DNA from: a virus
Virus record (IMG/VR): IMGVR_UViG_3300044846_000719
Coordinates: 32,657 to 96,656 of that record
Length of the DNA stretch: 64,000 nucleotides
Strand: one strand, 5' to 3'
This document shows, in pieces, positions 1 to 64,000 of this stretch. A program made the position numbers and the translations under genes. How positions within the stretch are numbered: the stretch's first letter is position 1; each line of letters starts with the position of its first letter. The notes below the pieces were generated by a model. It had not been told where the DNA came from and made no database searches. It saw nothing but the letters and a program-made list of their open reading frames with translations.

Positions 1-314
1 GTCAAGAATCCTTGTAGGTTACTATCTACATACTGAAGGTATTGATCAGAAGCAGAAATCTTAAGAGAAGGTACAACTCCTGTAAAAGCAGTCTTATCAT
101 AGAATACACGGAATTGTATACCGGTAATCTTTTCTGATGTAGATGTATTGTAAAAATGTAAAGGTGCAACAGTTTGTCCTACAGTAGTAGTAGCAACCTG
201 ATATCCTGAATCAATAACCACCCAATGACCTGTACCGGGTGATGTAGCAGAACTTTGTGCAAAGCTTAAAGAAGCTATTAAAGTTCCGAATAGTGTCGTA
301 ATCAATTTTTTCAT
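1..314 (-). CDS. Secreted cohesin/Ig-like protein, 3' end beyond window (partial)
   Basis: The reading frame starts with ATG at 314 and runs off the left edge after 104 residues. It opens with a typical Sec signal peptide: MKKL, a hydrophobic core, then SFAQ followed by Ser. The mature part is beta-rich and Ser/Thr-rich. It holds a stretch ending ITGIQFRVFYDKTAF, which resembles the strand pattern of cohesin or related Ig-like domains of exported Bacteroidota proteins. The start overlaps the stop of the upstream peptidase gene as ATGA, so translation is probably coupled. It sits downstream of the endolysin, where Gram-negative phages often keep spanins or other envelope-lysis factors, but nothing in it looks like a spanin. 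Function is unknown. An exported adhesin-like or envelope protein is the safest reading. Confidence 0.6.
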   Translation of the reverse strand, partial: MKKLITTLFGTLIASLSFAQSSATSPGTGHWVVIDSGYQVATTTVGQTVAPLHFYNTSTSEKITGIQFRVFYDKTAFTGVVPSLKISASDQYLQYVDSNLQGFL

Positions 315-763
315 TTGTTTATATTATTTAAAGCGTGTTCTATCAACCAAGGTTCTGGGTTTGTTAATTTTTCTATGAAGTTTAACTCATACATATAACA
401 AAATGTCTCTTCTTTTGCGGGAATAAGTTCTATCCCTTTTTTAGCTATGTACAAGTGAAGACTTTCATGTACTAGCACTACAGCAATATTATTTATAGAG
501 TTTAATTTAATATCATCTACTGCTATGTAGATATGACCTAAACCATCCTCTATTTGACATGAAGAGTAAGGACTAATCATAAAAGATATTTGATAACAAT
601 TTGTATCAAGCATCTTATACTTATCTATGTCTACTCTTTTTATTAGTTGAATTGCTGAATCAACTTTTAAATCCCAACCATCCCCGGCTTTGTCAATTTT
701 TATTTGACTAAAACAAGGGACGGCTAAGATTATTAAGAGGCTAAATAATAACCTCTTTAACAT
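311..763 (-). CDS. Exported small zinc metallopeptidase-like protein (HESLH)
   Basis: 150 residues. The frame stays open further upstream, but that part overlaps the endolysin gene; the ATG at 763 is preferred because it begins a clean signal peptide (MLKRLLF, hydrophobic core, cleavage near CFSQ) and lies one base after the endolysin stop. The mature protein contains HESLH at residues 99-103, the HExxH zinc-binding and catalytic motif of zincins. Glutamates at 118-119 are candidate third ligands. This points to a small periplasmic or secreted zinc peptidase, though neither substrate nor family can be named. Its position after the endolysin suggests a role in envelope breakdown at lysis or in modifying the host surface. 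The end overlaps the next gene by ATGA. The motif is seen directly; activity is inferred. Confidence 0.6.
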   Translation of the reverse strand: MLKRLLFSLLIILAVPCFSQIKIDKAGDGWDLKVDSAIQLIKRVDIDKYKMLDTNCYQISFMISPYSSCQIEDGLGHIYIAVDDIKLNSINNIAVVLVHESLHLYIAKKGIELIPAKEETFCYMYELNFIEKLTNPEPWLIEHALNNINK

Positions 764-764
764 A

Positions 765-1352
765 TTACTTAATGTCTTTAGACTCAATAAGAGTGTATGT
801 AAAAGAATTACCACCCAATGCAGCAGCCTTCTTACAGATAGCCAAGAATGCATCAAAGTCAGCAGACTTCTTAAACACTTGACAACCTTCTGACCAGTTC
901 TCAACATAAGTAGAGTCTGCACCAGCTTTATGAATGTTAATACCGAAGATCCCTTCTTGTATCTTGGACTCATCATAGTTCATGTCTTTATTAGCATCAC
1001 GGTAAACTTTAACGTTAGCCTTTTGTTTAAGGGCCTCGTATTTGCCTTGGTGTAATGCAATGTGATGTGAACCTGAGTATTGACCAGGTACTAAACGTGC
1101 AACACCTGCAGCGTTATGGAATTCTTTAACTCCTTTAGTTCCTGGATCTGTAGTAGCAGGCCAGATTTTAAATTTCCACTCTCCACCTTCTTTGTAAGAA
1201 AGAGTCAAGTTGTCATCAAATACGTTAGTTACTTTAGTACCAGTGGCAGAGTTTCTAACACCAATAATGTTGATGTTAAAGTCTCCGTTTTCAAAGTACT
1301 TGTAACCTTTGGCTTTCATAGCCGCTTCAATTTGTTCTCTAGTATAGCTCAT
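765..1352 (-). CDS. L,D-transpeptidase-like endolysin / murein peptidase
   Basis: 195 residues, ATG start. The C-terminal half has GINIHKAG at 138-145, followed by WSEGCQVF at 153-160. A His, a short spacer and then S-x-GC is the catalytic layout of the YkuD/L,D-transpeptidase fold, with C157 as the likely nucleophile and H141 as its partner. A conserved HHIALH stretch lies at 96-101. Phage proteins of this type are usually lysins cutting or rearranging peptidoglycan cross-links. There is no signal peptide, so release through the adjacent holin-like protein is expected. The gene follows the GIY-YIG gene and precedes two exported proteins, forming a lysis module. A member of another Cys-dependent murein hydrolase family is possible. 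Confidence 0.6.
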   Translation of the reverse strand: MSYTREQIEAAMKAKGYKYFENGDFNINIIGVRNSATGTKVTNVFDDNLTLSYKEGGEWKFKIWPATTDPGTKGVKEFHNAAGVARLVPGQYSGSHHIALHQGKYEALKQKANVKVYRDANKDMNYDESKIQEGIFGINIHKAGADSTYVENWSEGCQVFKKSADFDAFLAICKKAAALGGNSFTYTLIESKDIK

Positions 1353-1357
1353 ATTAG

Positions 1358-1378
1358 TTTATAGTTTATAGTTTATAG
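1358..1378. repeat. Three tandem TTTATAG heptamers
   Basis: Three perfect consecutive copies of TTTATAG occupy this stretch (CTATAAA on the minus strand). They form the last codons of the GIY-YIG gene, including its stop, and also the leader immediately upstream of the endolysin ATG at 1352. The repeat could have arisen by slippage or as a scar of homing-gene insertion. It may also act as the AT-rich translation-initiation region of the endolysin gene. Confidence 0.6.
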
Positions 1379-2081
1379 TAAACAGTAAATAATTCCAGTT
1401 AGTCTTGCTTTTAACTTTTCCTTGGCAGTAAGATCTTAACTTGTTGTAACTTATTTCAGTAATCTCTGAAGCAATTCTGAGATTCTCATAAGTCTCTCCT
1501 GTTTCAGTATTGATTACTTGTTTAGACTTAGGATTATCTGCACCAAGTCTTACTGAATGTTTTCTATTCTTAAAAGCTTCAGAATTCTTTAAAGACTCTT
1601 TTATCTTAAGTTTAGTTTCTTCTGTAAGGGTGCTACCTAATCTACTCTGTCTAAGTTTTTCTTTTGTTTCCTCAGAATGATTCTTTCCATAAAAGTGGTT
1701 CTTTTCGCCCACTCTTAATTTAGCTACTTCAGATAGATTCTTACACATAGATTCTGGTAAAGATTTTCCTGTCCAGTATCCAACTTCATGTCTCCAACCT
1801 AAAGTACCTTGACCTCCATCAGTCCAATTAACTAGACTACCTCCACAAGTATCTACTCTGCCATACACACTTATCAGTTCTATTTCTTTTACACAAGCCT
1901 CCTCAAAAGATAAATCATCTAACATAATCTCTACTCTATACTCTGAGTTCTTTACAACATTATGCCAGTGTTGATTTCTACTTTTAGTTTGGTGTGCTCT
2001 AGAATAATTAGAATCTGTACCTAATCCAATATAGAAAGGTACATTCTTATCTAACCTGATATGTCTGTAGACATAAGCCAT
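1359..2081 (-). CDS. GIY-YIG homing endonuclease with NUMOD-type DNA-binding region
   Basis: 240 residues, ATG start. The N-terminus has a variant GIY-YIG core: YVYRHIR at 3-9 and FYIGLG at 16-21, followed by a conserved Glu-containing helix. The middle has the NUMOD3-like motif with GEKNHFYGKNHSEETK and two related helical repeats. The C-terminus (INTETGETYENLRIA and following) looks like an intron-encoded-nuclease repeat that binds DNA. This is the architecture of free-standing phage homing endonucleases that nick a specific site and spread by repair. It sits between holin and endolysin genes, both apparently intact, so it looks like an intergenic insertion. Its stop lies in the heptamer repeat. 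Confidence 0.85.
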   Translation of the reverse strand: MAYVYRHIRLDKNVPFYIGLGTDSNYSRAHQTKSRNQHWHNVVKNSEYRVEIMLDDLSFEEACVKEIELISVYGRVDTCGGSLVNWTDGGQGTLGWRHEVGYWTGKSLPESMCKNLSEVAKLRVGEKNHFYGKNHSEETKEKLRQSRLGSTLTEETKLKIKESLKNSEAFKNRKHSVRLGADNPKSKQVINTETGETYENLRIASEITEISYNKLRSYCQGKVKSKTNWNYLLFTINYKL

Positions 2082-2083
2082 GT

Positions 2084-2332
2084 TTATTCAGCAGAGTCCC
2101 CTTCTTTCTTTTTCATTACCTTTTCGATGCTCGTGAGCCCAAGAGTGCCAAAAGCTAACAATGCAACTGCATCCACTAAAGGAACAGATGGAGCAAAGTG
2201 TGCTTCAGTAAATGAGTTAGCGTACAATGTAGCGCATAGTGTAATTGTGCAGACCAAGCCACACAGACGTTTCATGGAAACAGAGCCTTTTTCATCCTTG
2301 AACAGGCCGCCAATAAAGTTTAATAGTTTCAT
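2084..2332 (-). CDS. Holin-like small membrane protein
   Basis: 82 residues, ATG start. Two hydrophobic segments, about 23-41 and 52-72, are separated by a short polar turn (EAHFAPS). The N-terminus has charged residues (FKDEKGS) and the C-terminus is highly charged (KKKEGDSAE). This size and layout fit a two-span phage holin that forms lesions in the inner membrane and times lysis. The endolysin gene lies just downstream, separated only by the homing endonuclease gene. A small hairpin (2334-2352) lies immediately before the start codon and might limit its translation. The family cannot be named. Confidence 0.6.
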   Translation of the reverse strand: MKLLNFIGGLFKDEKGSVSMKRLCGLVCTITLCATLYANSFTEAHFAPSVPLVDAVALLAFGTLGLTSIEKVMKKKEGDSAE

Positions 2333-2333
2333 A

Positions 2334-2352
2334 CGGTATAATTTTTTTACCG
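2334..2352 (-). promoter_or_regulatory. Hairpin just upstream of the holin start
   Basis: CGGTA at 2334-2338 pairs with TACCG at 2348-2352 around an A/T-only loop. On the minus strand it ends one base before the holin ATG. A second small hairpin (CCCTA/TAGGG, 2372-2390) lies further upstream. Such structures could slow translation of the holin. The stems are only 5 bp, so this is a weak call. Confidence 0.3.
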
Positions 2353-2420
2353 CAGTTAATTCAGGATGCAGCCCTAGATGGTTTTTAGGGTACTACATAT
2401 ATAATATAATGAAAATTAAT

Positions 2421-2428
2421 TAACTTTG
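2421..2428 (+). promoter_or_regulatory. Candidate Bacteroidota promoter -7 box for the plus-strand gene
   Basis: TAACTTTG matches the Bacteroidota primary-sigma -7 consensus TAnnTTTG. It lies 12 bases before the ATG at 2441, giving a very short leader. No clear -33 TTG is seen at the usual distance, so the call rests on the -7 box and its position. Confidence 0.4.
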
Positions 2429-2440
2429 AACAACACACAT

Positions 2441-2596
2441 ATGATAGGTATAACTTTTCTCCCAAAACAAGATGTACTCTTAGGAGTAAATGTAGATGTC
2501 CTCAATTATGAGGATAACGGTAAAATAATTGAAGCAACAAGAATATCCTTTGGGATAATTTTTATTACTCTCTCTATTTTATTAAAAAACAAGTAA
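2441..2596 (+). CDS. Small hypothetical protein, probable membrane peptide
   Basis: 51 residues (MIGITFLPKQDVLLG... to ...LLKNK, TAA stop), the only convincing plus-strand gene of the window. The N-terminal half alternates hydrophobic and polar residues as in beta strands. Residues about 34-48 (SFGIIFITLSILL) form one hydrophobic segment followed by a Lys-rich end. It is preceded by a TAACTTTG box and is followed by a perfect hairpin shared with the converging cargo operon. Its orientation, opposite to all late genes, suggests early expression. A role in membrane takeover or superinfection exclusion would be a guess. It is small, so chance cannot be fully excluded. Confidence 0.5.
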   Translation: MIGITFLPKQDVLLGVNVDVLNYEDNGKIIEATRISFGIIFITLSILLKNK

Positions 2597-2602
2597 AATG
2601 TA

Positions 2603-2618
2603 GGGGGAGAAATCCCCC
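2603..2618. terminator. Bidirectional terminator hairpin with GAAA tetraloop
   Basis: GGGGGA (2603-2608) pairs perfectly with TCCCCC (2613-2618) around a GAAA tetraloop. It lies between the stop of the plus-strand gene (2596) and the stop of the minus-strand 1763-residue gene (2620). It is followed by ATTATTTTAC on one strand and CTACATTTTAC on the other. The symmetric position and A/T-rich flanks fit a terminator for two converging transcripts. Confidence 0.75.
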
Positions 2619-2619
2619 A

Positions 2620-5600
2620 TTATTTTACATAGAAATCTGTTACATTATCATAAGACTGCCACCTGTTTATTGTATACAGTACCGGCAATGCATCTGACCA
2701 TTGTTTATTAAGTTTTAACTCACCTTTTCTAGAACCTTGTTTATAATACAAACTTTCTTCATCAAATGCATAGTTGTAAGGAAAAGCAAATGTATCACTA
2801 ACAGCCTCTCCTAACTCACCAAGTAACTTAGATGAAGCAATAGGACTCTTCATTAACATGTAAGCATTAGCAGGACTAATGAAACTTGTTAATTCTGATG
2901 TTTGTCTATCTGCTTGATAAGCCAATCCATTTAGTAATCTTTTAAGTTGTTTGTCATCATCATCTAAATCCATACCCGCAATTAATGAAGATATAATATG
3001 AGCAATAGCAAATGAAGATAATATAAATGTAAGTTCTATAGCTACTCGGTTTAAGTTTTTAATTTGATCCTCTCTTAAACTTTCTTTAGCATCTCTTATC
3101 TTAGTAAAGATATCTCCTCTGGCAGATTTAATATGAGAGATAAAGCTTGCAAATGTCCGGTATCTACCCTCAATCCAACCAAGGTTTTCATCATAGTACT
3201 CTCTTTTAAATCTTGCTTTAAATGCTGGATATACCCACTTGTGAAACTGGAATACTAATTTACCAATACTATAATCTTGTAAAGCTGCTCTATCTTCAGG
3301 AGAATAGTTACCGTGTATTTGTTTGTTTACTTCACGGATATTATTCCTAATATCATAACGTTCATTATCTGATAAATCAAATCCTGTTTTTAAAGATAAC
3401 TCCCCGGTGTTAGGATCAAAGTCATAAGCATCATAAAGAGAGAGTGTCTCACCTTTATCATTTTCAATCTGCTTAGACATTAAGATTGCCATACCTACTT
3501 TACTCTGTACATTTGTTTCCGCAGCATCTTGTAAAACATAACCCCACTCCATTAAACCACCCTTCTCTTTTACCTCACGTTGAGCTACACTATCTACCAT
3601 TCTATACTGATATAGTAAGGCCTCATACTTTGATTGTGGTTTTTTCTCACCATAGTATCCTTCACTAGTAGCTAATCCTTTAAATACACCAGGTAAATAT
3701 TCACTGTTGTAAATACCTGTTGCTCTAAGCATAGCTTTTCTATCATAGAATAACTGACCACCAGTCTCAATGCCGTTGTTGATTCTACCCATAGCATAGT
3801 TATTGATATTACCAAAGATGTTAAATCCTACATATGATAAAGATGTGGCATTAAGTACTTTACTTATAACGTTATCTAATGTGCTTTTATCAAACTCGGA
3901 CTCTTCATAGTAAACCATCTTTAACCATTTCTTCAAACGGGTAGCTGTTCTACTCTCTGAGCCAGGAATTGTTTTAGCTTTAGTTCCGCCAGTTGCTGTA
4001 CGTACAAGTACATTTTGAGATTGTACATACTCTCTATTTTCAACAACTCTTTTTAGTGCATAGATAGTATCTTCTGCATTAGTTAAGTGCTGATAGTTAG
4101 AAGCCATTGCTCTAAACTTAATTAAGCTATCTACTAGATCAGTATTAAGTTCATCCTTAGTAAGCATAGATTCATTTCTCTTAAGTTGTTTTTCTAACTC
4201 CTTTAGCTGCTCTCTATACTTAACTGTAGATACTTTACCATCTCTAAAACTAGTTTGTAACTCTTCTATTTCAGATTTAATCTTATCAATACTAAACTGG
4301 CTTTTTAATTTGCCGGTAAAGAAGATTGGTGGTGTTTCAATAATATTACCCTCTTCATCTGTAAGAACTATCTTTTGATAACCCTCATCTGTAAAACTTT
4401 TAAACCAACTAGATACTGACTTACTTAGTAAGCTAGTCACACTAGATGGATTATCTTTTAACTTGTTTAAGAAGTTTTGTTTTTGTCTAGGTAACTTACC
4501 TGTCATATCTCTTTTAACAGAGGGAGGTAACATCTTAAGTGCACCATTTTCAAACTCCTGGATCCAGAAATCATAGAACTCTTTCTGAGCTCTCTCTAAT
4601 TCTGTAGTAGGATTCATGATCTTGACATACTTTTCATCAAGCATACTCATACCATTATCAGCTACATCTTTTACCTCTTTAAACTCAGGCTTTACAAACC
4701 AAGACTTTCTAACAGCTGTAGCACCTAAATAACTACCGTCTTTCTCTCTTTGTGCAGTTACGTATTCAGAGTAGTTATAGTATTTATTTCTATAAATAGC
4801 ATACTCAGCATCTGATATGCCACGTTTCTTTTTCCATCCATAGTTACGATATTCTTCATACTTATCCCTGATCTTCTTAAAGTCATCAGTGTATTTATGA
4901 AACTCACCATCAGTTACTTCACCACCAATTACTCTTTCAGCTTTAGTAAAATCACTATAAGCTTGTCTATTAGCAAATAATTCTTGATTGAATTTAATAT
5001 CCTCTACTTTAGCATCATCAAGATTAGGAATGTTGATGTACTCTAACCAGTTATTATTATTATCTACAAGCTTGTTTCTTAAATCATAAAACATCTTATA
5101 GTATTGGTAACCAATCTTTTGTACATACCTACCAGTAAAGTTGCCATCTTTATCATAAACTAACATATAATCATATGATGGCTTACCTCCTGATAAAGAT
5201 GCTAATCTATTACCTATAGTAATTGCTTTTTCACTAAACTGTTGAACATCATCTGCAATCTTTTGCTTCTCCCTCTTAAATACTTTATCAACCAAGGCTA
5301 AGATTGTATCTGTACTAGTAGCCAAATCACCAAGTTGTGCATCTGCTACAGAGATATCATTAGTCTCTTTAATAATTGTCTTTAAATCATCTTCAGTAAA
5401 GTTTCTATTAGAGTTAGTTCTAATGAAGTTAATTGTAAAGTTCTCTATAGCCTGATCAATAGTAGAATCAGCAATATTTAATAGATCTGTTACTGCAATT
5501 GCAATATCTCTCTGACCTGGATTAATAACATTACTCAAACTAAGATTACGAATACCTCTATAGGTTTCCATAAATTTACTAAACATAAGTACTACAGAAA

Positions 5601-7911
5601 TATAATCTTCTTTAGCAACTGATTTTGGATTAGAGGCATACTTGATAAAGTTCTCTAACTCTTCTTTAGAACTGTTTAAGAATCTACCTAAAGCTATATC
5701 AGCCTTACCGGAGTTTATCTCAGTACTAAGTACAGCAATCAAACTATTAATTTTATCTATAGTCTGTTTCTTAGGTTTAACTTGTTTAGATGAATCAATA
5801 ATACTTTGTAAGGCATCATTACGTTTTACTAACTGTGAAACCACATCCTTCATAAACAAAGAAATGTTTGTATATTGCTCATCTGTTAAACCGGCCTCTG
5901 GTTTCTCTTGCTCAGGAGTTAAAAAGTCAGGATTATTAGTAACGTTAAAACCATTTTTAATCTTAAGATCATTAACTACATTCTGAAAAGGAATAGTAGG
6001 AATTATTCTATCTACATAAGCTAGATTTTCTGTCTCATTATGTTGTACTACACCTTCTACTCTAAAACTTTTTACCTTCTGATCTTTACCTTGACCTTCT
6101 ATATTTAAGTTATAATGATAGGTAGATACACCAGATACCGGGAAACCATTGATATTAGCTAACTTGGCATAACCCATTACCTGAATACTTTGCTGTTGCT
6201 TAGTAGTTAATTTTTCACCCGGTAATAAAGTACCTTCATTTGTAGAATAAGGTACATCATAGTATCCAGGATCTTTTATACTTGTCTTAGATACTTTTAA
6301 ATCTATAATGTACAATGACCCATCTGGCTTAATAATTAATACATCTAATGAACCGGCAATTTTAGATTGATCATCAGCAAGAATAACTTGCGGTAAGATT
6401 ATAGAACCATCTAACGTAAGAGTAGCTACATATGCACTAAGTGAATCATATGCATCTTCAGCTAAAGCTGGATCTAATACAGTCACACTTTCTAGGGCCT
6501 CATCAAATGTTTTACCATCTATAATATCCTGAAGAATCTTATCAAAGTCTTTACCAAATAACCTATTCATTTCATATAGATCATTTGGATCATTAAGACC
6601 ACCTTTAATAGCAGAAGTCATAGATTTATATTCCTCTCCCGTCTCTAAATTAGTATACGTGTGTGTATCTTCATCTAAGAACATTGGTGTATCATATAGA
6701 GTATCTACTATATCTCTCTGTAAATTATTTATAGCTCTATCTTTAGCTGCTTTCTTACTGGCCTGTTTTCTAATATACTCAGGATCATTCTTATCAATAC
6801 TTAACTTAACTGAACTTTGTACTTCACTAGTAATAGGTCCTGTTGTAAAGCGTAACTCTTTAGTATTTAATAACTTAGCAATATCAGTAAGGGTAACATT
6901 TTCATTTAAATCTTCAGCAATAATATCTAAACTATTACCTGTAATGCTTTTATAGATATCATTTATGATTTCTGCAAACCATTCTATCAACTCTCTAATT
7001 GCAGTTTTAAATGAATTACCTGGTTGATTCTCATACTCTTTTTTAAAGTATCTAGTCAATGCTTGAGTAACTAACTCAAGGTCTCTATACTTTTCAAAAA
7101 ATCCTTTTTTATTAGCGTAACTATCTTTTATCTGTTGTTCTAATACTGGAAAACTTTTTCTTGCTTCAACAACTAACTTACCAAATATATCAGGCCTACT
7201 AACATATAATGCATCTACTACTGGGTGAAGCATTTCTTCAATTGCTGTCTCAGTAGTAATCCGGCTCTTAATTATATAAGCTTTGTTCTGATAATAAAAA
7301 CTCTTAACGTTTTTAAAATTTACTATTGGCTTATATGGTAATGACTCATATAATTTTTTAGCATCCTCTACAGATACTATCTCATATTCTACATCTGGTA
7401 AAATAGTAGATAGATACTCTAGTACATCAATAGCATTATTTGTATTCTCTGATTCTCCAATTACATCAACCGGAGTAAACATATTTTCATTAATTGTAAA
7501 CTCTATACTATTTTGTGTAGGTCTAAAATCATATGTTTCACTAGATATCTTATTATAATTCAGATAGTTAATAATTCTATTTTTATTATTTACAAGAATA
7601 GCAGGATCTATTTCCTGCATACCTTCTATAGTACCTGTTACAAAGTATCTGATTTTATCACCAACTGTGACACTAGATATCATGCGCCTCCTTCTGAGAT
7701 TACTAATTACAGCTTCAGCATATTGTTTCTTTTTAACACTAAACTTTACTTTATTAGCCTGTACAATTTCTTGAGCTTCTGCAATACTTGGAAATGTATC
7801 TGAATCTCTTGAAGATTGATATTGATCAATGATACCATCTACAATTAGATTGTTATTATATATACCCATTAGGGCCTTGTATTCCGGTAAATTTCTATTA
7901 TGACAAGCCAT
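2620..7911 (-). CDS. Giant virion cargo protein with PD-(D/E)XK nuclease domain
   Basis: 1763 residues, ATG start three bases after the polymerase gene's stop. Residues about 420-600 form a RecB/Cas4-like PD-(D/E)XK domain. It opens with an entry motif around HTYTNLETGEEYKS, followed by GSLD with D523, then IIDLKV with D537 and K539, and a Q-rich helix ending QVMGYAKL. Near residues 224-234 is EEMLHPVVDAL, a possible degenerate zincin helix with H229. Long coiled-coil-like and charged regions follow. The C-terminal part has one strong hydrophobic segment (IELTFILSSFAIAHIISSLIAG). In crAss-like phages, giant proteins beside the virion polymerase are packed in the capsid and ejected with DNA, so this is probably an injected protein. 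A nuclease acting on host DNA or entering DNA is inferred. Confidence 0.7.
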   Translation of the reverse strand: MACHNRNLPEYKALMGIYNNNLIVDGIIDQYQSSRDSDTFPSIAEAQEIVQANKVKFSVKKKQYAEAVISNLRRRRMISSVTVGDKIRYFVTGTIEGMQEIDPAILVNNKNRIINYLNYNKISSETYDFRPTQNSIEFTINENMFTPVDVIGESENTNNAIDVLEYLSTILPDVEYEIVSVEDAKKLYESLPYKPIVNFKNVKSFYYQNKAYIIKSRITTETAIEEMLHPVVDALYVSRPDIFGKLVVEARKSFPVLEQQIKDSYANKKGFFEKYRDLELVTQALTRYFKKEYENQPGNSFKTAIRELIEWFAEIINDIYKSITGNSLDIIAEDLNENVTLTDIAKLLNTKELRFTTGPITSEVQSSVKLSIDKNDPEYIRKQASKKAAKDRAINNLQRDIVDTLYDTPMFLDEDTHTYTNLETGEEYKSMTSAIKGGLNDPNDLYEMNRLFGKDFDKILQDIIDGKTFDEALESVTVLDPALAEDAYDSLSAYVATLTLDGSIILPQVILADDQSKIAGSLDVLIIKPDGSLYIIDLKVSKTSIKDPGYYDVPYSTNEGTLLPGEKLTTKQQQSIQVMGYAKLANINGFPVSGVSTYHYNLNIEGQGKDQKVKSFRVEGVVQHNETENLAYVDRIIPTIPFQNVVNDLKIKNGFNVTNNPDFLTPEQEKPEAGLTDEQYTNISLFMKDVVSQLVKRNDALQSIIDSSKQVKPKKQTIDKINSLIAVLSTEINSGKADIALGRFLNSSKEELENFIKYASNPKSVAKEDYISVVLMFSKFMETYRGIRNLSLSNVINPGQRDIAIAVTDLLNIADSTIDQAIENFTINFIRTNSNRNFTEDDLKTIIKETNDISVADAQLGDLATSTDTILALVDKVFKREKQKIADDVQQFSEKAITIGNRLASLSGGKPSYDYMLVYDKDGNFTGRYVQKIGYQYYKMFYDLRNKLVDNNNNWLEYINIPNLDDAKVEDIKFNQELFANRQAYSDFTKAERVIGGEVTDGEFHKYTDDFKKIRDKYEEYRNYGWKKKRGISDAEYAIYRNKYYNYSEYVTAQREKDGSYLGATAVRKSWFVKPEFKEVKDVADNGMSMLDEKYVKIMNPTTELERAQKEFYDFWIQEFENGALKMLPPSVKRDMTGKLPRQKQNFLNKLKDNPSSVTSLLSKSVSSWFKSFTDEGYQKIVLTDEEGNIIETPPIFFTGKLKSQFSIDKIKSEIEELQTSFRDGKVSTVKYREQLKELEKQLKRNESMLTKDELNTDLVDSLIKFRAMASNYQHLTNAEDTIYALKRVVENREYVQSQNVLVRTATGGTKAKTIPGSESRTATRLKKWLKMVYYEESEFDKSTLDNVISKVLNATSLSYVGFNIFGNINNYAMGRINNGIETGGQLFYDRKAMLRATGIYNSEYLPGVFKGLATSEGYYGEKKPQSKYEALLYQYRMVDSVAQREVKEKGGLMEWGYVLQDAAETNVQSKVGMAILMSKQIENDKGETLSLYDAYDFDPNTGELSLKTGFDLSDNERYDIRNNIREVNKQIHGNYSPEDRAALQDYSIGKLVFQFHKWVYPAFKARFKREYYDENLGWIEGRYRTFASFISHIKSARGDIFTKIRDAKESLREDQIKNLNRVAIELTFILSSFAIAHIISSLIAGMDLDDDDKQLKRLLNGLAYQADRQTSELTSFISPANAYMLMKSPIASSKLLGELGEAVSDTFAFPYNYAFDEESLYYKQGSRKGELKLNKQWSDALPVLYTINRWQSYDNVTDFYVK

Positions 7912-7914
7912 CTC

Positions 7915-10900
7915 TTATAAATAACATTTTTTTATTTGTTCTACAAAACTATTTTGATCACCACCATTGGTCTTTACATAATCTTTGTACTGATCTACAA
8001 AGTTAACCAATGAAGTAATATTTAAATCTTGTTTTATTTTATCTTTTTGTTCATCTGTAAGTTCCATAAAGAACTCACTAAGAACAGGATAATCAGTCCT
8101 TGCTTTAAACATTGCACCTATAGCAGGATTAAATGCCGCAGCTGGCACATTTGCTAACATAGCTTCTACATCACCAATCTCTGGTTCTTGAGCTTTAGGT
8201 GTTAAAGTCTTAGCTAATTCTGCAGGTGATTTTGCATCTGTTTCATATGGTTTACCATCTTTTTCATATACAATCTTTTTACCCACTGTTTTAGCTTGAA
8301 TACCATTAGAAGCTAAAGTACTATTAATATTAGCTGGAGCATTACTAAGATCTATATTGCCTAATTGTTTATCTATATTGGCTGCTTGATCATCAATTAA
8401 TTTATCAATATTAGTATCAGGCATTGCTCCAGGATTATTAAAGACATCTTTATTCTTTCTATTAGCAAATAGCTGTGTACTAGTTGGTAAATTACCGGGT
8501 ATTACAAACCCTGAAGCAAATTGTTTTTTAGAACCAGTTGAAATAAATTTTTCATACTCAGCAGACACACCAAAAGCATACACATCACCAGGTTGAATAA
8601 GATCAGCTAAATTTTCTTTATTATCTACCCTATCTCTTTTTACAGTAGTTAGTTTATAATAAGTAATAAGTTTACTCTTATCTGAAAATTCTACTATTTT
8701 AATAACTAATGGAAAACCAATCTGTGTTTTTTCATCCTTATTTGCTAAAATAAAACCTAAAGCCTTTAAATATTTTAAATTGTATCTATATAATTTCTTA
8801 CCTTCCTCAGTTAATTTAGATGGACCAGGTAGAGAAATCATAGGTTGTACAATCTGATAATTACCTTTACTATCTACAATCATCTCATCACCTTTGTAAT
8901 TAGAAACATCACCTAAAGGAATCATTTCTTTTTCAAATTCTGTATTTTTAAATACATTAACTTCAAGTTTATCATTAGCAATTACCATTGGGGATTTTAA
9001 TTCTACACCAGAAGCAATATTTAAATCTTTTTTAAGTTCATTAAGTTGATCATTCTTACTAATCTTTGACCTTATATTTTTTGTAAAGAATGTTACACTA
9101 GAAGACTGTAAGAATCCTCTAACAAATTCATTATACAATTCATTAAGATTTACACCAAATGTTTTTACTACTAATCTATCATCAGCCTGACCTTTTAATG
9201 CGGTAACAGCAGAAGCAGATGAATTAAGAATCATTTCAAACATAAAGTTTGGCATTATTCTAATAAAAGATCCTGACTTAAACTGACCACCATCTTTAAC
9301 TAATAAGTAATGGAATAAGTCAATTGCATATGGTCTAGTTAACTCATTAGTATATAACTCCATAAAGCTATACTGTATCTTATTAACTTGTAATTTACTT
9401 AATTTAGTCCAGTTATTAAACTCTACTTTATTTATAGCATCTTTATTAGCTCTATTACCTGCAGTGATAGCAAACAAAAACTTGTTTACAAAATAGTTAT
9501 TAGGGCTTAACTCTCTTAATTTTTTAACAACATCAGTTACATTATCCATATTTTCAGGTAATGTACTTGCTGTCTGGTCATAAATCATTCCATTATTTAG
9601 AGAAGCAAGTGCTCTATTATAACCACCTTTCTTTAATATATTAACATATGCTTTAATTGCAAAGAAAGAAATTAAGTTTTTATCTAAAGTATTTTTAAAA
9701 TTTTTACGGTCTCTAAAATTAACGTCCGTATTTGCTATTACAATATCACGTAATCTATTAACCACTGGAGTACGGTTAAGCATGACACTACCCATTAAAG
9801 ATTTAATTTCTCTATACACGGTAAAATTAAATCCAAATGTATTATCTGAATTACGTAATAATGCACGTACATCAAATGGTATTGAACTAACTTCAAACTC
9901 TTTGTCATTCATTTCTAAACCTAAATCAACAGCTTTATTATAAATCTCATCAAACTCTGTTAAATCTTTATTAGGTAGACCTTTGTTAAGTTTTAATATT
10001 GAAGATAAACTCATCATAGCATCACTTTGTCCTATAAGTACCTTAAAGTTATTAAGAACCGCTATTTGTACAGCAGCAATATTTCTTCTAATACCTTCTT
10101 CAAGATCTGCTGTTGTAATATTAGAAGGAACTTCAGTTACTTTATATTCATCCATTAACTCTTTGATAATAGCTGTTTTACCTTTAATTCTTTCGCTATC
10201 TTTTGCATAAGATGATTTATTAGTTCTTAAACGTTTATAAAACTCATGTATTATAGGTTGATTAATAAATAATATACTATCATCTAATGACACACCCTGA
10301 GCAATCATATTTGCTACAATACCAAGAGAATCTATATTCAAACCTAATTTAGCAGCAAGACGTTCTTTAGCGTTATCTGTCATGGCTGATACTAAAGCTG
10401 ACAAGATAAACATTATACGTTCACCATCATATTGTCCAGTTTCTGGATTATATGCTTGAGTCTCACCATAAGTATCAAACTCTTTACCATTAAGTTTAAA
10501 TCTTAAGTTAGTAAGATCTATTTTCTCACCAGTTTCATCAGTATAACTATTTGTTTTTCTAATTTTTATTTTATAAGGATTTACTACTGTATATACCAAC
10601 AATGCGTTAACTGCAGCCCCAATATTTCTAGAACCTTCCTTATTATTTCTAAATCCATAATATTTACCTAATAAAGTATCTACATTATATCTACCTTCTT
10701 CTAATTGATCTCTAAGTTCAGGAAATCTTTCAGTAAAGCTTTTAACAATATCTTTAAGAGGTTGTACAGTTGCTACCTGGAATGCTTTAGGAATTTTTCC
10801 TTCTTCGGCAGTAACCATATCCGTATTGTTTAATAAAGCAATACGTGCATTTACAATTGTATTATTAAGGGCCCCTTGATAAGGTTCATAACCTAACTTC

Positions 10901-13900
10901 TCTACTTTAGTATTATACTCATCTACATCAGCCGGTAAGTTTAAAGCTTTTAAAGTTGCTTCAATAATTTCTTTCTTATCAAGATCTAAAGTAGTAGCAT
11001 TCTCATCAATAATATCTAACTCATCTAGATAATCAACAGCATAGTCTTTAAACTCATTAGCTTCTTTTTGAAAAGCTTGATAGTAATCATTATAAGTTTT
11101 TCTAAACTCTTTGTTTTTACTAAACTGATATTTTACAAACTGATTAAACTTCTCTGTCTTAGTAGTTCCACTACCATAAGCTTTAAATTCACCATTCTCT
11201 ACTAACCATTCTTGAATGGCTATGTAAAGTTTATCAATATCAAAGTCAGCTCCAGATATCTCAATAAGTTCTTGTGGAAATATTGCAGTAGAACCATAGT
11301 ATACCGGCATAAAGTCTACAAGTTTAAGAGCAACTGCAGAGTGTTTATCCTGTGAAGGAGTACGTACTCCAAACATTTTAGCTATAGCATCTGGTATTTT
11401 ATCACCTGGTTTAATAAAGCTCAACAACTCTTTAAAGTGAGCCGGCATAATAAACTCAGTAAAATATCCGGTAATCTTACCATTCTCGTCATACTCAGGT
11501 ACGTTATGTCTAAGATCATCTACATAATAATCACCTACTTGTAAATCATTATAGGTTCTATTTTCTAGATCAGCCTGAGTTTTAGGTGTGCCATACTTAG
11601 AAGGATTAGTTTTAAATTCTTCAACTCTTACAATCTCCCATCTTTTTGGCTGACCATTTTCATCTAACTCTAATACCTTTTTAAGTTGCTTCATACCAAA
11701 ATCTGACATCAAAGCCACGGAATGTCCAGGTATTTTTTCAGACAATACTCCTTTAGAGAAATAAGATAAGAACAACTCAACAAACTTATCAATAGTAATA
11801 GGTGAGTTAAGATCATACTTAGGTTCTCCTTGCTCATCTAGTTCAAAGAACTCAATCATCTGAGCATCACCAGCTGAAGACTTTAATGTCTCAATTGCAT
11901 ATCTTTGGAATGCAGCAAGTTTAGGAGTAACAGATCCAGCAGCAATAGATTTTCTAACTTCATCAAATCCTGTGTCAAGTGTAAAGATTGCATTTCTTTT
12001 TCCAATATAATTAACTTTAACCCTATTAATAGATGCTTTTTTGTAGATTTCTTTAAGATCACCAACAGTAATCTCAGTACCCATAAAGTCAACTGGTGTA
12101 TCATCCTTTTGTTCAGTGGTAATAATTGTCTTAATCTGGGTTGTATCTGTAATTATAATCTTATTAGAAGGATTCTCTAATTGTAATCTCCAGTATTTAG
12201 TATCAGTCTCAATAAAGTTTCTATCAGTAATACTATATACATCATTAGCCACATTTACTTTTTTACCTTTAGATGCAGATACTGGAATAGCTAAACTTAC
12301 AGTTTCTCTATCTTTCTCATAAGCTTCTAATGTATTACGTAAACTATGTAACTCTTCTTTACCAGGTAATGCATATTGAAAGTTTTTACCATAAGATGTA
12401 AGTTCTTTAGTAAGAACTACACCCGATGTCTTAATATATGTCTGACCATCAAAGTATACTAACTTAATAGAGTTAGTAACAGCATTAAATGATATAGCTC
12501 CTTTTGTCTTAGCATTGCCAAAAAAGAAATCACCGGTTACTGCCTCACCTTTTTCAATCTTATTTAATAATTCATTAAGTATAGGAGATAACTTACCAAG
12601 ACCATGTGATGTATAACGTAAAGCTTTTACAGTCATCCACATCTGGGCATCCGCTTTATCTTTTTTACCACCAGCAAAGTTAGCTGTAAACTTAGGATCA
12701 GCTATAGTAACAACATGAGCAGTTTTGAATGCATGCATAATACCTAATTTTTCATCTTTAATAGCTGATGAAATATTAGAACCTGTAGCATTTGATCCTC
12801 TAGCTCTTTTAATCTCATCTACAGTATCTTTAAATGATAGAGCATGATCACCATGCATTAATTGGTTAATAGCAGTTGTATTAATAAAATCATTTAGATA
12901 GATCTGAATAAGATTATATCTATAGTCATTATCTTTTATATTATAAAGACTATTTTTAACATCATCCTTTACTTTCTTAAGAGTTTTAGATTTTTTTGAG
13001 TCCGCCTCTTTTTTAATTATTTTAAATCCTTTAGTCAAGAAACCAGATATTGCACTATCCGTTATTTTATTTTCGTCATTAACTTTTATAACGTTCTCTA
13101 ATTTTAATAATTCTATAATAGCATCTACCTCCTTTAATAAAGTATTAATAGCTTCTGCTTTAATTTGATTCTTCTGAGAATCTGTTAATGGTAAATTTTT
13201 CTTTGCTTGCTCTTCTAAATCATTCTTAAAATCTTCGGTTAATAATTTATCAGTCTTAAACAAAGTAAGACCACGCATTTTTCCAGTATTATAATCATAG
13301 ATTTCTTCATCAGTTTCTTCAGTTGCTACTCTTCTTATACGATTATACTCCTGTTCTACAAAACTAAGTATTGCATTTTTAGCTTCATCAGTAATAATAT
13401 TGTTATCATTAACTTTTTTAACAGCTTTAACTATTGGAAGATTAACTATGTTACCAGTATTTGATGCTTCTAGAACACGAATTAAATGAAAACTATCTGC
13501 AAATTTCTTTTTATTTACTTCTCTAATTTCTCCAGCACTATACAAATCAATAAGAGTGGTAATAAATTCTTCAGGAGTATAACTACCATAGGTACTTCCT
13601 TCACGTCTATTAACTTCTAACTCTTTGTTTTCAATAATATCTCCTTCTCCAGTTTCTATAAGACTACTAACTTTTTGACCATCAATTCTTTTAACATTAA
13701 TTAAATTTAAAATATCTTTAAAATTGGGATTATTTAATAAAAAGTTATCCCGTAAAAATTGATCCTCTAATAATTTATCAATAGCACCTGCTTTTTTAAT
13801 CTCATTCATCTTAACTAAATGATAAGATGGTAATTGATGAACATATACTAGTTTATTTTCAGCATTCTTCCAGCTAGTAGCATATACAGATTCATCAAAT

Positions 13901-16900
13901 ACAGTATTAGCTTTTGCAATATTATAAAGACGAGTTGTAGCACCACCAGAAAGAATCTCAGTTTCTTTAACTATATCACCAGTTTCAGTATCTACTTCTG
14001 TATCATACTCTAAATTAATAAATGGATTTTCTTCAGTCTCAATTAAGTTTTTAATCTTATCTATATCCTCTCTATCTATCGGTTTTACCCCAGAATAAAG
14101 ATTAAATAAAGTAAGTTGTTGAGGTGTAAGTTTTGAAGTATCAATCATATTTACAATTGAATATGATAAATACATACCACTCAATGAAATACCTAGAACT
14201 TCCATTAAATCAACTGATAATTTATTAGTAATATTTACTAACTTATCATCAGTATATTTTTTAGTTGGCTCCATTGCATTTCTTAAATTTTTTAATACAG
14301 TTGTAGCTTTTTTCTTTAACTCAGGAGTTAATTTACTTTCATAAACATTACTATATGCTTGAGACCACTGATCAAACTGTACTTTACCAGAATCTTTTCT
14401 ATTTGCAGATATAATGTTAGTAATCTGTTTCTTAGTATCTTTATTAATAAATAAATAGTCTACAGCATGTTGACCAAAACCTTTTATAAAAGATTGGAAT
14501 AAATAACTATTTTTAACATTCTCTAAATTTACATTACCGTCTTCATCAAATGTTACTCCTGTCTGAATAAAGAATTCCTCAATAACTTTACCAGACTCAA
14601 AGTTTCTATCTTTATATAAATTAAGTTTTAAAAGAATCTCTTCCGTATCCTCTGTTCCAGCAATTGCTTGTAAAATACCATTGTATACAGTAGATCCATC
14701 TACAGATTGGACATAAGGCGTACCATCTAAGAACTGTTTATTACCAAACTCATCAGCTGCCTGATATGTAATAGTAGATATCCAAGATCTCAAAAACATA
14801 GATAAACTACCAAAACCACCTACAGAAGCAGCACCTTCAGTATAATTAAAGGCAGCCTTATCTCCTAATAAAAGTTTACGTTCTTCATCTTCATTAGCCT
14901 CATTAGTTTCTTTAATACCTAAGATTGCTAAATGCTCTCTTACTGATTCTTTAAGAATGTTTCTATTTTCAATTTTGCTGAAGATTAATTTATACTCTTT
15001 TAATTTATTTAAAGTTGCAGTATCTAAATCAACATACTGATCTAAATTAGGATTATAAAGCTCCTCATAAATATCTAATACTGAATCTAGTAACTCATCT
15101 GTATTAGTTTCTTTAGTGGCGTCCTTAAGTTTGTTATTATAGATAGCAGCTACAGTTGCAGATAATCTAGTACCCTCTTGTTCTGGTAAATACTTATCTA
15201 CTTTTATATAGTTAACCTCGCCTTCAGCAGCAAATGTAGAATCTTCAATAATATCTGTACCAATCTTAATAGCTTTAAGTACCGGCTCACTTATATCAAA
15301 TGGAGAGTCTGTAAATCTATTAGTAACTACTTTACTATTTCTATACTTACCGGCATCAATATTATCAAACAAAGAATTTAATTCATTCTTACCAAATCTG
15401 CTAAATACTTTCTTGATCCACTCAACTATTCTAGCAAACAAACCTTTATTTACATAGTTAGTCTCTGTCTTTTTATTAATCTTCCATTCTTCAAACTTAT
15501 CAGCAAGGTATTCTTCATACATTCTTTCCTCTAATGCTGACTCACTCATTGCTGCATAAAGAGGATTTAATAAACGCATCTCTTCTTTAGCTAAAGAAAA
15601 AGACTTACCTTCTTTACGCAACTGATCTCTTAACTCTTTTTTAGCAATTGTTAAGTATCTAGATATCTGAGCATCACTTAGTAACAAACGGAATACTGCG
15701 TGGAAAGCTTCATGGTATTTAAAAGGAGAACTAGCAGATGTATAGATAGTACCATTAACTTCTACATTACCGGCTACATTAGACAATGAAGATACAAATG
15801 CACCTACAGTCTTACCACCATTATATAAGTTAGTCTTAAGAGTATTTAGATCTTCTACAGTAACAAAGTCAGGAAGATTGTTTTGGGCCCAAGTTAAGAA
15901 CTCAGTTAAATTAGTTATATCAGATTCAGTGTAACCAGCAGCTACTACTTTAAGACCCATGCCTTTAGACAAAACTTCTATTTGTCCTTTAATAGCTAGA
16001 ACCTCTGGAGAATTTTCCGCTTGTATTCTAATTTCTTTTTTATCAGCAGTAGTTAACTCACCTTTCTCAGCAAGTTTTTCAGCTCGTAATCTGTCATTTA
16101 CCTCGTCTGTTTTGGTATCAACTTGAGCTTGCAACTGCTTGATCTGCTGAGGAATAGATTGTTGAGCAGCTAATACTCTAGTTAAAGCATCTGCAGAACT
16201 TACTTGAATAGGTTTAGTAGATAATTGAGTAGTAGCAGCTAGTTCATTAAGTTTTTTAGTTGCGTTATTTAATCTTTCTATTCTTAAAGCAGCATCTTGA
16301 TTATTGGCTTTTGCTGTTAACTCTACATTCTTTTCATTCGGGGGAGTAAATTTACCATCTTTACCAAATGCTTTTTCTGCTATATACTTACCATTTACTT
16401 CATAGTTCTTATCTACAACAGCAGCTATCTTATCATTATCAAATACTACAGCAAAAATATTATTTCCTAAATTATAGTATTTTGCATCTTCTCCTGCAAT
16501 CTCAGATAATGGTCTACTTCCACTTATAGTTCCATATTCTGTTTTTTCTATATCAGCTCTAGCATCTGTAGGTTGAGCAGAAACAACTGAAGGATTAACT
16601 GGTGCAACACCTCTTAATAGATCTGGATTAAACGCAGAACCTGCTGGTGCATTACTTAAATCAAGATTATTTATATCAACATCAGTAGAACTACGATCTT
16701 CATTACTTACTTTTACTAATAGTGGATCTGCCTGGACATCAGAAGCTGATTCAAGCATAGTTACGTATACAGATACATTTTTAACCACATTGGGCCCAAC
16801 ACTAGCTTCCATATCTAATACTTGTAATGTATTAATAGTTTTTGGTAAAGCCGCTTTAAATGATCTACCAGTAAGCACTAGATTCATTTTAGTATTCTCT

Positions 16901-19900
16901 GCTTTTTGTTCAGCATCATATTCTTTAATACTAGAATTTATTAATGTGAGTAACTCTGAAAAAGTATTAAATTCAGGATTATCAATAAACTTCTTTGTGT
17001 TAAAGCCATTGTTCTTGTTTATAAAATCTATAACTAAAGATCCACTAGGACTAACATAGAGATTTAAAAATTTACCACGTTCTTTTAATGGTAATGCAAT
17101 GAATAATTTATTATTTATATTTTCTTTATTCCAGATATCATTATATTCTTCTGCCTCTATCTTTTCTTCAGCATTTACATTTTCTTTTTTAGTTAACTCT
17201 ATTCGGGCTTTAATATCTGAAACAAATGTATTAAGATCTTCATTAGATAAAACAGGTGTAGTTAATTCTACAAATCTAATTTTACCATTAGGAAGTTTAA
17301 CTACAGCTACGTATCTACCATACTTTAATAAACCATCAACACCAGCATCATTATATCTAACCGCATCAATCTCTTTTTCTGTGGACTCTAAAATATCTAT
17401 ATCAATATCACTTATAGGAGAACCCGGAATAGTAATAATAGATCCTTTGTTGTATTTATTTTCTTTATTAATTACATAAATGGCACCATTAATAGTATTA
17501 CTACTTAGTTCAGAAAACTTAGGTCTAGCTTCAGTATTATATAATAAATCATATGATCCAAAACCAACATTAATCTTTGCTACCTTTTTAAGATCTTCAT
17601 AAGGAATTTCCACTGAAGTATTTTTACCTAATTTAGATTTTAAATAATTTAATAATGCAATTTTATTTCTATAATCACCTTTAATTTTCGTAACTGCTTG
17701 AGGGTATTTACCATCCTTTAAATAGAATGCTTGCTTAACTCTATCAGCATTTATTCTATCAATAGAAATTGGATTACCCTGAGTATCTAAAAATTGAAAA
17801 GATGTAGGATTAGGTAAGTAACCAATTTCTTCACCATTAAGTACTAATGCAATAGCATAAGAATCTGTAAAGAATCCAGCTGATTGATTTTCTTTTTGGT
17901 CAGGTAATCTAATATAATCATACCTTTGAGGTGATTTATTTAGATTAGTAAATCTAATACTTAATCCCTCTTGTAATTGTTCTATAGGAGTATCTCTTAA
18001 AAGGTTGCTTAAGCGTGCTGTTGCATCTTTCTGAGACTCATCCCCTATTCTTTTACCCCAAGCTCTATTTAATGTATTTATGTCATCTAAACGTGAAGTA
18101 TACTGTTTCTTTTCTATAGGAGCTCTCTCTAATTTAAATCCTGCAAAAGATGGAATAGGAAGAATAGCACCAGTTTTAACATTTTTAAGTTTAAGGTTAG
18201 AGCCAGCAGCAATTTCTGCAGGATAAGAAAGAACTATATACTCATTATTTTTATTATCAGATATAATCTGACCATTAACCAATGGAGTATTATCAAATAC
18301 AAACTGCTTTTTATTTTTAGCTAAATAATCACCAATAGCTTTCTGAGCTATTTGTGCATCCTCTAAATTAAAAAATGCATCTGCCTCTAATTTTGAAAAT
18401 TCAATTGGCCTATCAGTATTGTTAATAGCTAACTCACCATCATTAGTTTTTACAAAGTATACTTCTGTTTTAACACCATTTACTATTCCATTTATTTTTG
18501 TGATAAATACACCATTATATCCAGCAGATACAATTGATTCACCCTCTTGTAGTACATCCTTGTTATATTGATTCTCATCTCTTTGTTGAATAAATATATC
18601 TGAGAATGTAACATTGTTTTTATTTAATGTATCATATACCAATGGAGTTCTAGCATTAGCTCTTAACCATTCTGTAAATTCAGGTTTAGCTTCATCAGTA
18701 ATAGCATCATATGCTGCCTCTAATGTAGTAATAGCATTTATAATACCGGCACCTTTTTTAGTAACCACAAATTCTTCAAAAGAGATTGGTACTTCTACCT
18801 CTCTTAATGATTTTAAATAATCATCATATGCTCTACGTACAACAGTCTGAGTAAATTCACTTACATCTTCAATATCTTCTGAACCAGGGTCTTCTTCATC
18901 TTCTGTAGTATCAGTACCAAAGTCATTAGATTTAGCTGTCTTTTCAGTTTTAGCACGTTTTTCTTCAGCTTCTTTAATTTGTTTATAAGCTTCAAACACC
19001 ACCATGATATCTCTATAGATTTCATCTGTTGGTTTAACTGCACCAATTACAGAATCATGATAGAAAGTTGTTGGAATTTTTCCAGTCTTAGCAAACTCAA
19101 CACCCTGGTCTGGATCTACTAGTACACCCATGCCTTGTAAAGTTGCTAATACATTATTCTTCTCAAGCATTTCAATATGCTTTTCATATACATCACTTGA
19201 TGTAACATCTTTCTTACGTTGCTCAAATGCTTCAGTAAGGACCTTAGAAGTTCTCTCAGTTAACTCTTTAAAACGTACAGGATCAAGTAAGTAATTAATA
19301 GATTGCTCTAATAACTGACTTCTTAAGTCAAGTACTTTATAATCAAATAACTGATCAAATGTATTCTCTAATACAGTGTCTTGAATATATGCAGGATTAC
19401 CATCTTTTTCATTTGCAAACTTAATATAGTTTACATACTTCTTATAAAGATTAGATACCTTACGTTTATCATAAGTACCATCTTTCTTTAAGTTAAGATC
19501 ATATTGCTCTTTAAAAGATTTTAATAACTCACGCTTCTTAGCTTTGTTATCCATATCTTTCTTAAGAGCTAGATCAGTAATTTCTCCAACTTGAGATAAT
19601 TCAATATCTAAAATATCTAACTCTCTATTTAAAGAGTTATCAGAGAATAAGATATCAAAATCAGAGGCTGCCATATTTTTTAATGCACCACTTGCTTTAG
19701 CAGTCTCTAATAATGTATTCCTTCTTTCTATAGCTCTTGTATTAGTAAACATATGATACATAACCATACGCTTACTATTTTCCCAAGCTCTAAAGTTTAT
19801 CTCTTCATTTCTTCTCTCTGTACTTCCAGCTTTATATAACTCTGGTTTAAAAGGATTAGCACCATACTTATCATTTAGTATTTCATTACTTTCAGATAAT

Positions 19901-21978
19901 AGATCTATTCTATCAAGAACTTCTTTTATTTTAACTGATTTGCTTTCTCCAGATAAATTAAAAGCTTGTTTAAATTCTTCATCAGATAACTGACCAAGTT
20001 TCTCAACATAATCTCTTACCTCACCAAGTTTACCAGTTTGGGCTAATGCAATTAGTTTATCACCAGTACTAATATCCTGAGTTACAGCTTCAAACAATGC
20101 CTCATCTTTGGCATCTTGATATTCTAACTTCTCACCTCTTTCAGCAGCTTCTTCCATCTTCTTCTGAATGTTTCTCTGAGATACCATATTGGCATCACTA
20201 TTAGAGAAATCAGCAAATGGATTTGCTAAAGTTGCATTAAGAGTATTTTTTGTTTTAGTAAGTAATTCTTTCTTTTGATTAGCGTATTCAGTATAAGCTG
20301 TTTTATCAGTTAAGTATTGGAAAGTCTTTGGTAATGTCTTATACATAAAGTTACCAAATGGACCGGCTACACCACCCATTAAGAAACCAGATAAGAAAGT
20401 CTCCATACCTTGAGCAGAGAATACTTGTCTATCCATTGCTTCTTTCATAGAAGCATTCATATAGTTCTTATGAATTAAAGAAGGATCTCTAAAGGTATCA
20501 ATGTAATATTTCTTTAAACCATCAGATAATGTTTCCTGTGCTAATTCCTGAAAACCTTCTGAGAAGTTTGCAGTAGTGTATCTGATACCTTTACCTAGTA
20601 CATTCTTTGCAAATTCTTTAGGAGAAACAAATGGTTGAGCTAATGTTTTACCAATTGTCTTCTCAGTATATTGCATGGCGCCTTTAAAGCCACCTTTTGC
20701 AGAAACTTTAATTAAGTCATCAGCAATTGTACCGGCACCCTCTTGCATGACATTCTGCAAAGGTTTGTAACCTTTAAAGATATTATCAAAAGTAATTTTG
20801 TTAGTAAAGTATAATAATGGTAAATTCTTAAACTCTGCTTCAAATCCGGCTTTATTTCCCTGATCTAAAATATCCTGATGCTCTTTACCTTCAGGAAGCA
20901 TAAAATTATTGTTCATTCTGTAATCATCAATGAGTGTATTATACACTTCATCTCTAACCATAGAACCTTCTAACTTACCCTCTGATAAAGCAGCATTAAG
21001 ATTACGTACATCTCTATAGAATGCACCAAAGTACTTAGCTGTCTTAGCTGCATTATCTAATCTATAAATTGCATTAGCTCCAGTATTCAATCCTTTGATT
21101 GCAGTGTATGCTTCAAAAGTATTTTCTAATGGATTAATAAACTTACCGGCAGAAGTAAAAAATGTTCTAGCTGAACCGGCTTGATCTAAACCTTTTAAAA
21201 AGTTTCTAGTAGCTGTAGCCATCTCACCAATTCTAGATACCTTACCTAGATTCTGTGCAGTTCTACCAACAGCAAGAGCTGCCGCACCACCACCAGTACC
21301 AACTGTAAGAGCACCTAATGCTAATTCTTCTAAAGCAATTTCAGATAATAAACCTACTGTATAACCAGAGTTAAGAATTAAGTTGTTTGCAAAACCTAAA
21401 GCACCACCCTTACTAGTCATACCAATCTCAGCAGCTTTACTATACTCTTCACCAGCACTATCAAATAATTTAGTTGGATCACCACTAATTACATCACCAA
21501 GTGATTCAAATGTAGAGGTAAAACCTGTGGTAAATAACTTACCAAACTGACCAAACATCCTGCTGTATTCATCTCCCCATGAAGCATTTTGATTATACAA
21601 TCCTTCATTATCTCTAAATGGAGAGAAACCTAAATCTTTAAACTTAGGGTGATTATAATATCTTTCGTAATTAGTTTGTGATTTACCAAATGCAATTGGA
21701 TTTCTATAACCTGGAAGTTGTGATTCACTAGCTTTTTGACCAGCATCAGTAAGCATACTATTAAAAGAATCCTGATCTGATATTGCTTTATTTACATGAA
21801 CACCATTATAATAAGATGTTGATGGTCCTCCTATTGAGGATAAATCAGCTGGTATTAAATTATTAATTACTGTTCCCGCCATTCCCCAATCTACTGGAGA
21901 GCTCATGGCGTCTAAAGGATTAGTTGCACCCATTAGAGAAGAATCGTCTCTTCCTAAAAAATCTAAATTTTCAGACAT
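7915..21978 (-). CDS. Giant virion-packaged DNA-dependent RNA polymerase
   Basis: 4687 residues, ATG start. The catalytic loop ADFDIDKLY has D3578, D3580 and D3582. About 40 residues earlier is RTPSQDKHS, and GSTAIFPQ lies between them. This order mirrors the bacterial beta-prime signature (RAPTLH ... ADFDGD) and matches the two-barrel polymerases of crAss-like phages such as phi14:2 gp66, which carry DFDID. Upstream, GVLSEKIPGHS may belong to the partner barrel. Other landmarks: a hydrophobic Gly/Ala-rich segment at 195-238, an acidic linker near 1015-1040, a zincin motif HEAFH at 2089-2093, and DLSNAPA at both 1773 and 4543. It is over twice the length of gp66 (about 2180). Known relatives are packaged, enter the host and transcribe early genes. 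The polymerase call is firm; roles of the flanking regions are unknown. Confidence 0.92.
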   Translation of the reverse strand: MSENLDFLGRDDSSLMGATNPLDAMSSPVDWGMAGTVINNLIPADLSSIGGPSTSYYNGVHVNKAISDQDSFNSMLTDAGQKASESQLPGYRNPIAFGKSQTNYERYYNHPKFKDLGFSPFRDNEGLYNQNASWGDEYSRMFGQFGKLFTTGFTSTFESLGDVISGDPTKLFDSAGEEYSKAAEIGMTSKGGALGFANNLILNSGYTVGLLSEIALEELALGALTVGTGGGAAALAVGRTAQNLGKVSRIGEMATATRNFLKGLDQAGSARTFFTSAGKFINPLENTFEAYTAIKGLNTGANAIYRLDNAAKTAKYFGAFYRDVRNLNAALSEGKLEGSMVRDEVYNTLIDDYRMNNNFMLPEGKEHQDILDQGNKAGFEAEFKNLPLLYFTNKITFDNIFKGYKPLQNVMQEGAGTIADDLIKVSAKGGFKGAMQYTEKTIGKTLAQPFVSPKEFAKNVLGKGIRYTTANFSEGFQELAQETLSDGLKKYYIDTFRDPSLIHKNYMNASMKEAMDRQVFSAQGMETFLSGFLMGGVAGPFGNFMYKTLPKTFQYLTDKTAYTEYANQKKELLTKTKNTLNATLANPFADFSNSDANMVSQRNIQKKMEEAAERGEKLEYQDAKDEALFEAVTQDISTGDKLIALAQTGKLGEVRDYVEKLGQLSDEEFKQAFNLSGESKSVKIKEVLDRIDLLSESNEILNDKYGANPFKPELYKAGSTERRNEEINFRAWENSKRMVMYHMFTNTRAIERRNTLLETAKASGALKNMAASDFDILFSDNSLNRELDILDIELSQVGEITDLALKKDMDNKAKKRELLKSFKEQYDLNLKKDGTYDKRKVSNLYKKYVNYIKFANEKDGNPAYIQDTVLENTFDQLFDYKVLDLRSQLLEQSINYLLDPVRFKELTERTSKVLTEAFEQRKKDVTSSDVYEKHIEMLEKNNVLATLQGMGVLVDPDQGVEFAKTGKIPTTFYHDSVIGAVKPTDEIYRDIMVVFEAYKQIKEAEEKRAKTEKTAKSNDFGTDTTEDEEDPGSEDIEDVSEFTQTVVRRAYDDYLKSLREVEVPISFEEFVVTKKGAGIINAITTLEAAYDAITDEAKPEFTEWLRANARTPLVYDTLNKNNVTFSDIFIQQRDENQYNKDVLQEGESIVSAGYNGVFITKINGIVNGVKTEVYFVKTNDGELAINNTDRPIEFSKLEADAFFNLEDAQIAQKAIGDYLAKNKKQFVFDNTPLVNGQIISDNKNNEYIVLSYPAEIAAGSNLKLKNVKTGAILPIPSFAGFKLERAPIEKKQYTSRLDDINTLNRAWGKRIGDESQKDATARLSNLLRDTPIEQLQEGLSIRFTNLNKSPQRYDYIRLPDQKENQSAGFFTDSYAIALVLNGEEIGYLPNPTSFQFLDTQGNPISIDRINADRVKQAFYLKDGKYPQAVTKIKGDYRNKIALLNYLKSKLGKNTSVEIPYEDLKKVAKINVGFGSYDLLYNTEARPKFSELSSNTINGAIYVINKENKYNKGSIITIPGSPISDIDIDILESTEKEIDAVRYNDAGVDGLLKYGRYVAVVKLPNGKIRFVELTTPVLSNEDLNTFVSDIKARIELTKKENVNAEEKIEAEEYNDIWNKENINNKLFIALPLKERGKFLNLYVSPSGSLVIDFINKNNGFNTKKFIDNPEFNTFSELLTLINSSIKEYDAEQKAENTKMNLVLTGRSFKAALPKTINTLQVLDMEASVGPNVVKNVSVYVTMLESASDVQADPLLVKVSNEDRSSTDVDINNLDLSNAPAGSAFNPDLLRGVAPVNPSVVSAQPTDARADIEKTEYGTISGSRPLSEIAGEDAKYYNLGNNIFAVVFDNDKIAAVVDKNYEVNGKYIAEKAFGKDGKFTPPNEKNVELTAKANNQDAALRIERLNNATKKLNELAATTQLSTKPIQVSSADALTRVLAAQQSIPQQIKQLQAQVDTKTDEVNDRLRAEKLAEKGELTTADKKEIRIQAENSPEVLAIKGQIEVLSKGMGLKVVAAGYTESDITNLTEFLTWAQNNLPDFVTVEDLNTLKTNLYNGGKTVGAFVSSLSNVAGNVEVNGTIYTSASSPFKYHEAFHAVFRLLLSDAQISRYLTIAKKELRDQLRKEGKSFSLAKEEMRLLNPLYAAMSESALEERMYEEYLADKFEEWKINKKTETNYVNKGLFARIVEWIKKVFSRFGKNELNSLFDNIDAGKYRNSKVVTNRFTDSPFDISEPVLKAIKIGTDIIEDSTFAAEGEVNYIKVDKYLPEQEGTRLSATVAAIYNNKLKDATKETNTDELLDSVLDIYEELYNPNLDQYVDLDTATLNKLKEYKLIFSKIENRNILKESVREHLAILGIKETNEANEDEERKLLLGDKAAFNYTEGAASVGGFGSLSMFLRSWISTITYQAADEFGNKQFLDGTPYVQSVDGSTVYNGILQAIAGTEDTEEILLKLNLYKDRNFESGKVIEEFFIQTGVTFDEDGNVNLENVKNSYLFQSFIKGFGQHAVDYLFINKDTKKQITNIISANRKDSGKVQFDQWSQAYSNVYESKLTPELKKKATTVLKNLRNAMEPTKKYTDDKLVNITNKLSVDLMEVLGISLSGMYLSYSIVNMIDTSKLTPQQLTLFNLYSGVKPIDREDIDKIKNLIETEENPFINLEYDTEVDTETGDIVKETEILSGGATTRLYNIAKANTVFDESVYATSWKNAENKLVYVHQLPSYHLVKMNEIKKAGAIDKLLEDQFLRDNFLLNNPNFKDILNLINVKRIDGQKVSSLIETGEGDIIENKELEVNRREGSTYGSYTPEEFITTLIDLYSAGEIREVNKKKFADSFHLIRVLEASNTGNIVNLPIVKAVKKVNDNNIITDEAKNAILSFVEQEYNRIRRVATEETDEEIYDYNTGKMRGLTLFKTDKLLTEDFKNDLEEQAKKNLPLTDSQKNQIKAEAINTLLKEVDAIIELLKLENVIKVNDENKITDSAISGFLTKGFKIIKKEADSKKSKTLKKVKDDVKNSLYNIKDNDYRYNLIQIYLNDFINTTAINQLMHGDHALSFKDTVDEIKRARGSNATGSNISSAIKDEKLGIMHAFKTAHVVTIADPKFTANFAGGKKDKADAQMWMTVKALRYTSHGLGKLSPILNELLNKIEKGEAVTGDFFFGNAKTKGAISFNAVTNSIKLVYFDGQTYIKTSGVVLTKELTSYGKNFQYALPGKEELHSLRNTLEAYEKDRETVSLAIPVSASKGKKVNVANDVYSITDRNFIETDTKYWRLQLENPSNKIIITDTTQIKTIITTEQKDDTPVDFMGTEITVGDLKEIYKKASINRVKVNYIGKRNAIFTLDTGFDEVRKSIAAGSVTPKLAAFQRYAIETLKSSAGDAQMIEFFELDEQGEPKYDLNSPITIDKFVELFLSYFSKGVLSEKIPGHSVALMSDFGMKQLKKVLELDENGQPKRWEIVRVEEFKTNPSKYGTPKTQADLENRTYNDLQVGDYYVDDLRHNVPEYDENGKITGYFTEFIMPAHFKELLSFIKPGDKIPDAIAKMFGVRTPSQDKHSAVALKLVDFMPVYYGSTAIFPQELIEISGADFDIDKLYIAIQEWLVENGEFKAYGSGTTKTEKFNQFVKYQFSKNKEFRKTYNDYYQAFQKEANEFKDYAVDYLDELDIIDENATTLDLDKKEIIEATLKALNLPADVDEYNTKVEKLGYEPYQGALNNTIVNARIALLNNTDMVTAEEGKIPKAFQVATVQPLKDIVKSFTERFPELRDQLEEGRYNVDTLLGKYYGFRNNKEGSRNIGAAVNALLVYTVVNPYKIKIRKTNSYTDETGEKIDLTNLRFKLNGKEFDTYGETQAYNPETGQYDGERIMFILSALVSAMTDNAKERLAAKLGLNIDSLGIVANMIAQGVSLDDSILFINQPIIHEFYKRLRTNKSSYAKDSERIKGKTAIIKELMDEYKVTEVPSNITTADLEEGIRRNIAAVQIAVLNNFKVLIGQSDAMMSLSSILKLNKGLPNKDLTEFDEIYNKAVDLGLEMNDKEFEVSSIPFDVRALLRNSDNTFGFNFTVYREIKSLMGSVMLNRTPVVNRLRDIVIANTDVNFRDRKNFKNTLDKNLISFFAIKAYVNILKKGGYNRALASLNNGMIYDQTASTLPENMDNVTDVVKKLRELSPNNYFVNKFLFAITAGNRANKDAINKVEFNNWTKLSKLQVNKIQYSFMELYTNELTRPYAIDLFHYLLVKDGGQFKSGSFIRIMPNFMFEMILNSSASAVTALKGQADDRLVVKTFGVNLNELYNEFVRGFLQSSSVTFFTKNIRSKISKNDQLNELKKDLNIASGVELKSPMVIANDKLEVNVFKNTEFEKEMIPLGDVSNYKGDEMIVDSKGNYQIVQPMISLPGPSKLTEEGKKLYRYNLKYLKALGFILANKDEKTQIGFPLVIKIVEFSDKSKLITYYKLTTVKRDRVDNKENLADLIQPGDVYAFGVSAEYEKFISTGSKKQFASGFVIPGNLPTSTQLFANRKNKDVFNNPGAMPDTNIDKLIDDQAANIDKQLGNIDLSNAPANINSTLASNGIQAKTVGKKIVYEKDGKPYETDAKSPAELAKTLTPKAQEPEIGDVEAMLANVPAAAFNPAIGAMFKARTDYPVLSEFFMELTDEQKDKIKQDLNITSLVNFVDQYKDYVKTNGGDQNSFVEQIKKCYL

Positions 21979-21999
21979 TTGTTAAATAAGTTTTTAAAG

Positions 22000-24738
22000 T
22001 TAACGTAATATATTTGGATCTCTTATACCTTTTGCCGCAACAGTTGCTTTTTTCTGTCTAGCATTCTTCTCCGCATATCCATTTAATATTTTGTTCAAGT
22101 TGTTATAATATGTAGTGTATCCACCATCAGCTGCTGGCATAATAGGATCTTGGTTAACAGAGATACTCTCCGTTAAATTACCTAAATTATCTACACTATA
22201 TGCAAATCCAGAAGATACTAATGCTCCACCAGGTAATTCAGTAAGTTTTATATTACCACCGTAAGGAACATTTAAATCAATAGATTTAGTAGGGCTGGCA
22301 TTAATCCTTACTTTAATAGGATCAATTGATGTAGCCATACCACGTTGAATATTCATATCATTTTCTGTAGGAATTTGAATAGTAATCTTACCACCGGCAG
22401 CCTGAATATTTTTATATTCCTCGCTTTTTTCATCTAATCTCTCTAAAGCACTCTTAGGTACTGTAATAGTATATGAAGAAATATTAGGATTACCAGCAGT
22501 AGCTCTTTGATATTGTACATCAGTTACATAACGATTCTCACCTTTTCTATCAGTATTAGCACTTAAGAATGTATTTTCAATTAAACCTTTAATTTCTCCA
22601 GAAGGACTTTCTCCAATCTCTGTAGCACCTTTACCATAAGATACTGTAATACCTGCAGGATTTCTATAATAACTATTAACCAATGATTGTAACTGACCAG
22701 TTGCTATTGGATTATTAACCGAAGGATCATATGTAATAGTAGTGGCTCCAACGTTCATTAATCCGGTACCCATACCAACTTGTCCAGAACCATATAAATC
22801 ATTGTAGACACTATATACAGATCCTTTTTTGCTACCGTAATATTGACCTAATTCTTTTTTGATATTAGCATACTCACGTTTAGCATCATTCTCTAATATT
22901 TCATTAATGGGTTTAGCATAACTGTCATTATAGGTATTAGTACCCATACCAAATGAACTTCCACCATATACAATACCTCTATCACTACTATTTAAAGTGG
23001 CTTTTCTTTTAGCTACATAGTCAGCAACATATTGATCTTCAGTTGCAATCTTACCATCCTTAACAAAACCATCAAGATTAACAAAAGATCCTTTAGCACT
23101 CTTAAACTGATCAGTACCTTTCCAGTTATTAAATGTATTTAATAGATCTGAATTAAATTTACTTTCTACTTGATTAATAGCACCAACTGTTTGAGTAATA
23201 TTCTGCCACTCATTCATAAATCTTGGATCTCTACTTAAAGCACCAGCTCTAATTTTTTCATCAAACTTGCCATACATGCTTGCAATCTTACTAGCATTTG
23301 CAGGATCCTGAGCTTTTGCAGCTAATTCAGCAGGACTAATTTGTTTACCATCCCACTCAATTGGCATATTACCAGATTTAGCAGAAGCTAACCCAATTAA
23401 CTGAGCCATGTTTTGAGATACTTGTGTTTTAGCAGTAAGCAAATCTTTTTGATTGACATCAATTGCTTCACCTAAATCAATATCACCACCAGCTGCTGTA
23501 GGTATAGTAATTAAACCTTCTTGTGACATTGGTGCTTGATCTAACTCTTTTTTATATCTCTCTAATTCTTTAGCATGTTCATGTCTGATATTCTCCATAG
23601 CAATTGGATTAATTTCATAATCAACATCCATTTTAATTTGAGAACCTGTAACTGCAGCATTTCTAAAATCCTTATCCATAAGAATTTTTGTCTTAAGCAT
23701 TCTAGCTTTAGCTACATAATCACTCTCGGCATTTATTTGCTCATTATCAAAATCAACATTTCTTTTTGCTGTATGTAATAATTCTTTCTCTCTAAGATTA
23801 GCAATATAACGTTTGTGATCATCAGAACCGGGTACAATACCCTCATTCTTAATCATCTCTTCAGTAGACAAAACAACACCGCTTATAGTGCTATAGTCAT
23901 CATTAAGTTTTTGATTATACTTCTGCCATTCTTTAGGCAATGTTTTCATTATCTCATCTGCATAAACTGCTGCAGCTTGTTCTTTAGTTCCATAAAGCGG
24001 AGTATTCTTTTCTATGAAATTATTATAATCTACATATGCCTCTGTGTTATATATTTCTTTTATCTGAGGATCATTGCCCATAATAGAAGATAAATACTGA
24101 TACATAGGAGTTATTGCAGCTGCACCATTTTGATACTTAACTATCCAGTTGCCTTCAAAAGAAGTTTTCTTGATATCAAATCCAGCGTCCTTTAAATACT
24201 TTTGAGCTACATCATGCACATTAACAAATGGTACATATCTAGCAGCACCCATATTTAATGCTTGTTCATCTGATGCTTCAGCAAAAGCTTTTCTTTGATA
24301 CTCTAAAGCTTTAACACCGGTATCCCAATATTTACCACGTAGTTCTTTATCTTCTGAATCTCTATATGATTGAGCATTACCTAATTGATTATTAAACTGC
24401 TTTGTCCAAACCATATCTTTAACCATATTTTTATCTTCATAAAATGGTTTAAATACAGCTGCAGCAATATCTACATTCTGTGGTAATGATAAATCTGTAG
24501 AGGATATTTTTTTAATATTGTTCTCTGCAGCTTTAAAAAATTCGGCACGTCTCTCTTCATTAGAACCTCTAGTTAATGGAGAATTCAGAACGCTACTATA
24601 TATACTATTGATTTGATTAAACGCATTGTCATAAGCATTCTGCTTATACTGCAATGAGTTCATCAAAAAACTATAATCTGGTTGAAAAGGTGTAATCTCC
24701 GGAATCCTATCCGTAACACCTTGTATATAGGTTGCCAT
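22000..24738 (-). CDS. Conserved virion cargo / ejection protein
   Basis: 912 residues, ATG start. The N-terminus (MATYIQGVTDRIPE, then ITPFQPDYSFLMNSLQYKQ) resembles what I recall of a conserved crAss-like cargo protein encoded just before the virion polymerase. The sequence is largely helical with many Gln, Asn and Lys, has no signal peptide or transmembrane span, and includes a KKELGQYYGSKKGS region and a beta-rich C-terminal third. It lies 21 bases upstream of the polymerase gene in the same direction. A TAAATTTG promoter box lies 22 bases before its start, so this gene and the two giant genes after it may form a transcription unit. Likely role: capsid-internal protein ejected with DNA. 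The biochemical function is unknown. Confidence 0.6.
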   Translation of the reverse strand: MATYIQGVTDRIPEITPFQPDYSFLMNSLQYKQNAYDNAFNQINSIYSSVLNSPLTRGSNEERRAEFFKAAENNIKKISSTDLSLPQNVDIAAAVFKPFYEDKNMVKDMVWTKQFNNQLGNAQSYRDSEDKELRGKYWDTGVKALEYQRKAFAEASDEQALNMGAARYVPFVNVHDVAQKYLKDAGFDIKKTSFEGNWIVKYQNGAAAITPMYQYLSSIMGNDPQIKEIYNTEAYVDYNNFIEKNTPLYGTKEQAAAVYADEIMKTLPKEWQKYNQKLNDDYSTISGVVLSTEEMIKNEGIVPGSDDHKRYIANLREKELLHTAKRNVDFDNEQINAESDYVAKARMLKTKILMDKDFRNAAVTGSQIKMDVDYEINPIAMENIRHEHAKELERYKKELDQAPMSQEGLITIPTAAGGDIDLGEAIDVNQKDLLTAKTQVSQNMAQLIGLASAKSGNMPIEWDGKQISPAELAAKAQDPANASKIASMYGKFDEKIRAGALSRDPRFMNEWQNITQTVGAINQVESKFNSDLLNTFNNWKGTDQFKSAKGSFVNLDGFVKDGKIATEDQYVADYVAKRKATLNSSDRGIVYGGSSFGMGTNTYNDSYAKPINEILENDAKREYANIKKELGQYYGSKKGSVYSVYNDLYGSGQVGMGTGLMNVGATTITYDPSVNNPIATGQLQSLVNSYYRNPAGITVSYGKGATEIGESPSGEIKGLIENTFLSANTDRKGENRYVTDVQYQRATAGNPNISSYTITVPKSALERLDEKSEEYKNIQAAGGKITIQIPTENDMNIQRGMATSIDPIKVRINASPTKSIDLNVPYGGNIKLTELPGGALVSSGFAYSVDNLGNLTESISVNQDPIMPAADGGYTTYYNNLNKILNGYAEKNARQKKATVAAKGIRDPNILR

Positions 24739-24759
24739 ACTTTACATTACAATATACTA

Positions 24760-24767
24760 CAAATTTA
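24760..24767 (-). promoter_or_regulatory. Candidate promoter -7 box before the cargo/polymerase operon
   Basis: On the minus strand the sequence reads TAAATTTG, an exact match to TAnnTTTG. The box sits in the 57-base gap between the 1016-residue gene and the 912-residue gene, leaving a leader of roughly 17 bases. A TTT-containing stretch lies about 20 bases upstream as a weak -33 element. Confidence 0.5.
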
Positions 24768-24795
24768 CAGGGTTTATTAAACTTATAAAAGTTAA

Positions 24796-27700
24796 TTAGT
24801 TATCATTTAAACCAAAGAATTTAGCTAGTCTATCAGCATCAACCTCTTTTTTAGATTTGTTACGATTGTTAGCTAATTTCATAGCTACCTCATATTTATC
24901 TTTAGGAGATAATGCTTTAAAGTATGGATCTTCTTTTTCTAAGTCAGAAATAAAACTAGATAATCCAGCTTTACCAGATTGTGTAGATGAACCAGAAAAC
25001 TGTCTTCCGGCAGGATTAAAGTTTAACATACCACCAGTTCTAGGATCAATCATATAATCAGAGACAAGACTATTCATAACTTGTGTTTTAGCTCTATTAG
25101 TAAATGCAGGAACTAAACCACTCTGTACAAGATTAGTGTTGGCTTGATTTACAGAGTTATCATATTGTTGACTAGCAATAGCAAGTCCAGCTAAATAATC
25201 CTGAGTACTTTTTTGATTAGCTAATTTACCCTGATTGGTTATTTGCTTATTAGCTTGTTCAAATTGATTAGCTACACCAACGTTTAAGTTATTATATCTA
25301 GCTTCAATGTTAGCAGCATTAGCTAAACCCCTACCTTGTAGATCTGAGAATCTTGCATTAAATGCTTGTGGTCCAGTAAACTGTGCTAAATTCTGAGCAG
25401 CAATGTTAACCATCTCAGCATTATTAGCTAACTCTCTGTTAGGATCATAATAAGTAGGCTTCATAAGTTCTGGCTCATACTGACTCATTGTAGGATTGTA
25501 CTGATTAATATTTAATCTATTAGCTAATCCTAATCCAGTATTCATAACATCCTGAATATAAAAATCATTACGTTTATATTTTGGAGTAGTATCTATATCT
25601 TCTTGATAATAATTATATCCTCCTTCTTCTGGTTTTGGTTCTGGTTCTTTTCTTAATTTAGCAATCTGTCTATTAGAAGTATTACCAAAAACAGCATCTT
25701 CCTCACTAACATTTAATTTTCCTAAATATGATTTCTCATCTGTAACTCCTTCAGGTGTCCATCTAAATCGTTTTAATTTTGTAGAAATTACAGGATCATT
25801 ACTTATAGAAAGTTTACCAAGAATTTGATATCCTGATTGCCATTTGGCAATTTCTGGTTTATCTAAAGGATTAAGACCTAACTTTTTAATAGCTGCCTCA
25901 TATACAACATTTTCTTTACCAAACTTTTTAACTCTATCCCAGTCTTCACTATTTAAAATATCTTCAGGATAATTTGCTGTAAGAGCATATGCATGACGTT
26001 GGTTTTCAAGATAATTTTTAACAAATTCATCAGAGCTTCCTGTAAATTTATCTTTAGGATGCGCATTGTTATAATCAGTTAGCAATCTTTCTTTAATTAC
26101 TGGATCTTCTAATGTTGTTTTAAGTTGATCATAGTCAGCTGTATAATCACCATATTGTCCTATAAGAAGATCAGCACCAAGAACTGGGTTATAATTTTCA
26201 ATCTCAGATAGAACAGAATATTCTGTTGCACCTGGTGCAGCAACTGGTGCTCTTTGTGCAGGACGAGGTTGATTTATAACAGGAGTTTGTATTCTTTGTT
26301 GAACTGGAGGCATAAACTGATTAAATGCTCCTGACACATTACCTAAGTTAAAACCAGTTTGAGCTTTAGGCATACCACCATACATTGCAGTTTGCATACC
26401 TTCTGATGGATTAACCGGCATCATATCTTGAGGATTAACTCCAATCTTCTGTAAGTAAGGATGTGCAATACTAGGAATACCTTGTGGGAATCCTTTCATC
26501 TCTTCTTGTATAAGAGCTAATTGACCTAACTTAGTTGTATAGTTATCAAGCATTCTTTGAGCAGTTACTTTTTCAATAGTATCAGAGTTAGGATCTGCTA
26601 ATATTTTTCTATATGTAGGATCATTTAAATTAAACTTCTTAGAGACATCAGCAATTACATAACCTTTCTTACTAGGATTTAATCCAAGCATGTCTTGATA
26701 ATCACTATTTTTTATTTTCATGCTCTTTTGTTTTGTAAAAATAAAAGATCCTTCAGGAGCTTGATTACCATCTAATGGTACACCACCTTCAGCATTTGGA
26801 TCTTTACTATGATTAGGTCCATTAATTGTATATAATTGTGGAATACCATCATCACCAGGTCTTACAATTGTTTCACCACCTTCAGCCTCTAATACAGCTG
26901 TAGATCTAGGTGCAGCAGTCATACTTTGATTTACAACAGTTTCTGGTTCACCTTTAGTAGCACCACTAAATATGTTCATCATATATGCTGAGTTACCATA
27001 CAACTGATTAACAGCTTTAGCATTTTGAGTACCACCATATTGAGCTTGTGGCATACTTGTGATTCTTATTTTTCTTTTCATTTCTCCACCCATTTGGGCC
27101 TCTTTAAATTTACTACCAGATACATATTCATTAGGTCTAAAATATGGACCTATACCAGGTGTGTTAATTAAATAATCTCCTTTGTTACCAGAATAGTCCT
27201 CCGGTCTTGGATTGAATAAGTTATCTGCTAGTAATTGATCTGTAAGATTTGCTTGAGCATTTCTATCTTGAATCTTTCTAGCAACAGAACTAAATACATC
27301 TGTAGTAGCTAGTAAAGCAGGACCAATATAAGGATTACCTTTTTGTTGTTGAGGTTTTGTTTTATTACCTGGTATCTGATAATCCCAAGATTGTTGTGCT
27401 GATTTTTTAAAATCACTTGGCATTTCTAATGGTGTACCCATTGGTAATCCTGGAGTTAAATTAGCTTGTCCTTGATAAACATCAGCTGGTAAAAAATTAG
27501 CAAATGATGTACCTCTTATATTAGAAACATTCTCATTTATTTTAGTTCCTGTATTAAAAGATCCTGTAGTATTTGGATCACCCTGATATACATCAGCATA
27601 AAAAGAAGGATTTGTATTTGTTTCAAAACTTGGCATTCCTACATTGAAATTACCAGTAGTGTTTGGATTACCAGCATATACATCTGCAGCAATTGTAGGA

Positions 27701-27846
27701 GAAAAATATGGAAGGTCTTGAAGTGGATTACCAAACATACCTTGATTCTTATACCATATGGCTTTTTGCTCTGGTGTTAAAACGATAGGAGCTTCTTTAC
27801 CCGTTTGAGCTTTTGGTAAACTCTTAACCCTTACTTTTCTTTTCAT
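24796..27846 (-). CDS. Large virion protein with reiterated basic/AQxG motif
   Basis: 1016 residues, ATG start. It begins MKRKVRVKSLPKAQTG, and an almost identical motif recurs internally as MKRKIRITSMPQAQYGG at residue 256 and as GGMPKAQTG near 492. This suggests assembly from shorter units that each had this N-terminus. Early repeats of ADVYxGxxNxTG occur near residues 50-125. The middle (about 320-450) has a Gly-rich beta region around GGETIVRPGDDG and GPNHSKDPNAEGG. The last third is Gln/Asn-rich helix with NQFEQANKQITNQG, compatible with a coiled coil. Neighbours are cargo genes. A structural or ejected inner-virion protein is likely; no enzyme motif is visible. Confidence 0.5.
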   Translation of the reverse strand: MKRKVRVKSLPKAQTGKEAPIVLTPEQKAIWYKNQGMFGNPLQDLPYFSPTIAADVYAGNPNTTGNFNVGMPSFETNTNPSFYADVYQGDPNTTGSFNTGTKINENVSNIRGTSFANFLPADVYQGQANLTPGLPMGTPLEMPSDFKKSAQQSWDYQIPGNKTKPQQQKGNPYIGPALLATTDVFSSVARKIQDRNAQANLTDQLLADNLFNPRPEDYSGNKGDYLINTPGIGPYFRPNEYVSGSKFKEAQMGGEMKRKIRITSMPQAQYGGTQNAKAVNQLYGNSAYMMNIFSGATKGEPETVVNQSMTAAPRSTAVLEAEGGETIVRPGDDGIPQLYTINGPNHSKDPNAEGGVPLDGNQAPEGSFIFTKQKSMKIKNSDYQDMLGLNPSKKGYVIADVSKKFNLNDPTYRKILADPNSDTIEKVTAQRMLDNYTTKLGQLALIQEEMKGFPQGIPSIAHPYLQKIGVNPQDMMPVNPSEGMQTAMYGGMPKAQTGFNLGNVSGAFNQFMPPVQQRIQTPVINQPRPAQRAPVAAPGATEYSVLSEIENYNPVLGADLLIGQYGDYTADYDQLKTTLEDPVIKERLLTDYNNAHPKDKFTGSSDEFVKNYLENQRHAYALTANYPEDILNSEDWDRVKKFGKENVVYEAAIKKLGLNPLDKPEIAKWQSGYQILGKLSISNDPVISTKLKRFRWTPEGVTDEKSYLGKLNVSEEDAVFGNTSNRQIAKLRKEPEPKPEEGGYNYYQEDIDTTPKYKRNDFYIQDVMNTGLGLANRLNINQYNPTMSQYEPELMKPTYYDPNRELANNAEMVNIAAQNLAQFTGPQAFNARFSDLQGRGLANAANIEARYNNLNVGVANQFEQANKQITNQGKLANQKSTQDYLAGLAIASQQYDNSVNQANTNLVQSGLVPAFTNRAKTQVMNSLVSDYMIDPRTGGMLNFNPAGRQFSGSSTQSGKAGLSSFISDLEKEDPYFKALSPKDKYEVAMKLANNRNKSKKEVDADRLAKFFGLNDN

Positions 27847-27851
27847 GTCAA

Positions 27852-30161
27852 TTAATCTAAATACTCAATACCATAACCCTGACTAATAAGATTCTGAATC
27901 TCATTGTCATCTAATTCTAACATTTGTCCTTCAGTCATACCACCCATTTGTTTTTTCCAACCAGCAGCATTTCTAGCAAAGTTAGCTCTTTTTACTTGTG
28001 TAGAACTATAGTCTTCTTTATTTGCAAGTACTTTACTAGCAAACTCTTGTACACCCATACCAGCTCTATTAGCTGAAGCAGTAAACTTTCCTTTGTTTGC
28101 AGGATTAATATTTATACCACCATAAGCCATTTGAGGAGATTGTCCTTGTTGAATAGCCTGCATAATTTGCTGAATAGCTTGTTGCTGTTCTTCTGGAGAC
28201 ATTGCCTGAAGTTGCTTAATGATTTGTTGAGGATCTGTCTGTGTCATTTGAGCATACATCTGTATAGCCTGCATAATCTGATCTTCTACCTGACCTTGAC
28301 CACCTTGCTGATACATGTTACCACCTTTCATCATGTTGTACATAGCATCCATATCCATTTGACCACCATACATATCAGTACTACCACCATAATTAAATCT
28401 TCCAACTTGTTGATCAAATGCAGTCTTCTCTAAGTTAGTACCTTGATTTAATACCATACCTGTGTTAGGATCTACGGCTTGACTAAATGTAGTACCTGAA
28501 GAAATATTTCCTTTAGGATTACTAAATATCATGCGTCCTGTTTGATCAGTGACTGATTGAGGATTAGAAGATTGATAATAAGAATAAATATCGTTACGTG
28601 ATGGCATATCTTTTACACCTGTTACACCAGAACTCTTAAGATCTTGAAGTTGTCGATTATAATACTGTTCAAATCTAGGATCACTGCCTACACCTGGAGA
28701 CATAAATGTATTAATAGGTGCACTACCAATATCACCACCTTCTGCCATGTTAGATAAAATTTTAGCCTGTACATATTCTGGTAGTGCCTGAAACCCAGGA
28801 TTATTAGTACCACCATATGCACGTTTACCCATATCCCATTTCTGCCTCGTTGTCGGATCAGGGGTGTTGTGTTGTGGGTTTTCACTGTAATACCTATTCT
28901 TTCCACGGGCTAATCTAGCGTCAGCTGCAATCATACCAATAGTCCCTGCGATACTAGCAGCAATTTCACCAATGTCTAAAGCTTTTTTATTTCTAGCTTT
29001 TTTATCTTCAGCATCAGTAATAGCCTTAAATGGAACTTCTTTTACTGGACCACCTTCTTCTGGTTGTCCACCTTGTGCCCATGTACCAAATCTTTTGTGC
29101 CAATATAGAGGAGAGAAAGGATCTGTAGCTTTAGCTGAATTCTTACCACCCATTCTATTCCAAAAATTATCTTTACGCTTATTTGAACCATGCTGGCTAA
29201 AATCTTTCATACCAACATAACCACCGTGTACAATTTTATATTTGTCACCTTTCTTAGCTAGCACCATCCACTTCTTACCGGCTCTATCTGATTTTCTTTT
29301 AGCACCTACTTTAGTAAAACCTCTACTCTTATAGCGCTGAGGAATGCCGCCCATTTTCATTTGTTCCATTTCCCCCATATTCATATCAGCATCTTCCTCT
29401 TCTTCGATACCTCCTGATTCTTCATTGTACTGCATATAATCAGAAACACTATTTAAGTAGTCATCTGCCAATGTAATCTTACTAGCTACCCAAGGCTCAA
29501 TTTCACTATCAGCATTTACAAATTTTTGTAAGTTAGATAGTCTATCATGCATTGCCATGATCTGACCAATAGCCATTTCACCACCTTCATCATAATAGTT
29601 ATCACGCATCATCATCCCGGTACCACCCATTTGCATAGCAGGCATACCCACAAGATTCATAGCTAACTTAGCCATTTGCATTTTATCACCACCACCATTA
29701 TCTGAGCCACCACCCATATTTTGAGCAGCATTATCTACATTTTTACCAATAGCCATAGCACCATTATAAAGCATATCACCAATAGCACCCATAGGATTGT
29801 TTTGTTCATCCTGTTGAGCTTTCTGCATATATGCCATCATATTCTGATCATAGTTAGGATATTGGAATATCTGCTGGTCTTGTAAACCACCACCGGTCTG
29901 TGCTTTTCTATATCCACCACCACGACTCTTATATGTCTTAACTAACCATGCTGAACCATAAGCTGAAGGCCACGTATCAAATTTAGATTTAGCCTCTGAT
30001 TTAACACGAGAATATAACCCAGGATTAGTTGGAACATTACCACCGCTTTTCATTTCTACAGCTTGTGGATAGGCTTTAAAAAATGCTTCTTCTGTAGGGA
30101 ACATATTATAGAATTCCTTCTCAGATTTAACACCAGCCATTTTTAAAAATTTATCTTTCAT
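27852..30161 (-). CDS. Gln/Met/Gly-rich virion cargo protein with small basic modules
   Basis: 769 residues using the ATG at 30161, six bases downstream of the previous stop. An upstream TTG at 30188 would overlap that gene and is less likely. Two compact basic modules stand out. One near 50-90 contains YSRVKSEAKSKFDTWPSAYG and ends SRGGGYRKAQTGGG. The other near 280-360 contains KKWMVLAKKGDKYKIVHGG and ends SPLYWHKRFGTW. I associate both with short domains of unknown function that occur as separate proteins in phages and giant viruses, but cannot verify the families. Met/Gly-rich linkers (KMGG, QMGG) and a Gln-rich helical stretch near 650-690 separate them. Probable injected or inner-capsid protein. 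Confidence 0.5.
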   Translation of the reverse strand: MKDKFLKMAGVKSEKEFYNMFPTEEAFFKAYPQAVEMKSGGNVPTNPGLYSRVKSEAKSKFDTWPSAYGSAWLVKTYKSRGGGYRKAQTGGGLQDQQIFQYPNYDQNMMAYMQKAQQDEQNNPMGAIGDMLYNGAMAIGKNVDNAAQNMGGGSDNGGGDKMQMAKLAMNLVGMPAMQMGGTGMMMRDNYYDEGGEMAIGQIMAMHDRLSNLQKFVNADSEIEPWVASKITLADDYLNSVSDYMQYNEESGGIEEEEDADMNMGEMEQMKMGGIPQRYKSRGFTKVGAKRKSDRAGKKWMVLAKKGDKYKIVHGGYVGMKDFSQHGSNKRKDNFWNRMGGKNSAKATDPFSPLYWHKRFGTWAQGGQPEEGGPVKEVPFKAITDAEDKKARNKKALDIGEIAASIAGTIGMIAADARLARGKNRYYSENPQHNTPDPTTRQKWDMGKRAYGGTNNPGFQALPEYVQAKILSNMAEGGDIGSAPINTFMSPGVGSDPRFEQYYNRQLQDLKSSGVTGVKDMPSRNDIYSYYQSSNPQSVTDQTGRMIFSNPKGNISSGTTFSQAVDPNTGMVLNQGTNLEKTAFDQQVGRFNYGGSTDMYGGQMDMDAMYNMMKGGNMYQQGGQGQVEDQIMQAIQMYAQMTQTDPQQIIKQLQAMSPEEQQQAIQQIMQAIQQGQSPQMAYGGININPANKGKFTASANRAGMGVQEFASKVLANKEDYSSTQVKRANFARNAAGWKKQMGGMTEGQMLELDDNEIQNLISQGYGIEYLD

Positions 30162-30166
30162 TTTAG

Positions 30167-33100
30167 TTATTTGTATTTGTTTAGCCAACTAGTTTGACCA
30201 CCTTTTTTTTGTTCTTGTAATTGAGATGCTGCAGCTGCTCCTACTGCTAATGGAGCTACTGCCGGAAGTCTATTTAAAACATCTGTAAGTAATTTACTAT
30301 TTGCTTTAGTAGGCTCCATAAAATCAAAAATTCTAGTATTACTTGAAAAGTTACCAGTATTTTTATTATAGACACCCATAGGATTCTTTTTAAAGTATTT
30401 ATAAGCATTCTGTATTTGTTGTTGATTTATAGGAGTATAATAATCAGGAATAAATCCTTTTTGAAACATACTCTCTCTTAATTCATTTGCAAATGCTGTA
30501 GGCTCACTACCTGAACTTCCTTTCATAAAATATTTATAACCCCTTTGATCACTAGGTTTTAATTGTTTTTTAGGAACAATATTTTTTAAACCTGTATCTA
30601 AAGATAATTTTCTTCCTCTTTGTAAAACATGTCCAATTTCATGCATTTCTGTTGGTACGTCACCTACAAAATTATAACCCATACCTATTTCACCAGGAAT
30701 AGATTTACTATAATTTGGTGTAGGTTTTTTTAAATTAAGAGTTCCAGAACTTTTTACAAATTGATCATACAAAGAGGCTGGTCGATGATAAGCATTATTA
30801 TATAAATAACTATCTTCTACAAAAGGATTTGTTAAACCAGTACCTAAAAAATTAGTATTTGCGTATTCTGTAGCTTCTTTATTTACGTTCTTAACATTTT
30901 TTAATTCTTCAATTCTTGCTTTTGCATTAATTTTAGCCACTCTATCTATAACACTTAAATCAGTATCTGTATTATCAAATAGATATGCTTTTTCTTGTTC
31001 AACAAGTCTTCTAAATCCTTCTTCAGATTCTAAATCAGCAACTCTTTTACCTACTGAATTATCTAAACTTCCAACTCCTTTTTCTAATTGTCTAAAAAAA
31101 GCATGTTCTGATATAGTATTAGGTTTGAGTTTATTAACATTAGCAACCGAAGATACATCTCCATACTGTATTCCAGAAACTGTATTAACATTATCTAAAC
31201 TAACTGGTCTACCTTTTTGTAAACTTAAAGCTAATCTAGGATTTTTCTTTATTTGAGATTCTAATAAGTTACCTGCTTGTTGAGATAAACCTTTTATAAA
31301 TTTCTGCCCCGTTCTTGTTAAACCGGCACCAACGTATGATAAAGGATCAGTTACTGCATTAACACCAAATGCTAAATATGGATTCTGAATATTCATTGCT
31401 TCAGATGGCATCTGTACTTTACCAGTTGCTCCATATACAGAGGCTAATTGTGGTGCACTAAACGGAGCCATTATTGTTTCCATCATAGCAGTACCTATAC
31501 CACCAGGACCAGATGCATCATTGGGTTGCTTATACCAATCTCTACCTCCAGTAGCATTATTAACTCGTCTAGCCCACTGCTCCATAAAATCATCAGATCT
31601 TTCATTATAAGGATCTAGACCAATTGCCTTTTCTCCTTGATTAATAAATCCTCTTAACTTATCTGACCATGAACGTTTCTTACGTATATCAACAGCTTGC
31701 ATCCTATCAGGATTCTGTTCAGTAGAAGTTTCAGCACCACCTGTTGGATACTTATTAAGCCATCCACCATACTTTGCATACTTAGTAGAACTTTTATTAT
31801 CATTCTTAACAATCCCATTAAGTAAATGTATTATTCTTTCATCAGATGTTTTAAAAGTAGGTGTTTCTTTTGTATTCTTAAGATAGGGACTAAAAGGATC
31901 ACTAATGTCATAGTTATCATTAAGTGTATCAATATTATTTATTCCCTCTATTGAATTATTTCTATTATATAACTGTTCAATATTATTTTTTCCTTGATTT
32001 TCAAATACTGGAGTAAATCTATTAATAATAAAATTATCAGGATATTCTTTTTTATATTTATTCCAAATTTTAGGTGTTAATTTTTCTCCTTTAGTATAAT
32101 CATAAAAACCTTTTTTGCGCATATCTTGTTTTAAAGCATATGCATCAGACAATAATTCATCTTCCTTTCTATCGTTATTAAGAGTAGTACTATAATAATT
32201 ATTAAATCCTTCTGTATCTGTGATTCCCATCTCAGCTAATTTAGTTCTATTAAATAGAAAAACTTCAGGATTATTTTTATTTAAATAATGACTAGTTTCA
32301 TGACTCATAATAGTACTAGGATCATTTTTATATGTATACAAATCTATAGCGGTTGGATCAACACTAATCTTTTGATCTTTAATGTAACCTTTATTTTTTA
32401 ATTGTTTATTATAATCTGAAGAATAAGGAACTACAAAACTATTATTTTTAACTCTAGAGTTTGTATATGTATAACTATTTGGTATTCCTATTGCAGATTC
32501 TTCTGGATTTTTAGAATTATCAAATCCAATTTTTAATTCAGGAAAATTAAAAGGAAATGCTGGTGGAATATAACGTTCATTAAAAGTATTTGTAACAGGA
32601 TCATATTTTGATCTAACTCCTGTAATTCTTGGATTATCATATTCCTGATCAGTTACAAAAGAATTATAATTCTCAGGATCTGGTTGTGGACCATATTCTT
32701 TTTTAGCATTTTTTAAATCATTTCTTAAATATGCTTCTGGAACTGTATCACCTATTCTTTTTCTATTAGCCTCATACCAATCTTTTAAACCAGAAATTTC
32801 TTCATTAAATTGATTAGTATATTCCTGTACTGATTTTCCTGGAGGAGCTTCACCAGCCTCTTGATATTTACTTAACCAACCACCATACTTTTTATTTTCT
32901 GGATAGTTATAACTATAACCTTTACCTTCAGTTACTTTAGCATTAGTTATATCTAAGTTATTTGCAGTCTTCCAGTCTTGGTATTCTTTTTCAGTTCTAA
33001 AAGCTTTCTTAGACCCATCTTGTAATGTAACACCAATATTATACTCTCTAGCCATTCCACCATTAGGAGTATACATATCTCTATCTATATTAGATACAAC

Positions 33101-36100
33101 TAAAGAAGGTTGATAGATAATAGGTTGAACTGGTTCTGGAAATAAAATTTCAGTAGATAAACCTTTGTTATAATCACTCTTATTAGGAAAATTATCATAA
33201 CCTGTAGGTTGTATACCTTTTATATATTCTAATTTTTGTTTTTTATTTTGTTTAACACCATCTCTAACTAATCCATAACAATTAATATCTTTACAAAAGG
33301 ATTTTTTTAATTCAGCATTACTTCTATAGAAAACATCTTTATTTGGAATAAAGAAGTTACTATTATGTAAAGATGCACTATCATTAAATCTTTGTAATCT
33401 AGGATCATTAGGATCTGAAGTATACATAGGAGCTCTACCACCACCAACTTGAAATTCATCTAACCATCCTCCATCTTTTAATTGATTAATGTCTACTCCT
33501 TGAAATGGTATATCACCAACAGATCCATACTTCTGCAAAGCCTTAGCTTTGTTTTCATTTGACATATAGTTAAACTGTTGAATAATAGGTTTATTATAAC
33601 CAATCTTTTTTACAGGTAATTCTATTGGAGTAACTGGTAGAGGAGTTTGTACTACATCAGGAATAATTTCTGGTTTATTATAAATAGGTTGTGATACCTT
33701 AGTTAATATTGATTTTTTAGATGGTGTTAGTTTTGTGTTTACTCCATAATATATAGGTTGAACAGGTTTTTTATAGAGAATTGGTGCCCTATCTTTTAAA
33801 TATTTACCTAATCCACTTGCATCACTAATCTCTGCGTCACCACGAAGATTATTTAAGGATGTATTACCCTTTGGCAAACCTAATTGTCTTTCATATAGCG
33901 TTATATTACCATAACTACCACGGTAACCTAATGCCATCTGGGAAATTGGAGCTATTTTACCAGAAATAAAATTATATGGTGGAGGAGATGTTTCTAGACG
34001 ACCAATAGATAATCCAGCATTTTTAACTACATTAATATATTTTTGTTTATCTTGTTCTCCTTTATTATATAAATTTAAACTATCTCTATAACTACCTATT
34101 CTAGGATCTCTTGAGTTTGATGTATAGATTGGACGTCTTACACCACCATCTTGATATTGATCTAACCACCCGCCATATTTTTTACCAGGAATATATTCTG
34201 TTATAGGTGAATTATTGTAATGAATAAGATATTCTCCATTATTAAAAGCACTAAGATCAAGACCCATCCTTTTTGCCATTTGCTTTTTTAAAATTTGATC
34301 ATCTACTGTACCCCACTCATTTTTTTTATTTTTGGGATTATTGTTTGCATCTTTTAAAAATGAGTCTACTGGAAAATAATCAACTAAACTAAATTTAGAA
34401 GGGTCTTGTGCTATATAAGTTTCATGCTCGTCATAATCATAGTCAGGTCTATTTGTAGGTAATCCTGCTTGTGCTAATCTAGCAGCATATATTGATTCTG
34501 GAATTTTAGGAGCAAAATCATCATTATCTTCACTATCCCAATATCTTTCTTTATATCCTAAATCTACATTATGTAGATTAGCCCAAGACATAATTTCTGG
34601 ATTGTTACGCATTTCAACTTGCATCTGTTCTGCACGATTCCATATTTGATCAGGAAGTTCTCTTGTTAATCCGTCTACAGTATCAGGTGAATACTTATTT
34701 TTTGCTAAATAATCATAAAAAGTTTTATTATTTAAAGAAAGATCATTTTCAATCTTATCTTTAGTAGGATAATTTACTAAATTATTATGATCAGTTTTTA
34801 ATACATACGCATATTTACCAGGTCCATAAACATTAATTGCAGAACTATTTTTATAATCTTTATCACCATCTCTAAGATTTGTTAACCATCTTCTATTTGG
34901 AGAATAACCATCGTCTTTAACTAAAGGAAAATTACCAAATGATTTACCAACTACTTCTGGTAAAACATATTCTTGTTCTAAAGACGCTTGATAGTTTGAA
35001 GGTTTAGCTTCATTATATTTAAAAGTAAGTTTAGGATTGTTTATTAATTTATTATCTATAGGATAATATGGAGCTGCAACTTGTCTAAATTCTTCTACTG
35101 TAGGATTTAAATTTTTTATAGGTAATTTTGGATTTACCCAAAAATTATCTCTAGTACTATTATCTAATAAATATGGATGTATATTTATATCAGGTTTATA
35201 TAATAAATTACCTTCATTGTCATATTCATATGTAGGATTATCACTTACCTTTTTTCTTTTAACATTAATATTAACACCCTGCATTCTTTCAGGATTTTGT
35301 TCTGTTGAAGTTTCACCACCAACTGGATACTGATCTAACCAAGTCTCACCACCATCTTCTCTACGCTTATGATTATAATCTATACGCTTACCTGAAGTCT
35401 TCTCTCTTTTAAATCTAGCTTTCTCTGCAGAAGACATCTCTGATGTAGTTTTAGGAGTTGTTTCATTTACTCTTCTAGATGGTCTGCATGCAGGATATGG
35501 TCTACCATCTTTATCTTTTCCTGATCTACCACATGTTTTACCTGTCTTAACATCCACCCATTTTTCATCAAACCACTGACTCAAACCGCCTTTACCAAAT
35601 TCTTCTAATACTCCAGTACCCTTTTTATAACTTTTAGCAAATCTTCTAGCTTGTCTATCATTAGGAAACTCAATATACTGACCACTCTGATTTGCATAAT
35701 CATATGCATTATCTCCTAAGTATTGTAAAGTACCATCAGGCATTTGTACAACTGTAGGATATACACGACCATCACCACTTGCCATAAAGTGTGTGGCAGG
35801 ATACTGCTGACCGGGTATCATTATACTTGGTGTATTAGGTTGATACATTCTTTGAACAAAGTTTAGATCTTTATTCTCATTAAGAATTTTATCTATCTTT
35901 CTCTTAGACATACCACCAAACTGCATCTGAGGATACTCAGTTACATAGTTACCGGGGAATGTATATTCTCCACCCGGCATCATCATTTGCTGATTACCTA
36001 AGTCATCTATACCAAGTACTGGATAGTTAACTCCCTTCATTGTAATGTTAGAAGAAGGTATGACAGTAACCTCACCGGGATATGCCCACTGCCCTAAAGG

Positions 36101-36127
36101 AGATATTATAGGTTTTTTTCTAGCCAT
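30167..36127 (-). CDS. Modular cargo protein with GGWL linkers and two zincin motifs
   Basis: 1986 residues, ATG start. A linker with consensus GGWLxxYxxGG recurs with Trp at about 263 (variant GGETWL), 654, 888, 1084 and 1456, and the protein ends in GGQTSWLNKYK. The linkers divide it into modules of about 200-400 residues. Near 190-260 is a basic module (TGKTCGRSGKDKDGRPYPAC) like a stand-alone viral domain of unknown function. The fifth module has HETSH at 1276-1280, with DELLSDAYAL further on as possible third ligand. The last module has HEIGH at 1829-1833, with EPTAFANELRE after it. These are two separate HExxH zinc-peptidase signatures. ETSTEQNPxRMQ follows the first and fifth linkers. 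It lies between the muzzle-like tail gene and the cargo genes. A multi-effector virion protein is inferred. Confidence 0.6.
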   Translation of the reverse strand: MARKKPIISPLGQWAYPGEVTVIPSSNITMKGVNYPVLGIDDLGNQQMMMPGGEYTFPGNYVTEYPQMQFGGMSKRKIDKILNENKDLNFVQRMYQPNTPSIMIPGQQYPATHFMASGDGRVYPTVVQMPDGTLQYLGDNAYDYANQSGQYIEFPNDRQARRFAKSYKKGTGVLEEFGKGGLSQWFDEKWVDVKTGKTCGRSGKDKDGRPYPACRPSRRVNETTPKTTSEMSSAEKARFKREKTSGKRIDYNHKRREDGGETWLDQYPVGGETSTEQNPERMQGVNINVKRKKVSDNPTYEYDNEGNLLYKPDINIHPYLLDNSTRDNFWVNPKLPIKNLNPTVEEFRQVAAPYYPIDNKLINNPKLTFKYNEAKPSNYQASLEQEYVLPEVVGKSFGNFPLVKDDGYSPNRRWLTNLRDGDKDYKNSSAINVYGPGKYAYVLKTDHNNLVNYPTKDKIENDLSLNNKTFYDYLAKNKYSPDTVDGLTRELPDQIWNRAEQMQVEMRNNPEIMSWANLHNVDLGYKERYWDSEDNDDFAPKIPESIYAARLAQAGLPTNRPDYDYDEHETYIAQDPSKFSLVDYFPVDSFLKDANNNPKNKKNEWGTVDDQILKKQMAKRMGLDLSAFNNGEYLIHYNNSPITEYIPGKKYGGWLDQYQDGGVRRPIYTSNSRDPRIGSYRDSLNLYNKGEQDKQKYINVVKNAGLSIGRLETSPPPYNFISGKIAPISQMALGYRGSYGNITLYERQLGLPKGNTSLNNLRGDAEISDASGLGKYLKDRAPILYKKPVQPIYYGVNTKLTPSKKSILTKVSQPIYNKPEIIPDVVQTPLPVTPIELPVKKIGYNKPIIQQFNYMSNENKAKALQKYGSVGDIPFQGVDINQLKDGGWLDEFQVGGGRAPMYTSDPNDPRLQRFNDSASLHNSNFFIPNKDVFYRSNAELKKSFCKDINCYGLVRDGVKQNKKQKLEYIKGIQPTGYDNFPNKSDYNKGLSTEILFPEPVQPIIYQPSLVVSNIDRDMYTPNGGMAREYNIGVTLQDGSKKAFRTEKEYQDWKTANNLDITNAKVTEGKGYSYNYPENKKYGGWLSKYQEAGEAPPGKSVQEYTNQFNEEISGLKDWYEANRKRIGDTVPEAYLRNDLKNAKKEYGPQPDPENYNSFVTDQEYDNPRITGVRSKYDPVTNTFNERYIPPAFPFNFPELKIGFDNSKNPEESAIGIPNSYTYTNSRVKNNSFVVPYSSDYNKQLKNKGYIKDQKISVDPTAIDLYTYKNDPSTIMSHETSHYLNKNNPEVFLFNRTKLAEMGITDTEGFNNYYSTTLNNDRKEDELLSDAYALKQDMRKKGFYDYTKGEKLTPKIWNKYKKEYPDNFIINRFTPVFENQGKNNIEQLYNRNNSIEGINNIDTLNDNYDISDPFSPYLKNTKETPTFKTSDERIIHLLNGIVKNDNKSSTKYAKYGGWLNKYPTGGAETSTEQNPDRMQAVDIRKKRSWSDKLRGFINQGEKAIGLDPYNERSDDFMEQWARRVNNATGGRDWYKQPNDASGPGGIGTAMMETIMAPFSAPQLASVYGATGKVQMPSEAMNIQNPYLAFGVNAVTDPLSYVGAGLTRTGQKFIKGLSQQAGNLLESQIKKNPRLALSLQKGRPVSLDNVNTVSGIQYGDVSSVANVNKLKPNTISEHAFFRQLEKGVGSLDNSVGKRVADLESEEGFRRLVEQEKAYLFDNTDTDLSVIDRVAKINAKARIEELKNVKNVNKEATEYANTNFLGTGLTNPFVEDSYLYNNAYHRPASLYDQFVKSSGTLNLKKPTPNYSKSIPGEIGMGYNFVGDVPTEMHEIGHVLQRGRKLSLDTGLKNIVPKKQLKPSDQRGYKYFMKGSSGSEPTAFANELRESMFQKGFIPDYYTPINQQQIQNAYKYFKKNPMGVYNKNTGNFSSNTRIFDFMEPTKANSKLLTDVLNRLPAVAPLAVGAAAASQLQEQKKGGQTSWLNKYK

Positions 36128-36131
36128 TTTA

Positions 36132-39100
36132 TTACCTAAATGAAGCTAACAATTTATTATTACTGAGCTTCAAAAAGAACTTAGATGAGCCAGAAACAAG
36201 TTTCTTTAATAGAACCTTATTAATATAGTGTCTAAATTTCTTTCTTTGTGTAGCTCCCTTATTATAATTTACGTAAGTTGCGTTAATATTCCTAATGTAA
36301 CCGTTAGCTTCAGTGACCCACATAGGTGTAGTATTAGCTGAAGTTTGACCTCTATCATTTGTAATATCCCAGAATTCATTAAACCTATATTTCTGTTCTA
36401 CTTTAGAGAAGAGTATATCAATAGAGCTAGTATTAATGATAGGATAGTTATTAATAGCGTAAGGATTATTAAGTGGTGAAAGATTTAAAATTAAGTCACC
36501 GGATATTTGTTCTGTATTATATATAACAGCCCTATCAAAATTCTCATTAAGTAAATGATTATAGTCTAAACAGTTCTTAGAATATTTATAACACTCTAAG
36601 ATGTATTCTATTGATCTTGTAGTTGTAACGGTTTGACCTTGGTTCTGTACATATTCTACTTCAAATGGATAATTAACTCCGTAGTAATTACAGAATGAAT
36701 CACATACTAGGTTATGTTTCCAGATACCATCATCTTTAACTGTCATATAGTAAGTCTTACTAGACATTACTAAGTTAGGTTGCCAGTCATGGAATGAAAT
36801 AAATGCTTTAGCTTTAGGGTCATAACTTACTGTCCAGGAAGCATTCTCAAAATATATAGGATCACCTAATGTAATTTGATATCCCGGAAAATCTAAAAAT
36901 TCAAACTTATTACCAAGTCCAACTAAATACTTTACTCTTCCTATATACTCAGATTTAAGTTTAAAGTCACGTTTACAAAAGAATACTATCTCGTTAATAT
37001 TATCATATGTTGTTTGACAACCAATACCTATAATAGTATTATCAAGCATTGTAGTATCTATATTTGGGAAGTCTACAAGTAATGCATAAGGACTATATTG
37101 AGAGAACCACCACTTCATACCGGATTTAGAAATATCCTGTAGACCTTGACCGTAAGAGAATATCTTACCTTGGTTTTGACTCATATAGAATAATCCTGCT
37201 GGTGTATTAATTACAGATAATTTACTCTGACAACTACCATATTCAAATTCACTATCTGCATTAGATAGATTCTGTAATGGTTGTGCATTAAATAACTGAC
37301 CATCACCAATAGATAATTTAGTACCACCGTTAAGATCTAAAGTTTCTACACCCTGGAATAACATTGGGGCACCATGTTCTAGCATAATTACGGCTCCTGT
37401 TTTACCAACAGAACGCATACTTGTAACTCTAGAATCAAAGTCATAATAGTTATTAGCTAGGAACTGTCTCCAGTTATCTTTACGTAACTCATACTGTTGT
37501 TGTAAAGAATAGATAACTCTTGTAGGATATGTTGTAAAGCAACCTACGTTATCTGGATTATAAATCCTTGGTTGTATATTACCCCAAGATACAAAATTTG
37601 TAAAGTGCTTACTAATGCTTAATGCGTAGTCATACTTCTGATAGTTTGTATCTTTGATATAAGGAGTACGGAACATTTCCTCATAGTCAGTATATGTATT
37701 AAAGTCATAATGTCTTTTACCAGGATCATCTCCATAATCTCTATATGCTAAGTTAAGTTCTGATTCTACATAGAAATCTCTAATACCAGAATTAAACAAA
37801 TACATATATGCAAATCTTACTGAAAATGCACCAGATATTATTCTTCTATCTAAGTGATGAAAGTCATTAGGTAATGCTTGAGTTCCACCAAATATGCCTT
37901 CAAATAAATCAGCAGCATTATACTTACTAGTATCCATCCAATATCTTGGATAAGGAAGCATGTTATATAATCTATAATCCCACTCAGTATTATCAGGAAG
38001 ATCCTGCATCCACTGAGAAAAATAAAAGAATGTAGACTTCTCAGTATAACGGTTAACATACATGTCACCACCAAAGATTATATTGGATGTGGCTTTCTGT
38101 GTATATTGTAATGTCCAAAGATCAATACATCCTACAGGTATTTGTCGGATTGCATCTAACTGACCGTACTGATTATCATTCTTAATTTTTAATGCAGCAT
38201 AGTGAGCAGAAGTAACTGAGTTTTGTAACTTAGTTGGTTCCTTCCAAATATCATTATCTGCAGTTCTACCATGATCTCCTCTTGCAATATCACCAATAGT
38301 AAATAATGTATTATCAATTACTGAAGGATCAGCAATACCACTATTAGTTGTAAGTGTTACAGTACTAGCCCGAAATAAGTTATTAATTCTGTAAGTAGTA
38401 TCATAATCTTGAATAACTGGATCTACATATAATGACTTAATAATCTCTCTTCTTCTATTACCAATTGGAGAGGATATAAAATTATTATAAAAACCACGTG
38501 ATATATATTGATAAGCAAACTGTCTTTTACCACTAGCTGCTTCTATACCTTCAATTACATTTTGTGTTGATTCAATATAATAGTAAGAAAATAAAATTAC
38601 ATAACCAACAGCAGCACCAACAATAGCAGTAGCAGCTCCAGCTATAGGACCTGCTGAAGTACCAGTTATTCCACCAAAAGCGGCAAAGTTTCCAGTAATT
38701 ACTGCAACTTTTGCTGCCGCTTCAACAAGATTACCACCAAATACTGCAGAAATTGTAGCAGCAGATCCTATAGCAATACCAGCAAAGTTAGCAATAACAG
38801 CAGCAAAATCCGTAATAAACTTATCTTTAGGATGATTGTCTACAGGCCTAAAGTTACCTTCCACATTACCCCATAACTCACCATACACTTTTAATTCAGT
38901 AGCTGATAAGAAAGGATTTCGGAATGTGGTTTCAGGTGAGTGAAAAGAGAACATGTCTTTTCTATAAGAACTAAATAATCTTACATCATTAGGAACAGCA
39001 TCTCTATAAGCGCCACCACGTGTTTGTTTTCCTGTAACTACATCTACACCTAAAAAAGGATCCGGAGATAAAGGATTGTACGGATAATTTACGTACAAAC

Positions 39101-40778
39101 CAGTCTTACTAGAAATAGTATCAGGAATATCATATTCCCTCATATTATTAATAAGACCTTTTGCAATGATAGATCTATTACCCTCTCTTGTACCCCTTAA
39201 GATTTCATACCCAATAATATTACGGATATAGTTAGTCGCTAAATCTTTTGGGAATTCAATATTAGAGAACTCTACACCAAGTAAAGTAAGAGTATTGTTT
39301 GCTGTATTATAATTAGAGATGATAATATCATCCGGCATTTTGTGGTGCCTAATATTCTTAGCACATAAATTAGCCCATATATCTGGTTTATTATCAGGAT
39401 ACTTTTCTGTAGACTCCCAATATGCCATCTCACCTCTTGCTATAATTACACCACCGTCATCTAATGTTCCGGTTGCTGGTACTCTTGTAGCAGTATTGTT
39501 TACTTGCCAGTTTTGTTCTGAACCAAAGTTTACGATGTGATCAGGACCAGCGTTATTATTAAGCTCTCCGGGTTTTGGTGAACGTCCTGGTATATGGTAG
39601 CTAGATGACTTGTCACCTGTGTTATATATCCATCGTATAAAAAAGCTATATACTTCATCTCTTAAAAATGTTGGTTTGTTTCCGCCATCATAATAATATG
39701 TGGCCGGGTATTCTACACCAACCCATCTAGTAACAATATTATTAGCTAATGGTTGGTAATTAAAATCTTCATATGTGGTTGGACCAATCCTAATCAAATA
39801 ATCATTAACATTATACATTGCCACAGATTTCTCATATGACGGTGTACGTAATGGTATTTGCTCTAATGGTACGGTAACCAATGTAGGATCTACTGCATCT
39901 AATGAAATAGTAGTTGACTGCGTAGAGTAGTAACCAATCTTTCTAGCAACGGCTTGTTGATTAACAAAACCAATTAATACTAATTCAAATTCATCATAGT
40001 CTGCATCAAGGCCGGTAAATGTAATATCTAAAGAACCATTAGCATTATCATGTGTCCACAATGCTTGTACATTAGAGATTGATAAATAGTCTGTTACTCT
40101 TATTCCGTTAACAGAGTAAGCCATTGTAGCCTGATAAGAACCATTTAACAATGTACCTAGACCATAACCCTTAGTAACTTGAATACAAGGTGTATTAGCA
40201 TATGCAGCTAGTCTTAGTTTGTCGCAATCAATTACACCGGTAGATACTTCATCTTTACATGGGCCTGGAAGAATATCTGTTGTAATGTAAGGAACACCAT
40301 CCCAGTTACCTACAGGATAAGGCCATAAATCTTCATTACCAATATTCATTGTTCTGGTAGGATTAAATCCATCATCCCAATATAAGTTCCATTTACAATC
40401 TGAACTATATTTAGATACACCAGTTATAGGGTAATCTTTTGAAAAGTTAAAACATTTGTTTTGTGGATCATTATAGATAGTATAATAATCACAAGTATTC
40501 TCATCAAATAAACCAATCTCTGAACTAAAAATATTAGTGGAGTAAATAGCCCATTTACCATTACCAATACTAACTGTACCAATAATAGTATATGGTGCTC
40601 TAGCACATAATACGTTACTAGGCTCATTACCTAATACACCAACATCTCCAGATGGAGAATTGTTAACGGCATTCCTTGCATGTGTCCAGTAACCCTCACC
40701 TATAAAAGTATCACTTACGTCTTTAAGTAGACCTTTATTATAGAGTTCGGTGTGTATTAAACTAGTTTTACCATCCAT
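36132..40778 (-). CDS. Large tail protein, crAss muzzle-like
   Basis: 1548 residues. The ATG overlaps the upstream endonuclease stop as TAATG. The N-terminus (DGKTSLIHTELYNKGLLKDV, then GEGYWTHARNAVNN) matches what I recall of the large conserved crAss-like tail protein that forms the distal tail muzzle. Repeated beta strands with aromatic residues (GKWAIYST, SEIGLFDE) suggest a propeller-like fold. An exceptional Gly/Ala-rich hydrophobic stretch at about 653-733 could form membrane-active helices, for instance to aid DNA and protein passage during ejection. The basic C-terminus ends LKKLVSGSSKFFLKLSNNK. It is placed after the connector genes and before the cargo genes, as expected for a tail gene. 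Confidence 0.65.
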   Translation of the reverse strand: MDGKTSLIHTELYNKGLLKDVSDTFIGEGYWTHARNAVNNSPSGDVGVLGNEPSNVLCARAPYTIIGTVSIGNGKWAIYSTNIFSSEIGLFDENTCDYYTIYNDPQNKCFNFSKDYPITGVSKYSSDCKWNLYWDDGFNPTRTMNIGNEDLWPYPVGNWDGVPYITTDILPGPCKDEVSTGVIDCDKLRLAAYANTPCIQVTKGYGLGTLLNGSYQATMAYSVNGIRVTDYLSISNVQALWTHDNANGSLDITFTGLDADYDEFELVLIGFVNQQAVARKIGYYSTQSTTISLDAVDPTLVTVPLEQIPLRTPSYEKSVAMYNVNDYLIRIGPTTYEDFNYQPLANNIVTRWVGVEYPATYYYDGGNKPTFLRDEVYSFFIRWIYNTGDKSSSYHIPGRSPKPGELNNNAGPDHIVNFGSEQNWQVNNTATRVPATGTLDDGGVIIARGEMAYWESTEKYPDNKPDIWANLCAKNIRHHKMPDDIIISNYNTANNTLTLLGVEFSNIEFPKDLATNYIRNIIGYEILRGTREGNRSIIAKGLINNMREYDIPDTISSKTGLYVNYPYNPLSPDPFLGVDVVTGKQTRGGAYRDAVPNDVRLFSSYRKDMFSFHSPETTFRNPFLSATELKVYGELWGNVEGNFRPVDNHPKDKFITDFAAVIANFAGIAIGSAATISAVFGGNLVEAAAKVAVITGNFAAFGGITGTSAGPIAGAATAIVGAAVGYVILFSYYYIESTQNVIEGIEAASGKRQFAYQYISRGFYNNFISSPIGNRRREIIKSLYVDPVIQDYDTTYRINNLFRASTVTLTTNSGIADPSVIDNTLFTIGDIARGDHGRTADNDIWKEPTKLQNSVTSAHYAALKIKNDNQYGQLDAIRQIPVGCIDLWTLQYTQKATSNIIFGGDMYVNRYTEKSTFFYFSQWMQDLPDNTEWDYRLYNMLPYPRYWMDTSKYNAADLFEGIFGGTQALPNDFHHLDRRIISGAFSVRFAYMYLFNSGIRDFYVESELNLAYRDYGDDPGKRHYDFNTYTDYEEMFRTPYIKDTNYQKYDYALSISKHFTNFVSWGNIQPRIYNPDNVGCFTTYPTRVIYSLQQQYELRKDNWRQFLANNYYDFDSRVTSMRSVGKTGAVIMLEHGAPMLFQGVETLDLNGGTKLSIGDGQLFNAQPLQNLSNADSEFEYGSCQSKLSVINTPAGLFYMSQNQGKIFSYGQGLQDISKSGMKWWFSQYSPYALLVDFPNIDTTMLDNTIIGIGCQTTYDNINEIVFFCKRDFKLKSEYIGRVKYLVGLGNKFEFLDFPGYQITLGDPIYFENASWTVSYDPKAKAFISFHDWQPNLVMSSKTYYMTVKDDGIWKHNLVCDSFCNYYGVNYPFEVEYVQNQGQTVTTTRSIEYILECYKYSKNCLDYNHLLNENFDRAVIYNTEQISGDLILNLSPLNNPYAINNYPIINTSSIDILFSKVEQKYRFNEFWDITNDRGQTSANTTPMWVTEANGYIRNINATYVNYNKGATQRKKFRHYINKVLLKKLVSGSSKFFLKLSNNKLLASFR

Positions 40779-41266
40779 TATCTTAACTTATTTAAATATT
40801 CTACAGCTTTGATAAGCAGTTCTGGATTATCTTTAAATTTTCCTAATCCAGCATTACAATTATCACATAAAAATCCTCTTACTTTTAATGTAGTATGACA
40901 ATGATCTAAACACAAAGATTTTTTAAAACCATCTGGTGTCTTATTACATATAGCACATTTATTATCTTGTTCTTCTAAAAGATTATGATATTGATCTTTT
41001 GTAATATCTAAACCAAGTTTTTTATAACATGAAAACTTTACAGATAATTTAAATTTTTCAGGATTATTTTTTCTATATACTCTTGATCTTTCTTTTGCAT
41101 TTAAAATAGCAGTTTCAGATAGTTTATATTTTTTCTTAAATTCTTTTAAACAAGAAATACATCTACTATCTTTATTATACAAATATCCTTTTGCAGTATG
41201 AAAAAAATCTAAAGTTTTCTTTTCATTACATAAAGTACATGTTTTATATAAAATTTCTAAACTCAT
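40778..41266 (-). CDS. Endonuclease VII-type HNH homing endonuclease
   Basis: 162 residues from the ATG at 41266, which overlaps the preceding stop as ATGA. A TTG two codons upstream is less likely. The N-terminus has a zinc-finger pair (CTLC and CISC). The C-terminal half has the recombination endonuclease VII signature: CAICNK, then LCLDHCHTT, then GFLCDNCNAGLG, and a helix LLIKAVEYL. The C-x2-C pairs bind structural zinc, and D-H-x-H is the catalytic core. In this setting, squeezed between two tail genes, it is more likely a selfish homing gene than a packaging resolvase. Its own stop overlaps the next ATG, so the insertion is translationally integrated. Confidence 0.85.
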   Translation of the reverse strand: MSLEILYKTCTLCNEKKTLDFFHTAKGYLYNKDSRCISCLKEFKKKYKLSETAILNAKERSRVYRKNNPEKFKLSVKFSCYKKLGLDITKDQYHNLLEEQDNKCAICNKTPDGFKKSLCLDHCHTTLKVRGFLCDNCNAGLGKFKDNPELLIKAVEYLNKLR

Positions 41267-42126
41267 CTCCAACTGTTATGATTATAGCTTTTAAATTGAT
41301 CGTAATATTTGCCATATTGTGCTTTGCGGTTCATCTCCCACATCTTATACATCTCTGCAAAGTTTGGAGTGTTAACTAAAGACAATGCATTATTACGAGC
41401 AGCTCTTAGTCTCTGTTCAATAAGATTAAGCTTTTGTACTACATCCTCACCATTCATGTAAAGGTTCTCAAGCAATCTCTGTTTAAGAGCATACTCATAG
41501 TATTCATTTACATATGGATTATCCAACACCATTAAGTTACCCTCCTCATCTTCCATAGTACCTTGATAGTTAACATATAACTTACCGTGCTCTAGGTTTA
41601 AATAAATATAACCATTCTTAAGTTGTCCTCTGTATGGAGATTGCCAAGTAAGGTTAGGACAATCACATGAAATAGTTTTAGAGTTATTATCTAAAGAGAT
41701 AACTGTATTAATCTCATACGTCCTAGTCTCAAACTGTGTAGTCTGAATTACTTGTAGTAAATCACCACACTGAGTTAAACAGGTACTCTCTGGAGTACAA
41801 GGATCTAGAGGACCGGGAATAAATGGTACAACTACATCTTCTCTATGGGTACCTGACATTGCTGGCTGTGTAACTGTATAAGAACCACACAACATTGCAT
41901 AGTTCAATACAAAGAAATCATCCGGTAGTCTTACTTTACTATTGACAATATCTAATACAACCTCTTTGGTCATATTAATTCTAAGTCCTAAATCATAGTT
42001 AACCCGTTGCACAACTTTAATAAGTTGCTGGGGCTCTATCATATTCTCTAAAGCATACATAGAGAAATCAACACTTACATCTTCAAGCAATTGATTAAAT
42101 GTCCGGTATCTAAGTTCTGTAAGCAT
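41263..42126 (-). CDS. Tail connector/ring-type structural protein
   Basis: 287 residues. The ATG overlaps the previous stop as TAATG. A helical N-terminus (RTFNQLLEDVSVDFSMYALE and following) precedes KVRLPDDFFVLNYAML, a pattern of strands followed by an L-P-D-D/Y-F loop that recurs in adaptor proteins of podovirus tails (P22 gp4-like). The C-terminal helices are rich in Glu, Arg and Asn (QRLRAARNNALSL). It follows a second protein of similar type and precedes the muzzle-like gene, which fits a ring around the portal-tail channel. It is assigned by order and pattern, not by an alignment. Confidence 0.5.
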   Translation of the reverse strand: MLTELRYRTFNQLLEDVSVDFSMYALENMIEPQQLIKVVQRVNYDLGLRINMTKEVVLDIVNSKVRLPDDFFVLNYAMLCGSYTVTQPAMSGTHREDVVVPFIPGPLDPCTPESTCLTQCGDLLQVIQTTQFETRTYEINTVISLDNNSKTISCDCPNLTWQSPYRGQLKNGYIYLNLEHGKLYVNYQGTMEDEEGNLMVLDNPYVNEYYEYALKQRLLENLYMNGEDVVQKLNLIEQRLRAARNNALSLVNTPNFAEMYKMWEMNRKAQYGKYYDQFKSYNHNSWR

Positions 42127-42782
42127 TATCTGTTAGGATTAATATTGTCATCACTAAGATCTGTTGGAATAGAAAGTCTAGAACCAAGATCTTTAATTAC
42201 CATAGCCTCAATTTCAGCTAATAAAAATTCAGGTACATTGATACCCAAATCTTGTTTCTTAGTACACTCATCTCCCTGAGTTGCATCTTCAGTAAAGATT
42301 GCCTCTACTTTGATAGCATCCCAATCTAGATTAGGCATATACAAGTATCCGTTTAAGTACCAGAAGTATTTAAATTTGTTATACTTAAAACCGGTTGTCT
42401 TACTCATAGATGTAAACTGTCCAGGAGTAGTTGCATATAACTCCTCAGATACATCAATAGAGCTCACTGTACGGATCAAAGGACCCCAGTAACCCTCTAG
42501 CATAACCGGTAACTTTTCTTTTGTTCTTTTAATCATGCATCCGGATTTAATTCCGGCACAACATGCTTCAATTCTATCTACCTCAATTAACTCTAAACAA
42601 TCTAGAGTTCTCCATATAGAATTAAACTTCATTAATTTATTCTGTGAGTCTTGTCTCCTCATCAGAAGTTGAGAGTATTTTACAACTACACTGTAAACAT
42701 ACCTATCAGTTAGGAAAGCATCTTGCCTTACCCCTTTTACCTGATTCTTTACCCGTGATATTACGGTGCCAATAGTTACCAT
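42126..42782 (-). CDS. Tail connector/tubular-type structural protein
   Basis: 218 residues, ATG start six bases after the HU-like gene. It has helical ends and a central beta region with several Cys (RIEACCAGIKSGC) and a FYWY-type aromatic patch (KFKYFWYLNGYLYMP). The C-terminal helix holds FLLAEIEAMVIKDLGSRL. The arrangement of N-terminal helices, central strands and a C-terminal helix, with the next gene of the same kind, fits the stacked ring proteins of crAss-like tails. It is tightly coupled to the downstream gene by TAATG. The exact ring identity cannot be told from sequence alone. Confidence 0.5.
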   Translation of the reverse strand: MVTIGTVISRVKNQVKGVRQDAFLTDRYVYSVVVKYSQLLMRRQDSQNKLMKFNSIWRTLDCLELIEVDRIEACCAGIKSGCMIKRTKEKLPVMLEGYWGPLIRTVSSIDVSEELYATTPGQFTSMSKTTGFKYNKFKYFWYLNGYLYMPNLDWDAIKVEAIFTEDATQGDECTKKQDLGINVPEFLLAEIEAMVIKDLGSRLSIPTDLSDDNINPNR

Positions 42783-42787
42783 TTTTA

Positions 42788-43369
42788 TTAAAATTCAAAT
42801 TCATCATATAACTTAAGCGTTTCTGCATCTTGTTTTTTACCACCCTCTTTTCTCATGGCTTTTGAAAACATCTCAGATACTTTTTTATATGAATCTACAA
42901 CAATGTATTTCTGCCAAGATACAGGATACTCTTTAGCTACTGATCTCTTGAATTGTCTAACAGATTGAAAACCCCATAACTCACGGTTTGCAAACTTGTA
43001 TTTGGTCTGATAATTTGTATAGAATATTTTGGCCAACTTAGAATCTGATTCTAGATTCCTGTTCTTTATTTCTTTACCGTATTTAACTGATAGACCATAA
43101 TTTACATTAGTGTCCCGGTTAAATGTACAGGTACCTATAAACAGGTATCCCAGACTTTCTGGTAACTCAACTCCATCTCTATACTCAATTACCTCTTTCC
43201 AAATATTTTCATTAAACTTCATCACTATTTTTTTAATAGTTTTGTCATCTAATGTAGAGAACTCAGGATGCTTCTCTTTGAACTCCGCTATAAAATCTTT
43301 TGTTAAGATTCTTTTAGGTTTTATTCTCAGCCTTGAAGCATGTAAATCAGGTGCTTTATATCCTCTCAT
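42788..43369 (-). CDS. HU/IHF-like DNA-binding-fold protein
   Basis: 193 residues, ATG start. Residues about 24-80 follow the HU/IHF pattern: two helices (ILTKDFIAEFKEKH; DDKTIKKIVMKFNENIWKEV), then a turn RDGVELPESLGYLFIG, which matches the G-x-x-V-x-L-P-x-x-G-x-F element of HU. The rest is extended and basic with many aromatic residues (ELWGFQSVRQFKRSVAKEY). crAss-like genomes are known to carry IHF-like genes among their tail genes, and this one sits directly before two connector-type genes. It could bend DNA, or be a virion component that has kept the fold. Only a short region supports the homology. Confidence 0.5.
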   Translation of the reverse strand: MRGYKAPDLHASRLRIKPKRILTKDFIAEFKEKHPEFSTLDDKTIKKIVMKFNENIWKEVIEYRDGVELPESLGYLFIGTCTFNRDTNVNYGLSVKYGKEIKNRNLESDSKLAKIFYTNYQTKYKFANRELWGFQSVRQFKRSVAKEYPVSWQKYIVVDSYKKVSEMFSKAMRKEGGKKQDAETLKLYDEFEF

Positions 43370-43408
43370 ACCTTGACTACATTAATAAGATACAAAATTT
43401 AATCCAGA

Positions 43409-44617
43409 TTAAATACAGTTATACACAAACTCACCAATCTTACCATTGTCATAATCATGAACCTCAATAATAGCAGCTCTCTTGCTACCTATAAACTTAT
43501 TATGGTAGTGCCAGTAATCTGTTTTAGATAAGCTAGGTATGATTTTAATAGAGAATCCGGTGATCTCATCTTCAGTAATATACTCAATAGTCTTCTTCTT
43601 ATGATAGTGACCAGTATATAAAGTTCTAAACTTAGTAGTACCCCAGTCTTCAGAAAACTCCGTAGCATATACTAGTAAAGAGTTCTTAGTATTTACATCA
43701 CCGTGCTCAAATGCAAAGAAGTTATTATTAAATGTAAGTACCTTTCTCTCTGCATAATCTGAATGCCATGCAATGCTTTCTTCTTGAATAGCTTTAGAGA
43801 GAGCATGTACTAGATGATATGAAGATAATCTATCATGGTTACCGGGTATGTACATTATATGTAATGTCTCACACCGCTCCTTTAAAAAACGAATGCCCCG
43901 GTATAGGGCATCAAAAGCTTCAGCATATACTTTGTAAGACTTATCAGAGTTCTCTACTGGAGTACCTGCTGTAGTAGTACCATTAAACGTATCCATGTTT
44001 AATATGTCACCACCTATTACATATACCAGATCATCTATAAAGTAATTATTACTTACACTTTCTGTAAGTTGTTCTAGTGAGGCAAAGTATTGTTCTATGA
44101 TATCATCATTACCATCCTTACCAATATGCATGTCCTGCATAGATAATACACAGCTTACATACTTATGTCTCTTTTGTTTTCTTATTGTAACGGGTTGATA
44201 ATCCGGTTTAAAATTATCTAAGATATCTTTTAAGTGATCTTCTTTAGTCTTTACTACTTTAGTTACTAGAGCTGATACTAACCACTTATCATTTTTTTCT
44301 TTGTTCCAGTATTGAGATAACTTCCACTCATTAGTATCTATACCTAGTATCTCTATAATCTCTTCTGGTGTTCTAGGATTAAATGATACTAGCTTTTCTA
44401 TAGTGCCGGTACCTTTATCTAAATCATAAGATTCAGAGTTAAGTTTTTCAGTATGAGGATCTTTAGTGTAGATTAATTTTCTAGATTTAAAACCTAAATT
44501 CTTTTTAATCTTTAAATATTCATCTAAAGTAATACCAATTCTTCTTGCACACTCAACATTGGATAGCTTCCAGCTTCTACTTTTAGCTACCTTATCTTTT
44601 AATTCTTGCGAATACAT
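43409..44617 (-). CDS. Calcineurin-like metallophosphoesterase with N-terminal helical/HTH region
   Basis: 402 residues, ATG start. The N-terminal 50 residues look like a winged or plain helix-turn-helix (NVECARRIGITLDEYLKIKK). The catalytic domain has the full motif set of the two-metal phosphoesterases: DMH at 162-164, GGD at 202-204, GNHD at 259-262, HGD at 305-307 and GHYH at 336-339. Relatives include SbcD/Mre11-like nucleases and other phosphodiesterases. The DNA-binding-like N-terminus favours a nucleic-acid substrate. It has its own strong promoter and a terminator upstream, so it begins the transcription unit that runs into the HU-like and tail genes. Confidence 0.8.
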   Translation of the reverse strand: MYSQELKDKVAKSRSWKLSNVECARRIGITLDEYLKIKKNLGFKSRKLIYTKDPHTEKLNSESYDLDKGTGTIEKLVSFNPRTPEEIIEILGIDTNEWKLSQYWNKEKNDKWLVSALVTKVVKTKEDHLKDILDNFKPDYQPVTIRKQKRHKYVSCVLSMQDMHIGKDGNDDIIEQYFASLEQLTESVSNNYFIDDLVYVIGGDILNMDTFNGTTTAGTPVENSDKSYKVYAEAFDALYRGIRFLKERCETLHIMYIPGNHDRLSSYHLVHALSKAIQEESIAWHSDYAERKVLTFNNNFFAFEHGDVNTKNSLLVYATEFSEDWGTTKFRTLYTGHYHKKKTIEYITEDEITGFSIKIIPSLSKTDYWHYHNKFIGSKRAAIIEVHDYDNGKIGEFVYNCI

Positions 44618-44633
44618 GTAGTGATTGTTTTAT

Positions 44634-44663
44634 CAAATGTAGTTAAAATAATTTATATACAAG
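44634..44663 (-). promoter_or_regulatory. Bacteroidota-type promoter before the phosphoesterase gene
   Basis: On the minus strand a CTTG element (44663-44660) is followed by an 18-base A/T-rich spacer and then TACATTTG (44641-44634). This fits the -33 TTG and -7 TAnnTTTG consensus at a proper spacing. It lies just downstream of a terminator hairpin and about 17 bases before the ATG at 44617. It is the best-formed promoter seen in the window. Confidence 0.7.
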
Positions 44664-44677
44664 TTATTATAAAATAA

Positions 44678-44700
44678 ACCCCGGCTTTTTACACCGGGGT
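44678..44700 (-). terminator. Rho-independent terminator of the fibre operon
   Basis: ACCCCGG (44678-44684) pairs perfectly with CCGGGGT (44694-44700) around a 9-base loop. On the minus strand the stem is followed by TTTATTTTAT. A second, weaker hairpin (AGAGGG/CCCTCT, 44707-44731) lies just before it. Together they end the transcript that covers 45091 and the genes upstream. Confidence 0.8.
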
Positions 44701-44779
44701 CTAATCAGAGGGATAAACCAACAAACCCTCTTAGTACTTATACAATATTAATATACTGTAGATGGTTTAATAAAACAAG

Positions 44780-45091
44780 TTATGCAGATAAAATAGTTAC
44801 AGAATCTTGTCCTGTAACCTCTTCAATCTTAGTCTTACACTTCTCATGAATCAAAGTAGCTAAAGAAGCACCCCAGAACTCTTCTGAAGTTAACTCTGTC
44901 TGTACTTGATTAGGTAAAGAAGATACGTTTAAGGGAGACTTTCCAGCCACCCAATCTTCTTCAGATTTGAAGTAAGACAAGTTCACCCAGTTAGACTGAG
45001 GAGCAAGAATGAAAATGTTTAAATAACCAAAGGCATTTGATACCTCAAATCCTTCATCGGTTGTAATCTGTGTGTTTATAGATAGTGCCAT
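44780..45091 (-). CDS. Small hypothetical protein after fibre genes
   Basis: 103 residues, ATG start. The N-terminal half is beta-like (SINTQITTDEGFEVSNAFGY) with a conserved-looking NWVNLSYFKSEEDW patch. The C-terminal half is helical (SLATLIHEKCKTKIEEV). There is no signal peptide, membrane span or enzyme motif. It is the last gene of the fibre operon, just before the terminator, and has its own TAAATTTG box upstream. Small genes directly after tail-fibre genes are often fibre-assembly chaperones or tip proteins, but nothing in the sequence decides this. Confidence 0.55.
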   Translation of the reverse strand: MALSINTQITTDEGFEVSNAFGYLNIFILAPQSNWVNLSYFKSEEDWVAGKSPLNVSSLPNQVQTELTSEEFWGASLATLIHEKCKTKIEEVTGQDSVTILSA

Positions 45092-45116
45092 AATTTTATA
45101 TTTTATATTTTTATTT

Positions 45117-45124
45117 CAAATTTA
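45117..45124 (-). promoter_or_regulatory. Candidate promoter -7 box before the 103-residue gene
   Basis: The minus strand reads TAAATTTG, an exact TAnnTTTG match, in the gap between the 463-residue fibre gene and the ATG at 45091. The -33 region falls in the end of the fibre gene and shows no clear TTG, so support is partial. Confidence 0.4.
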
Positions 45125-45129
45125 AGTAA

Positions 45130-46521
45130 TTAATAAGAAACCTCAGTAAGTGATATAGCCGCAACTATCCGCATGGTAACTGAACCACCCCCTGCAAACG
45201 TAGGGCCAGTAAAGGTAATAGCCATTTCTTGAGATGCACCAGCAGTATAAGCGATGTTAGCAAGTGTTAAACTACCTGCAATGGTTTCAATGGCGTGAGT
45301 ACCTGCTGAGGTATGAGCAGAAACTGTAGTAGTGCCTGCACGTTTAGCAACTGCAAGTAAATCTGTAGATACTTTAGTATCTCCACCAGTAACACCTGTA
45401 GCCGTTCCTGTAATATTAGTAACTACAGCCACCCAACGTACTTGTACATTCCACATACGACTTGTACCAGTAGGAATAATTAAATTTGTAACACCTGTGC
45501 CATCCAAAGAAAGCACAGCAGTACCCCCTGTAGTTAATATCGCTTCTTGACGAGCAGTCAATAAAGATTGTTGTGTTGCAATTTGTCCCGTAAATGTACC
45601 ACTTGCTAAAGCACTTTGTGCGTATAAATAAGATGTAGAACCAAGACCGATAGCAGTACCACTTTCGGGTGATGTTACAGATGTAGACCTACCTAAAGAA
45701 AATCCATAACTACCACTTATTGTATTATTATTACCAACAGCAACCGAACCAACTCCTGAAACGTTATTAAAAGAACCAAAAGCACAGGAAAAAACATTAC
45801 TTGCCGTATTTTGTCTACCTATTGCTACCGCACTGTCAGCACTTGCCGAATTGCTATTACCTATAGCCACACTTGCTCCTATCCCTGAAGCAATATTGCT
45901 TAAACCAATAGCAACAGCCCTTGTACTACTGGCAGTATTACCCTGCCCACCGCTTACACTATGTTGCCCACTACTCGTATTAGTTTGTCCACCTACTACT
46001 GTAGCGTGTGTGTTAGTTGAAGCAGTATTAGATTGACCTCCTGACACTGTGCTGTAAGAGGAGGAGGCTGTGTTACTACGCCCTCCACTGATTGTACCGC
46101 CTTCTCCACTTGAATTATTTAAATATCCAAAAGCAATTGAAAATTGATTAGAAGCGTTTGAATCTGACCCTCCTGCAATTGAACTTGTACCACTTGCTAC
46201 ATTCCCTTGCCCACCAACAACAGTAGAACTACTACCGCTACTTGTATTGTATGCTCCACCCGATAATACTGAAAACGTCCCACTTGCAACAGAACTCGCT
46301 CCACTTCTAAAAGATTGCAAGTCTACTGCATTTTGACCCCTTGCGTTTCCACCCGTAGACGTATCATCGGGAATATCAGCAATCAAAGCACCTGTACCGT
46401 TGGGCACAATAGCCAAGTTTGAATTTGTAGTATCTGTTTGGATAACAGTTGTTGTCTGAGTGGCCACATTGACATCACTCGTAAGTCTTAATCTTCCAAA
46501 TAATTTATTAAACGCTCCCAT
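45130..46521 (-). CDS. Trimeric fibre with head-repeat region, paralogue A
   Basis: 463 residues, ATG start. Residues about 30-80 form a module (NLAIVPNGTGALIADIPD, GGNARGQNAVDLQ, SVASG) shared with the next upstream gene. Residues about 80-300 are short repeats of the type SGGQSNTASG and AIGxxNxAS, as in YadA/Hep_Hag beta-roll heads that form trimers. The last 110 residues are a separate beta-rich domain (TSRMWNVQVRWVA to TMRIVAAISLTEVSY). This domain is also shared in outline with the paralogue but differs in its middle, a likely receptor-binding tip. Base composition is noticeably less AT-rich than in neighbouring genes. The role is inferred as host recognition. Confidence 0.7.
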   Translation of the reverse strand: MGAFNKLFGRLRLTSDVNVATQTTTVIQTDTTNSNLAIVPNGTGALIADIPDDTSTGGNARGQNAVDLQSFRSGASSVASGTFSVLSGGAYNTSSGSSSTVVGGQGNVASGTSSIAGGSDSNASNQFSIAFGYLNNSSGEGGTISGGRSNTASSSYSTVSGGQSNTASTNTHATVVGGQTNTSSGQHSVSGGQGNTASSTRAVAIGLSNIASGIGASVAIGNSNSASADSAVAIGRQNTASNVFSCAFGSFNNVSGVGSVAVGNNNTISGSYGFSLGRSTSVTSPESGTAIGLGSTSYLYAQSALASGTFTGQIATQQSLLTARQEAILTTGGTAVLSLDGTGVTNLIIPTGTSRMWNVQVRWVAVVTNITGTATGVTGGDTKVSTDLLAVAKRAGTTTVSAHTSAGTHAIETIAGSLTLANIAYTAGASQEMAITFTGPTFAGGGSVTMRIVAAISLTEVSY

Positions 46522-46533
46522 AATTTTTATTTA

Positions 46534-48072
46534 TTAAAATGCTACCTCTACTAATGAAACCTTAGCAACTACTCTCATAGTTACAGAACCTCCCCCTGCA
46601 AATGTTGGCCCAGTAAATGTAAGTGCCAATTCTTGTGATGCACCTGCGGTGTATGTCATTAAGCAAGTATCCATAATAGCATTATCAGAGGCTTCTGAAT
46701 CACTTAACATATTACCCATAGTAGATGTGCCTGCAAGTCTTTTAAATCCAAAACTGGATTCTCCATACACGTAATCACCAACTGTAATACCTGTAGCAGT
46801 TCCCGTGATAGTTGTTACTGTTGCAACCCACTCAACCTTAACTTTCCACATACGGTGAGTGCCACTTGGAACAATTAAATTGGTTACTCCTGTACCATCT
46901 AAAGATAAAACTGTAGTTGCTGCTGAATTGAGTGTGTCATATCGCCAAGCATTTACAGTTGAATTTTGATTTGTCCTACTCGCACCAGTAGCACCTCCTT
47001 GAACAAATTGATTATATAAGTACCCAGCACCATTTAGACCTACAACAACAGAACAATTAGCACCAGCCGTAATGCTATGACCACTTCCAATAGCGACAGA
47101 TTGAGAAGCGGCTACTAAATTATCAATACCACCTATCGCAGCAGCAAACGAAGCCGATACTGTGCTATTTCCTGATAGACCCTTAGCCCCTTCAGCCGTA
47201 CAATTCATTCCATTTCCTAATGCTATAGTACCAGTTGCTGTTGCACGTGTTGAAGCATTTCCATAAGCAAAAGAATTACCACCACTTGCAATAACACCTG
47301 TACCACCAGCAACACTAAGCCCACCACTGGCGGTATTACTACTACCTCCTATAACCGTAGCGTGTGCTGAAGATGCAGTATTACTCTGCCCCCCCACAAC
47401 CGTAGCGTGTGTTCCTGTAGATGCTGTGTTTGATTGTCCGCCTGAGATGGTTGAATAGGAACTATTTGCAGAATTGCTTCTACCTCCTGAAATTGTCGCA
47501 CTACCAACAGAACCCCCTACGGCTATACTATTGAATAATCCACCACCTATAAAAGAGTGTCCACTACTTCCGATAGTATTTTGCTGACCACCAACAACAA
47601 CTTGGTAACCATCTAAACCAGATACACTGTTTAATGTACCTCCACCAACAAAACCACCTGTAGAACTTGCAAAGTTTTGACCACCACCAACAACAACACT
47701 AATAACTCCGCTTGCAACTTGTGTTGCTCCTGCTCTATTAGTTTGCAAATCAACAGCGTAAGCACCCCTCGCTTGACCACCTGTAGCAGTTCCATCGGGA
47801 ATACTTGCAACTAAAGCACCTGTACCGTTAGGGGCGATTACTAAGTTAGCATTGGTAGTAGTTGATTGGATTACAGAAGACGTCTGTGTAGTTACAGAAG
47901 AATCTGAGGCAATACCTACTCTAAGTGTAGATAAATACAATGGAGAACCTGTACCGGTACCATCCTGTACTTGTCTTAATGTAGCATCTAATATAGTACC
48001 TACGGGTAACTGTAAATTATTTGTACCTCCCCCTCCAGCACCTAGAGAAAAGAATTTAGCATATCTAGCCAT
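46534..48072 (-). CDS. Trimeric fibre with head-repeat region, paralogue B
   Basis: 512 residues, ATG start. A distinct N-terminus (ARYAKFFSLGAGGGG to TLRVGIASDSS) leads into the module NLVIAPNGTGALVASIPD, GGQARGAYAVDLQ, VASG, which it shares with paralogue A. Head-type repeats (ISGGRSNSANS, VVGGQSNTASS, AIGGIDNLVA) run to about residue 370. The tip domain (SGTHRMWKVKVEWVA to VTMRVVAKVSLVEVAF) matches A at both ends and differs between (VYGESSFGFKRLAGTS). The tandem paralogues with conserved frames and a variable tip core suggest duplication and divergence for host range, and could recombine with each other. Confidence 0.7.
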   Translation of the reverse strand: MARYAKFFSLGAGGGGTNNLQLPVGTILDATLRQVQDGTGTGSPLYLSTLRVGIASDSSVTTQTSSVIQSTTTNANLVIAPNGTGALVASIPDGTATGGQARGAYAVDLQTNRAGATQVASGVISVVVGGGQNFASSTGGFVGGGTLNSVSGLDGYQVVVGGQQNTIGSSGHSFIGGGLFNSIAVGGSVGSATISGGRSNSANSSYSTISGGQSNTASTGTHATVVGGQSNTASSAHATVIGGSSNTASGGLSVAGGTGVIASGGNSFAYGNASTRATATGTIALGNGMNCTAEGAKGLSGNSTVSASFAAAIGGIDNLVAASQSVAIGSGHSITAGANCSVVVGLNGAGYLYNQFVQGGATGASRTNQNSTVNAWRYDTLNSAATTVLSLDGTGVTNLIVPSGTHRMWKVKVEWVATVTTITGTATGITVGDYVYGESSFGFKRLAGTSTMGNMLSDSEASDNAIMDTCLMTYTAGASQELALTFTGPTFAGGGSVTMRVVAKVSLVEVAF

Positions 48073-48075
48073 GAT

Positions 48076-48378
48076 TTATTTACTTACAATATAGGACAAA
48101 GTACCAGTTCCTGATACAGAGATTGTTGCTGGATCTATTACATCAATAGTAAAACCGGACTTATCTGGAATTACAATAGAGGCACCACCATTTACTGATA
48201 CATTCACATTAGCGCCAGTAGTATTAAGTAAAGTTACATATACTGCTGATTCAGAAGTTAAAGGTGTAAGAGCACCAGTTAAAACAACTGACCGGCTAAT
48301 ATCATTACCACGTCTTACAGCATTATATAACCTCTCAATGAGGGATCTGGTCCAAACTTCAAAACTTTTAGTTAACAT
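48076..48378 (-). CDS. Small beta-rich structural protein
   Basis: 100 residues, ATG start. A short basic helix (SLIERLYNAVRRGNDISR) is followed by a wholly beta-like region rich in Val, Thr and Ser (VNVSVNGGASIVIPDKSGFT). The composition resembles phage fibre-attachment or capping proteins. It is encoded four bases before the paralogue B fibre gene, so it is probably part of the same tail-fibre assembly. No family is recognised. Confidence 0.5.
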   Translation of the reverse strand: MLTKSFEVWTRSLIERLYNAVRRGNDISRSVVLTGALTPLTSESAVYVTLLNTTGANVNVSVNGGASIVIPDKSGFTIDVIDPATISVSGTGTLSYIVSK

Positions 48379-48398
48379 CGTTTTATTATTTTAAATTA

Positions 48399-48845
48399 TT
48401 ATGGGGTGCAAGGTGATCCTGTAATTACGGTTAATCCACCGGTATTAGTATAAGGTCCACCAAAGCCATTACTTAAACATAGTGGTCCTTCTGTATCACC
48501 ATTAGGTACACTAATAGTAACTGTATTTAATGGATCACTACATAGTATGTATTCTAATGTTTGTGCGCTACCTGTAGAATTTGTAAAAGTATATTCTTGA
48601 CAGTCATTTAAATCTGACTGTACTTCATTACCGGCAGCATATACACCGTCACCACAGTAAGATTGTACTTCTACATCATATGTAACACCGCTAGTTAAAC
48701 CAGTAATACTAAATTCTTCAGGAGATAATCCCGTAGTAGGATATATTATTTCTATAAAGCTAATAGCTGTACTTTCCTTATACCTAATTTTATATTGTAA
48801 TGGTACAGGAACCGGGGGTGTAAATGTTATAAATAAAGTGCTCAT
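48399..48845 (-). CDS. Fibronectin-III-like tail/virion protein
   Basis: 148 residues. The ATG overlaps the previous stop as ATGA. The first 75 residues follow a fibronectin type III pattern (PVPLQYKIRYKESTA, then ISFIEI, then ITGLTSGVTYDVEVQSYC). A short Cys-containing beta domain follows (YTFTNSTGSAQTLEYILCS) and the end is PCTP. Such domains occur in Bacteroidota phage tails, where they probably bind carbohydrates or serve as spacers. It is paired and translationally coupled with another FN3-like gene. Confidence 0.6.
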   Translation of the reverse strand: MSTLFITFTPPVPVPLQYKIRYKESTAISFIEIIYPTTGLSPEEFSITGLTSGVTYDVEVQSYCGDGVYAAGNEVQSDLNDCQEYTFTNSTGSAQTLEYILCSDPLNTVTISVPNGDTEGPLCLSNGFGGPYTNTGGLTVITGSPCTP

Positions 48846-49375
48846 ACTGTTAATGTTTTAAAGCTTAAGGTAATAGATGTACAACAATCTGGTGAGGCTA
48901 CTGTGCTTGATTTAATTCTTACATAGTAAGTTGTATTAGCTAGTAAGTTAATGATTGTCCATTGAGTGTAAGTACTAGCTAATGCTACCTGTACAACTCC
49001 GGATGCAAATGTTGGATCTATACTATACTCTAATTTAACTGCAGTAATAGCAGCCGGAGCAGGAGGATAAGACCAGAATACAGTTCCTTCAGTAGTTTTA
49101 ATATCTAAGATTTCAAAATCTTTAATACTTTGACAAGCAGCTGTAGGATCATAACAACTAGGATTAGTTAAATACAAAGCCATCTTTTTGATGACTGTAT
49201 CTAATCTATCATTTGTATTAATACCTAAAGTATAAATGTTATTGCCAGTATACTTAACGCATTCAAAAGCGGTTATCTCTTCACAGGGTTCTGCATTATT
49301 ACATACAGTGGTTACCGGTGACGTAAGTGCGGTTTCAGTACATCCGCACGGGGTTGCTATACAATTGCAGCTCAT
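48842..49375 (-). CDS. Cys-rich, fibronectin-III-containing tail protein
   Basis: 177 residues, ATG start. The N-terminus is very Cys-rich (SCNCIATPCGCTE, then NNAEPC). It is followed by CVKYTGNNIYTLGINTNDRL and a helix DTVIKKMALYL, a layout that resembles the 'CxxWxGPDIPCIxLCKGDTVxDVI' proteins of crAss-like tails encoded next door. The C-terminal 90 residues form an FN3-like domain (VKLEYSIDP to TWTINLLANTTYYVRIKSS). It probably docks to the tail through the N-terminus and presents the FN3 domain. Confidence 0.6.
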   Translation of the reverse strand: MSCNCIATPCGCTETALTSPVTTVCNNAEPCEEITAFECVKYTGNNIYTLGINTNDRLDTVIKKMALYLTNPSCYDPTAACQSIKDFEILDIKTTEGTVFWSYPPAPAAITAVKLEYSIDPTFASGVVQVALASTYTQWTIINLLANTTYYVRIKSSTVASPDCCTSITLSFKTLTV

Positions 49376-49379
49376 AGTT

Positions 49380-50897
49380 TTAGTTAATTAAATATGCTTC
49401 TACGCCAGTTGGAGATACACAACCAGTATTGATAATTGAAATCAATTGCTTAGGACAAGTACGTACAACTACTGGAATACGATCTACTAAAGCAGTATCA
49501 ATTATCTGTATTTCAAAATAATAGTTACCCAAAGTTAATCCACTTACTGTACCAGTTACAGGATTTGGTAATAATGTTGCTGCATTAGTATCAAAAGTAG
49601 ACACTAAAGCTAATGTAGCATCATATACATTTAACCTATAAGAAGTTGTAGGACTAGTAATAAAGAGGTTTGTAAATGAGTATTGAATTTCTCCAATACC
49701 AAATACATAACTAGAGGTAAGAGTTACAGTAGGACATCCTACAGTATTGATTACCGGGAATGTAATAGTATTCTGACAAGTTAAATCATTTGTACCATTG
49801 AAGAAACAATAGCTAACTGATACAGTAAAGTCTTCAGCTAAGTTCAAAGAAGAACTAGAGAGATCAAAGTCTCTAGAAGAACTACCATCTAAAATACCAA
49901 GAATGTTTGAGAAGACATAAGTAGCACTATTAAAACTAGTATCTGCAATAGTAATAGTAGAACTCGGTGATGCACATTGTACAAACTGAGTAGGTACTAC
50001 ACTTCCAGGATTTACAAAAATGCTCAATGTACTACCATCTAGTACACCAAAGAATCCTAAATCAATATCAGCACATGTCTTATTGCAGCAATCTTGTAAC
50101 TGAGTTACTAAACCACGCATATCACAAAGTGTGATCCAAATATTATTAATTGTATCTGCTAATGTACTTACAGTTACTTTCCAATCAGGATAGGCAGAAG
50201 CCATTGTACCGGGTAAAGAAAGTGCTGGTTGATTAGTGATATCACAGAAAGGAACAATCTCTGCCGCTAATTCTGCAGGTGTTCCGGTAATTGATTCTAA
50301 ATCACATAACTCTTGTTCTACAGTTGCAAGTATAGTTGCTAAACTAGCAGTACCTACACCAAGACAAACATAAGCAGAATTTATAGGAGCGTAAGTTGCC
50401 GGTAATGTAGCTAGCGTATTATTAATTGTAGTAATACTTGTAGCTTGTGAAGAAACAACACTTGATAAAGTTCCTACAGTTCCCTCTAAATCACATAACT
50501 CCAAACCAATTAACTCTGCATAACTTACTACATCTAAAGTAGTACCCCCGGCTTCAGCTTGTAAACAAGGAGCCACATCACAGATAAGACTGATAGGGGA
50601 TGGGATAACTATATCATTTACAATAGTATAGAGATCACATAGTTTAGTGGTAATAAATTGGATTAAATCATTGTAATTATCATACGTTCCACCACCTAAA
50701 CATGCAACATTTACAGTTACTTCAGCGGCTCTAGTATCAATATCACATACCAACTCTCCAAGTTTAGCTATTACGTCAGTAACAGTATCCCCTTTACATA
50801 ATCCAATACATGGAATATCCGGGCCTTGCCAAGATACACAGTTTGAAGATACTACACTACAAGGTGTACTTTTGTTGTTTGATCCTACAGGTAACAT
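49380..50897 (-). CDS. Conserved crAss-like tail/virion protein
   Basis: 505 residues from the ATG at 50897. An in-frame ATG at 50921 lies inside a palindrome and would add eight hydrophobic residues, so it is less likely. The N-terminus has NCVSWQGPDIPCIGLCKGD and TVTDVIAKLGELVCDI, a motif I recall from many crAss-like tail proteins. Variants of 'LCDLxxxV' helices recur about every 60-80 residues (KLCDLYTIVND, LELCDLEGTVG, QELCDLESITG, TLCDMRGLVTQ), suggesting repeated coiled-coil trimer units. The last 200 residues are beta-rich (VTLTSSYVFGIG). It is probably a fibre or tail-hub attachment protein. Confidence 0.6.
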   Translation of the reverse strand: MLPVGSNNKSTPCSVVSSNCVSWQGPDIPCIGLCKGDTVTDVIAKLGELVCDIDTRAAEVTVNVACLGGGTYDNYNDLIQFITTKLCDLYTIVNDIVIPSPISLICDVAPCLQAEAGGTTLDVVSYAELIGLELCDLEGTVGTLSSVVSSQATSITTINNTLATLPATYAPINSAYVCLGVGTASLATILATVEQELCDLESITGTPAELAAEIVPFCDITNQPALSLPGTMASAYPDWKVTVSTLADTINNIWITLCDMRGLVTQLQDCCNKTCADIDLGFFGVLDGSTLSIFVNPGSVVPTQFVQCASPSSTITIADTSFNSATYVFSNILGILDGSSSRDFDLSSSSLNLAEDFTVSVSYCFFNGTNDLTCQNTITFPVINTVGCPTVTLTSSYVFGIGEIQYSFTNLFITSPTTSYRLNVYDATLALVSTFDTNAATLLPNPVTGTVSGLTLGNYYFEIQIIDTALVDRIPVVVRTCPKQLISIINTGCVSPTGVEAYLIN

Positions 50898-50911
50898 AGT
50901 TATATAAAAAA

Positions 50912-50942
50912 TATAGTGCACACTGGTATAGTGTACACTATA
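50912..50942. promoter_or_regulatory. Large palindromic element with embedded 10-bp perfect palindrome
   Basis: Two 13-base arms, TATAGTGCACACT and (reverse complement) TATAGTGTACACT, face each other around a short spacer with one mismatch. The right arm contains AGTGTACACT, itself a perfect 10-bp palindrome. Read another way, the element is a direct repeat of ATAGTGYACACT. It lies between the 147-residue gene and the conserved tail protein gene, overlapping an alternative start. Such a double palindrome could be an operator or a transcript hairpin. Confidence 0.5.
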
Positions 50943-50983
50943 ATATAAGAAAAGTTTCTAACAAAATCAAAACTATTAATTGC

Positions 50984-51427
50984 TTATTCAGCAACTAATA
51001 ACTTTAAAAACACTGGGCAGTTACCTGCAGTCTCAATACTCTCTACATCAGCAAGAGTTAAAGGCTTGTAACTAAACTCTTTTTCTTGATCTAATAATGC
51101 ACCAAATTCATTTTGAAACTCAATAAACTTTGGGTTCATCTTCTGAATCTTCTGACCATCTACCTCTTCTTCTACATAAGCCATCAACTGGATATTACCA
51201 TCTTCAGTGGCTTCACCATACTTACCTACTAACTCATCACGCAATTTGTCAATTGCAGTTTTTTCCTCAGCGGCTTGCTTACCAATGTGGTTTAACCAAT
51301 ACCTAGTGGTTAATGACATTTTTTCATTAAGAATACCTTTGTACTCAGACTCAGGATTTTGGGCGTTACCATATAATTCAATGGCAAGGCTTAAGAATTC
51401 AGCTAATTTAAGATTAATTTTTTCCAT
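50984..51427 (-). CDS. Hypothetical helical protein
   Basis: 147 residues, ATG start. It is mostly helical and acidic/basic mixed (EKTAIDKLRDELVGKYGE, FQNEFGALLDQEKEFSYK). It ends with a compact Cys-containing segment (ETAGNCPVFLKLLVAE). There is no signal peptide, membrane span or recognised motif. The size and charge pattern resemble small tail-assembly or chaperone proteins of phages, but this is only a resemblance. It has its own promoter box with almost no leader. Confidence 0.5.
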   Translation of the reverse strand: MEKINLKLAEFLSLAIELYGNAQNPESEYKGILNEKMSLTTRYWLNHIGKQAAEEKTAIDKLRDELVGKYGEATEDGNIQLMAYVEEEVDGQKIQKMNPKFIEFQNEFGALLDQEKEFSYKPLTLADVESIETAGNCPVFLKLLVAE

Positions 51428-51432
51428 GATAG

Positions 51433-51464
51433 CAAATATAACACAATGTATACCAATATAACAA
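51433..51464 (-). promoter_or_regulatory. Candidate promoter giving a nearly leaderless transcript
   Basis: On the minus strand TTG (51464-51462) is followed by 21 bases and TATATTTG (51440-51433), an exact TAnnTTTG. The box ends five bases before the ATG at 51427, so the expected transcript start falls at or next to the start codon. Confidence 0.5.
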
Positions 51465-51482
51465 TACTGTCAGATTGACATT

Positions 51483-54400
51483 TTATGCTAATAATATTTT
51501 ATAGTCTACACCATTAATCTTAACATTCCAAACCTTAGTAGAAGTATTTGCTTCTGTTGTTACAGTACCTGCATTTGTTGTTGTACTACCTACTACAAAT
51601 TGATTGTCTGCGGTTGCCCTTGCATTTCTTCCAAGCAAAACACATCCCGAATTTCCGTCTGTTCTACATCCCGCACCTAAAGCACTATTAGAACTACCCG
51701 TACTAAAATCTAAAGACGATTCACCAACTGCGGTATTATGAGTGCCAATTATATTAAATCTTAATGCGGCAGAACCCACTGCGACGTTATTAGCACCCGT
51801 AGTGTTTGATTGTAGAGACCTTTCGCCTATTGCCGTATTATATGATGCCGATGTATTAGAAAACAATGCAGCATTTCCAAGAGCAGTATTATTAATGCCA
51901 TTCACATTATTTGACATTGATATATATCCGATACTTGTATTACTTGTACCCGTCGTATTTATTGGTAATGCGCCTACTCCAATCGCAGAATTATTACTAC
52001 CCGTTGTATTCGCACCTAACGCACTTGAGCCTAATGCAATATTGTTAGCACCCGTAGTATTTACATCTAACGCTTGAAATCCTACTGCGGTGTTGTCGCT
52101 ACCCGTAGAAAGCCTCAACGCTTGATAACCGATTGCAGTAATGCCTGTTCCGCTTGTGTTAGTTGTGGCTGCTTCGTACCCTACTGCGGTGTTGTTGTCA
52201 GCGGTGTTGTTTAATAATGCACTTGTACCTAATCCTATATTTTGAATACCTACTGAATTCATACGTAATGCGTTTATGCCTAAAGCAACATTACTCGTAC
52301 CCGTTGTGTTGAATCTTAACGCTTGATAACCATGTGCAGTATTACTACTTCCCGTTGTGTTTAATTGCATTGATTGATAACCAATACTACTATTAAATGA
52401 ACCCGTTGTATTATTGTTCATTGATTGAGTGCCAACTGAAACATTGGTATTCCCCGTTGTATTATTAGGCAAAGCAGAATGTCCAATCGCAACATTATTA
52501 ATCCCTGTAGAGTTATTACTTAATGCTCCATATCCTAAACCAACATTATAACTACCCGTGGTATTTTGCCGTAAGGCATCAAAACCTATTGCAACATTTT
52601 CAATTCCAATAGTATTAAATGTTAAAGAACGTAACCCTACTGCGGTATTCTCGCTACCCGTGGTATTTGAAACTAACGCAGAATTACCTACCGCAGTGTT
52701 GTTAGCACCCGTTGAAAGCCTCAACGCTTGATAACCTATAGCAGTTACACCCGTTCCGCTTGTGTTACTAAACGCTGCTTGATAACCTACTGCGGTGTTA
52801 TTGGATGCGGTGTTGGCTGATAAAGATTCATAACCTATAGCAACATTGTTTGTACCTGTTGTATTAAATTGTAAAGCATAACTACCAATACCCACATTGT
52901 TAAAACCTGTAGTATTTCTTCCTAATGTAAAAAATCCAAATGCTGAGTTAAAATACCCCGAAGTATTAGCACTTAAAGAACTAAAACCAGTAGAAGTGTT
53001 ATTATACCCATCTACGTTAAATCTTAAAGAACCTGCACCAACCGCAGTATTTTGTACACCCGTTGTAGTATTTTGTAAAGAATTAGTACCAAATGCTGAA
53101 TTGTAATTTCCTGTTGTATTACTACTTAATGCTGAAGAACCTACTGCTGTAATTTGTATTGCTGTAGTATTACTTAGCCCTGCTTGATGCCCTACTGCTG
53201 TATTGTTTGAGGCGGTGTTGTTATTTAATGCCTGATAACCTATTGCTGTGTTATTGCCTCCTGTGCTATTACTCAACATGGAATCTCTACCAATAGAAAT
53301 GTTATTGTTGCCCGACAAATTAGAAGCCAAAGCATTTACGCCAATACCTATATTACTTTCACCAATAGTATTTGTAGAAAGGGAAAAAGCACCAACGGCA
53401 ACGTTACTATTTGCTGTTGTATTAGATTGCAATGCATTATGACCTAAAGCGGTTAAAAACGTTCCTGTTGTATTGTTATACGCTGCTTGAACACCAACTG
53501 CGACATTATTAGAGGCGGTATTATTGCGTAAGGCCTGAGAACCTATAGCAACATTATTTGTTGCTGTGGTATTAAATAATAAAGTTTCGTGTCCTAAAGA
53601 TGTATTATCAGTTCCAGTAGTGTTTCTTAACAACGCTTGATTACCTACGGCTGTATTATTTGAACCTGTTGTATTCAAGTACAAAGATTGATTACCTATT
53701 GCAGTTAAATTAGTTGCTGTTGAATTTGTATAACCTGCCTGATATCCTACGGCTGTATTATAGTTTCCATTATTTAATCGTAATGATTCAGTACCTATAG
53801 CAGTATTAGATAGTCCTGTACTATTGGTTAATAAAGCACTTAAACCTACAGATACGTTATATGTACCTGTAGTATTGTTTCGTGATGCATTATATCCTAA
53901 AGCCGTATTATTATTTGCGTTATTAGTAAATAAAGAACCATAACCTACAGATGTATTATTTGCACCTACAATATTAGTGTTTGATGATTGATAACCAATA
54001 GCAGTATTACCACCAGCAGTAGTATTACTCAAAAGTGCATCCACACCTACAGCCACGTTTTGTGTTCCGCTTGTGTTTGCCCTAAGTGAACGATAACCCA
54101 AAGCCGTATTGTTGCTGTTGGTGTTGTTCTCCATAGCTAAATAACCCAAAGCAGTGTTGCCGGTACCAGTTACATTTAATGTTAAAGCATTTTTACCTAC
54201 TGCTGTATTACCACCACCTATTGTAACAGATGTCAAAGCATCATTACCAAAAGCAGTATTATTATTGGCAGTAGTATTACTATCTAATGCGTTAGTACCA
54301 AATGCTGTGTTTGTAGCAACGTTACCGGCTCCAGTATTTGTAACTGAAGTAGTGGATATCTGTAATGCAGAACTTGTATTAGCACCATCCTTTACAAATT

Positions 54401-54728
54401 GTAATGTACCGGATAATGGATTGTCTACTTTTAATAATCCAACCGGAGGTGTATATGTATTAGAGATAGTAAGAAGATCATTTAGATCATCATATACTAT
54501 AGCAATACCTGTACCGGCAACTAAAAATGCAGCAACAGTATCCATAATAATCTCTGGATTAATACTAGAGCCTATTACGTATGCTAAGTTCTCTACAGTG
54601 ATTTTACGGGTTACTCCTAAAGAACCGTTAGGGGCTATCTCTCCTACTGAAACAATAGGGATTACATCATACTGTCCATCTACACCTGCTGGAAGTAATG
54701 CATTTAATTGGGTTATTGAACTGCTCAT
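51483..54728 (-). CDS. Giant repeat fibre with about 53 NTAxG head repeats
   Basis: 1081 residues. The ATG overlaps the previous stop as ATGA. Residues 1-135 are a non-repetitive anchor (SITQLNALLPAGVDGQYDV). About 53 copies of a repeat with consensus NTAxGxxAL...N(T/S)TG follow, averaging about 16-18 residues. This is the beta-roll head repeat of trimeric YadA-like adhesins and phage fibres. The C-terminus (FVVGSTTTNAGTV, then TKVWNVKINGVDYKILLA) is a tip that closes such fibres. Shorter repeats marked NNTASNNTAVG appear at intervals, giving a super-repeat. The region from about 51700 to 52800 is richer in G+C than the rest of the gene. Probably a long head or tail fibre for surface binding. 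Confidence 0.75.
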   Translation of the reverse strand: MSSSITQLNALLPAGVDGQYDVIPIVSVGEIAPNGSLGVTRKITVENLAYVIGSSINPEIIMDTVAAFLVAGTGIAIVYDDLNDLLTISNTYTPPVGLLKVDNPLSGTLQFVKDGANTSSALQISTTSVTNTGAGNVATNTAFGTNALDSNTTANNNTAFGNDALTSVTIGGGNTAVGKNALTLNVTGTGNTALGYLAMENNTNSNNTALGYRSLRANTSGTQNVAVGVDALLSNTTAGGNTAIGYQSSNTNIVGANNTSVGYGSLFTNNANNNTALGYNASRNNTTGTYNVSVGLSALLTNSTGLSNTAIGTESLRLNNGNYNTAVGYQAGYTNSTATNLTAIGNQSLYLNTTGSNNTAVGNQALLRNTTGTDNTSLGHETLLFNTTATNNVAIGSQALRNNTASNNVAVGVQAAYNNTTGTFLTALGHNALQSNTTANSNVAVGAFSLSTNTIGESNIGIGVNALASNLSGNNNISIGRDSMLSNSTGGNNTAIGYQALNNNTASNNTAVGHQAGLSNTTAIQITAVGSSALSSNTTGNYNSAFGTNSLQNTTTGVQNTAVGAGSLRFNVDGYNNTSTGFSSLSANTSGYFNSAFGFFTLGRNTTGFNNVGIGSYALQFNTTGTNNVAIGYESLSANTASNNTAVGYQAAFSNTSGTGVTAIGYQALRLSTGANNTAVGNSALVSNTTGSENTAVGLRSLTFNTIGIENVAIGFDALRQNTTGSYNVGLGYGALSNNSTGINNVAIGHSALPNNTTGNTNVSVGTQSMNNNTTGSFNSSIGYQSMQLNTTGSSNTAHGYQALRFNTTGTSNVALGINALRMNSVGIQNIGLGTSALLNNTADNNTAVGYEAATTNTSGTGITAIGYQALRLSTGSDNTAVGFQALDVNTTGANNIALGSSALGANTTGSNNSAIGVGALPINTTGTSNTSIGYISMSNNVNGINNTALGNAALFSNTSASYNTAIGERSLQSNTTGANNVAVGSAALRFNIIGTHNTAVGESSLDFSTGSSNSALGAGCRTDGNSGCVLLGRNARATADNQFVVGSTTTNAGTVTTEANTSTKVWNVKINGVDYKILLA
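52108..52209. repeat. First copy of a 102-bp direct repeat in the giant fibre gene
   Basis: This segment is similar, base for base at roughly four fifths of positions, to 52714-52815. Both start gaaagcctcaacgcttgata and end gcggtgttg. The offset is 606 bp, exactly 202 codons, so the frame is kept. The similarity at DNA level is well above that of most repeats in the gene and marks a fairly recent internal duplication. Confidence 0.7.
52714..52815. repeat. Second copy of the 102-bp direct repeat in the giant fibre gene
   Basis: Partner of 52108-52209, in the same orientation and 606 bp away. Together they bracket about 11-12 head repeats that may have been duplicated as a block, or could be lost by recombination between the copies. 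Confidence 0.7.
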
Positions 54729-54979
54729 ATCAAGATTCTATTACCATCCTCTAGTAAGAGGTAGTTGTCAGGAATAATTACTGAATTACCTAAAAGGTTA
54801 GGTTGTAATAGGGCATTCATATCACACAACTCTTTGTTGTAGATATCAATCTCCCAGTTTTCATCACAGCATGTTGCAATGCCGTATTTCATCCTCTTAA
54901 ATAATGTGTAGATAGCCTCAGCGTATTTTACGTTGATTGATTCTGATCCACAGGTGTAACAACTGCTACATGCTTCCAT
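54725..54979 (-). CDS. Small Cys-rich hypothetical protein
   Basis: 84 residues, ATG start. The N-terminus has CSSC and YTCG. A helix follows (YAEAIYTLFKRMKYGIATCC), then an acidic region with one more Cys (NKELCDMNALL). The start lies 52 bases inside the preceding zinc-ribbon gene in another frame, and the end overlaps the giant fibre start as ATGA. Both frames in the overlap show sensible Cys patterns or polar coding, so both are taken as real. Similar small Cys-containing proteins lie near head/tail genes of crAss-like phages. The role is unknown. Confidence 0.55.
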   Translation of the reverse strand: MEACSSCYTCGSESINVKYAEAIYTLFKRMKYGIATCCDENWEIDIYNKELCDMNALLQPNLLGNSVIIPDNYLLLEDGNRILI

Positions 54980-55122
54980 TCTATTTTTTGTTTAAGTTGT
55001 TGTTCATAGTTAGTAATACAAGTACTACAAACTCTTGTTCCATTACTTGCGGTTCTTAATTGGCATCCACAGGATAACTGGGTGCCGCAACTTGGACATT
55101 TCATATTAGATCTTACAGCCAT
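54928..55122 (-). CDS. Zinc-ribbon-like small protein
   Basis: 64 residues, ATG start five bases after the previous gene. CPSCG at about 9-13 and a later C-x2-C (RVCSTCITNYE) flank a GCQLRTASNGT loop, the classic four-Cys zinc ribbon. The C-terminus is charged (QQLKQKIEWKHVAVV). Such small ribbons often bind nucleic acid or act as assembly factors. It overlaps the next gene by 52 bases. The genomic setting between a head-associated gene and the fibre genes hints at an assembly role. Confidence 0.6.
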   Translation of the reverse strand: MAVRSNMKCPSCGTQLSCGCQLRTASNGTRVCSTCITNYEQQLKQKIEWKHVAVVTPVDQNQST

Positions 55123-55126
55123 TGGT

Positions 55127-55675
55127 TTAGTGACAATATGCGCAAGAGAGCTTATCTAGTTGAGCTAATGCATAATTGTAGATTGCCATACCTTGATCGT
55201 TGTTATGACAGAACTCTACTTTTGCTTTTGCACCATCCAACATAGATCTTAATAACCTTAATCTAGTAAGCTTATCTCTCTCTGGTTGCAGGGGTTCACA
55301 GCCGGATAAATTAACATTACAATAGATATTATAATATTTATTTACAGCAACTGTAATACGAAGATAATTATATTCTACGAAAACTTTATCATTTGGTGCT
55401 ACACTATAACGGATTACATATATACCATCTGGTAATGCTGTAAGAACAGTATCACAGTTAGTAGTTTGAATACCTAATGAGCATGCTGTTACTAGTGTCT
55501 CTCCACCTTGCACCATAGTAAGCGTCACAGGCTCTGTAAAGCCGGGAACTAGGATTTGTAGAGTAGGACATGCTACAGCTAATTCAGTGCTGTATACGCT
55601 TGTATCTACAACTCTTAATACGTTAACATTAAGGGTGTCAGGAATATCTAAACTAAGAATGTGTTTGTTTGCCAT
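55127..55675 (-). CDS. Head-associated structural protein (candidate capsid auxiliary)
   Basis: 182 residues, ATG start. Residues 1-115 are beta-rich (KHILSLDIPDTLNVNVLRVV, VYSTELAVACPTLQILVPGF), like an Ig/jelly-roll decoration domain. The C-terminus (PERDKLTRLRLLRSMLDGAK to LDKLSCAYCH) is a helical hairpin with a Cys pair near its end. It is the first gene after the capsid gene's terminator and has its own promoter-like sequence. A capsid decoration or auxiliary protein is inferred from position and fold pattern. A head-tail joining role is also possible. Confidence 0.5.
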   Translation of the reverse strand: MANKHILSLDIPDTLNVNVLRVVDTSVYSTELAVACPTLQILVPGFTEPVTLTMVQGGETLVTACSLGIQTTNCDTVLTALPDGIYVIRYSVAPNDKVFVEYNYLRITVAVNKYYNIYCNVNLSGCEPLQPERDKLTRLRLLRSMLDGAKAKVEFCHNNDQGMAIYNYALAQLDKLSCAYCH

Positions 55676-55700
55676 AATTGTGTAAGTAAGAATAACTACT

Positions 55701-55728
55701 CATATATAATTTAGTCATTATTTCCAAA
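55701..55728 (-). promoter_or_regulatory. Candidate promoter after the capsid terminator
   Basis: On the minus strand TTTG (55728-55725) is followed by 16 bases and TATATATG (55708-55701), one mismatch from TAnnTTTG. It lies directly after the capsid gene terminator and 25 bases before the ATG at 55675, where a new promoter would be needed. Confidence 0.4.
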
Positions 55729-55734
55729 TAAAAA

Positions 55735-55758
55735 AAGGGGAAGATTTCTCCTCCCCTT
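55735..55758 (-). terminator. Strong terminator after the major capsid gene
   Basis: AAGGGGA (55735-55741) pairs with TCCCCTT (55752-55758) around a 10-base loop. On the minus strand the stem is followed by a run of T. It begins about 20 bases after the capsid gene stop at 55780. A terminator straight after the most highly expressed gene is common in phages. Confidence 0.85.
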
Positions 55759-55779
55759 CTTTTTTATGATACGCTTAAA

Positions 55780-57378
55780 TTATTTTACGAAAAGTAAGCC
55801 GTTATTTACTAAATCAGAACGACCAGCAGCAGCTAAAATTTCAGCTAAATCTGATTCAAATCCACCAGCAGCATTCTGACGAGCAGAAGTAATGATGTGT
55901 AAAGTGTACTGATCGTTATCAAATGTACCAGTTGGGTTGTTGAAACGAGGTACACTGTGTTGGATAACATATCTAAAGTAACTAGCAGTACGGCTAATAG
56001 CCTGTAAAGGAGCATCACCCAAAGTAATCTCACGGATACGTGGATCATCATTCCAGTTGTTTTGACGGTATCTTTCAGATAAGATCAAGTCACGTACTAC
56101 AGTTTCTCCGTAGCCTTCACCTTGAATACCTAAAACAGGACCTAAACCAGCAGTTGCAGGATCATTAGCAAGACCAGAACCACGCTTAACACACAAACTT
56201 TGGAAGATACAAGGATCACCAGACTCATCTACTTCAGAAGCATAAACCTGAATAGGCTCTTTTTCAAAGTAGTCAGTAGGCTCAAATGAACAATCTCCAA
56301 AACGAGTGTCAACATAAGCACCAGCTAAAATCAAACCAGCACATACATCAGCAGCAGTAACACCAGCAGGAGTTACATAAGTATCCCAAGCAGAAGTAGT
56401 AATAACAACACCATTGATAGTTACGTTACCACCAGCTTTACTCCAATAAGTCCAAACAGAAGTTGTTGGATTTAAAATTTGAACAACAGGTTGTACAAAA
56501 GGAGAGAGAATTGGGTTAGCATTATCAAAAGGAAGAGTTTGAGTTCCGGCAATTTGTTTAGCCCAACCAATGAATACAAAAGCAGGATTTACTTGGTTAG
56601 GAGTAGTGCTAGAGCAACATCCAGTGTAGTAAGATAATACTTGGTAAGCATTGTGATTCAAGAAACGCAAAGCAGGACTTCCTTTAATATCTACACGCAA
56701 ATAGTAAGTTTCGCCACACAAGAAGTCTGGACAAATACAGCTATAAGGAGCAGCAGCAGTAGTAGAAGTTTGACCTACATAAGTAACAGCTTGGCTAGCA
56801 GTCTTAGGAGCAACAACATAAGCATCTTTAATGTACTTAGGGTTGATTACTTTAGACTTGTTAGATTCAGCATAGCCACCATGAAAAGGTCCAACCTTAT
56901 CAGTAGTAGGAGTTAAACTAGAGCTTGCAAAGATGAAAGGCTTACCGGTTTCAGCACCAATGATACCACTAGCAGAAGTAATGTTTTTGAAAGTCTTAGC
57001 ATCATACAAACCGTAGTTACCTAAAGTACCAGCACCAGTTAATTGAGCATAAGTGTCAACACCAGAAGTAGTAGGAGTAATAACTACAGTAGGAGCTACT
57101 GAGTAACCACTTCCACCAGTAGCAACAGCAATAGTATTAAGACCAGTACCAGTTAAAGTAACTGCGCCAACAGTTGCACCAGTACCATTACCACCAACTA
57201 AGGTTACATTTACTTGACCACTAACATAGTTAATACCCGCAGTAGTTACAGTAATTGCAGTTACAACACCACCAGCAGAAATAGTAGCAATAGCCACGGC
57301 TCCACTACCAGTAGCAGAACCCGATTGATAAGTGCCTGTAGCAACAAACACTTTCTGAAAAGAATGATTAAAATACAT
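55780..57378 (-). CDS. Major capsid protein, crAss-like HK97 fold
   Basis: 532 residues, ATG start. The N-terminus YFNHSFQKVF and the core motifs VGPFHGGYAESNKSK, INPKYIKD, CGETYYLRVDIKGSP, ALRFLNHNAYQVLSYYTGCC and FVGQ-type later strands match what I recall of crAss-like major capsid proteins. They are slightly shorter (about 490 residues). Residues about 20-106 are an apparent insertion: two repeats of a Gly-rich Ig-like unit (TTAGINYVSGQVNVTL; TGGSGYSVAPTVVI). Beyond it the capsid sequence resumes at TYAQLTGAGTLGNYGLYDAK. The gene has a long A/T-rich leader and is followed at once by a strong terminator. Forms the icosahedral shell. Confidence 0.85.
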   Translation of the reverse strand: MYFNHSFQKVFVATGTYQSGSATGSGAVAIATISAGGVVTAITVTTAGINYVSGQVNVTLVGGNGTGATVGAVTLTGTGLNTIAVATGGSGYSVAPTVVITPTTSGVDTYAQLTGAGTLGNYGLYDAKTFKNITSASGIIGAETGKPFIFASSSLTPTTDKVGPFHGGYAESNKSKVINPKYIKDAYVVAPKTASQAVTYVGQTSTTAAAPYSCICPDFLCGETYYLRVDIKGSPALRFLNHNAYQVLSYYTGCCSSTTPNQVNPAFVFIGWAKQIAGTQTLPFDNANPILSPFVQPVVQILNPTTSVWTYWSKAGGNVTINGVVITTSAWDTYVTPAGVTAADVCAGLILAGAYVDTRFGDCSFEPTDYFEKEPIQVYASEVDESGDPCIFQSLCVKRGSGLANDPATAGLGPVLGIQGEGYGETVVRDLILSERYRQNNWNDDPRIREITLGDAPLQAISRTASYFRYVIQHSVPRFNNPTGTFDNDQYTLHIITSARQNAAGGFESDLAEILAAAGRSDLVNNGLLFVK

Positions 57379-57433
57379 AATTTTTTTTTATTTTATAAAG
57401 TTATACAAATAGATACACTAATATTATAATGAA

Positions 57434-57838
57434 TTATTTTAAGAAAAGCAACTTATATTTTGTAGAATTTATCAAAGATTTGATTTCATCCATAGTATTA
57501 ATGATACTTGAGCAGGTCATCATACCTTGTACATAACCAATTTTATCATATAATGTACGTAAATAATTAATAGCCGCATCTGTAGTTTTAATAGCCGGAA
57601 TAGACATTTCATCAGGATATGGTAAAAGCATTTCTTCTTTACCTTGATACTGTTCAGCTAAACCATCAGCTACTTCAACAATACTATCATAGAATTCACC
57701 CATAGTTACATGAGCAGAATAACTAGTACTTAGTAAGTGAGCAATGTGAATCTTAGTAGATGAATGTAACATCTCATAAATAAGATCTGCCATTGCTTTA
57801 TGTGCACCACCAGAAGGGCGTTGTAATTTTTGTATCAT
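57434..57838 (-). CDS. Helical DUF-type protein (ferritin/Dps-like pattern)
   Basis: 134 residues, ATG start. It is entirely helical: GGAHKAMADLIYEMLHSSTK, IHIAHLLSTSYSAHVTMGEF, YDSIVEVADGLAEQYQGKEE, then two further helices. The pattern of His- and Glu-containing helices fits a conserved family found in Bacteroidota and other phages (I associate it with DUF5856, unverified), sometimes likened to Dps/ferritin-like four-helix bundles. It sits next to the capsid gene and could be a packaged protective or assembly protein. Metal binding is not shown. Confidence 0.6.
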   Translation of the reverse strand: MIQKLQRPSGGAHKAMADLIYEMLHSSTKIHIAHLLSTSYSAHVTMGEFYDSIVEVADGLAEQYQGKEEMLLPYPDEMSIPAIKTTDAAINYLRTLYDKIGYVQGMMTCSSIINTMDEIKSLINSTKYKLLFLK

Positions 57839-57843
57839 TTTCT

Positions 57844-58545
57844 TTAATTATTTCTCTCAGCACTTTGTGTACCACGAGCAAACTGATTAACAGACTCAAT
57901 ATCTCCAGCAAGAATACTTGCCGTTTCATCTATTAATAATTCTACTATGTCATCCTTAAACTCACATGTAACATCTACAGCAGATGTTAAACCAGTGTAA
58001 GGATCTACTATACCAGCAATTTGGATATATCTAGGTTTTCTATAATAGGTGAGAGTAGGATTATATACATCAAAATCATTTGCTGTATATATCCGGACCT
58101 TATTACCCATTAATGTACAAAAGGTTTCACCCCACTCATAACTAGGTTTTCTAAACTGATCATCTAATAACTCATCTACATTAGCTTCTTCAGCTAAGTA
58201 TACAGTCATAGTTTCCGGTTTACAGCACTTAGTTTCAGCGGATGTGCTAACTCTTTTATATTCTAAATAATCTGCTGGAAGATCTACACTTTCAAAATAC
58301 AAAGTATTCTGTGTACCAAGTAAAGGGATCTGTAGAAGTAATAATTGTAAATCATCAATCCTTCTTTTAGATCCTTCATCTCCCTCTCTATAAACATTAC
58401 CAGCATGTAATTGTCTTCTAACCCACTCAATCTGAGCCTTATTAAAAGCTTCAATAATTTGCCATCCCTCTAGATTATCATAATCATTAGAGGCCAGTTT
58501 ATTAAGTCTTTGCTTAATTTTTAGTTGTAGTATAGAATTATTCAT
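57844..58545 (-). CDS. Head-tail connector-like structural protein
   Basis: 233 residues, ATG start. N-terminal helices (ILQLKIKQRLNKLASNDYDN; WQIIEAFNKAQIEWVRRQL) precede the strand-loop element LYFESVDLPADYLEYKRV, which is the adaptor-type pattern also seen in the two tail connector genes at 41263-42782. A basic/Cys patch (TKCCKPETM) and a C-terminal helix (DDIVELLIDETASILAGDIE) follow. This is typical of podovirus head-completion or adaptor proteins. An 8-bp hairpin lies just before the start. Confidence 0.5.
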   Translation of the reverse strand: MNNSILQLKIKQRLNKLASNDYDNLEGWQIIEAFNKAQIEWVRRQLHAGNVYREGDEGSKRRIDDLQLLLLQIPLLGTQNTLYFESVDLPADYLEYKRVSTSAETKCCKPETMTVYLAEEANVDELLDDQFRKPSYEWGETFCTLMGNKVRIYTANDFDVYNPTLTYYRKPRYIQIAGIVDPYTGLTSAVDVTCEFKDDIVELLIDETASILAGDIESVNQFARGTQSAERNN

Positions 58546-58555
58546 AGATAAATTG

Positions 58556-58578
58556 TAGGGGGATTATTAGTCCCCCTA
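58556..58578 (-). terminator. 8-bp hairpin between the 47-residue gene and connector gene
   Basis: TAGGGGGA (58556-58563) pairs with TCCCCCTA (58571-58578) around a 7-base loop. On the minus strand it is followed by CAATTTATCTATG, without a strong T run. It may be a weak terminator or an mRNA-processing/stability hairpin, and could lower connector expression relative to the gene before it. Confidence 0.55.
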
Positions 58579-58582
58579 TAAA

Positions 58583-58726
58583 TTAAGGTTTTTTCTTAAC
58601 CGTCATTTTCTTAACTGTTCCACCCATTTTCATGTAACCACCCATCATAGATGATTCACGTCCAGTTGGGCTACCTTTAGATACAGGTTTAGAAAAATTA
58701 GGCTTGCTTGCTTTTTTTGTTGCCAT
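58583..58726 (-). CDS. 47-residue basic Gly/Met peptide
   Basis: The sequence starts ATKKASKPNFSKPVSKG and contains GGYMKMGG, ending MTVKKKP; about one residue in four is Lys or Arg. It is preceded by AATAATATAAAC four bases before the ATG and ends just before a hairpin. The KMGG element matches the short Gly motif that is scattered through the large cargo proteins (QMGG, KMGG, QTGG). The peptide is too short for a family call but looks like a DNA-binding or packaged virion peptide. Confidence 0.55.
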   Translation of the reverse strand: MATKKASKPNFSKPVSKGSPTGRESSMMGGYMKMGGTVKKMTVKKKP

Positions 58727-58737
58727 GATTGTTTATA

Positions 58738-59748
58738 TTATTTCCAGTGTTGTTCTACTTTGTTAATGATTGCATCAGCTACATCTTGATTAAGAGGGTT
58801 CTTTAAGAACTCTACAATATCACTAGATGTCTTACCTAACATAGTACTGCTTGATAAGTGATAGATAAATCCATCAGACTTAGTAACAATATACTTATAG
58901 GTACCGGCATCTCTTACAATAGCCCGCAATTTTAAAGTGGTCAAATCATTCTCAGAAACATCTAAGAATCTTTCTGCACACTTTTTCTTATCTCTATCTA
59001 CAGTTTCTCCGTTGATATATTTATCCATGTTATCATAGATAATATCATTAGGTGTACTTTTCTTATACTGTGCACTATCAATATCAATAATTTTAGCAAC
59101 ATAAAATAATTTAGTTTGATTCTTATCAAACATTTTCTGTAATTCAGAAAGGGCTTTGTTCCTAATTTTCTTAGTCTCTGTTTTAATAGTAACAGTCTCT
59201 TCCATTTTATCTAAATAAAATTTAGGAGCTTTTGACATTTTTCTAGCTGCATCATAAGATTTAGCAATGATACTAAAACCACCGGCTTCAATAGCATATA
59301 ACTTAATAAGATCATAAGGATCTACAGAAGGATCTAAATAAAGTGGATCATTACCCACTCTAATTACAATCTTACTCCAGAACTCATCATTATCTGGTCT
59401 AAGTAATTTAATTTTATTCCAGAATTCTGCATCATCAGGACTAACAACATTAGCTGCTAAATCTTTTTCTAACTGAGATACAACCTTCCGGATCTCTTTA
59501 ATCTTAGCCTCTCTATCTACATCAGGTAAAAACTTTACATCTGGGGCAAATTCATTAAGCCCGGTAAGGTAACGTTTAATACCATTAATTTCTAGACAAG
59601 CTAGCTGCTCTTCATGGAATACACCATCAAAGAGAGAAAGACCATAAGACTCTAATCCCATGTTACTAACATTAGAATCAAAGTAAGATTTAATACTCAA
59701 TGTACCCTTTTTGTTTTGGGGATACATGTCTACAATTGTTACACTCAT
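58738..59748 (-). CDS. Hypothetical head-region protein
   Basis: 336 residues from the ATG at 59748. An upstream TTG would add 13 Asn-rich residues and is unlikely. The N-terminal region (SVTIVDMYPQNKKGTLSIKS, then GVFHEEQLACLEINGIKRYL) is beta-like. The centre is charged coiled coil (REAKIKEIRKVVSQLEKDL). Around residue 180-230 a basic helix KKIRNKALSELQKMF occurs. The C-terminus has a compact domain (TYKYIVTKSDGFIYHLSSST). There are no catalytic motifs. It lies between the fibre and head genes, upstream of the capsid gene. Scaffold, head-fibre base or regulator are all possible. Confidence 0.5.
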   Translation of the reverse strand: MSVTIVDMYPQNKKGTLSIKSYFDSNVSNMGLESYGLSLFDGVFHEEQLACLEINGIKRYLTGLNEFAPDVKFLPDVDREAKIKEIRKVVSQLEKDLAANVVSPDDAEFWNKIKLLRPDNDEFWSKIVIRVGNDPLYLDPSVDPYDLIKLYAIEAGGFSIIAKSYDAARKMSKAPKFYLDKMEETVTIKTETKKIRNKALSELQKMFDKNQTKLFYVAKIIDIDSAQYKKSTPNDIIYDNMDKYINGETVDRDKKKCAERFLDVSENDLTTLKLRAIVRDAGTYKYIVTKSDGFIYHLSSSTMLGKTSSDIVEFLKNPLNQDVADAIINKVEQHWK

Positions 59749-59784
59749 TTGGTTTATATTATTATTTGGTTGGTTTTTATTATT

Positions 59785-59792
59785 CAAATATA
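59785..59792 (-). promoter_or_regulatory. Candidate promoter -7 box before the 336-residue gene
   Basis: The minus strand reads TATATTTG, an exact TAnnTTTG, in the gap after the 653-residue fibre gene. It leaves a leader of about 30 bases containing AATAATATAAAC. No clear -33 TTG is seen. Confidence 0.4.
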
Positions 59793-59802
59793 CTTATTAT
59801 TA

Positions 59803-61764
59803 TTACATAGTACTATGTGTTACTTTTCTCCAAGCTACACCATCATAAAAACAAGGTTGTAATAAGGTAGTATTGTAAACTTCCAATCCATTTGCTGGAG
59901 ATGCAATAGCGTTTATCTCTGCTGTGGTCATGCGTGGCATTAGGAATCCACGAGTAGTAGAAGTTATAGTAACTTGGGCAGACGCTGGAGGTTGTGCTGT
60001 ATCACCGAAATGAACATAACCATTCAAAGACGTTAAAGAATTGGATGAATTATTATTATTGATAAAAACATTAAACCCAAAACTCGTACCATAACCCGCA
60101 AGAGTCACACTACCACCAGAATTATCTATATTATTTCCAATTACTTGCATTGAAGTACCTAGAAAAATACGCCCATCATCTCTAACAGAAAAATTTGATG
60201 TAAAGGCACTATTCTGCACCAAGAAAGAGGTAGTGGCGGAGGTTGAGCCACTGCCTTGAACTGTTAAACGGGCTGTACCAGTAGTATTTCCTATTAATAC
60301 GTTTCCATTTGCTTTAAATACAACTCTTGAGTCTGTAATAGATGCATTTGTTGCTATAGCATCTCCATTAAGACATAAGTATAAATCGGATCTTCCATAA
60401 GAACCTAAATTTCGTGCTAAAAATAATACCTTTCTTTCAAGCAAACTTGCGGTACTTATATAAAAACCATTGTCTGTGTTATTAGCAGCAGATTGTATAG
60501 TAAACCCACTACCTTTTAGGTAGTTGTCTCCTGTTCCTGTTCCTTGTAAAGTTCCTGAAAGAGATAATGATGTTCCTGATATACTACCATTAACGGTTAA
60601 TGTTGACGTTGGACTACTTGTACCAATACCTACGTTACCTCCGTTAAAAATTACGTTTCCTGCTGTTGTCTCAATAGCTCTTACAGATACCCAATCTGTT
60701 ACAGTTGGGTTAATGTAAAGACCTCTAAGTAAAGTAGCATTAGATAAAGCAGTCTCATTTGTAGATGTAATATTTAATAAGTTTATTGTGCTTAAGTTAA
60801 TATTTCCACGAAATGGTCTTGTTATAGTTACTGTGTCTGCATTATTATTTGAAGATGGAAAAGAAAAAATATGTCCACTATCACTTGAATTATAAGAAGT
60901 TGCACCCTGAGATCCTCCATTAAGTGAAAGTGCTCCTCCTCCTGTTCCACGTGCAATACTAAATTTTTGGTAACCACTTCCGTCTGTAATACGGAACATA
61001 ATATTAGGATCTACTCCCAATTGGATAGTACCACCTGCTGTAGGAACTACAGATACATTACTTCCAAATGCAGAAGTTCTATCATCAAGAATAGTTAAAG
61101 CAGCCGTACCCAAACTATTCTGCACCAACAAAGCTGTAGTAGCTGAAGTAGAACCTTCTCCAACGATTTGTAATTTAGCATTTGAACCAGTAGTTCCAAT
61201 ACTCACTTTACCATCGGGTGCTACTTGTAAACGTGTAGTTTGACCACCGCCATTCCAAGTAACTAATCGCAAACCACCAACTCTGTCTATACCTGTTCCA
61301 CCATAATAACCTAATACTGCAGAACAAACTTGAGAAAAAGGACTATATGTAGAATTGAAATAACCGCCAAAAGATAAACGCCCAATTTCTGCACCAATCG
61401 CCAAATTTACACTACCATTTTTGCGGTATTGGTTAATTTGACCAATAATAGCAGATGTATCTTGTTCAACTAAAATAACAGAACTTATACCTGGATTATT
61501 ATTATAAATATTTAAAGGGACTATTGGAGTAACCGTACCTACACCTAACCTCTTGTTTACATTATCCCAGAATAATCCAGCATCTCCTCCTAGTGCATTG
61601 TTATCATTAAATTGTACATAGCCATTAAGCCCGGCAGGTTGAGCTGAGTTATTGTTTATGTACTCTACAATAGTGTTAAGATGACCAAACTTTGCTACTT
61701 CAAAGTCTTGTGAATTCCTGATAAAAATATCCGGTGATTTTGGTATAAATCTTTCTAATGCCAT
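59803..61764 (-). CDS. Modular fibre with shared docking motif and GSTSATT repeats
   Basis: 653 residues, ATG start. It opens with the docking motif (ERFIPKSPDIFI ... AKFGHLNTIVEYINN) shared with two genes upstream. Three copies of a module (G-x-G-STSATT-xx-L-VQNS ... D) occur near 205, 395 and 510, separated by beta-rich spacers including VGIGTSSPTSTLTVNG. The C-terminus (TSTTRGFLMPRMTTAEINAI, then VYNTTLLQPCFYDGVAW) is the widespread terminal module of Bacteroidota phage and host-surface fibres. It is probably a virion-attached fibre with host-binding ability. Confidence 0.7.
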   Translation of the reverse strand: MALERFIPKSPDIFIRNSQDFEVAKFGHLNTIVEYINNNSAQPAGLNGYVQFNDNNALGGDAGLFWDNVNKRLGVGTVTPIVPLNIYNNNPGISSVILVEQDTSAIIGQINQYRKNGSVNLAIGAEIGRLSFGGYFNSTYSPFSQVCSAVLGYYGGTGIDRVGGLRLVTWNGGGQTTRLQVAPDGKVSIGTTGSNAKLQIVGEGSTSATTALLVQNSLGTAALTILDDRTSAFGSNVSVVPTAGGTIQLGVDPNIMFRITDGSGYQKFSIARGTGGGALSLNGGSQGATSYNSSDSGHIFSFPSSNNNADTVTITRPFRGNINLSTINLLNITSTNETALSNATLLRGLYINPTVTDWVSVRAIETTAGNVIFNGGNVGIGTSSPTSTLTVNGSISGTSLSLSGTLQGTGTGDNYLKGSGFTIQSAANNTDNGFYISTASLLERKVLFLARNLGSYGRSDLYLCLNGDAIATNASITDSRVVFKANGNVLIGNTTGTARLTVQGSGSTSATTSFLVQNSAFTSNFSVRDDGRIFLGTSMQVIGNNIDNSGGSVTLAGYGTSFGFNVFINNNNSSNSLTSLNGYVHFGDTAQPPASAQVTITSTTRGFLMPRMTTAEINAIASPANGLEVYNTTLLQPCFYDGVAWRKVTHSTM

Positions 61765-61779
61765 TATCTTATTATTTGT

Positions 61780-61824
61780 ACCCGGTAAGAGTTACGAGCT
61801 CTATTTGCAGGCGTACCACCGGGT
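61780..61824 (-). ncRNA. Structured leader element upstream of the fibre gene
   Basis: ACCCGGT (61780-61786) pairs perfectly with ACCGGGT (61818-61824). Inside, AGAG (61788-61791) pairs with CTCT (61799-61802). The region is markedly less AT-rich than other gaps. It lies 15 bases before the ATG of the 653-residue fibre gene, with only ACAAATAATAAGATA between on the minus strand, so it is not followed by a T run. A translation-control structure or a remnant of an RNA gene is possible. Confidence 0.35.
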
Positions 61825-61832
61825 TAGTTAAA

Positions 61833-62207
61833 TTATTCAGCAGATTCTACTGGAGCTACATAAGGAGTAACATCCACTTCTTCTACATTACCAGGATAAA
61901 TTGCTTCCAACTGAGCCTGTACAGTATCAACCAAAAGAGCTTCAGCAGGTTTAGTGCTGTAGTCTTCTACTGATAAAGAAAGACCATACATTGCTGGATT
62001 AAAATCAGCAACACCAGATACGGCAGCTTTACCTGATTCAAATGCTTCTACACTAGTGTATACAGCGTTAACGATTTGAGCATTCATGCTACCTTCTTTG
62101 GTAGTGAATACTTGAGCCAATCCTTCAGTAATAACTACTAAAGAACCAGAAGATAAAACAGCACCAGTGTTTAAGTTAACTGGGGCATTAATTTTTAGTG
62201 CTTTCAT
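61833..62207 (-). CDS. Small structural-type protein between fibre genes
   Basis: 124 residues, ATG start. A beta-rich N-terminus (KALKINAPVNLNTGAVLSSG, then LVVITEGLAQVFTTKEG) is followed by a helix around YTSVEAFESGKAA and a C-terminal part with an acidic tail (VEEVDVTPYVAPVESAE). There are no catalytic residues and no signal peptide. The pattern resembles small fibre-base or head-surface proteins. Encoded between two proteins with the same docking motif, it may be part of the same fibre complex. Family not recognised. Confidence 0.55.
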   Translation of the reverse strand: MKALKINAPVNLNTGAVLSSGSLVVITEGLAQVFTTKEGSMNAQIVNAVYTSVEAFESGKAAVSGVADFNPAMYGLSLSVEDYSTKPAEALLVDTVQAQLEAIYPGNVEEVDVTPYVAPVESAE

Positions 62208-62241
62208 GTTGTAAATATATTTATTTTTTATTTGTTATTAA

Positions 62242-63411
62242 TTATAAAGTTACCCATGCGCTTCCGTTATAGAAACATGGACGGTTTAAATCTGTATCGT
62301 ATACTTGAAGACCTGCGGCTGGAGTTGCAATTAAATTCTTTTGAGCTGTGGTAACACGAGCATTAAGAAAACCTTTAGTAGTAGTTCTTATTTCTATTGC
62401 TGCGGAAGCATCTGGATTATCAAATCCTGGAGTACCTCCAACTAGTAAAGAATTACCATCTCTTACAACTGTTCTACCACCTGTTAAAATAGTACCTACC
62501 CCACTTACTGTTAAACCATTGTATATATTAGCATTACCATCTAGTCTTAAATTGGTTGTTATATAAGCATTTCCACTTACCAAGAATGTATACCCAAAAG
62601 TATTAGTTCCACCTAAACAAACTTGCCCAGCATCATTTACGTTTAAAGCAGCAGTACCACTACTATTCTGTACTAGAAGAGAGGTAGTAGCTGAGGTTGA
62701 GCCGCTACCACGAACTTGAAGTGTAGCAGAAGGAATATAATCTAAAGCACTTCCAATTCCTACGCCCTCTTTAGTTATACGCATAGGGTTAAAATTAGAC
62801 CCTGTGTTGTTGTACAAAATAAATCTTACGTCACCTTCAACACCTGTTGCAGACGTTGATAATGCCACAGAAGTAATAGATGCTGAACTACTATATGAAG
62901 TTCCGTTATATCCAAAATATCCAACGTTTCCTATAAGGTCACCAACATTTACAACTACAGGAGTATCGTAAGTTCCCCTGCTTTTCATAAATTCTAATTT
63001 CGCAGCACTTGTCGATGCTTGGTTTCTGTAAATTCCAATAGAGGCATCACCTTGTCCAATAACACGTATCTTTTGACCAAAACCTGTAGCATTTACATAA
63101 TTTCCAACTGATAAAATACCTGTTAGATTGGTATTTCCTATAATATCTAATGGGGTAAGGGGAGCAGTTGTTCCAATACCTACCCCAATAGTACTAATTG
63201 ATATAGCACTATTAACACCTGTAGAATCACTAATATATCTAGCAGTTGCTGTAATTGGTCCTGAACCAGCTAATTGTAAACTATCTACTACTACATAAGC
63301 ATTTAAATAATCTACAATATTATTTAAATGACCAAATTTAGCTAAGGTCATTTCCGGATCACTAGTTATATAGGGATCCGGAGATAAGGGTATAAATTTA
63401 TTTAGTGGCAT
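62242..63411 (-). CDS. Modular fibre with shared docking motif
   Basis: 389 residues, ATG start. The N-terminus (LNKFIPLSPDPYI ... LAKFGHLNNIVDYLNAY) is the docking motif. VGIGTTAPLTPLDIIG marks a beta spacer, and one GSGSTSATTSLLVQNS module occurs near residue 240. The C-terminus (TTTKGFLNARVTTAQKNLIA, then VYDTDLNRPCFYNGSAW) is the same terminal module as in the 653-residue protein but much diverged, so the two share both ends and differ in length and middle. A virion fibre that recognises the host surface is inferred. Confidence 0.7.
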   Translation of the reverse strand: MPLNKFIPLSPDPYITSDPEMTLAKFGHLNNIVDYLNAYVVVDSLQLAGSGPITATARYISDSTGVNSAISISTIGVGIGTTAPLTPLDIIGNTNLTGILSVGNYVNATGFGQKIRVIGQGDASIGIYRNQASTSAAKLEFMKSRGTYDTPVVVNVGDLIGNVGYFGYNGTSYSSSASITSVALSTSATGVEGDVRFILYNNTGSNFNPMRITKEGVGIGSALDYIPSATLQVRGSGSTSATTSLLVQNSSGTAALNVNDAGQVCLGGTNTFGYTFLVSGNAYITTNLRLDGNANIYNGLTVSGVGTILTGGRTVVRDGNSLLVGGTPGFDNPDASAAIEIRTTTKGFLNARVTTAQKNLIATPAAGLQVYDTDLNRPCFYNGSAWVTL

Positions 63412-63418
63412 GATTGTA

Positions 63419-63844
63419 TTAATCTAATACTAAGAAGCTAATCTTAAAAATATTATTAAATGCATTACTTGGGTGAACATTATAAATCCGGATTACAAAG
63501 CTACCATTACTGATAGAATCTAATGTAAATACTGGAATACCTGCTCCTACATGTACTGGAGTTAATAATACTTTAGATGCTGCAGTAACCTTACTGTTAT
63601 TTACAGTGAAAGCTACATTAGATCCAGCAGCAGTAGTTGCTGATACAGTAGTAATAACACCTGCATAACTATCAATAGTTACTGCACTGCTAATTCCTAC
63701 AGTTTGTGTTACAACTGCAGTATTACCAGTTACTTTATTAACTTCATCAACAATAGCATTAATGTGACCAAATTTGGCCAATGACATGTCTGAATCATCA
63801 TTCAAAAATGGATCAGGAGATAACGGAGTAAATTTATTAATCAT
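63419..63844 (-). CDS. Short head/tail-spike protein with shared docking motif
   Basis: 141 residues, ATG start. Residues 1-38 are the docking motif (INKFTPLSPDPFL ... SLAKFGHINAIVDEVNK). The rest is a single beta-sandwich-like domain (ISSAVTIDSYAGVITT, AFTVNNSKVTAASKVLLTPV, FVIRIYNVHPSNAFNNIFKI) of a kind common in short phage decoration or spike proteins. It lacks the GSTSATT module and the fibre terminal module of its relatives, so it is probably a short spike or plug occupying the same attachment sites. Confidence 0.65.
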   Translation of the reverse strand: MINKFTPLSPDPFLNDDSDMSLAKFGHINAIVDEVNKVTGNTAVVTQTVGISSAVTIDSYAGVITTVSATTAAGSNVAFTVNNSKVTAASKVLLTPVHVGAGIPVFTLDSISNGSFVIRIYNVHPSNAFNNIFKISFLVLD

Positions 63845-63860
63845 TTTATTTATTATTTAT

Positions 63861-64000
63861 TTATGCCCAAGGTAAAGGAGTGTTTTCTGGAGATACAGGA
63901 GGGTTTTTCTGAGAGGCAATCTGTCCATCAATGCAAGCAGTGATAGAGATAATACCATTCTCACCCAATTCTTCTTGAATCCATCCAAGAACAATCTCTT
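63861..64000 (-). CDS. C-terminal fragment of a gene entering from the right edge
   Basis: 45 codons plus TAA; the 5' part lies beyond the window. The visible end reads WIQEELGENGIISITACIDG, followed by QIASQKNPPVSPEN and a Trp-Ala terminus. A helix is followed by a strand and a Pro-rich tail. The family is not recognised from this piece. It is encoded 17 bases upstream of the first docking-motif gene, in the same direction, so it belongs to the same late operon. Confidence 0.6.
   Translation of the reverse strand, partial: EIVLGWIQEELGENGIISITACIDGQIASQKNPPVSPENTPLPWA

Follow-up and report, generated by a model that had tools for sequence, protein, structure and literature searches.

Do three neighbouring genes, which encode proteins of very different length beginning with the same short motif, specify fibres that plug into one virion through a common anchor and, if so, where on the particle would they dock? 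The genes lie close to one end of a virus record of 96,656 bases, of which bases 32,657-96,656 were analysed (64,000 bases, here called the window). The initial annotation had proposed that proteins of 141, 389 and 653 aa share an N-terminal docking motif, that their distal parts differ, that two of them carry the same C-terminal tip module, and that all three compete for, or co-occupy, the same virion sites as a modular display system.

The phage and its three anchor genes

Matches above the Pfam cut-off place the families CrAss_Ring_1, CrAss_Ring_2 and crAss_MUZ (muzzle) at window positions 41263-42126, 42126-42782 and 36132-40778, respectively. The contig stops short of the capsid gene; in the sister genome L004 the capsid protein matches Crass_capsid (PF23898, above the cut-off, E 3.6e-32). 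On the strength of these families we classify this uncultured phage as crassvirus-like and akin to the crAss phages of the gut. By capsid protein the best named match is Leptolyngbya phage Lbo-JY46 (28% identity), followed by named crassviruses (22-29%) and the Cellulophaga phages phi4:1 and phi17:2, and sequence comparison suggests a place outside the well-studied gut crassvirus families.

All genes of the cassette lie on the minus strand. The 141-aa protein (type A; 63419-63844) consists of an anchor (residues 1-38; codons 1-37 at 63734..63844; motif NKFTPLSPDPFLNDDSDMSLAKFGHINAIVD, within residues 1-37) and a predicted beta-sandwich domain (residues 42-140); orthologues in L004-L007 and L084 are 85-97% identical. 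The gene of the 389-aa protein (type B; 62242..63411) specifies an anchor (63298..63411, codons 1-38; motif NKFIPLSPDPYITSDPEMTLAKFGHLNNIVD, within residues 1-37), a shaft and a C-terminal tip module (62242..62424) that matches phrog_20787, a virion structural protein. Next comes a small gene for 124 aa (61833..62207), which also follows the type-B fibre gene in L004, L015 and L030 and whose product is possibly a chaperone. The 653-aa protein (type C; 59803..61764) has an anchor (61651..61764, codons 1-38; motif ERFIPKSPDIFIRNSQDFEVAKFGHLNTIVE, within residues 1-37), a long shaft and a tip module (59803..59985), and part of it matches phrog_9942, a tail fibre protein. The cassette ends with a conserved gp33-like gene (58738..59787), so named from a weak profile match to gp33 of phage crAss001 (probability 65%, E 6e-5). 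Two candidates for the crAss001 auxiliary capsid protein gp36 were discarded: a neighbour of 336-349 aa, whose weak match is to gp33, and a 532-aa protein, which gave no match. Other long fibre-like genes of the window (51483-54728 and 45130-48072) have different N-termini.

Beyond the 141-aa gene only 156 bases remain before the contig end, so the set of three anchor genes is incomplete. These bases hold the C-terminal part of a DUF7936 gene (p108; 63864..64000), cut by the contig end. Since relatives mostly have this gene behind a first anchor protein that is long, the contig probably lacks one or more additional anchor genes. The sister genome G001 (125,557 bases), whose 141-aa protein is 97% identical, has five anchor genes (less truncated relatives have five or six), and its gene order runs from terminase through portal, a putative scaffold of 407 aa, major capsid protein and an HNH-like endonuclease to the anchor genes.

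The common anchor is readily seen. It comprises the first 35-38 or so residues (FxPxSPD…AKFGH(I/L)NxIV) of all three proteins, whose N-termini align with scores of 99-129, whereas 5000 shuffles reached 45-51 at most; the remaining ORFs of the window do not approach these values. With the 141-aa protein as query, tblastn against its own genome found three places only, the paralogues at E 3.7e-11 and 1.2e-7. Pairwise identity over 37 anchor residues is 43-59% for amino acids and 57-68% for DNA. The tip modules of the 389- and 653-aa proteins align with scores of 163-169 over 60 residues, and no other ORF in the window exceeded the threshold. Both the common docking motif and the tip module of the initial annotation are therefore borne out. 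Its statement that the distal parts differ is correct for the 141-aa protein, which carries an unrelated domain, but not for the two longer proteins, which resemble each other in the shaft too (31% over 327 residues).

AlphaFold models the 141-aa protein (mean pLDDT 78.6) as an extended stretch (1-25), a helix (26-38) and a beta domain (42-140), the first 30 residues being of low confidence (pLDDT 51-62). A 69-aa member is modelled as an extended stretch, a helix (17-37) and a small hairpin; across both models, residues 1-30 have a low pLDDT of 51-73, and in each the helix leads into an autonomous domain. The anchor found no match in the PDB, by sequence or by fold, or in Pfam at the sensitivity used. 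For the beta domain there were 32 matches in BFVD with E below 0.001, which show it in many unnamed phage proteins, mostly with an unknown type of N-terminus. Its matches in the PDB were weak (E above 0.01) and included the R1 pyocin fibre knob and H-type lectins; from this faint likeness of fold one might guess that the domain binds sugar, perhaps on the host surface. The 141-aa protein and its L008 relative match phrog_18251 only, whereas crAss001 gp21 and phi29 gp8.5 match phrog_14753, which ruled out the C-terminal domain as a tip of the gp8.5 or gp21 kind.

Distribution and gene order of the anchor family

With an anchor profile, 66 loci were recovered from viral contigs and two from GTDB genomes; with earlier loci added, the set amounts to 70 non-redundant loci and 104 anchor proteins. 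These range from 51 to 902 aa, some being shortened by contig ends, and in every one of the 104 the anchor starts no more than about 22 residues from the ORF start as called. Most loci have one anchor gene (52), the others two (11), three (3), five (3) or six (1). Most phages have a single, short anchor protein, down to 68-84 aa.

Of 54 loci with a visible core gene upstream, 52 have the major capsid gene as the nearest one; on the downstream side the gp33-like gene takes this place in 43 of 48, and 42 loci show both flanks. In crAss001 and Lbo-JY46, gp33 or its like directly follows the capsid gene, with no anchor cassette between them. The three genes of the window are probably what a contig end has left of a larger cassette: paralogous genes for virion fibres, two to six of them in close relatives, placed between the major capsid gene and the gp33-like gene of a crassvirus-like phage.

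The anchor extends past the window phage's own group, as it occurs in L022 and L083, which have typical crassvirus capsid proteins (that of L022 is 32% identical to phage cr112_1) and the anchor some genes further downstream. Five loci (L048, L056, L057, L077 and L078) have their anchor gene elsewhere, 7-9 kb ahead of the terminase gene and away from the capsid gene, which counts against docking on the capsid; in L056 and L077 it sits amid fibre-like and lysis-like genes. Both GTDB matches look like phage contigs binned with bacterial MAGs, since the genes of L085 are ordered as in the phages and L084 contains fibre genes of phage type. One contig was binned with a Chitinophagaceae MAG, which makes freshwater Bacteroidota candidate hosts. 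Among 50,697 named phage records tblastn found no anchor, in a search that is weak for a query of 41 residues. Unrelated non-virion proteins bearing the motif were looked for as well; across the loci, no plainly non-virion protein carried it.

Exchange of distal parts behind the anchor

If the anchor is a constant plug, related phages should differ behind it, and the comparison of relatives suggested with the initial annotation succeeded in two pairs. The loci L018 and L019, from different metagenomes, share 99.7% of their DNA over 7,587 bases ending about 1 kb before the anchor gene. From 42 bases before the ATG through codon 41-43 or so identity is 98.8%; past this point there is no similarity as far as the stop codon, and downstream of the gene identity returns to 99.6% over 4,180 bases. 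Both distal types occur separately in other phages (L070-L072 for one; L042, L061 and others for the other), which argues against an assembly artefact. In L031 and L041, identity of 99.1% extends up to codon 35 or so, the sequence is replaced through the stop codon, and 96% identity follows downstream. That near-identical sister phages have swapped everything behind the anchor suggests that it is a plug for different fibres.

Recombination has also taken place within the anchor itself. In the gene L015_10001, the first 32 or so codons match the 141-aa gene, and the sequence from about codon 25 onward matches the gene of a 902-aa relative in L004; the crossover thus falls between codons 25 and 32 or so, at AKFGHINAIV, joining a type-A front to the rest and shaft of the 902-aa gene. 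Over the whole family the distal parts form about 30 clusters. By ungapped comparison, 133 gene pairs (which are not independent of one another) have anchor DNA at least 85% identical, and 39 of them fall below 50% just behind it. The swaps between near-identical phages and the wealth of distal types directly support the modular display postulated at the outset.

These exchanges also bear on whether the shared N-terminus could be an assembly or targeting signal, used for example to bind a chaperone or to direct cargo to the inner capsid, and lying off the mature virion surface. The anchor matches no solved structure, and crassviruses do package cargo proteins (PMC10172136). However, the distal parts are surface parts by their nature (fibre shafts, collagen-like or YadA-like repeats, lectin-like domains), and their exchange suits parts that are exposed. 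We regard a signal function as very improbable.

Head, tail and the question of separate sites

The explanation that we consider probable is that the anchor proteins form a family of head fibres, docked by an N-terminal peptide and helix and carrying swappable distal parts. Docking would be the task of the first 38 or so residues, in which an extended part (FxPxSPD) leads into a short helix (AKFGHLNxIVxxxN); most likely they act as an oligomer that fits into capsid hexon pockets. What comes after the helix would be displayed, be it a hairpin of 25 residues, a lectin-like beta domain or a shaft and tip of as many as 850 residues. The anchor codons are the exchange joint, as the natural swaps show: recombination in or just behind them replaces the distal part, and docking would be kept. 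That the proteins are on the virion and dock to its capsid we infer from gene order, protein size and the precedents of crAss001, T5 pb10 and Andhra.

The closest precedent is crAss001, whose head fibres gp21 and gp29 dock in hexon pockets by residues 1-38 and 1-58, respectively; gp21 is a trimer and gp29 a dimer, their N-termini are unrelated, and they occupy two kinds of hexon (PMC10172136). Much as proposed for the proteins described here, they are short crassvirus proteins with an N-terminal docking segment and an exposed C-terminal domain, and their sizes (97 and 122 aa) are similar to those of the short single anchor proteins. On the other hand, sequence similarity between the anchors is undetectable, and a diverged gp21 or gp29 N-terminus was ruled out as their origin (hhalign probability below 1%). 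Furthermore, each crAss001 anchor has a single gene, and the two differ, whereas several genes share one anchor here; and the gp21 gene follows the portal gene, unlike the anchor genes, which follow the capsid gene.

Other capsid proteins offer further analogies. Protein pb10 of T5 binds the capsid through a conserved N-terminal domain and exposes an Ig-like one (PMC5292684). By description this resembles the conserved helical end and exposed beta domain proposed here; yet in T5 there is one such decoration protein, whose anchor is a folded domain of several helices, unlike the present cassette. The head fibres of Andhra are gp13 trimers fixed to hexamers via an N-terminal domain, a beta-prism (PMC9710869), and in this they differ from our anchor. 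Phage phi29 likewise has a capsid fibre, gp8.5, whose gene adjoins the capsid gene as the anchor genes do; its anchor has no detectable similarity to the one described here, and its family (phrog_14753) is not that of the 141-aa C-terminal domain (phrog_18251).

The main rival to the head-fibre explanation would have the anchor sit on the neck or tail hub. These proteins would then be fibres of the tail or collar whose distal part can be exchanged, as is usual in modular receptor-binding proteins. This explanation owes its rank to the tail-fibre-like shafts of the long members (that of the 653-aa protein resembles phrog_9942, and the 902-aa relative matches the tail spike family phrog_4636) and to crAss001, in which head- and tail-fibre genes are mixed within one block, so that gene order does not settle head versus tail. 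Moreover, it is in tail fibres and tailspikes that exchange behind a constant N-terminus is best documented: close phages have near-identical N-termini and exchange non-homologous C-terminal parts (PMC10684548). The likeness to the present swaps is evident, but those anchors bind the tail, whereas here the genes come straight after the capsid gene, and a genome can have as many as six of them. In addition, the many phages with a single anchor protein of 68-84 aa would have one too small for a typical tail fibre, and the long fibre-like genes with different N-termini (51483-54728, 45130-48072) could serve the tail. We consider docking on the tail rather unlikely. Docking on the head is plausible in view of the cassette's place next to the capsid gene (52 of the 54 loci that show an upstream core gene), the sizes of the fibres and the crAss001 precedent.

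If the proteins are head fibres, do they use the same sites? In phages with several copies, all 35 of 35 anchors find their nearest relative among the counterparts in other phages and not among their own paralogues, indicating that the subtypes are maintained and may address non-equivalent sites. Gene position also tends to be kept by subtype; together with the former pattern, this argues against free interchange as the main mode. One could envision anchor subtypes at different quasi-equivalent sites, such as planar and winged hexons, as separate fibre species that do not compete, much as gp21 and gp29 of crAss001 occupy distinct hexons (PMC10172136). However, plain vertical inheritance of paralogues predicts the same pattern, a recombinant anchor between subtypes exists (L015_10001), and single-copy phages manage with one type. 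We rate separate sites at slightly less than an even chance. This possibility is compatible with the head-fibre explanation and rivals only the idea of common sites. The latter idea, the competition for or co-occupation of the same virion sites expected by the initial annotation, is unsupported given the distinct subtypes, and we do not endorse it.

Distal exchange behind a conserved N-terminus is already known for tail fibres (PMC10684548). What is new is an anchor family undescribed within the reach of our searches (named phages, PDB and Pfam, at the sensitivity used), its expansion to a maximum of six genes immediately downstream of the capsid gene, and the clean natural swaps. One structure is known for crassvirus head fibres, and recognisable ones are missing in most crassvirus groups; a review holds that unrelated proteins may act as head fibres in other crassviruses (PMC10136315). 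The anchor provides a sequence signature for such a fibre family in environmental crassvirus-like phages, and the natural swaps mark the border between anchor and display. As a peptide of about 38 residues with cargoes that range from 30 to 860 residues, the anchor would in addition make a ready capsid display tag. It is tempting to speculate, though we do so with some doubt, that these phages practise multi-fibre capsid display, with one docking family, up to six fibres per genome, subtypes that each have their own quasi-equivalent hexon pocket, and the anchor codons as recombination joint. In that case the capsid, as well as the tail, would be an adhesion surface that can be rapidly re-equipped.

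A display tip behind two kinds of N-terminus

The 1081-aa fibre with YadA-like repeats encoded at 51483-54728 ends in the tip KVKINGVDYK, which also terminates two anchor proteins (fibre-like proteins that begin with the shared N-terminal anchor) of related phages, one of 902 aa in locus L004 and one of 680 aa in locus L015. The N-terminus of the repeat fibre is unlike that of these proteins; one display part is thus found behind two N-terminus kinds. Long + strand ORFs antisense to the repeat gene (51742-52077 and 54154-54777) are apparently not genes but mirror ORFs to which the repeats give rise.

Further along than the anchor cassette, a second shared N-terminus, MARYAKFFS(L/V)GAGGGGTNNLQLPVGTI, is common to the fibre-like proteins of window 46537-48072 and L023:1402-3018, the latter in another related phage. 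A 463-aa protein adjoining the window gene has a similar tip at its end.

Neighbours of the fibre cassette

The contig end encodes the C-terminus of a DUF7936 protein (63864-64000). Because in relatives the small DUF7936 gene usually lies after a long anchor protein, at least one further anchor gene is probably present just beyond the contig end. Across relatives, a 124-aa gene without family (window 61833-62207) and the 108-aa DUF7936 gene (L004:7091-7414) each accompany particular fibre genes, and both are possible fibre chaperones. Endonuclease-like genes at L004:3510-4304 and, judged by sequence appearance only, at L024:16498-17037 in a further relative adjoin capsid and terminase genes. 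Homing endonucleases adjoining the fibre cassette might favour exchange at this site.

Large ORFs and tail proteins

A single ORF of 4687 aa (7915-21978) has ORFs of 1763 and 1986 aa near it; their candidate roles are virion RNA polymerase and cargo protein. Pfam identified the crassvirus muzzle protein (36132-40778) and ring proteins 1 (41263-42126) and 2 (42126-42782), which help to place the phage group.
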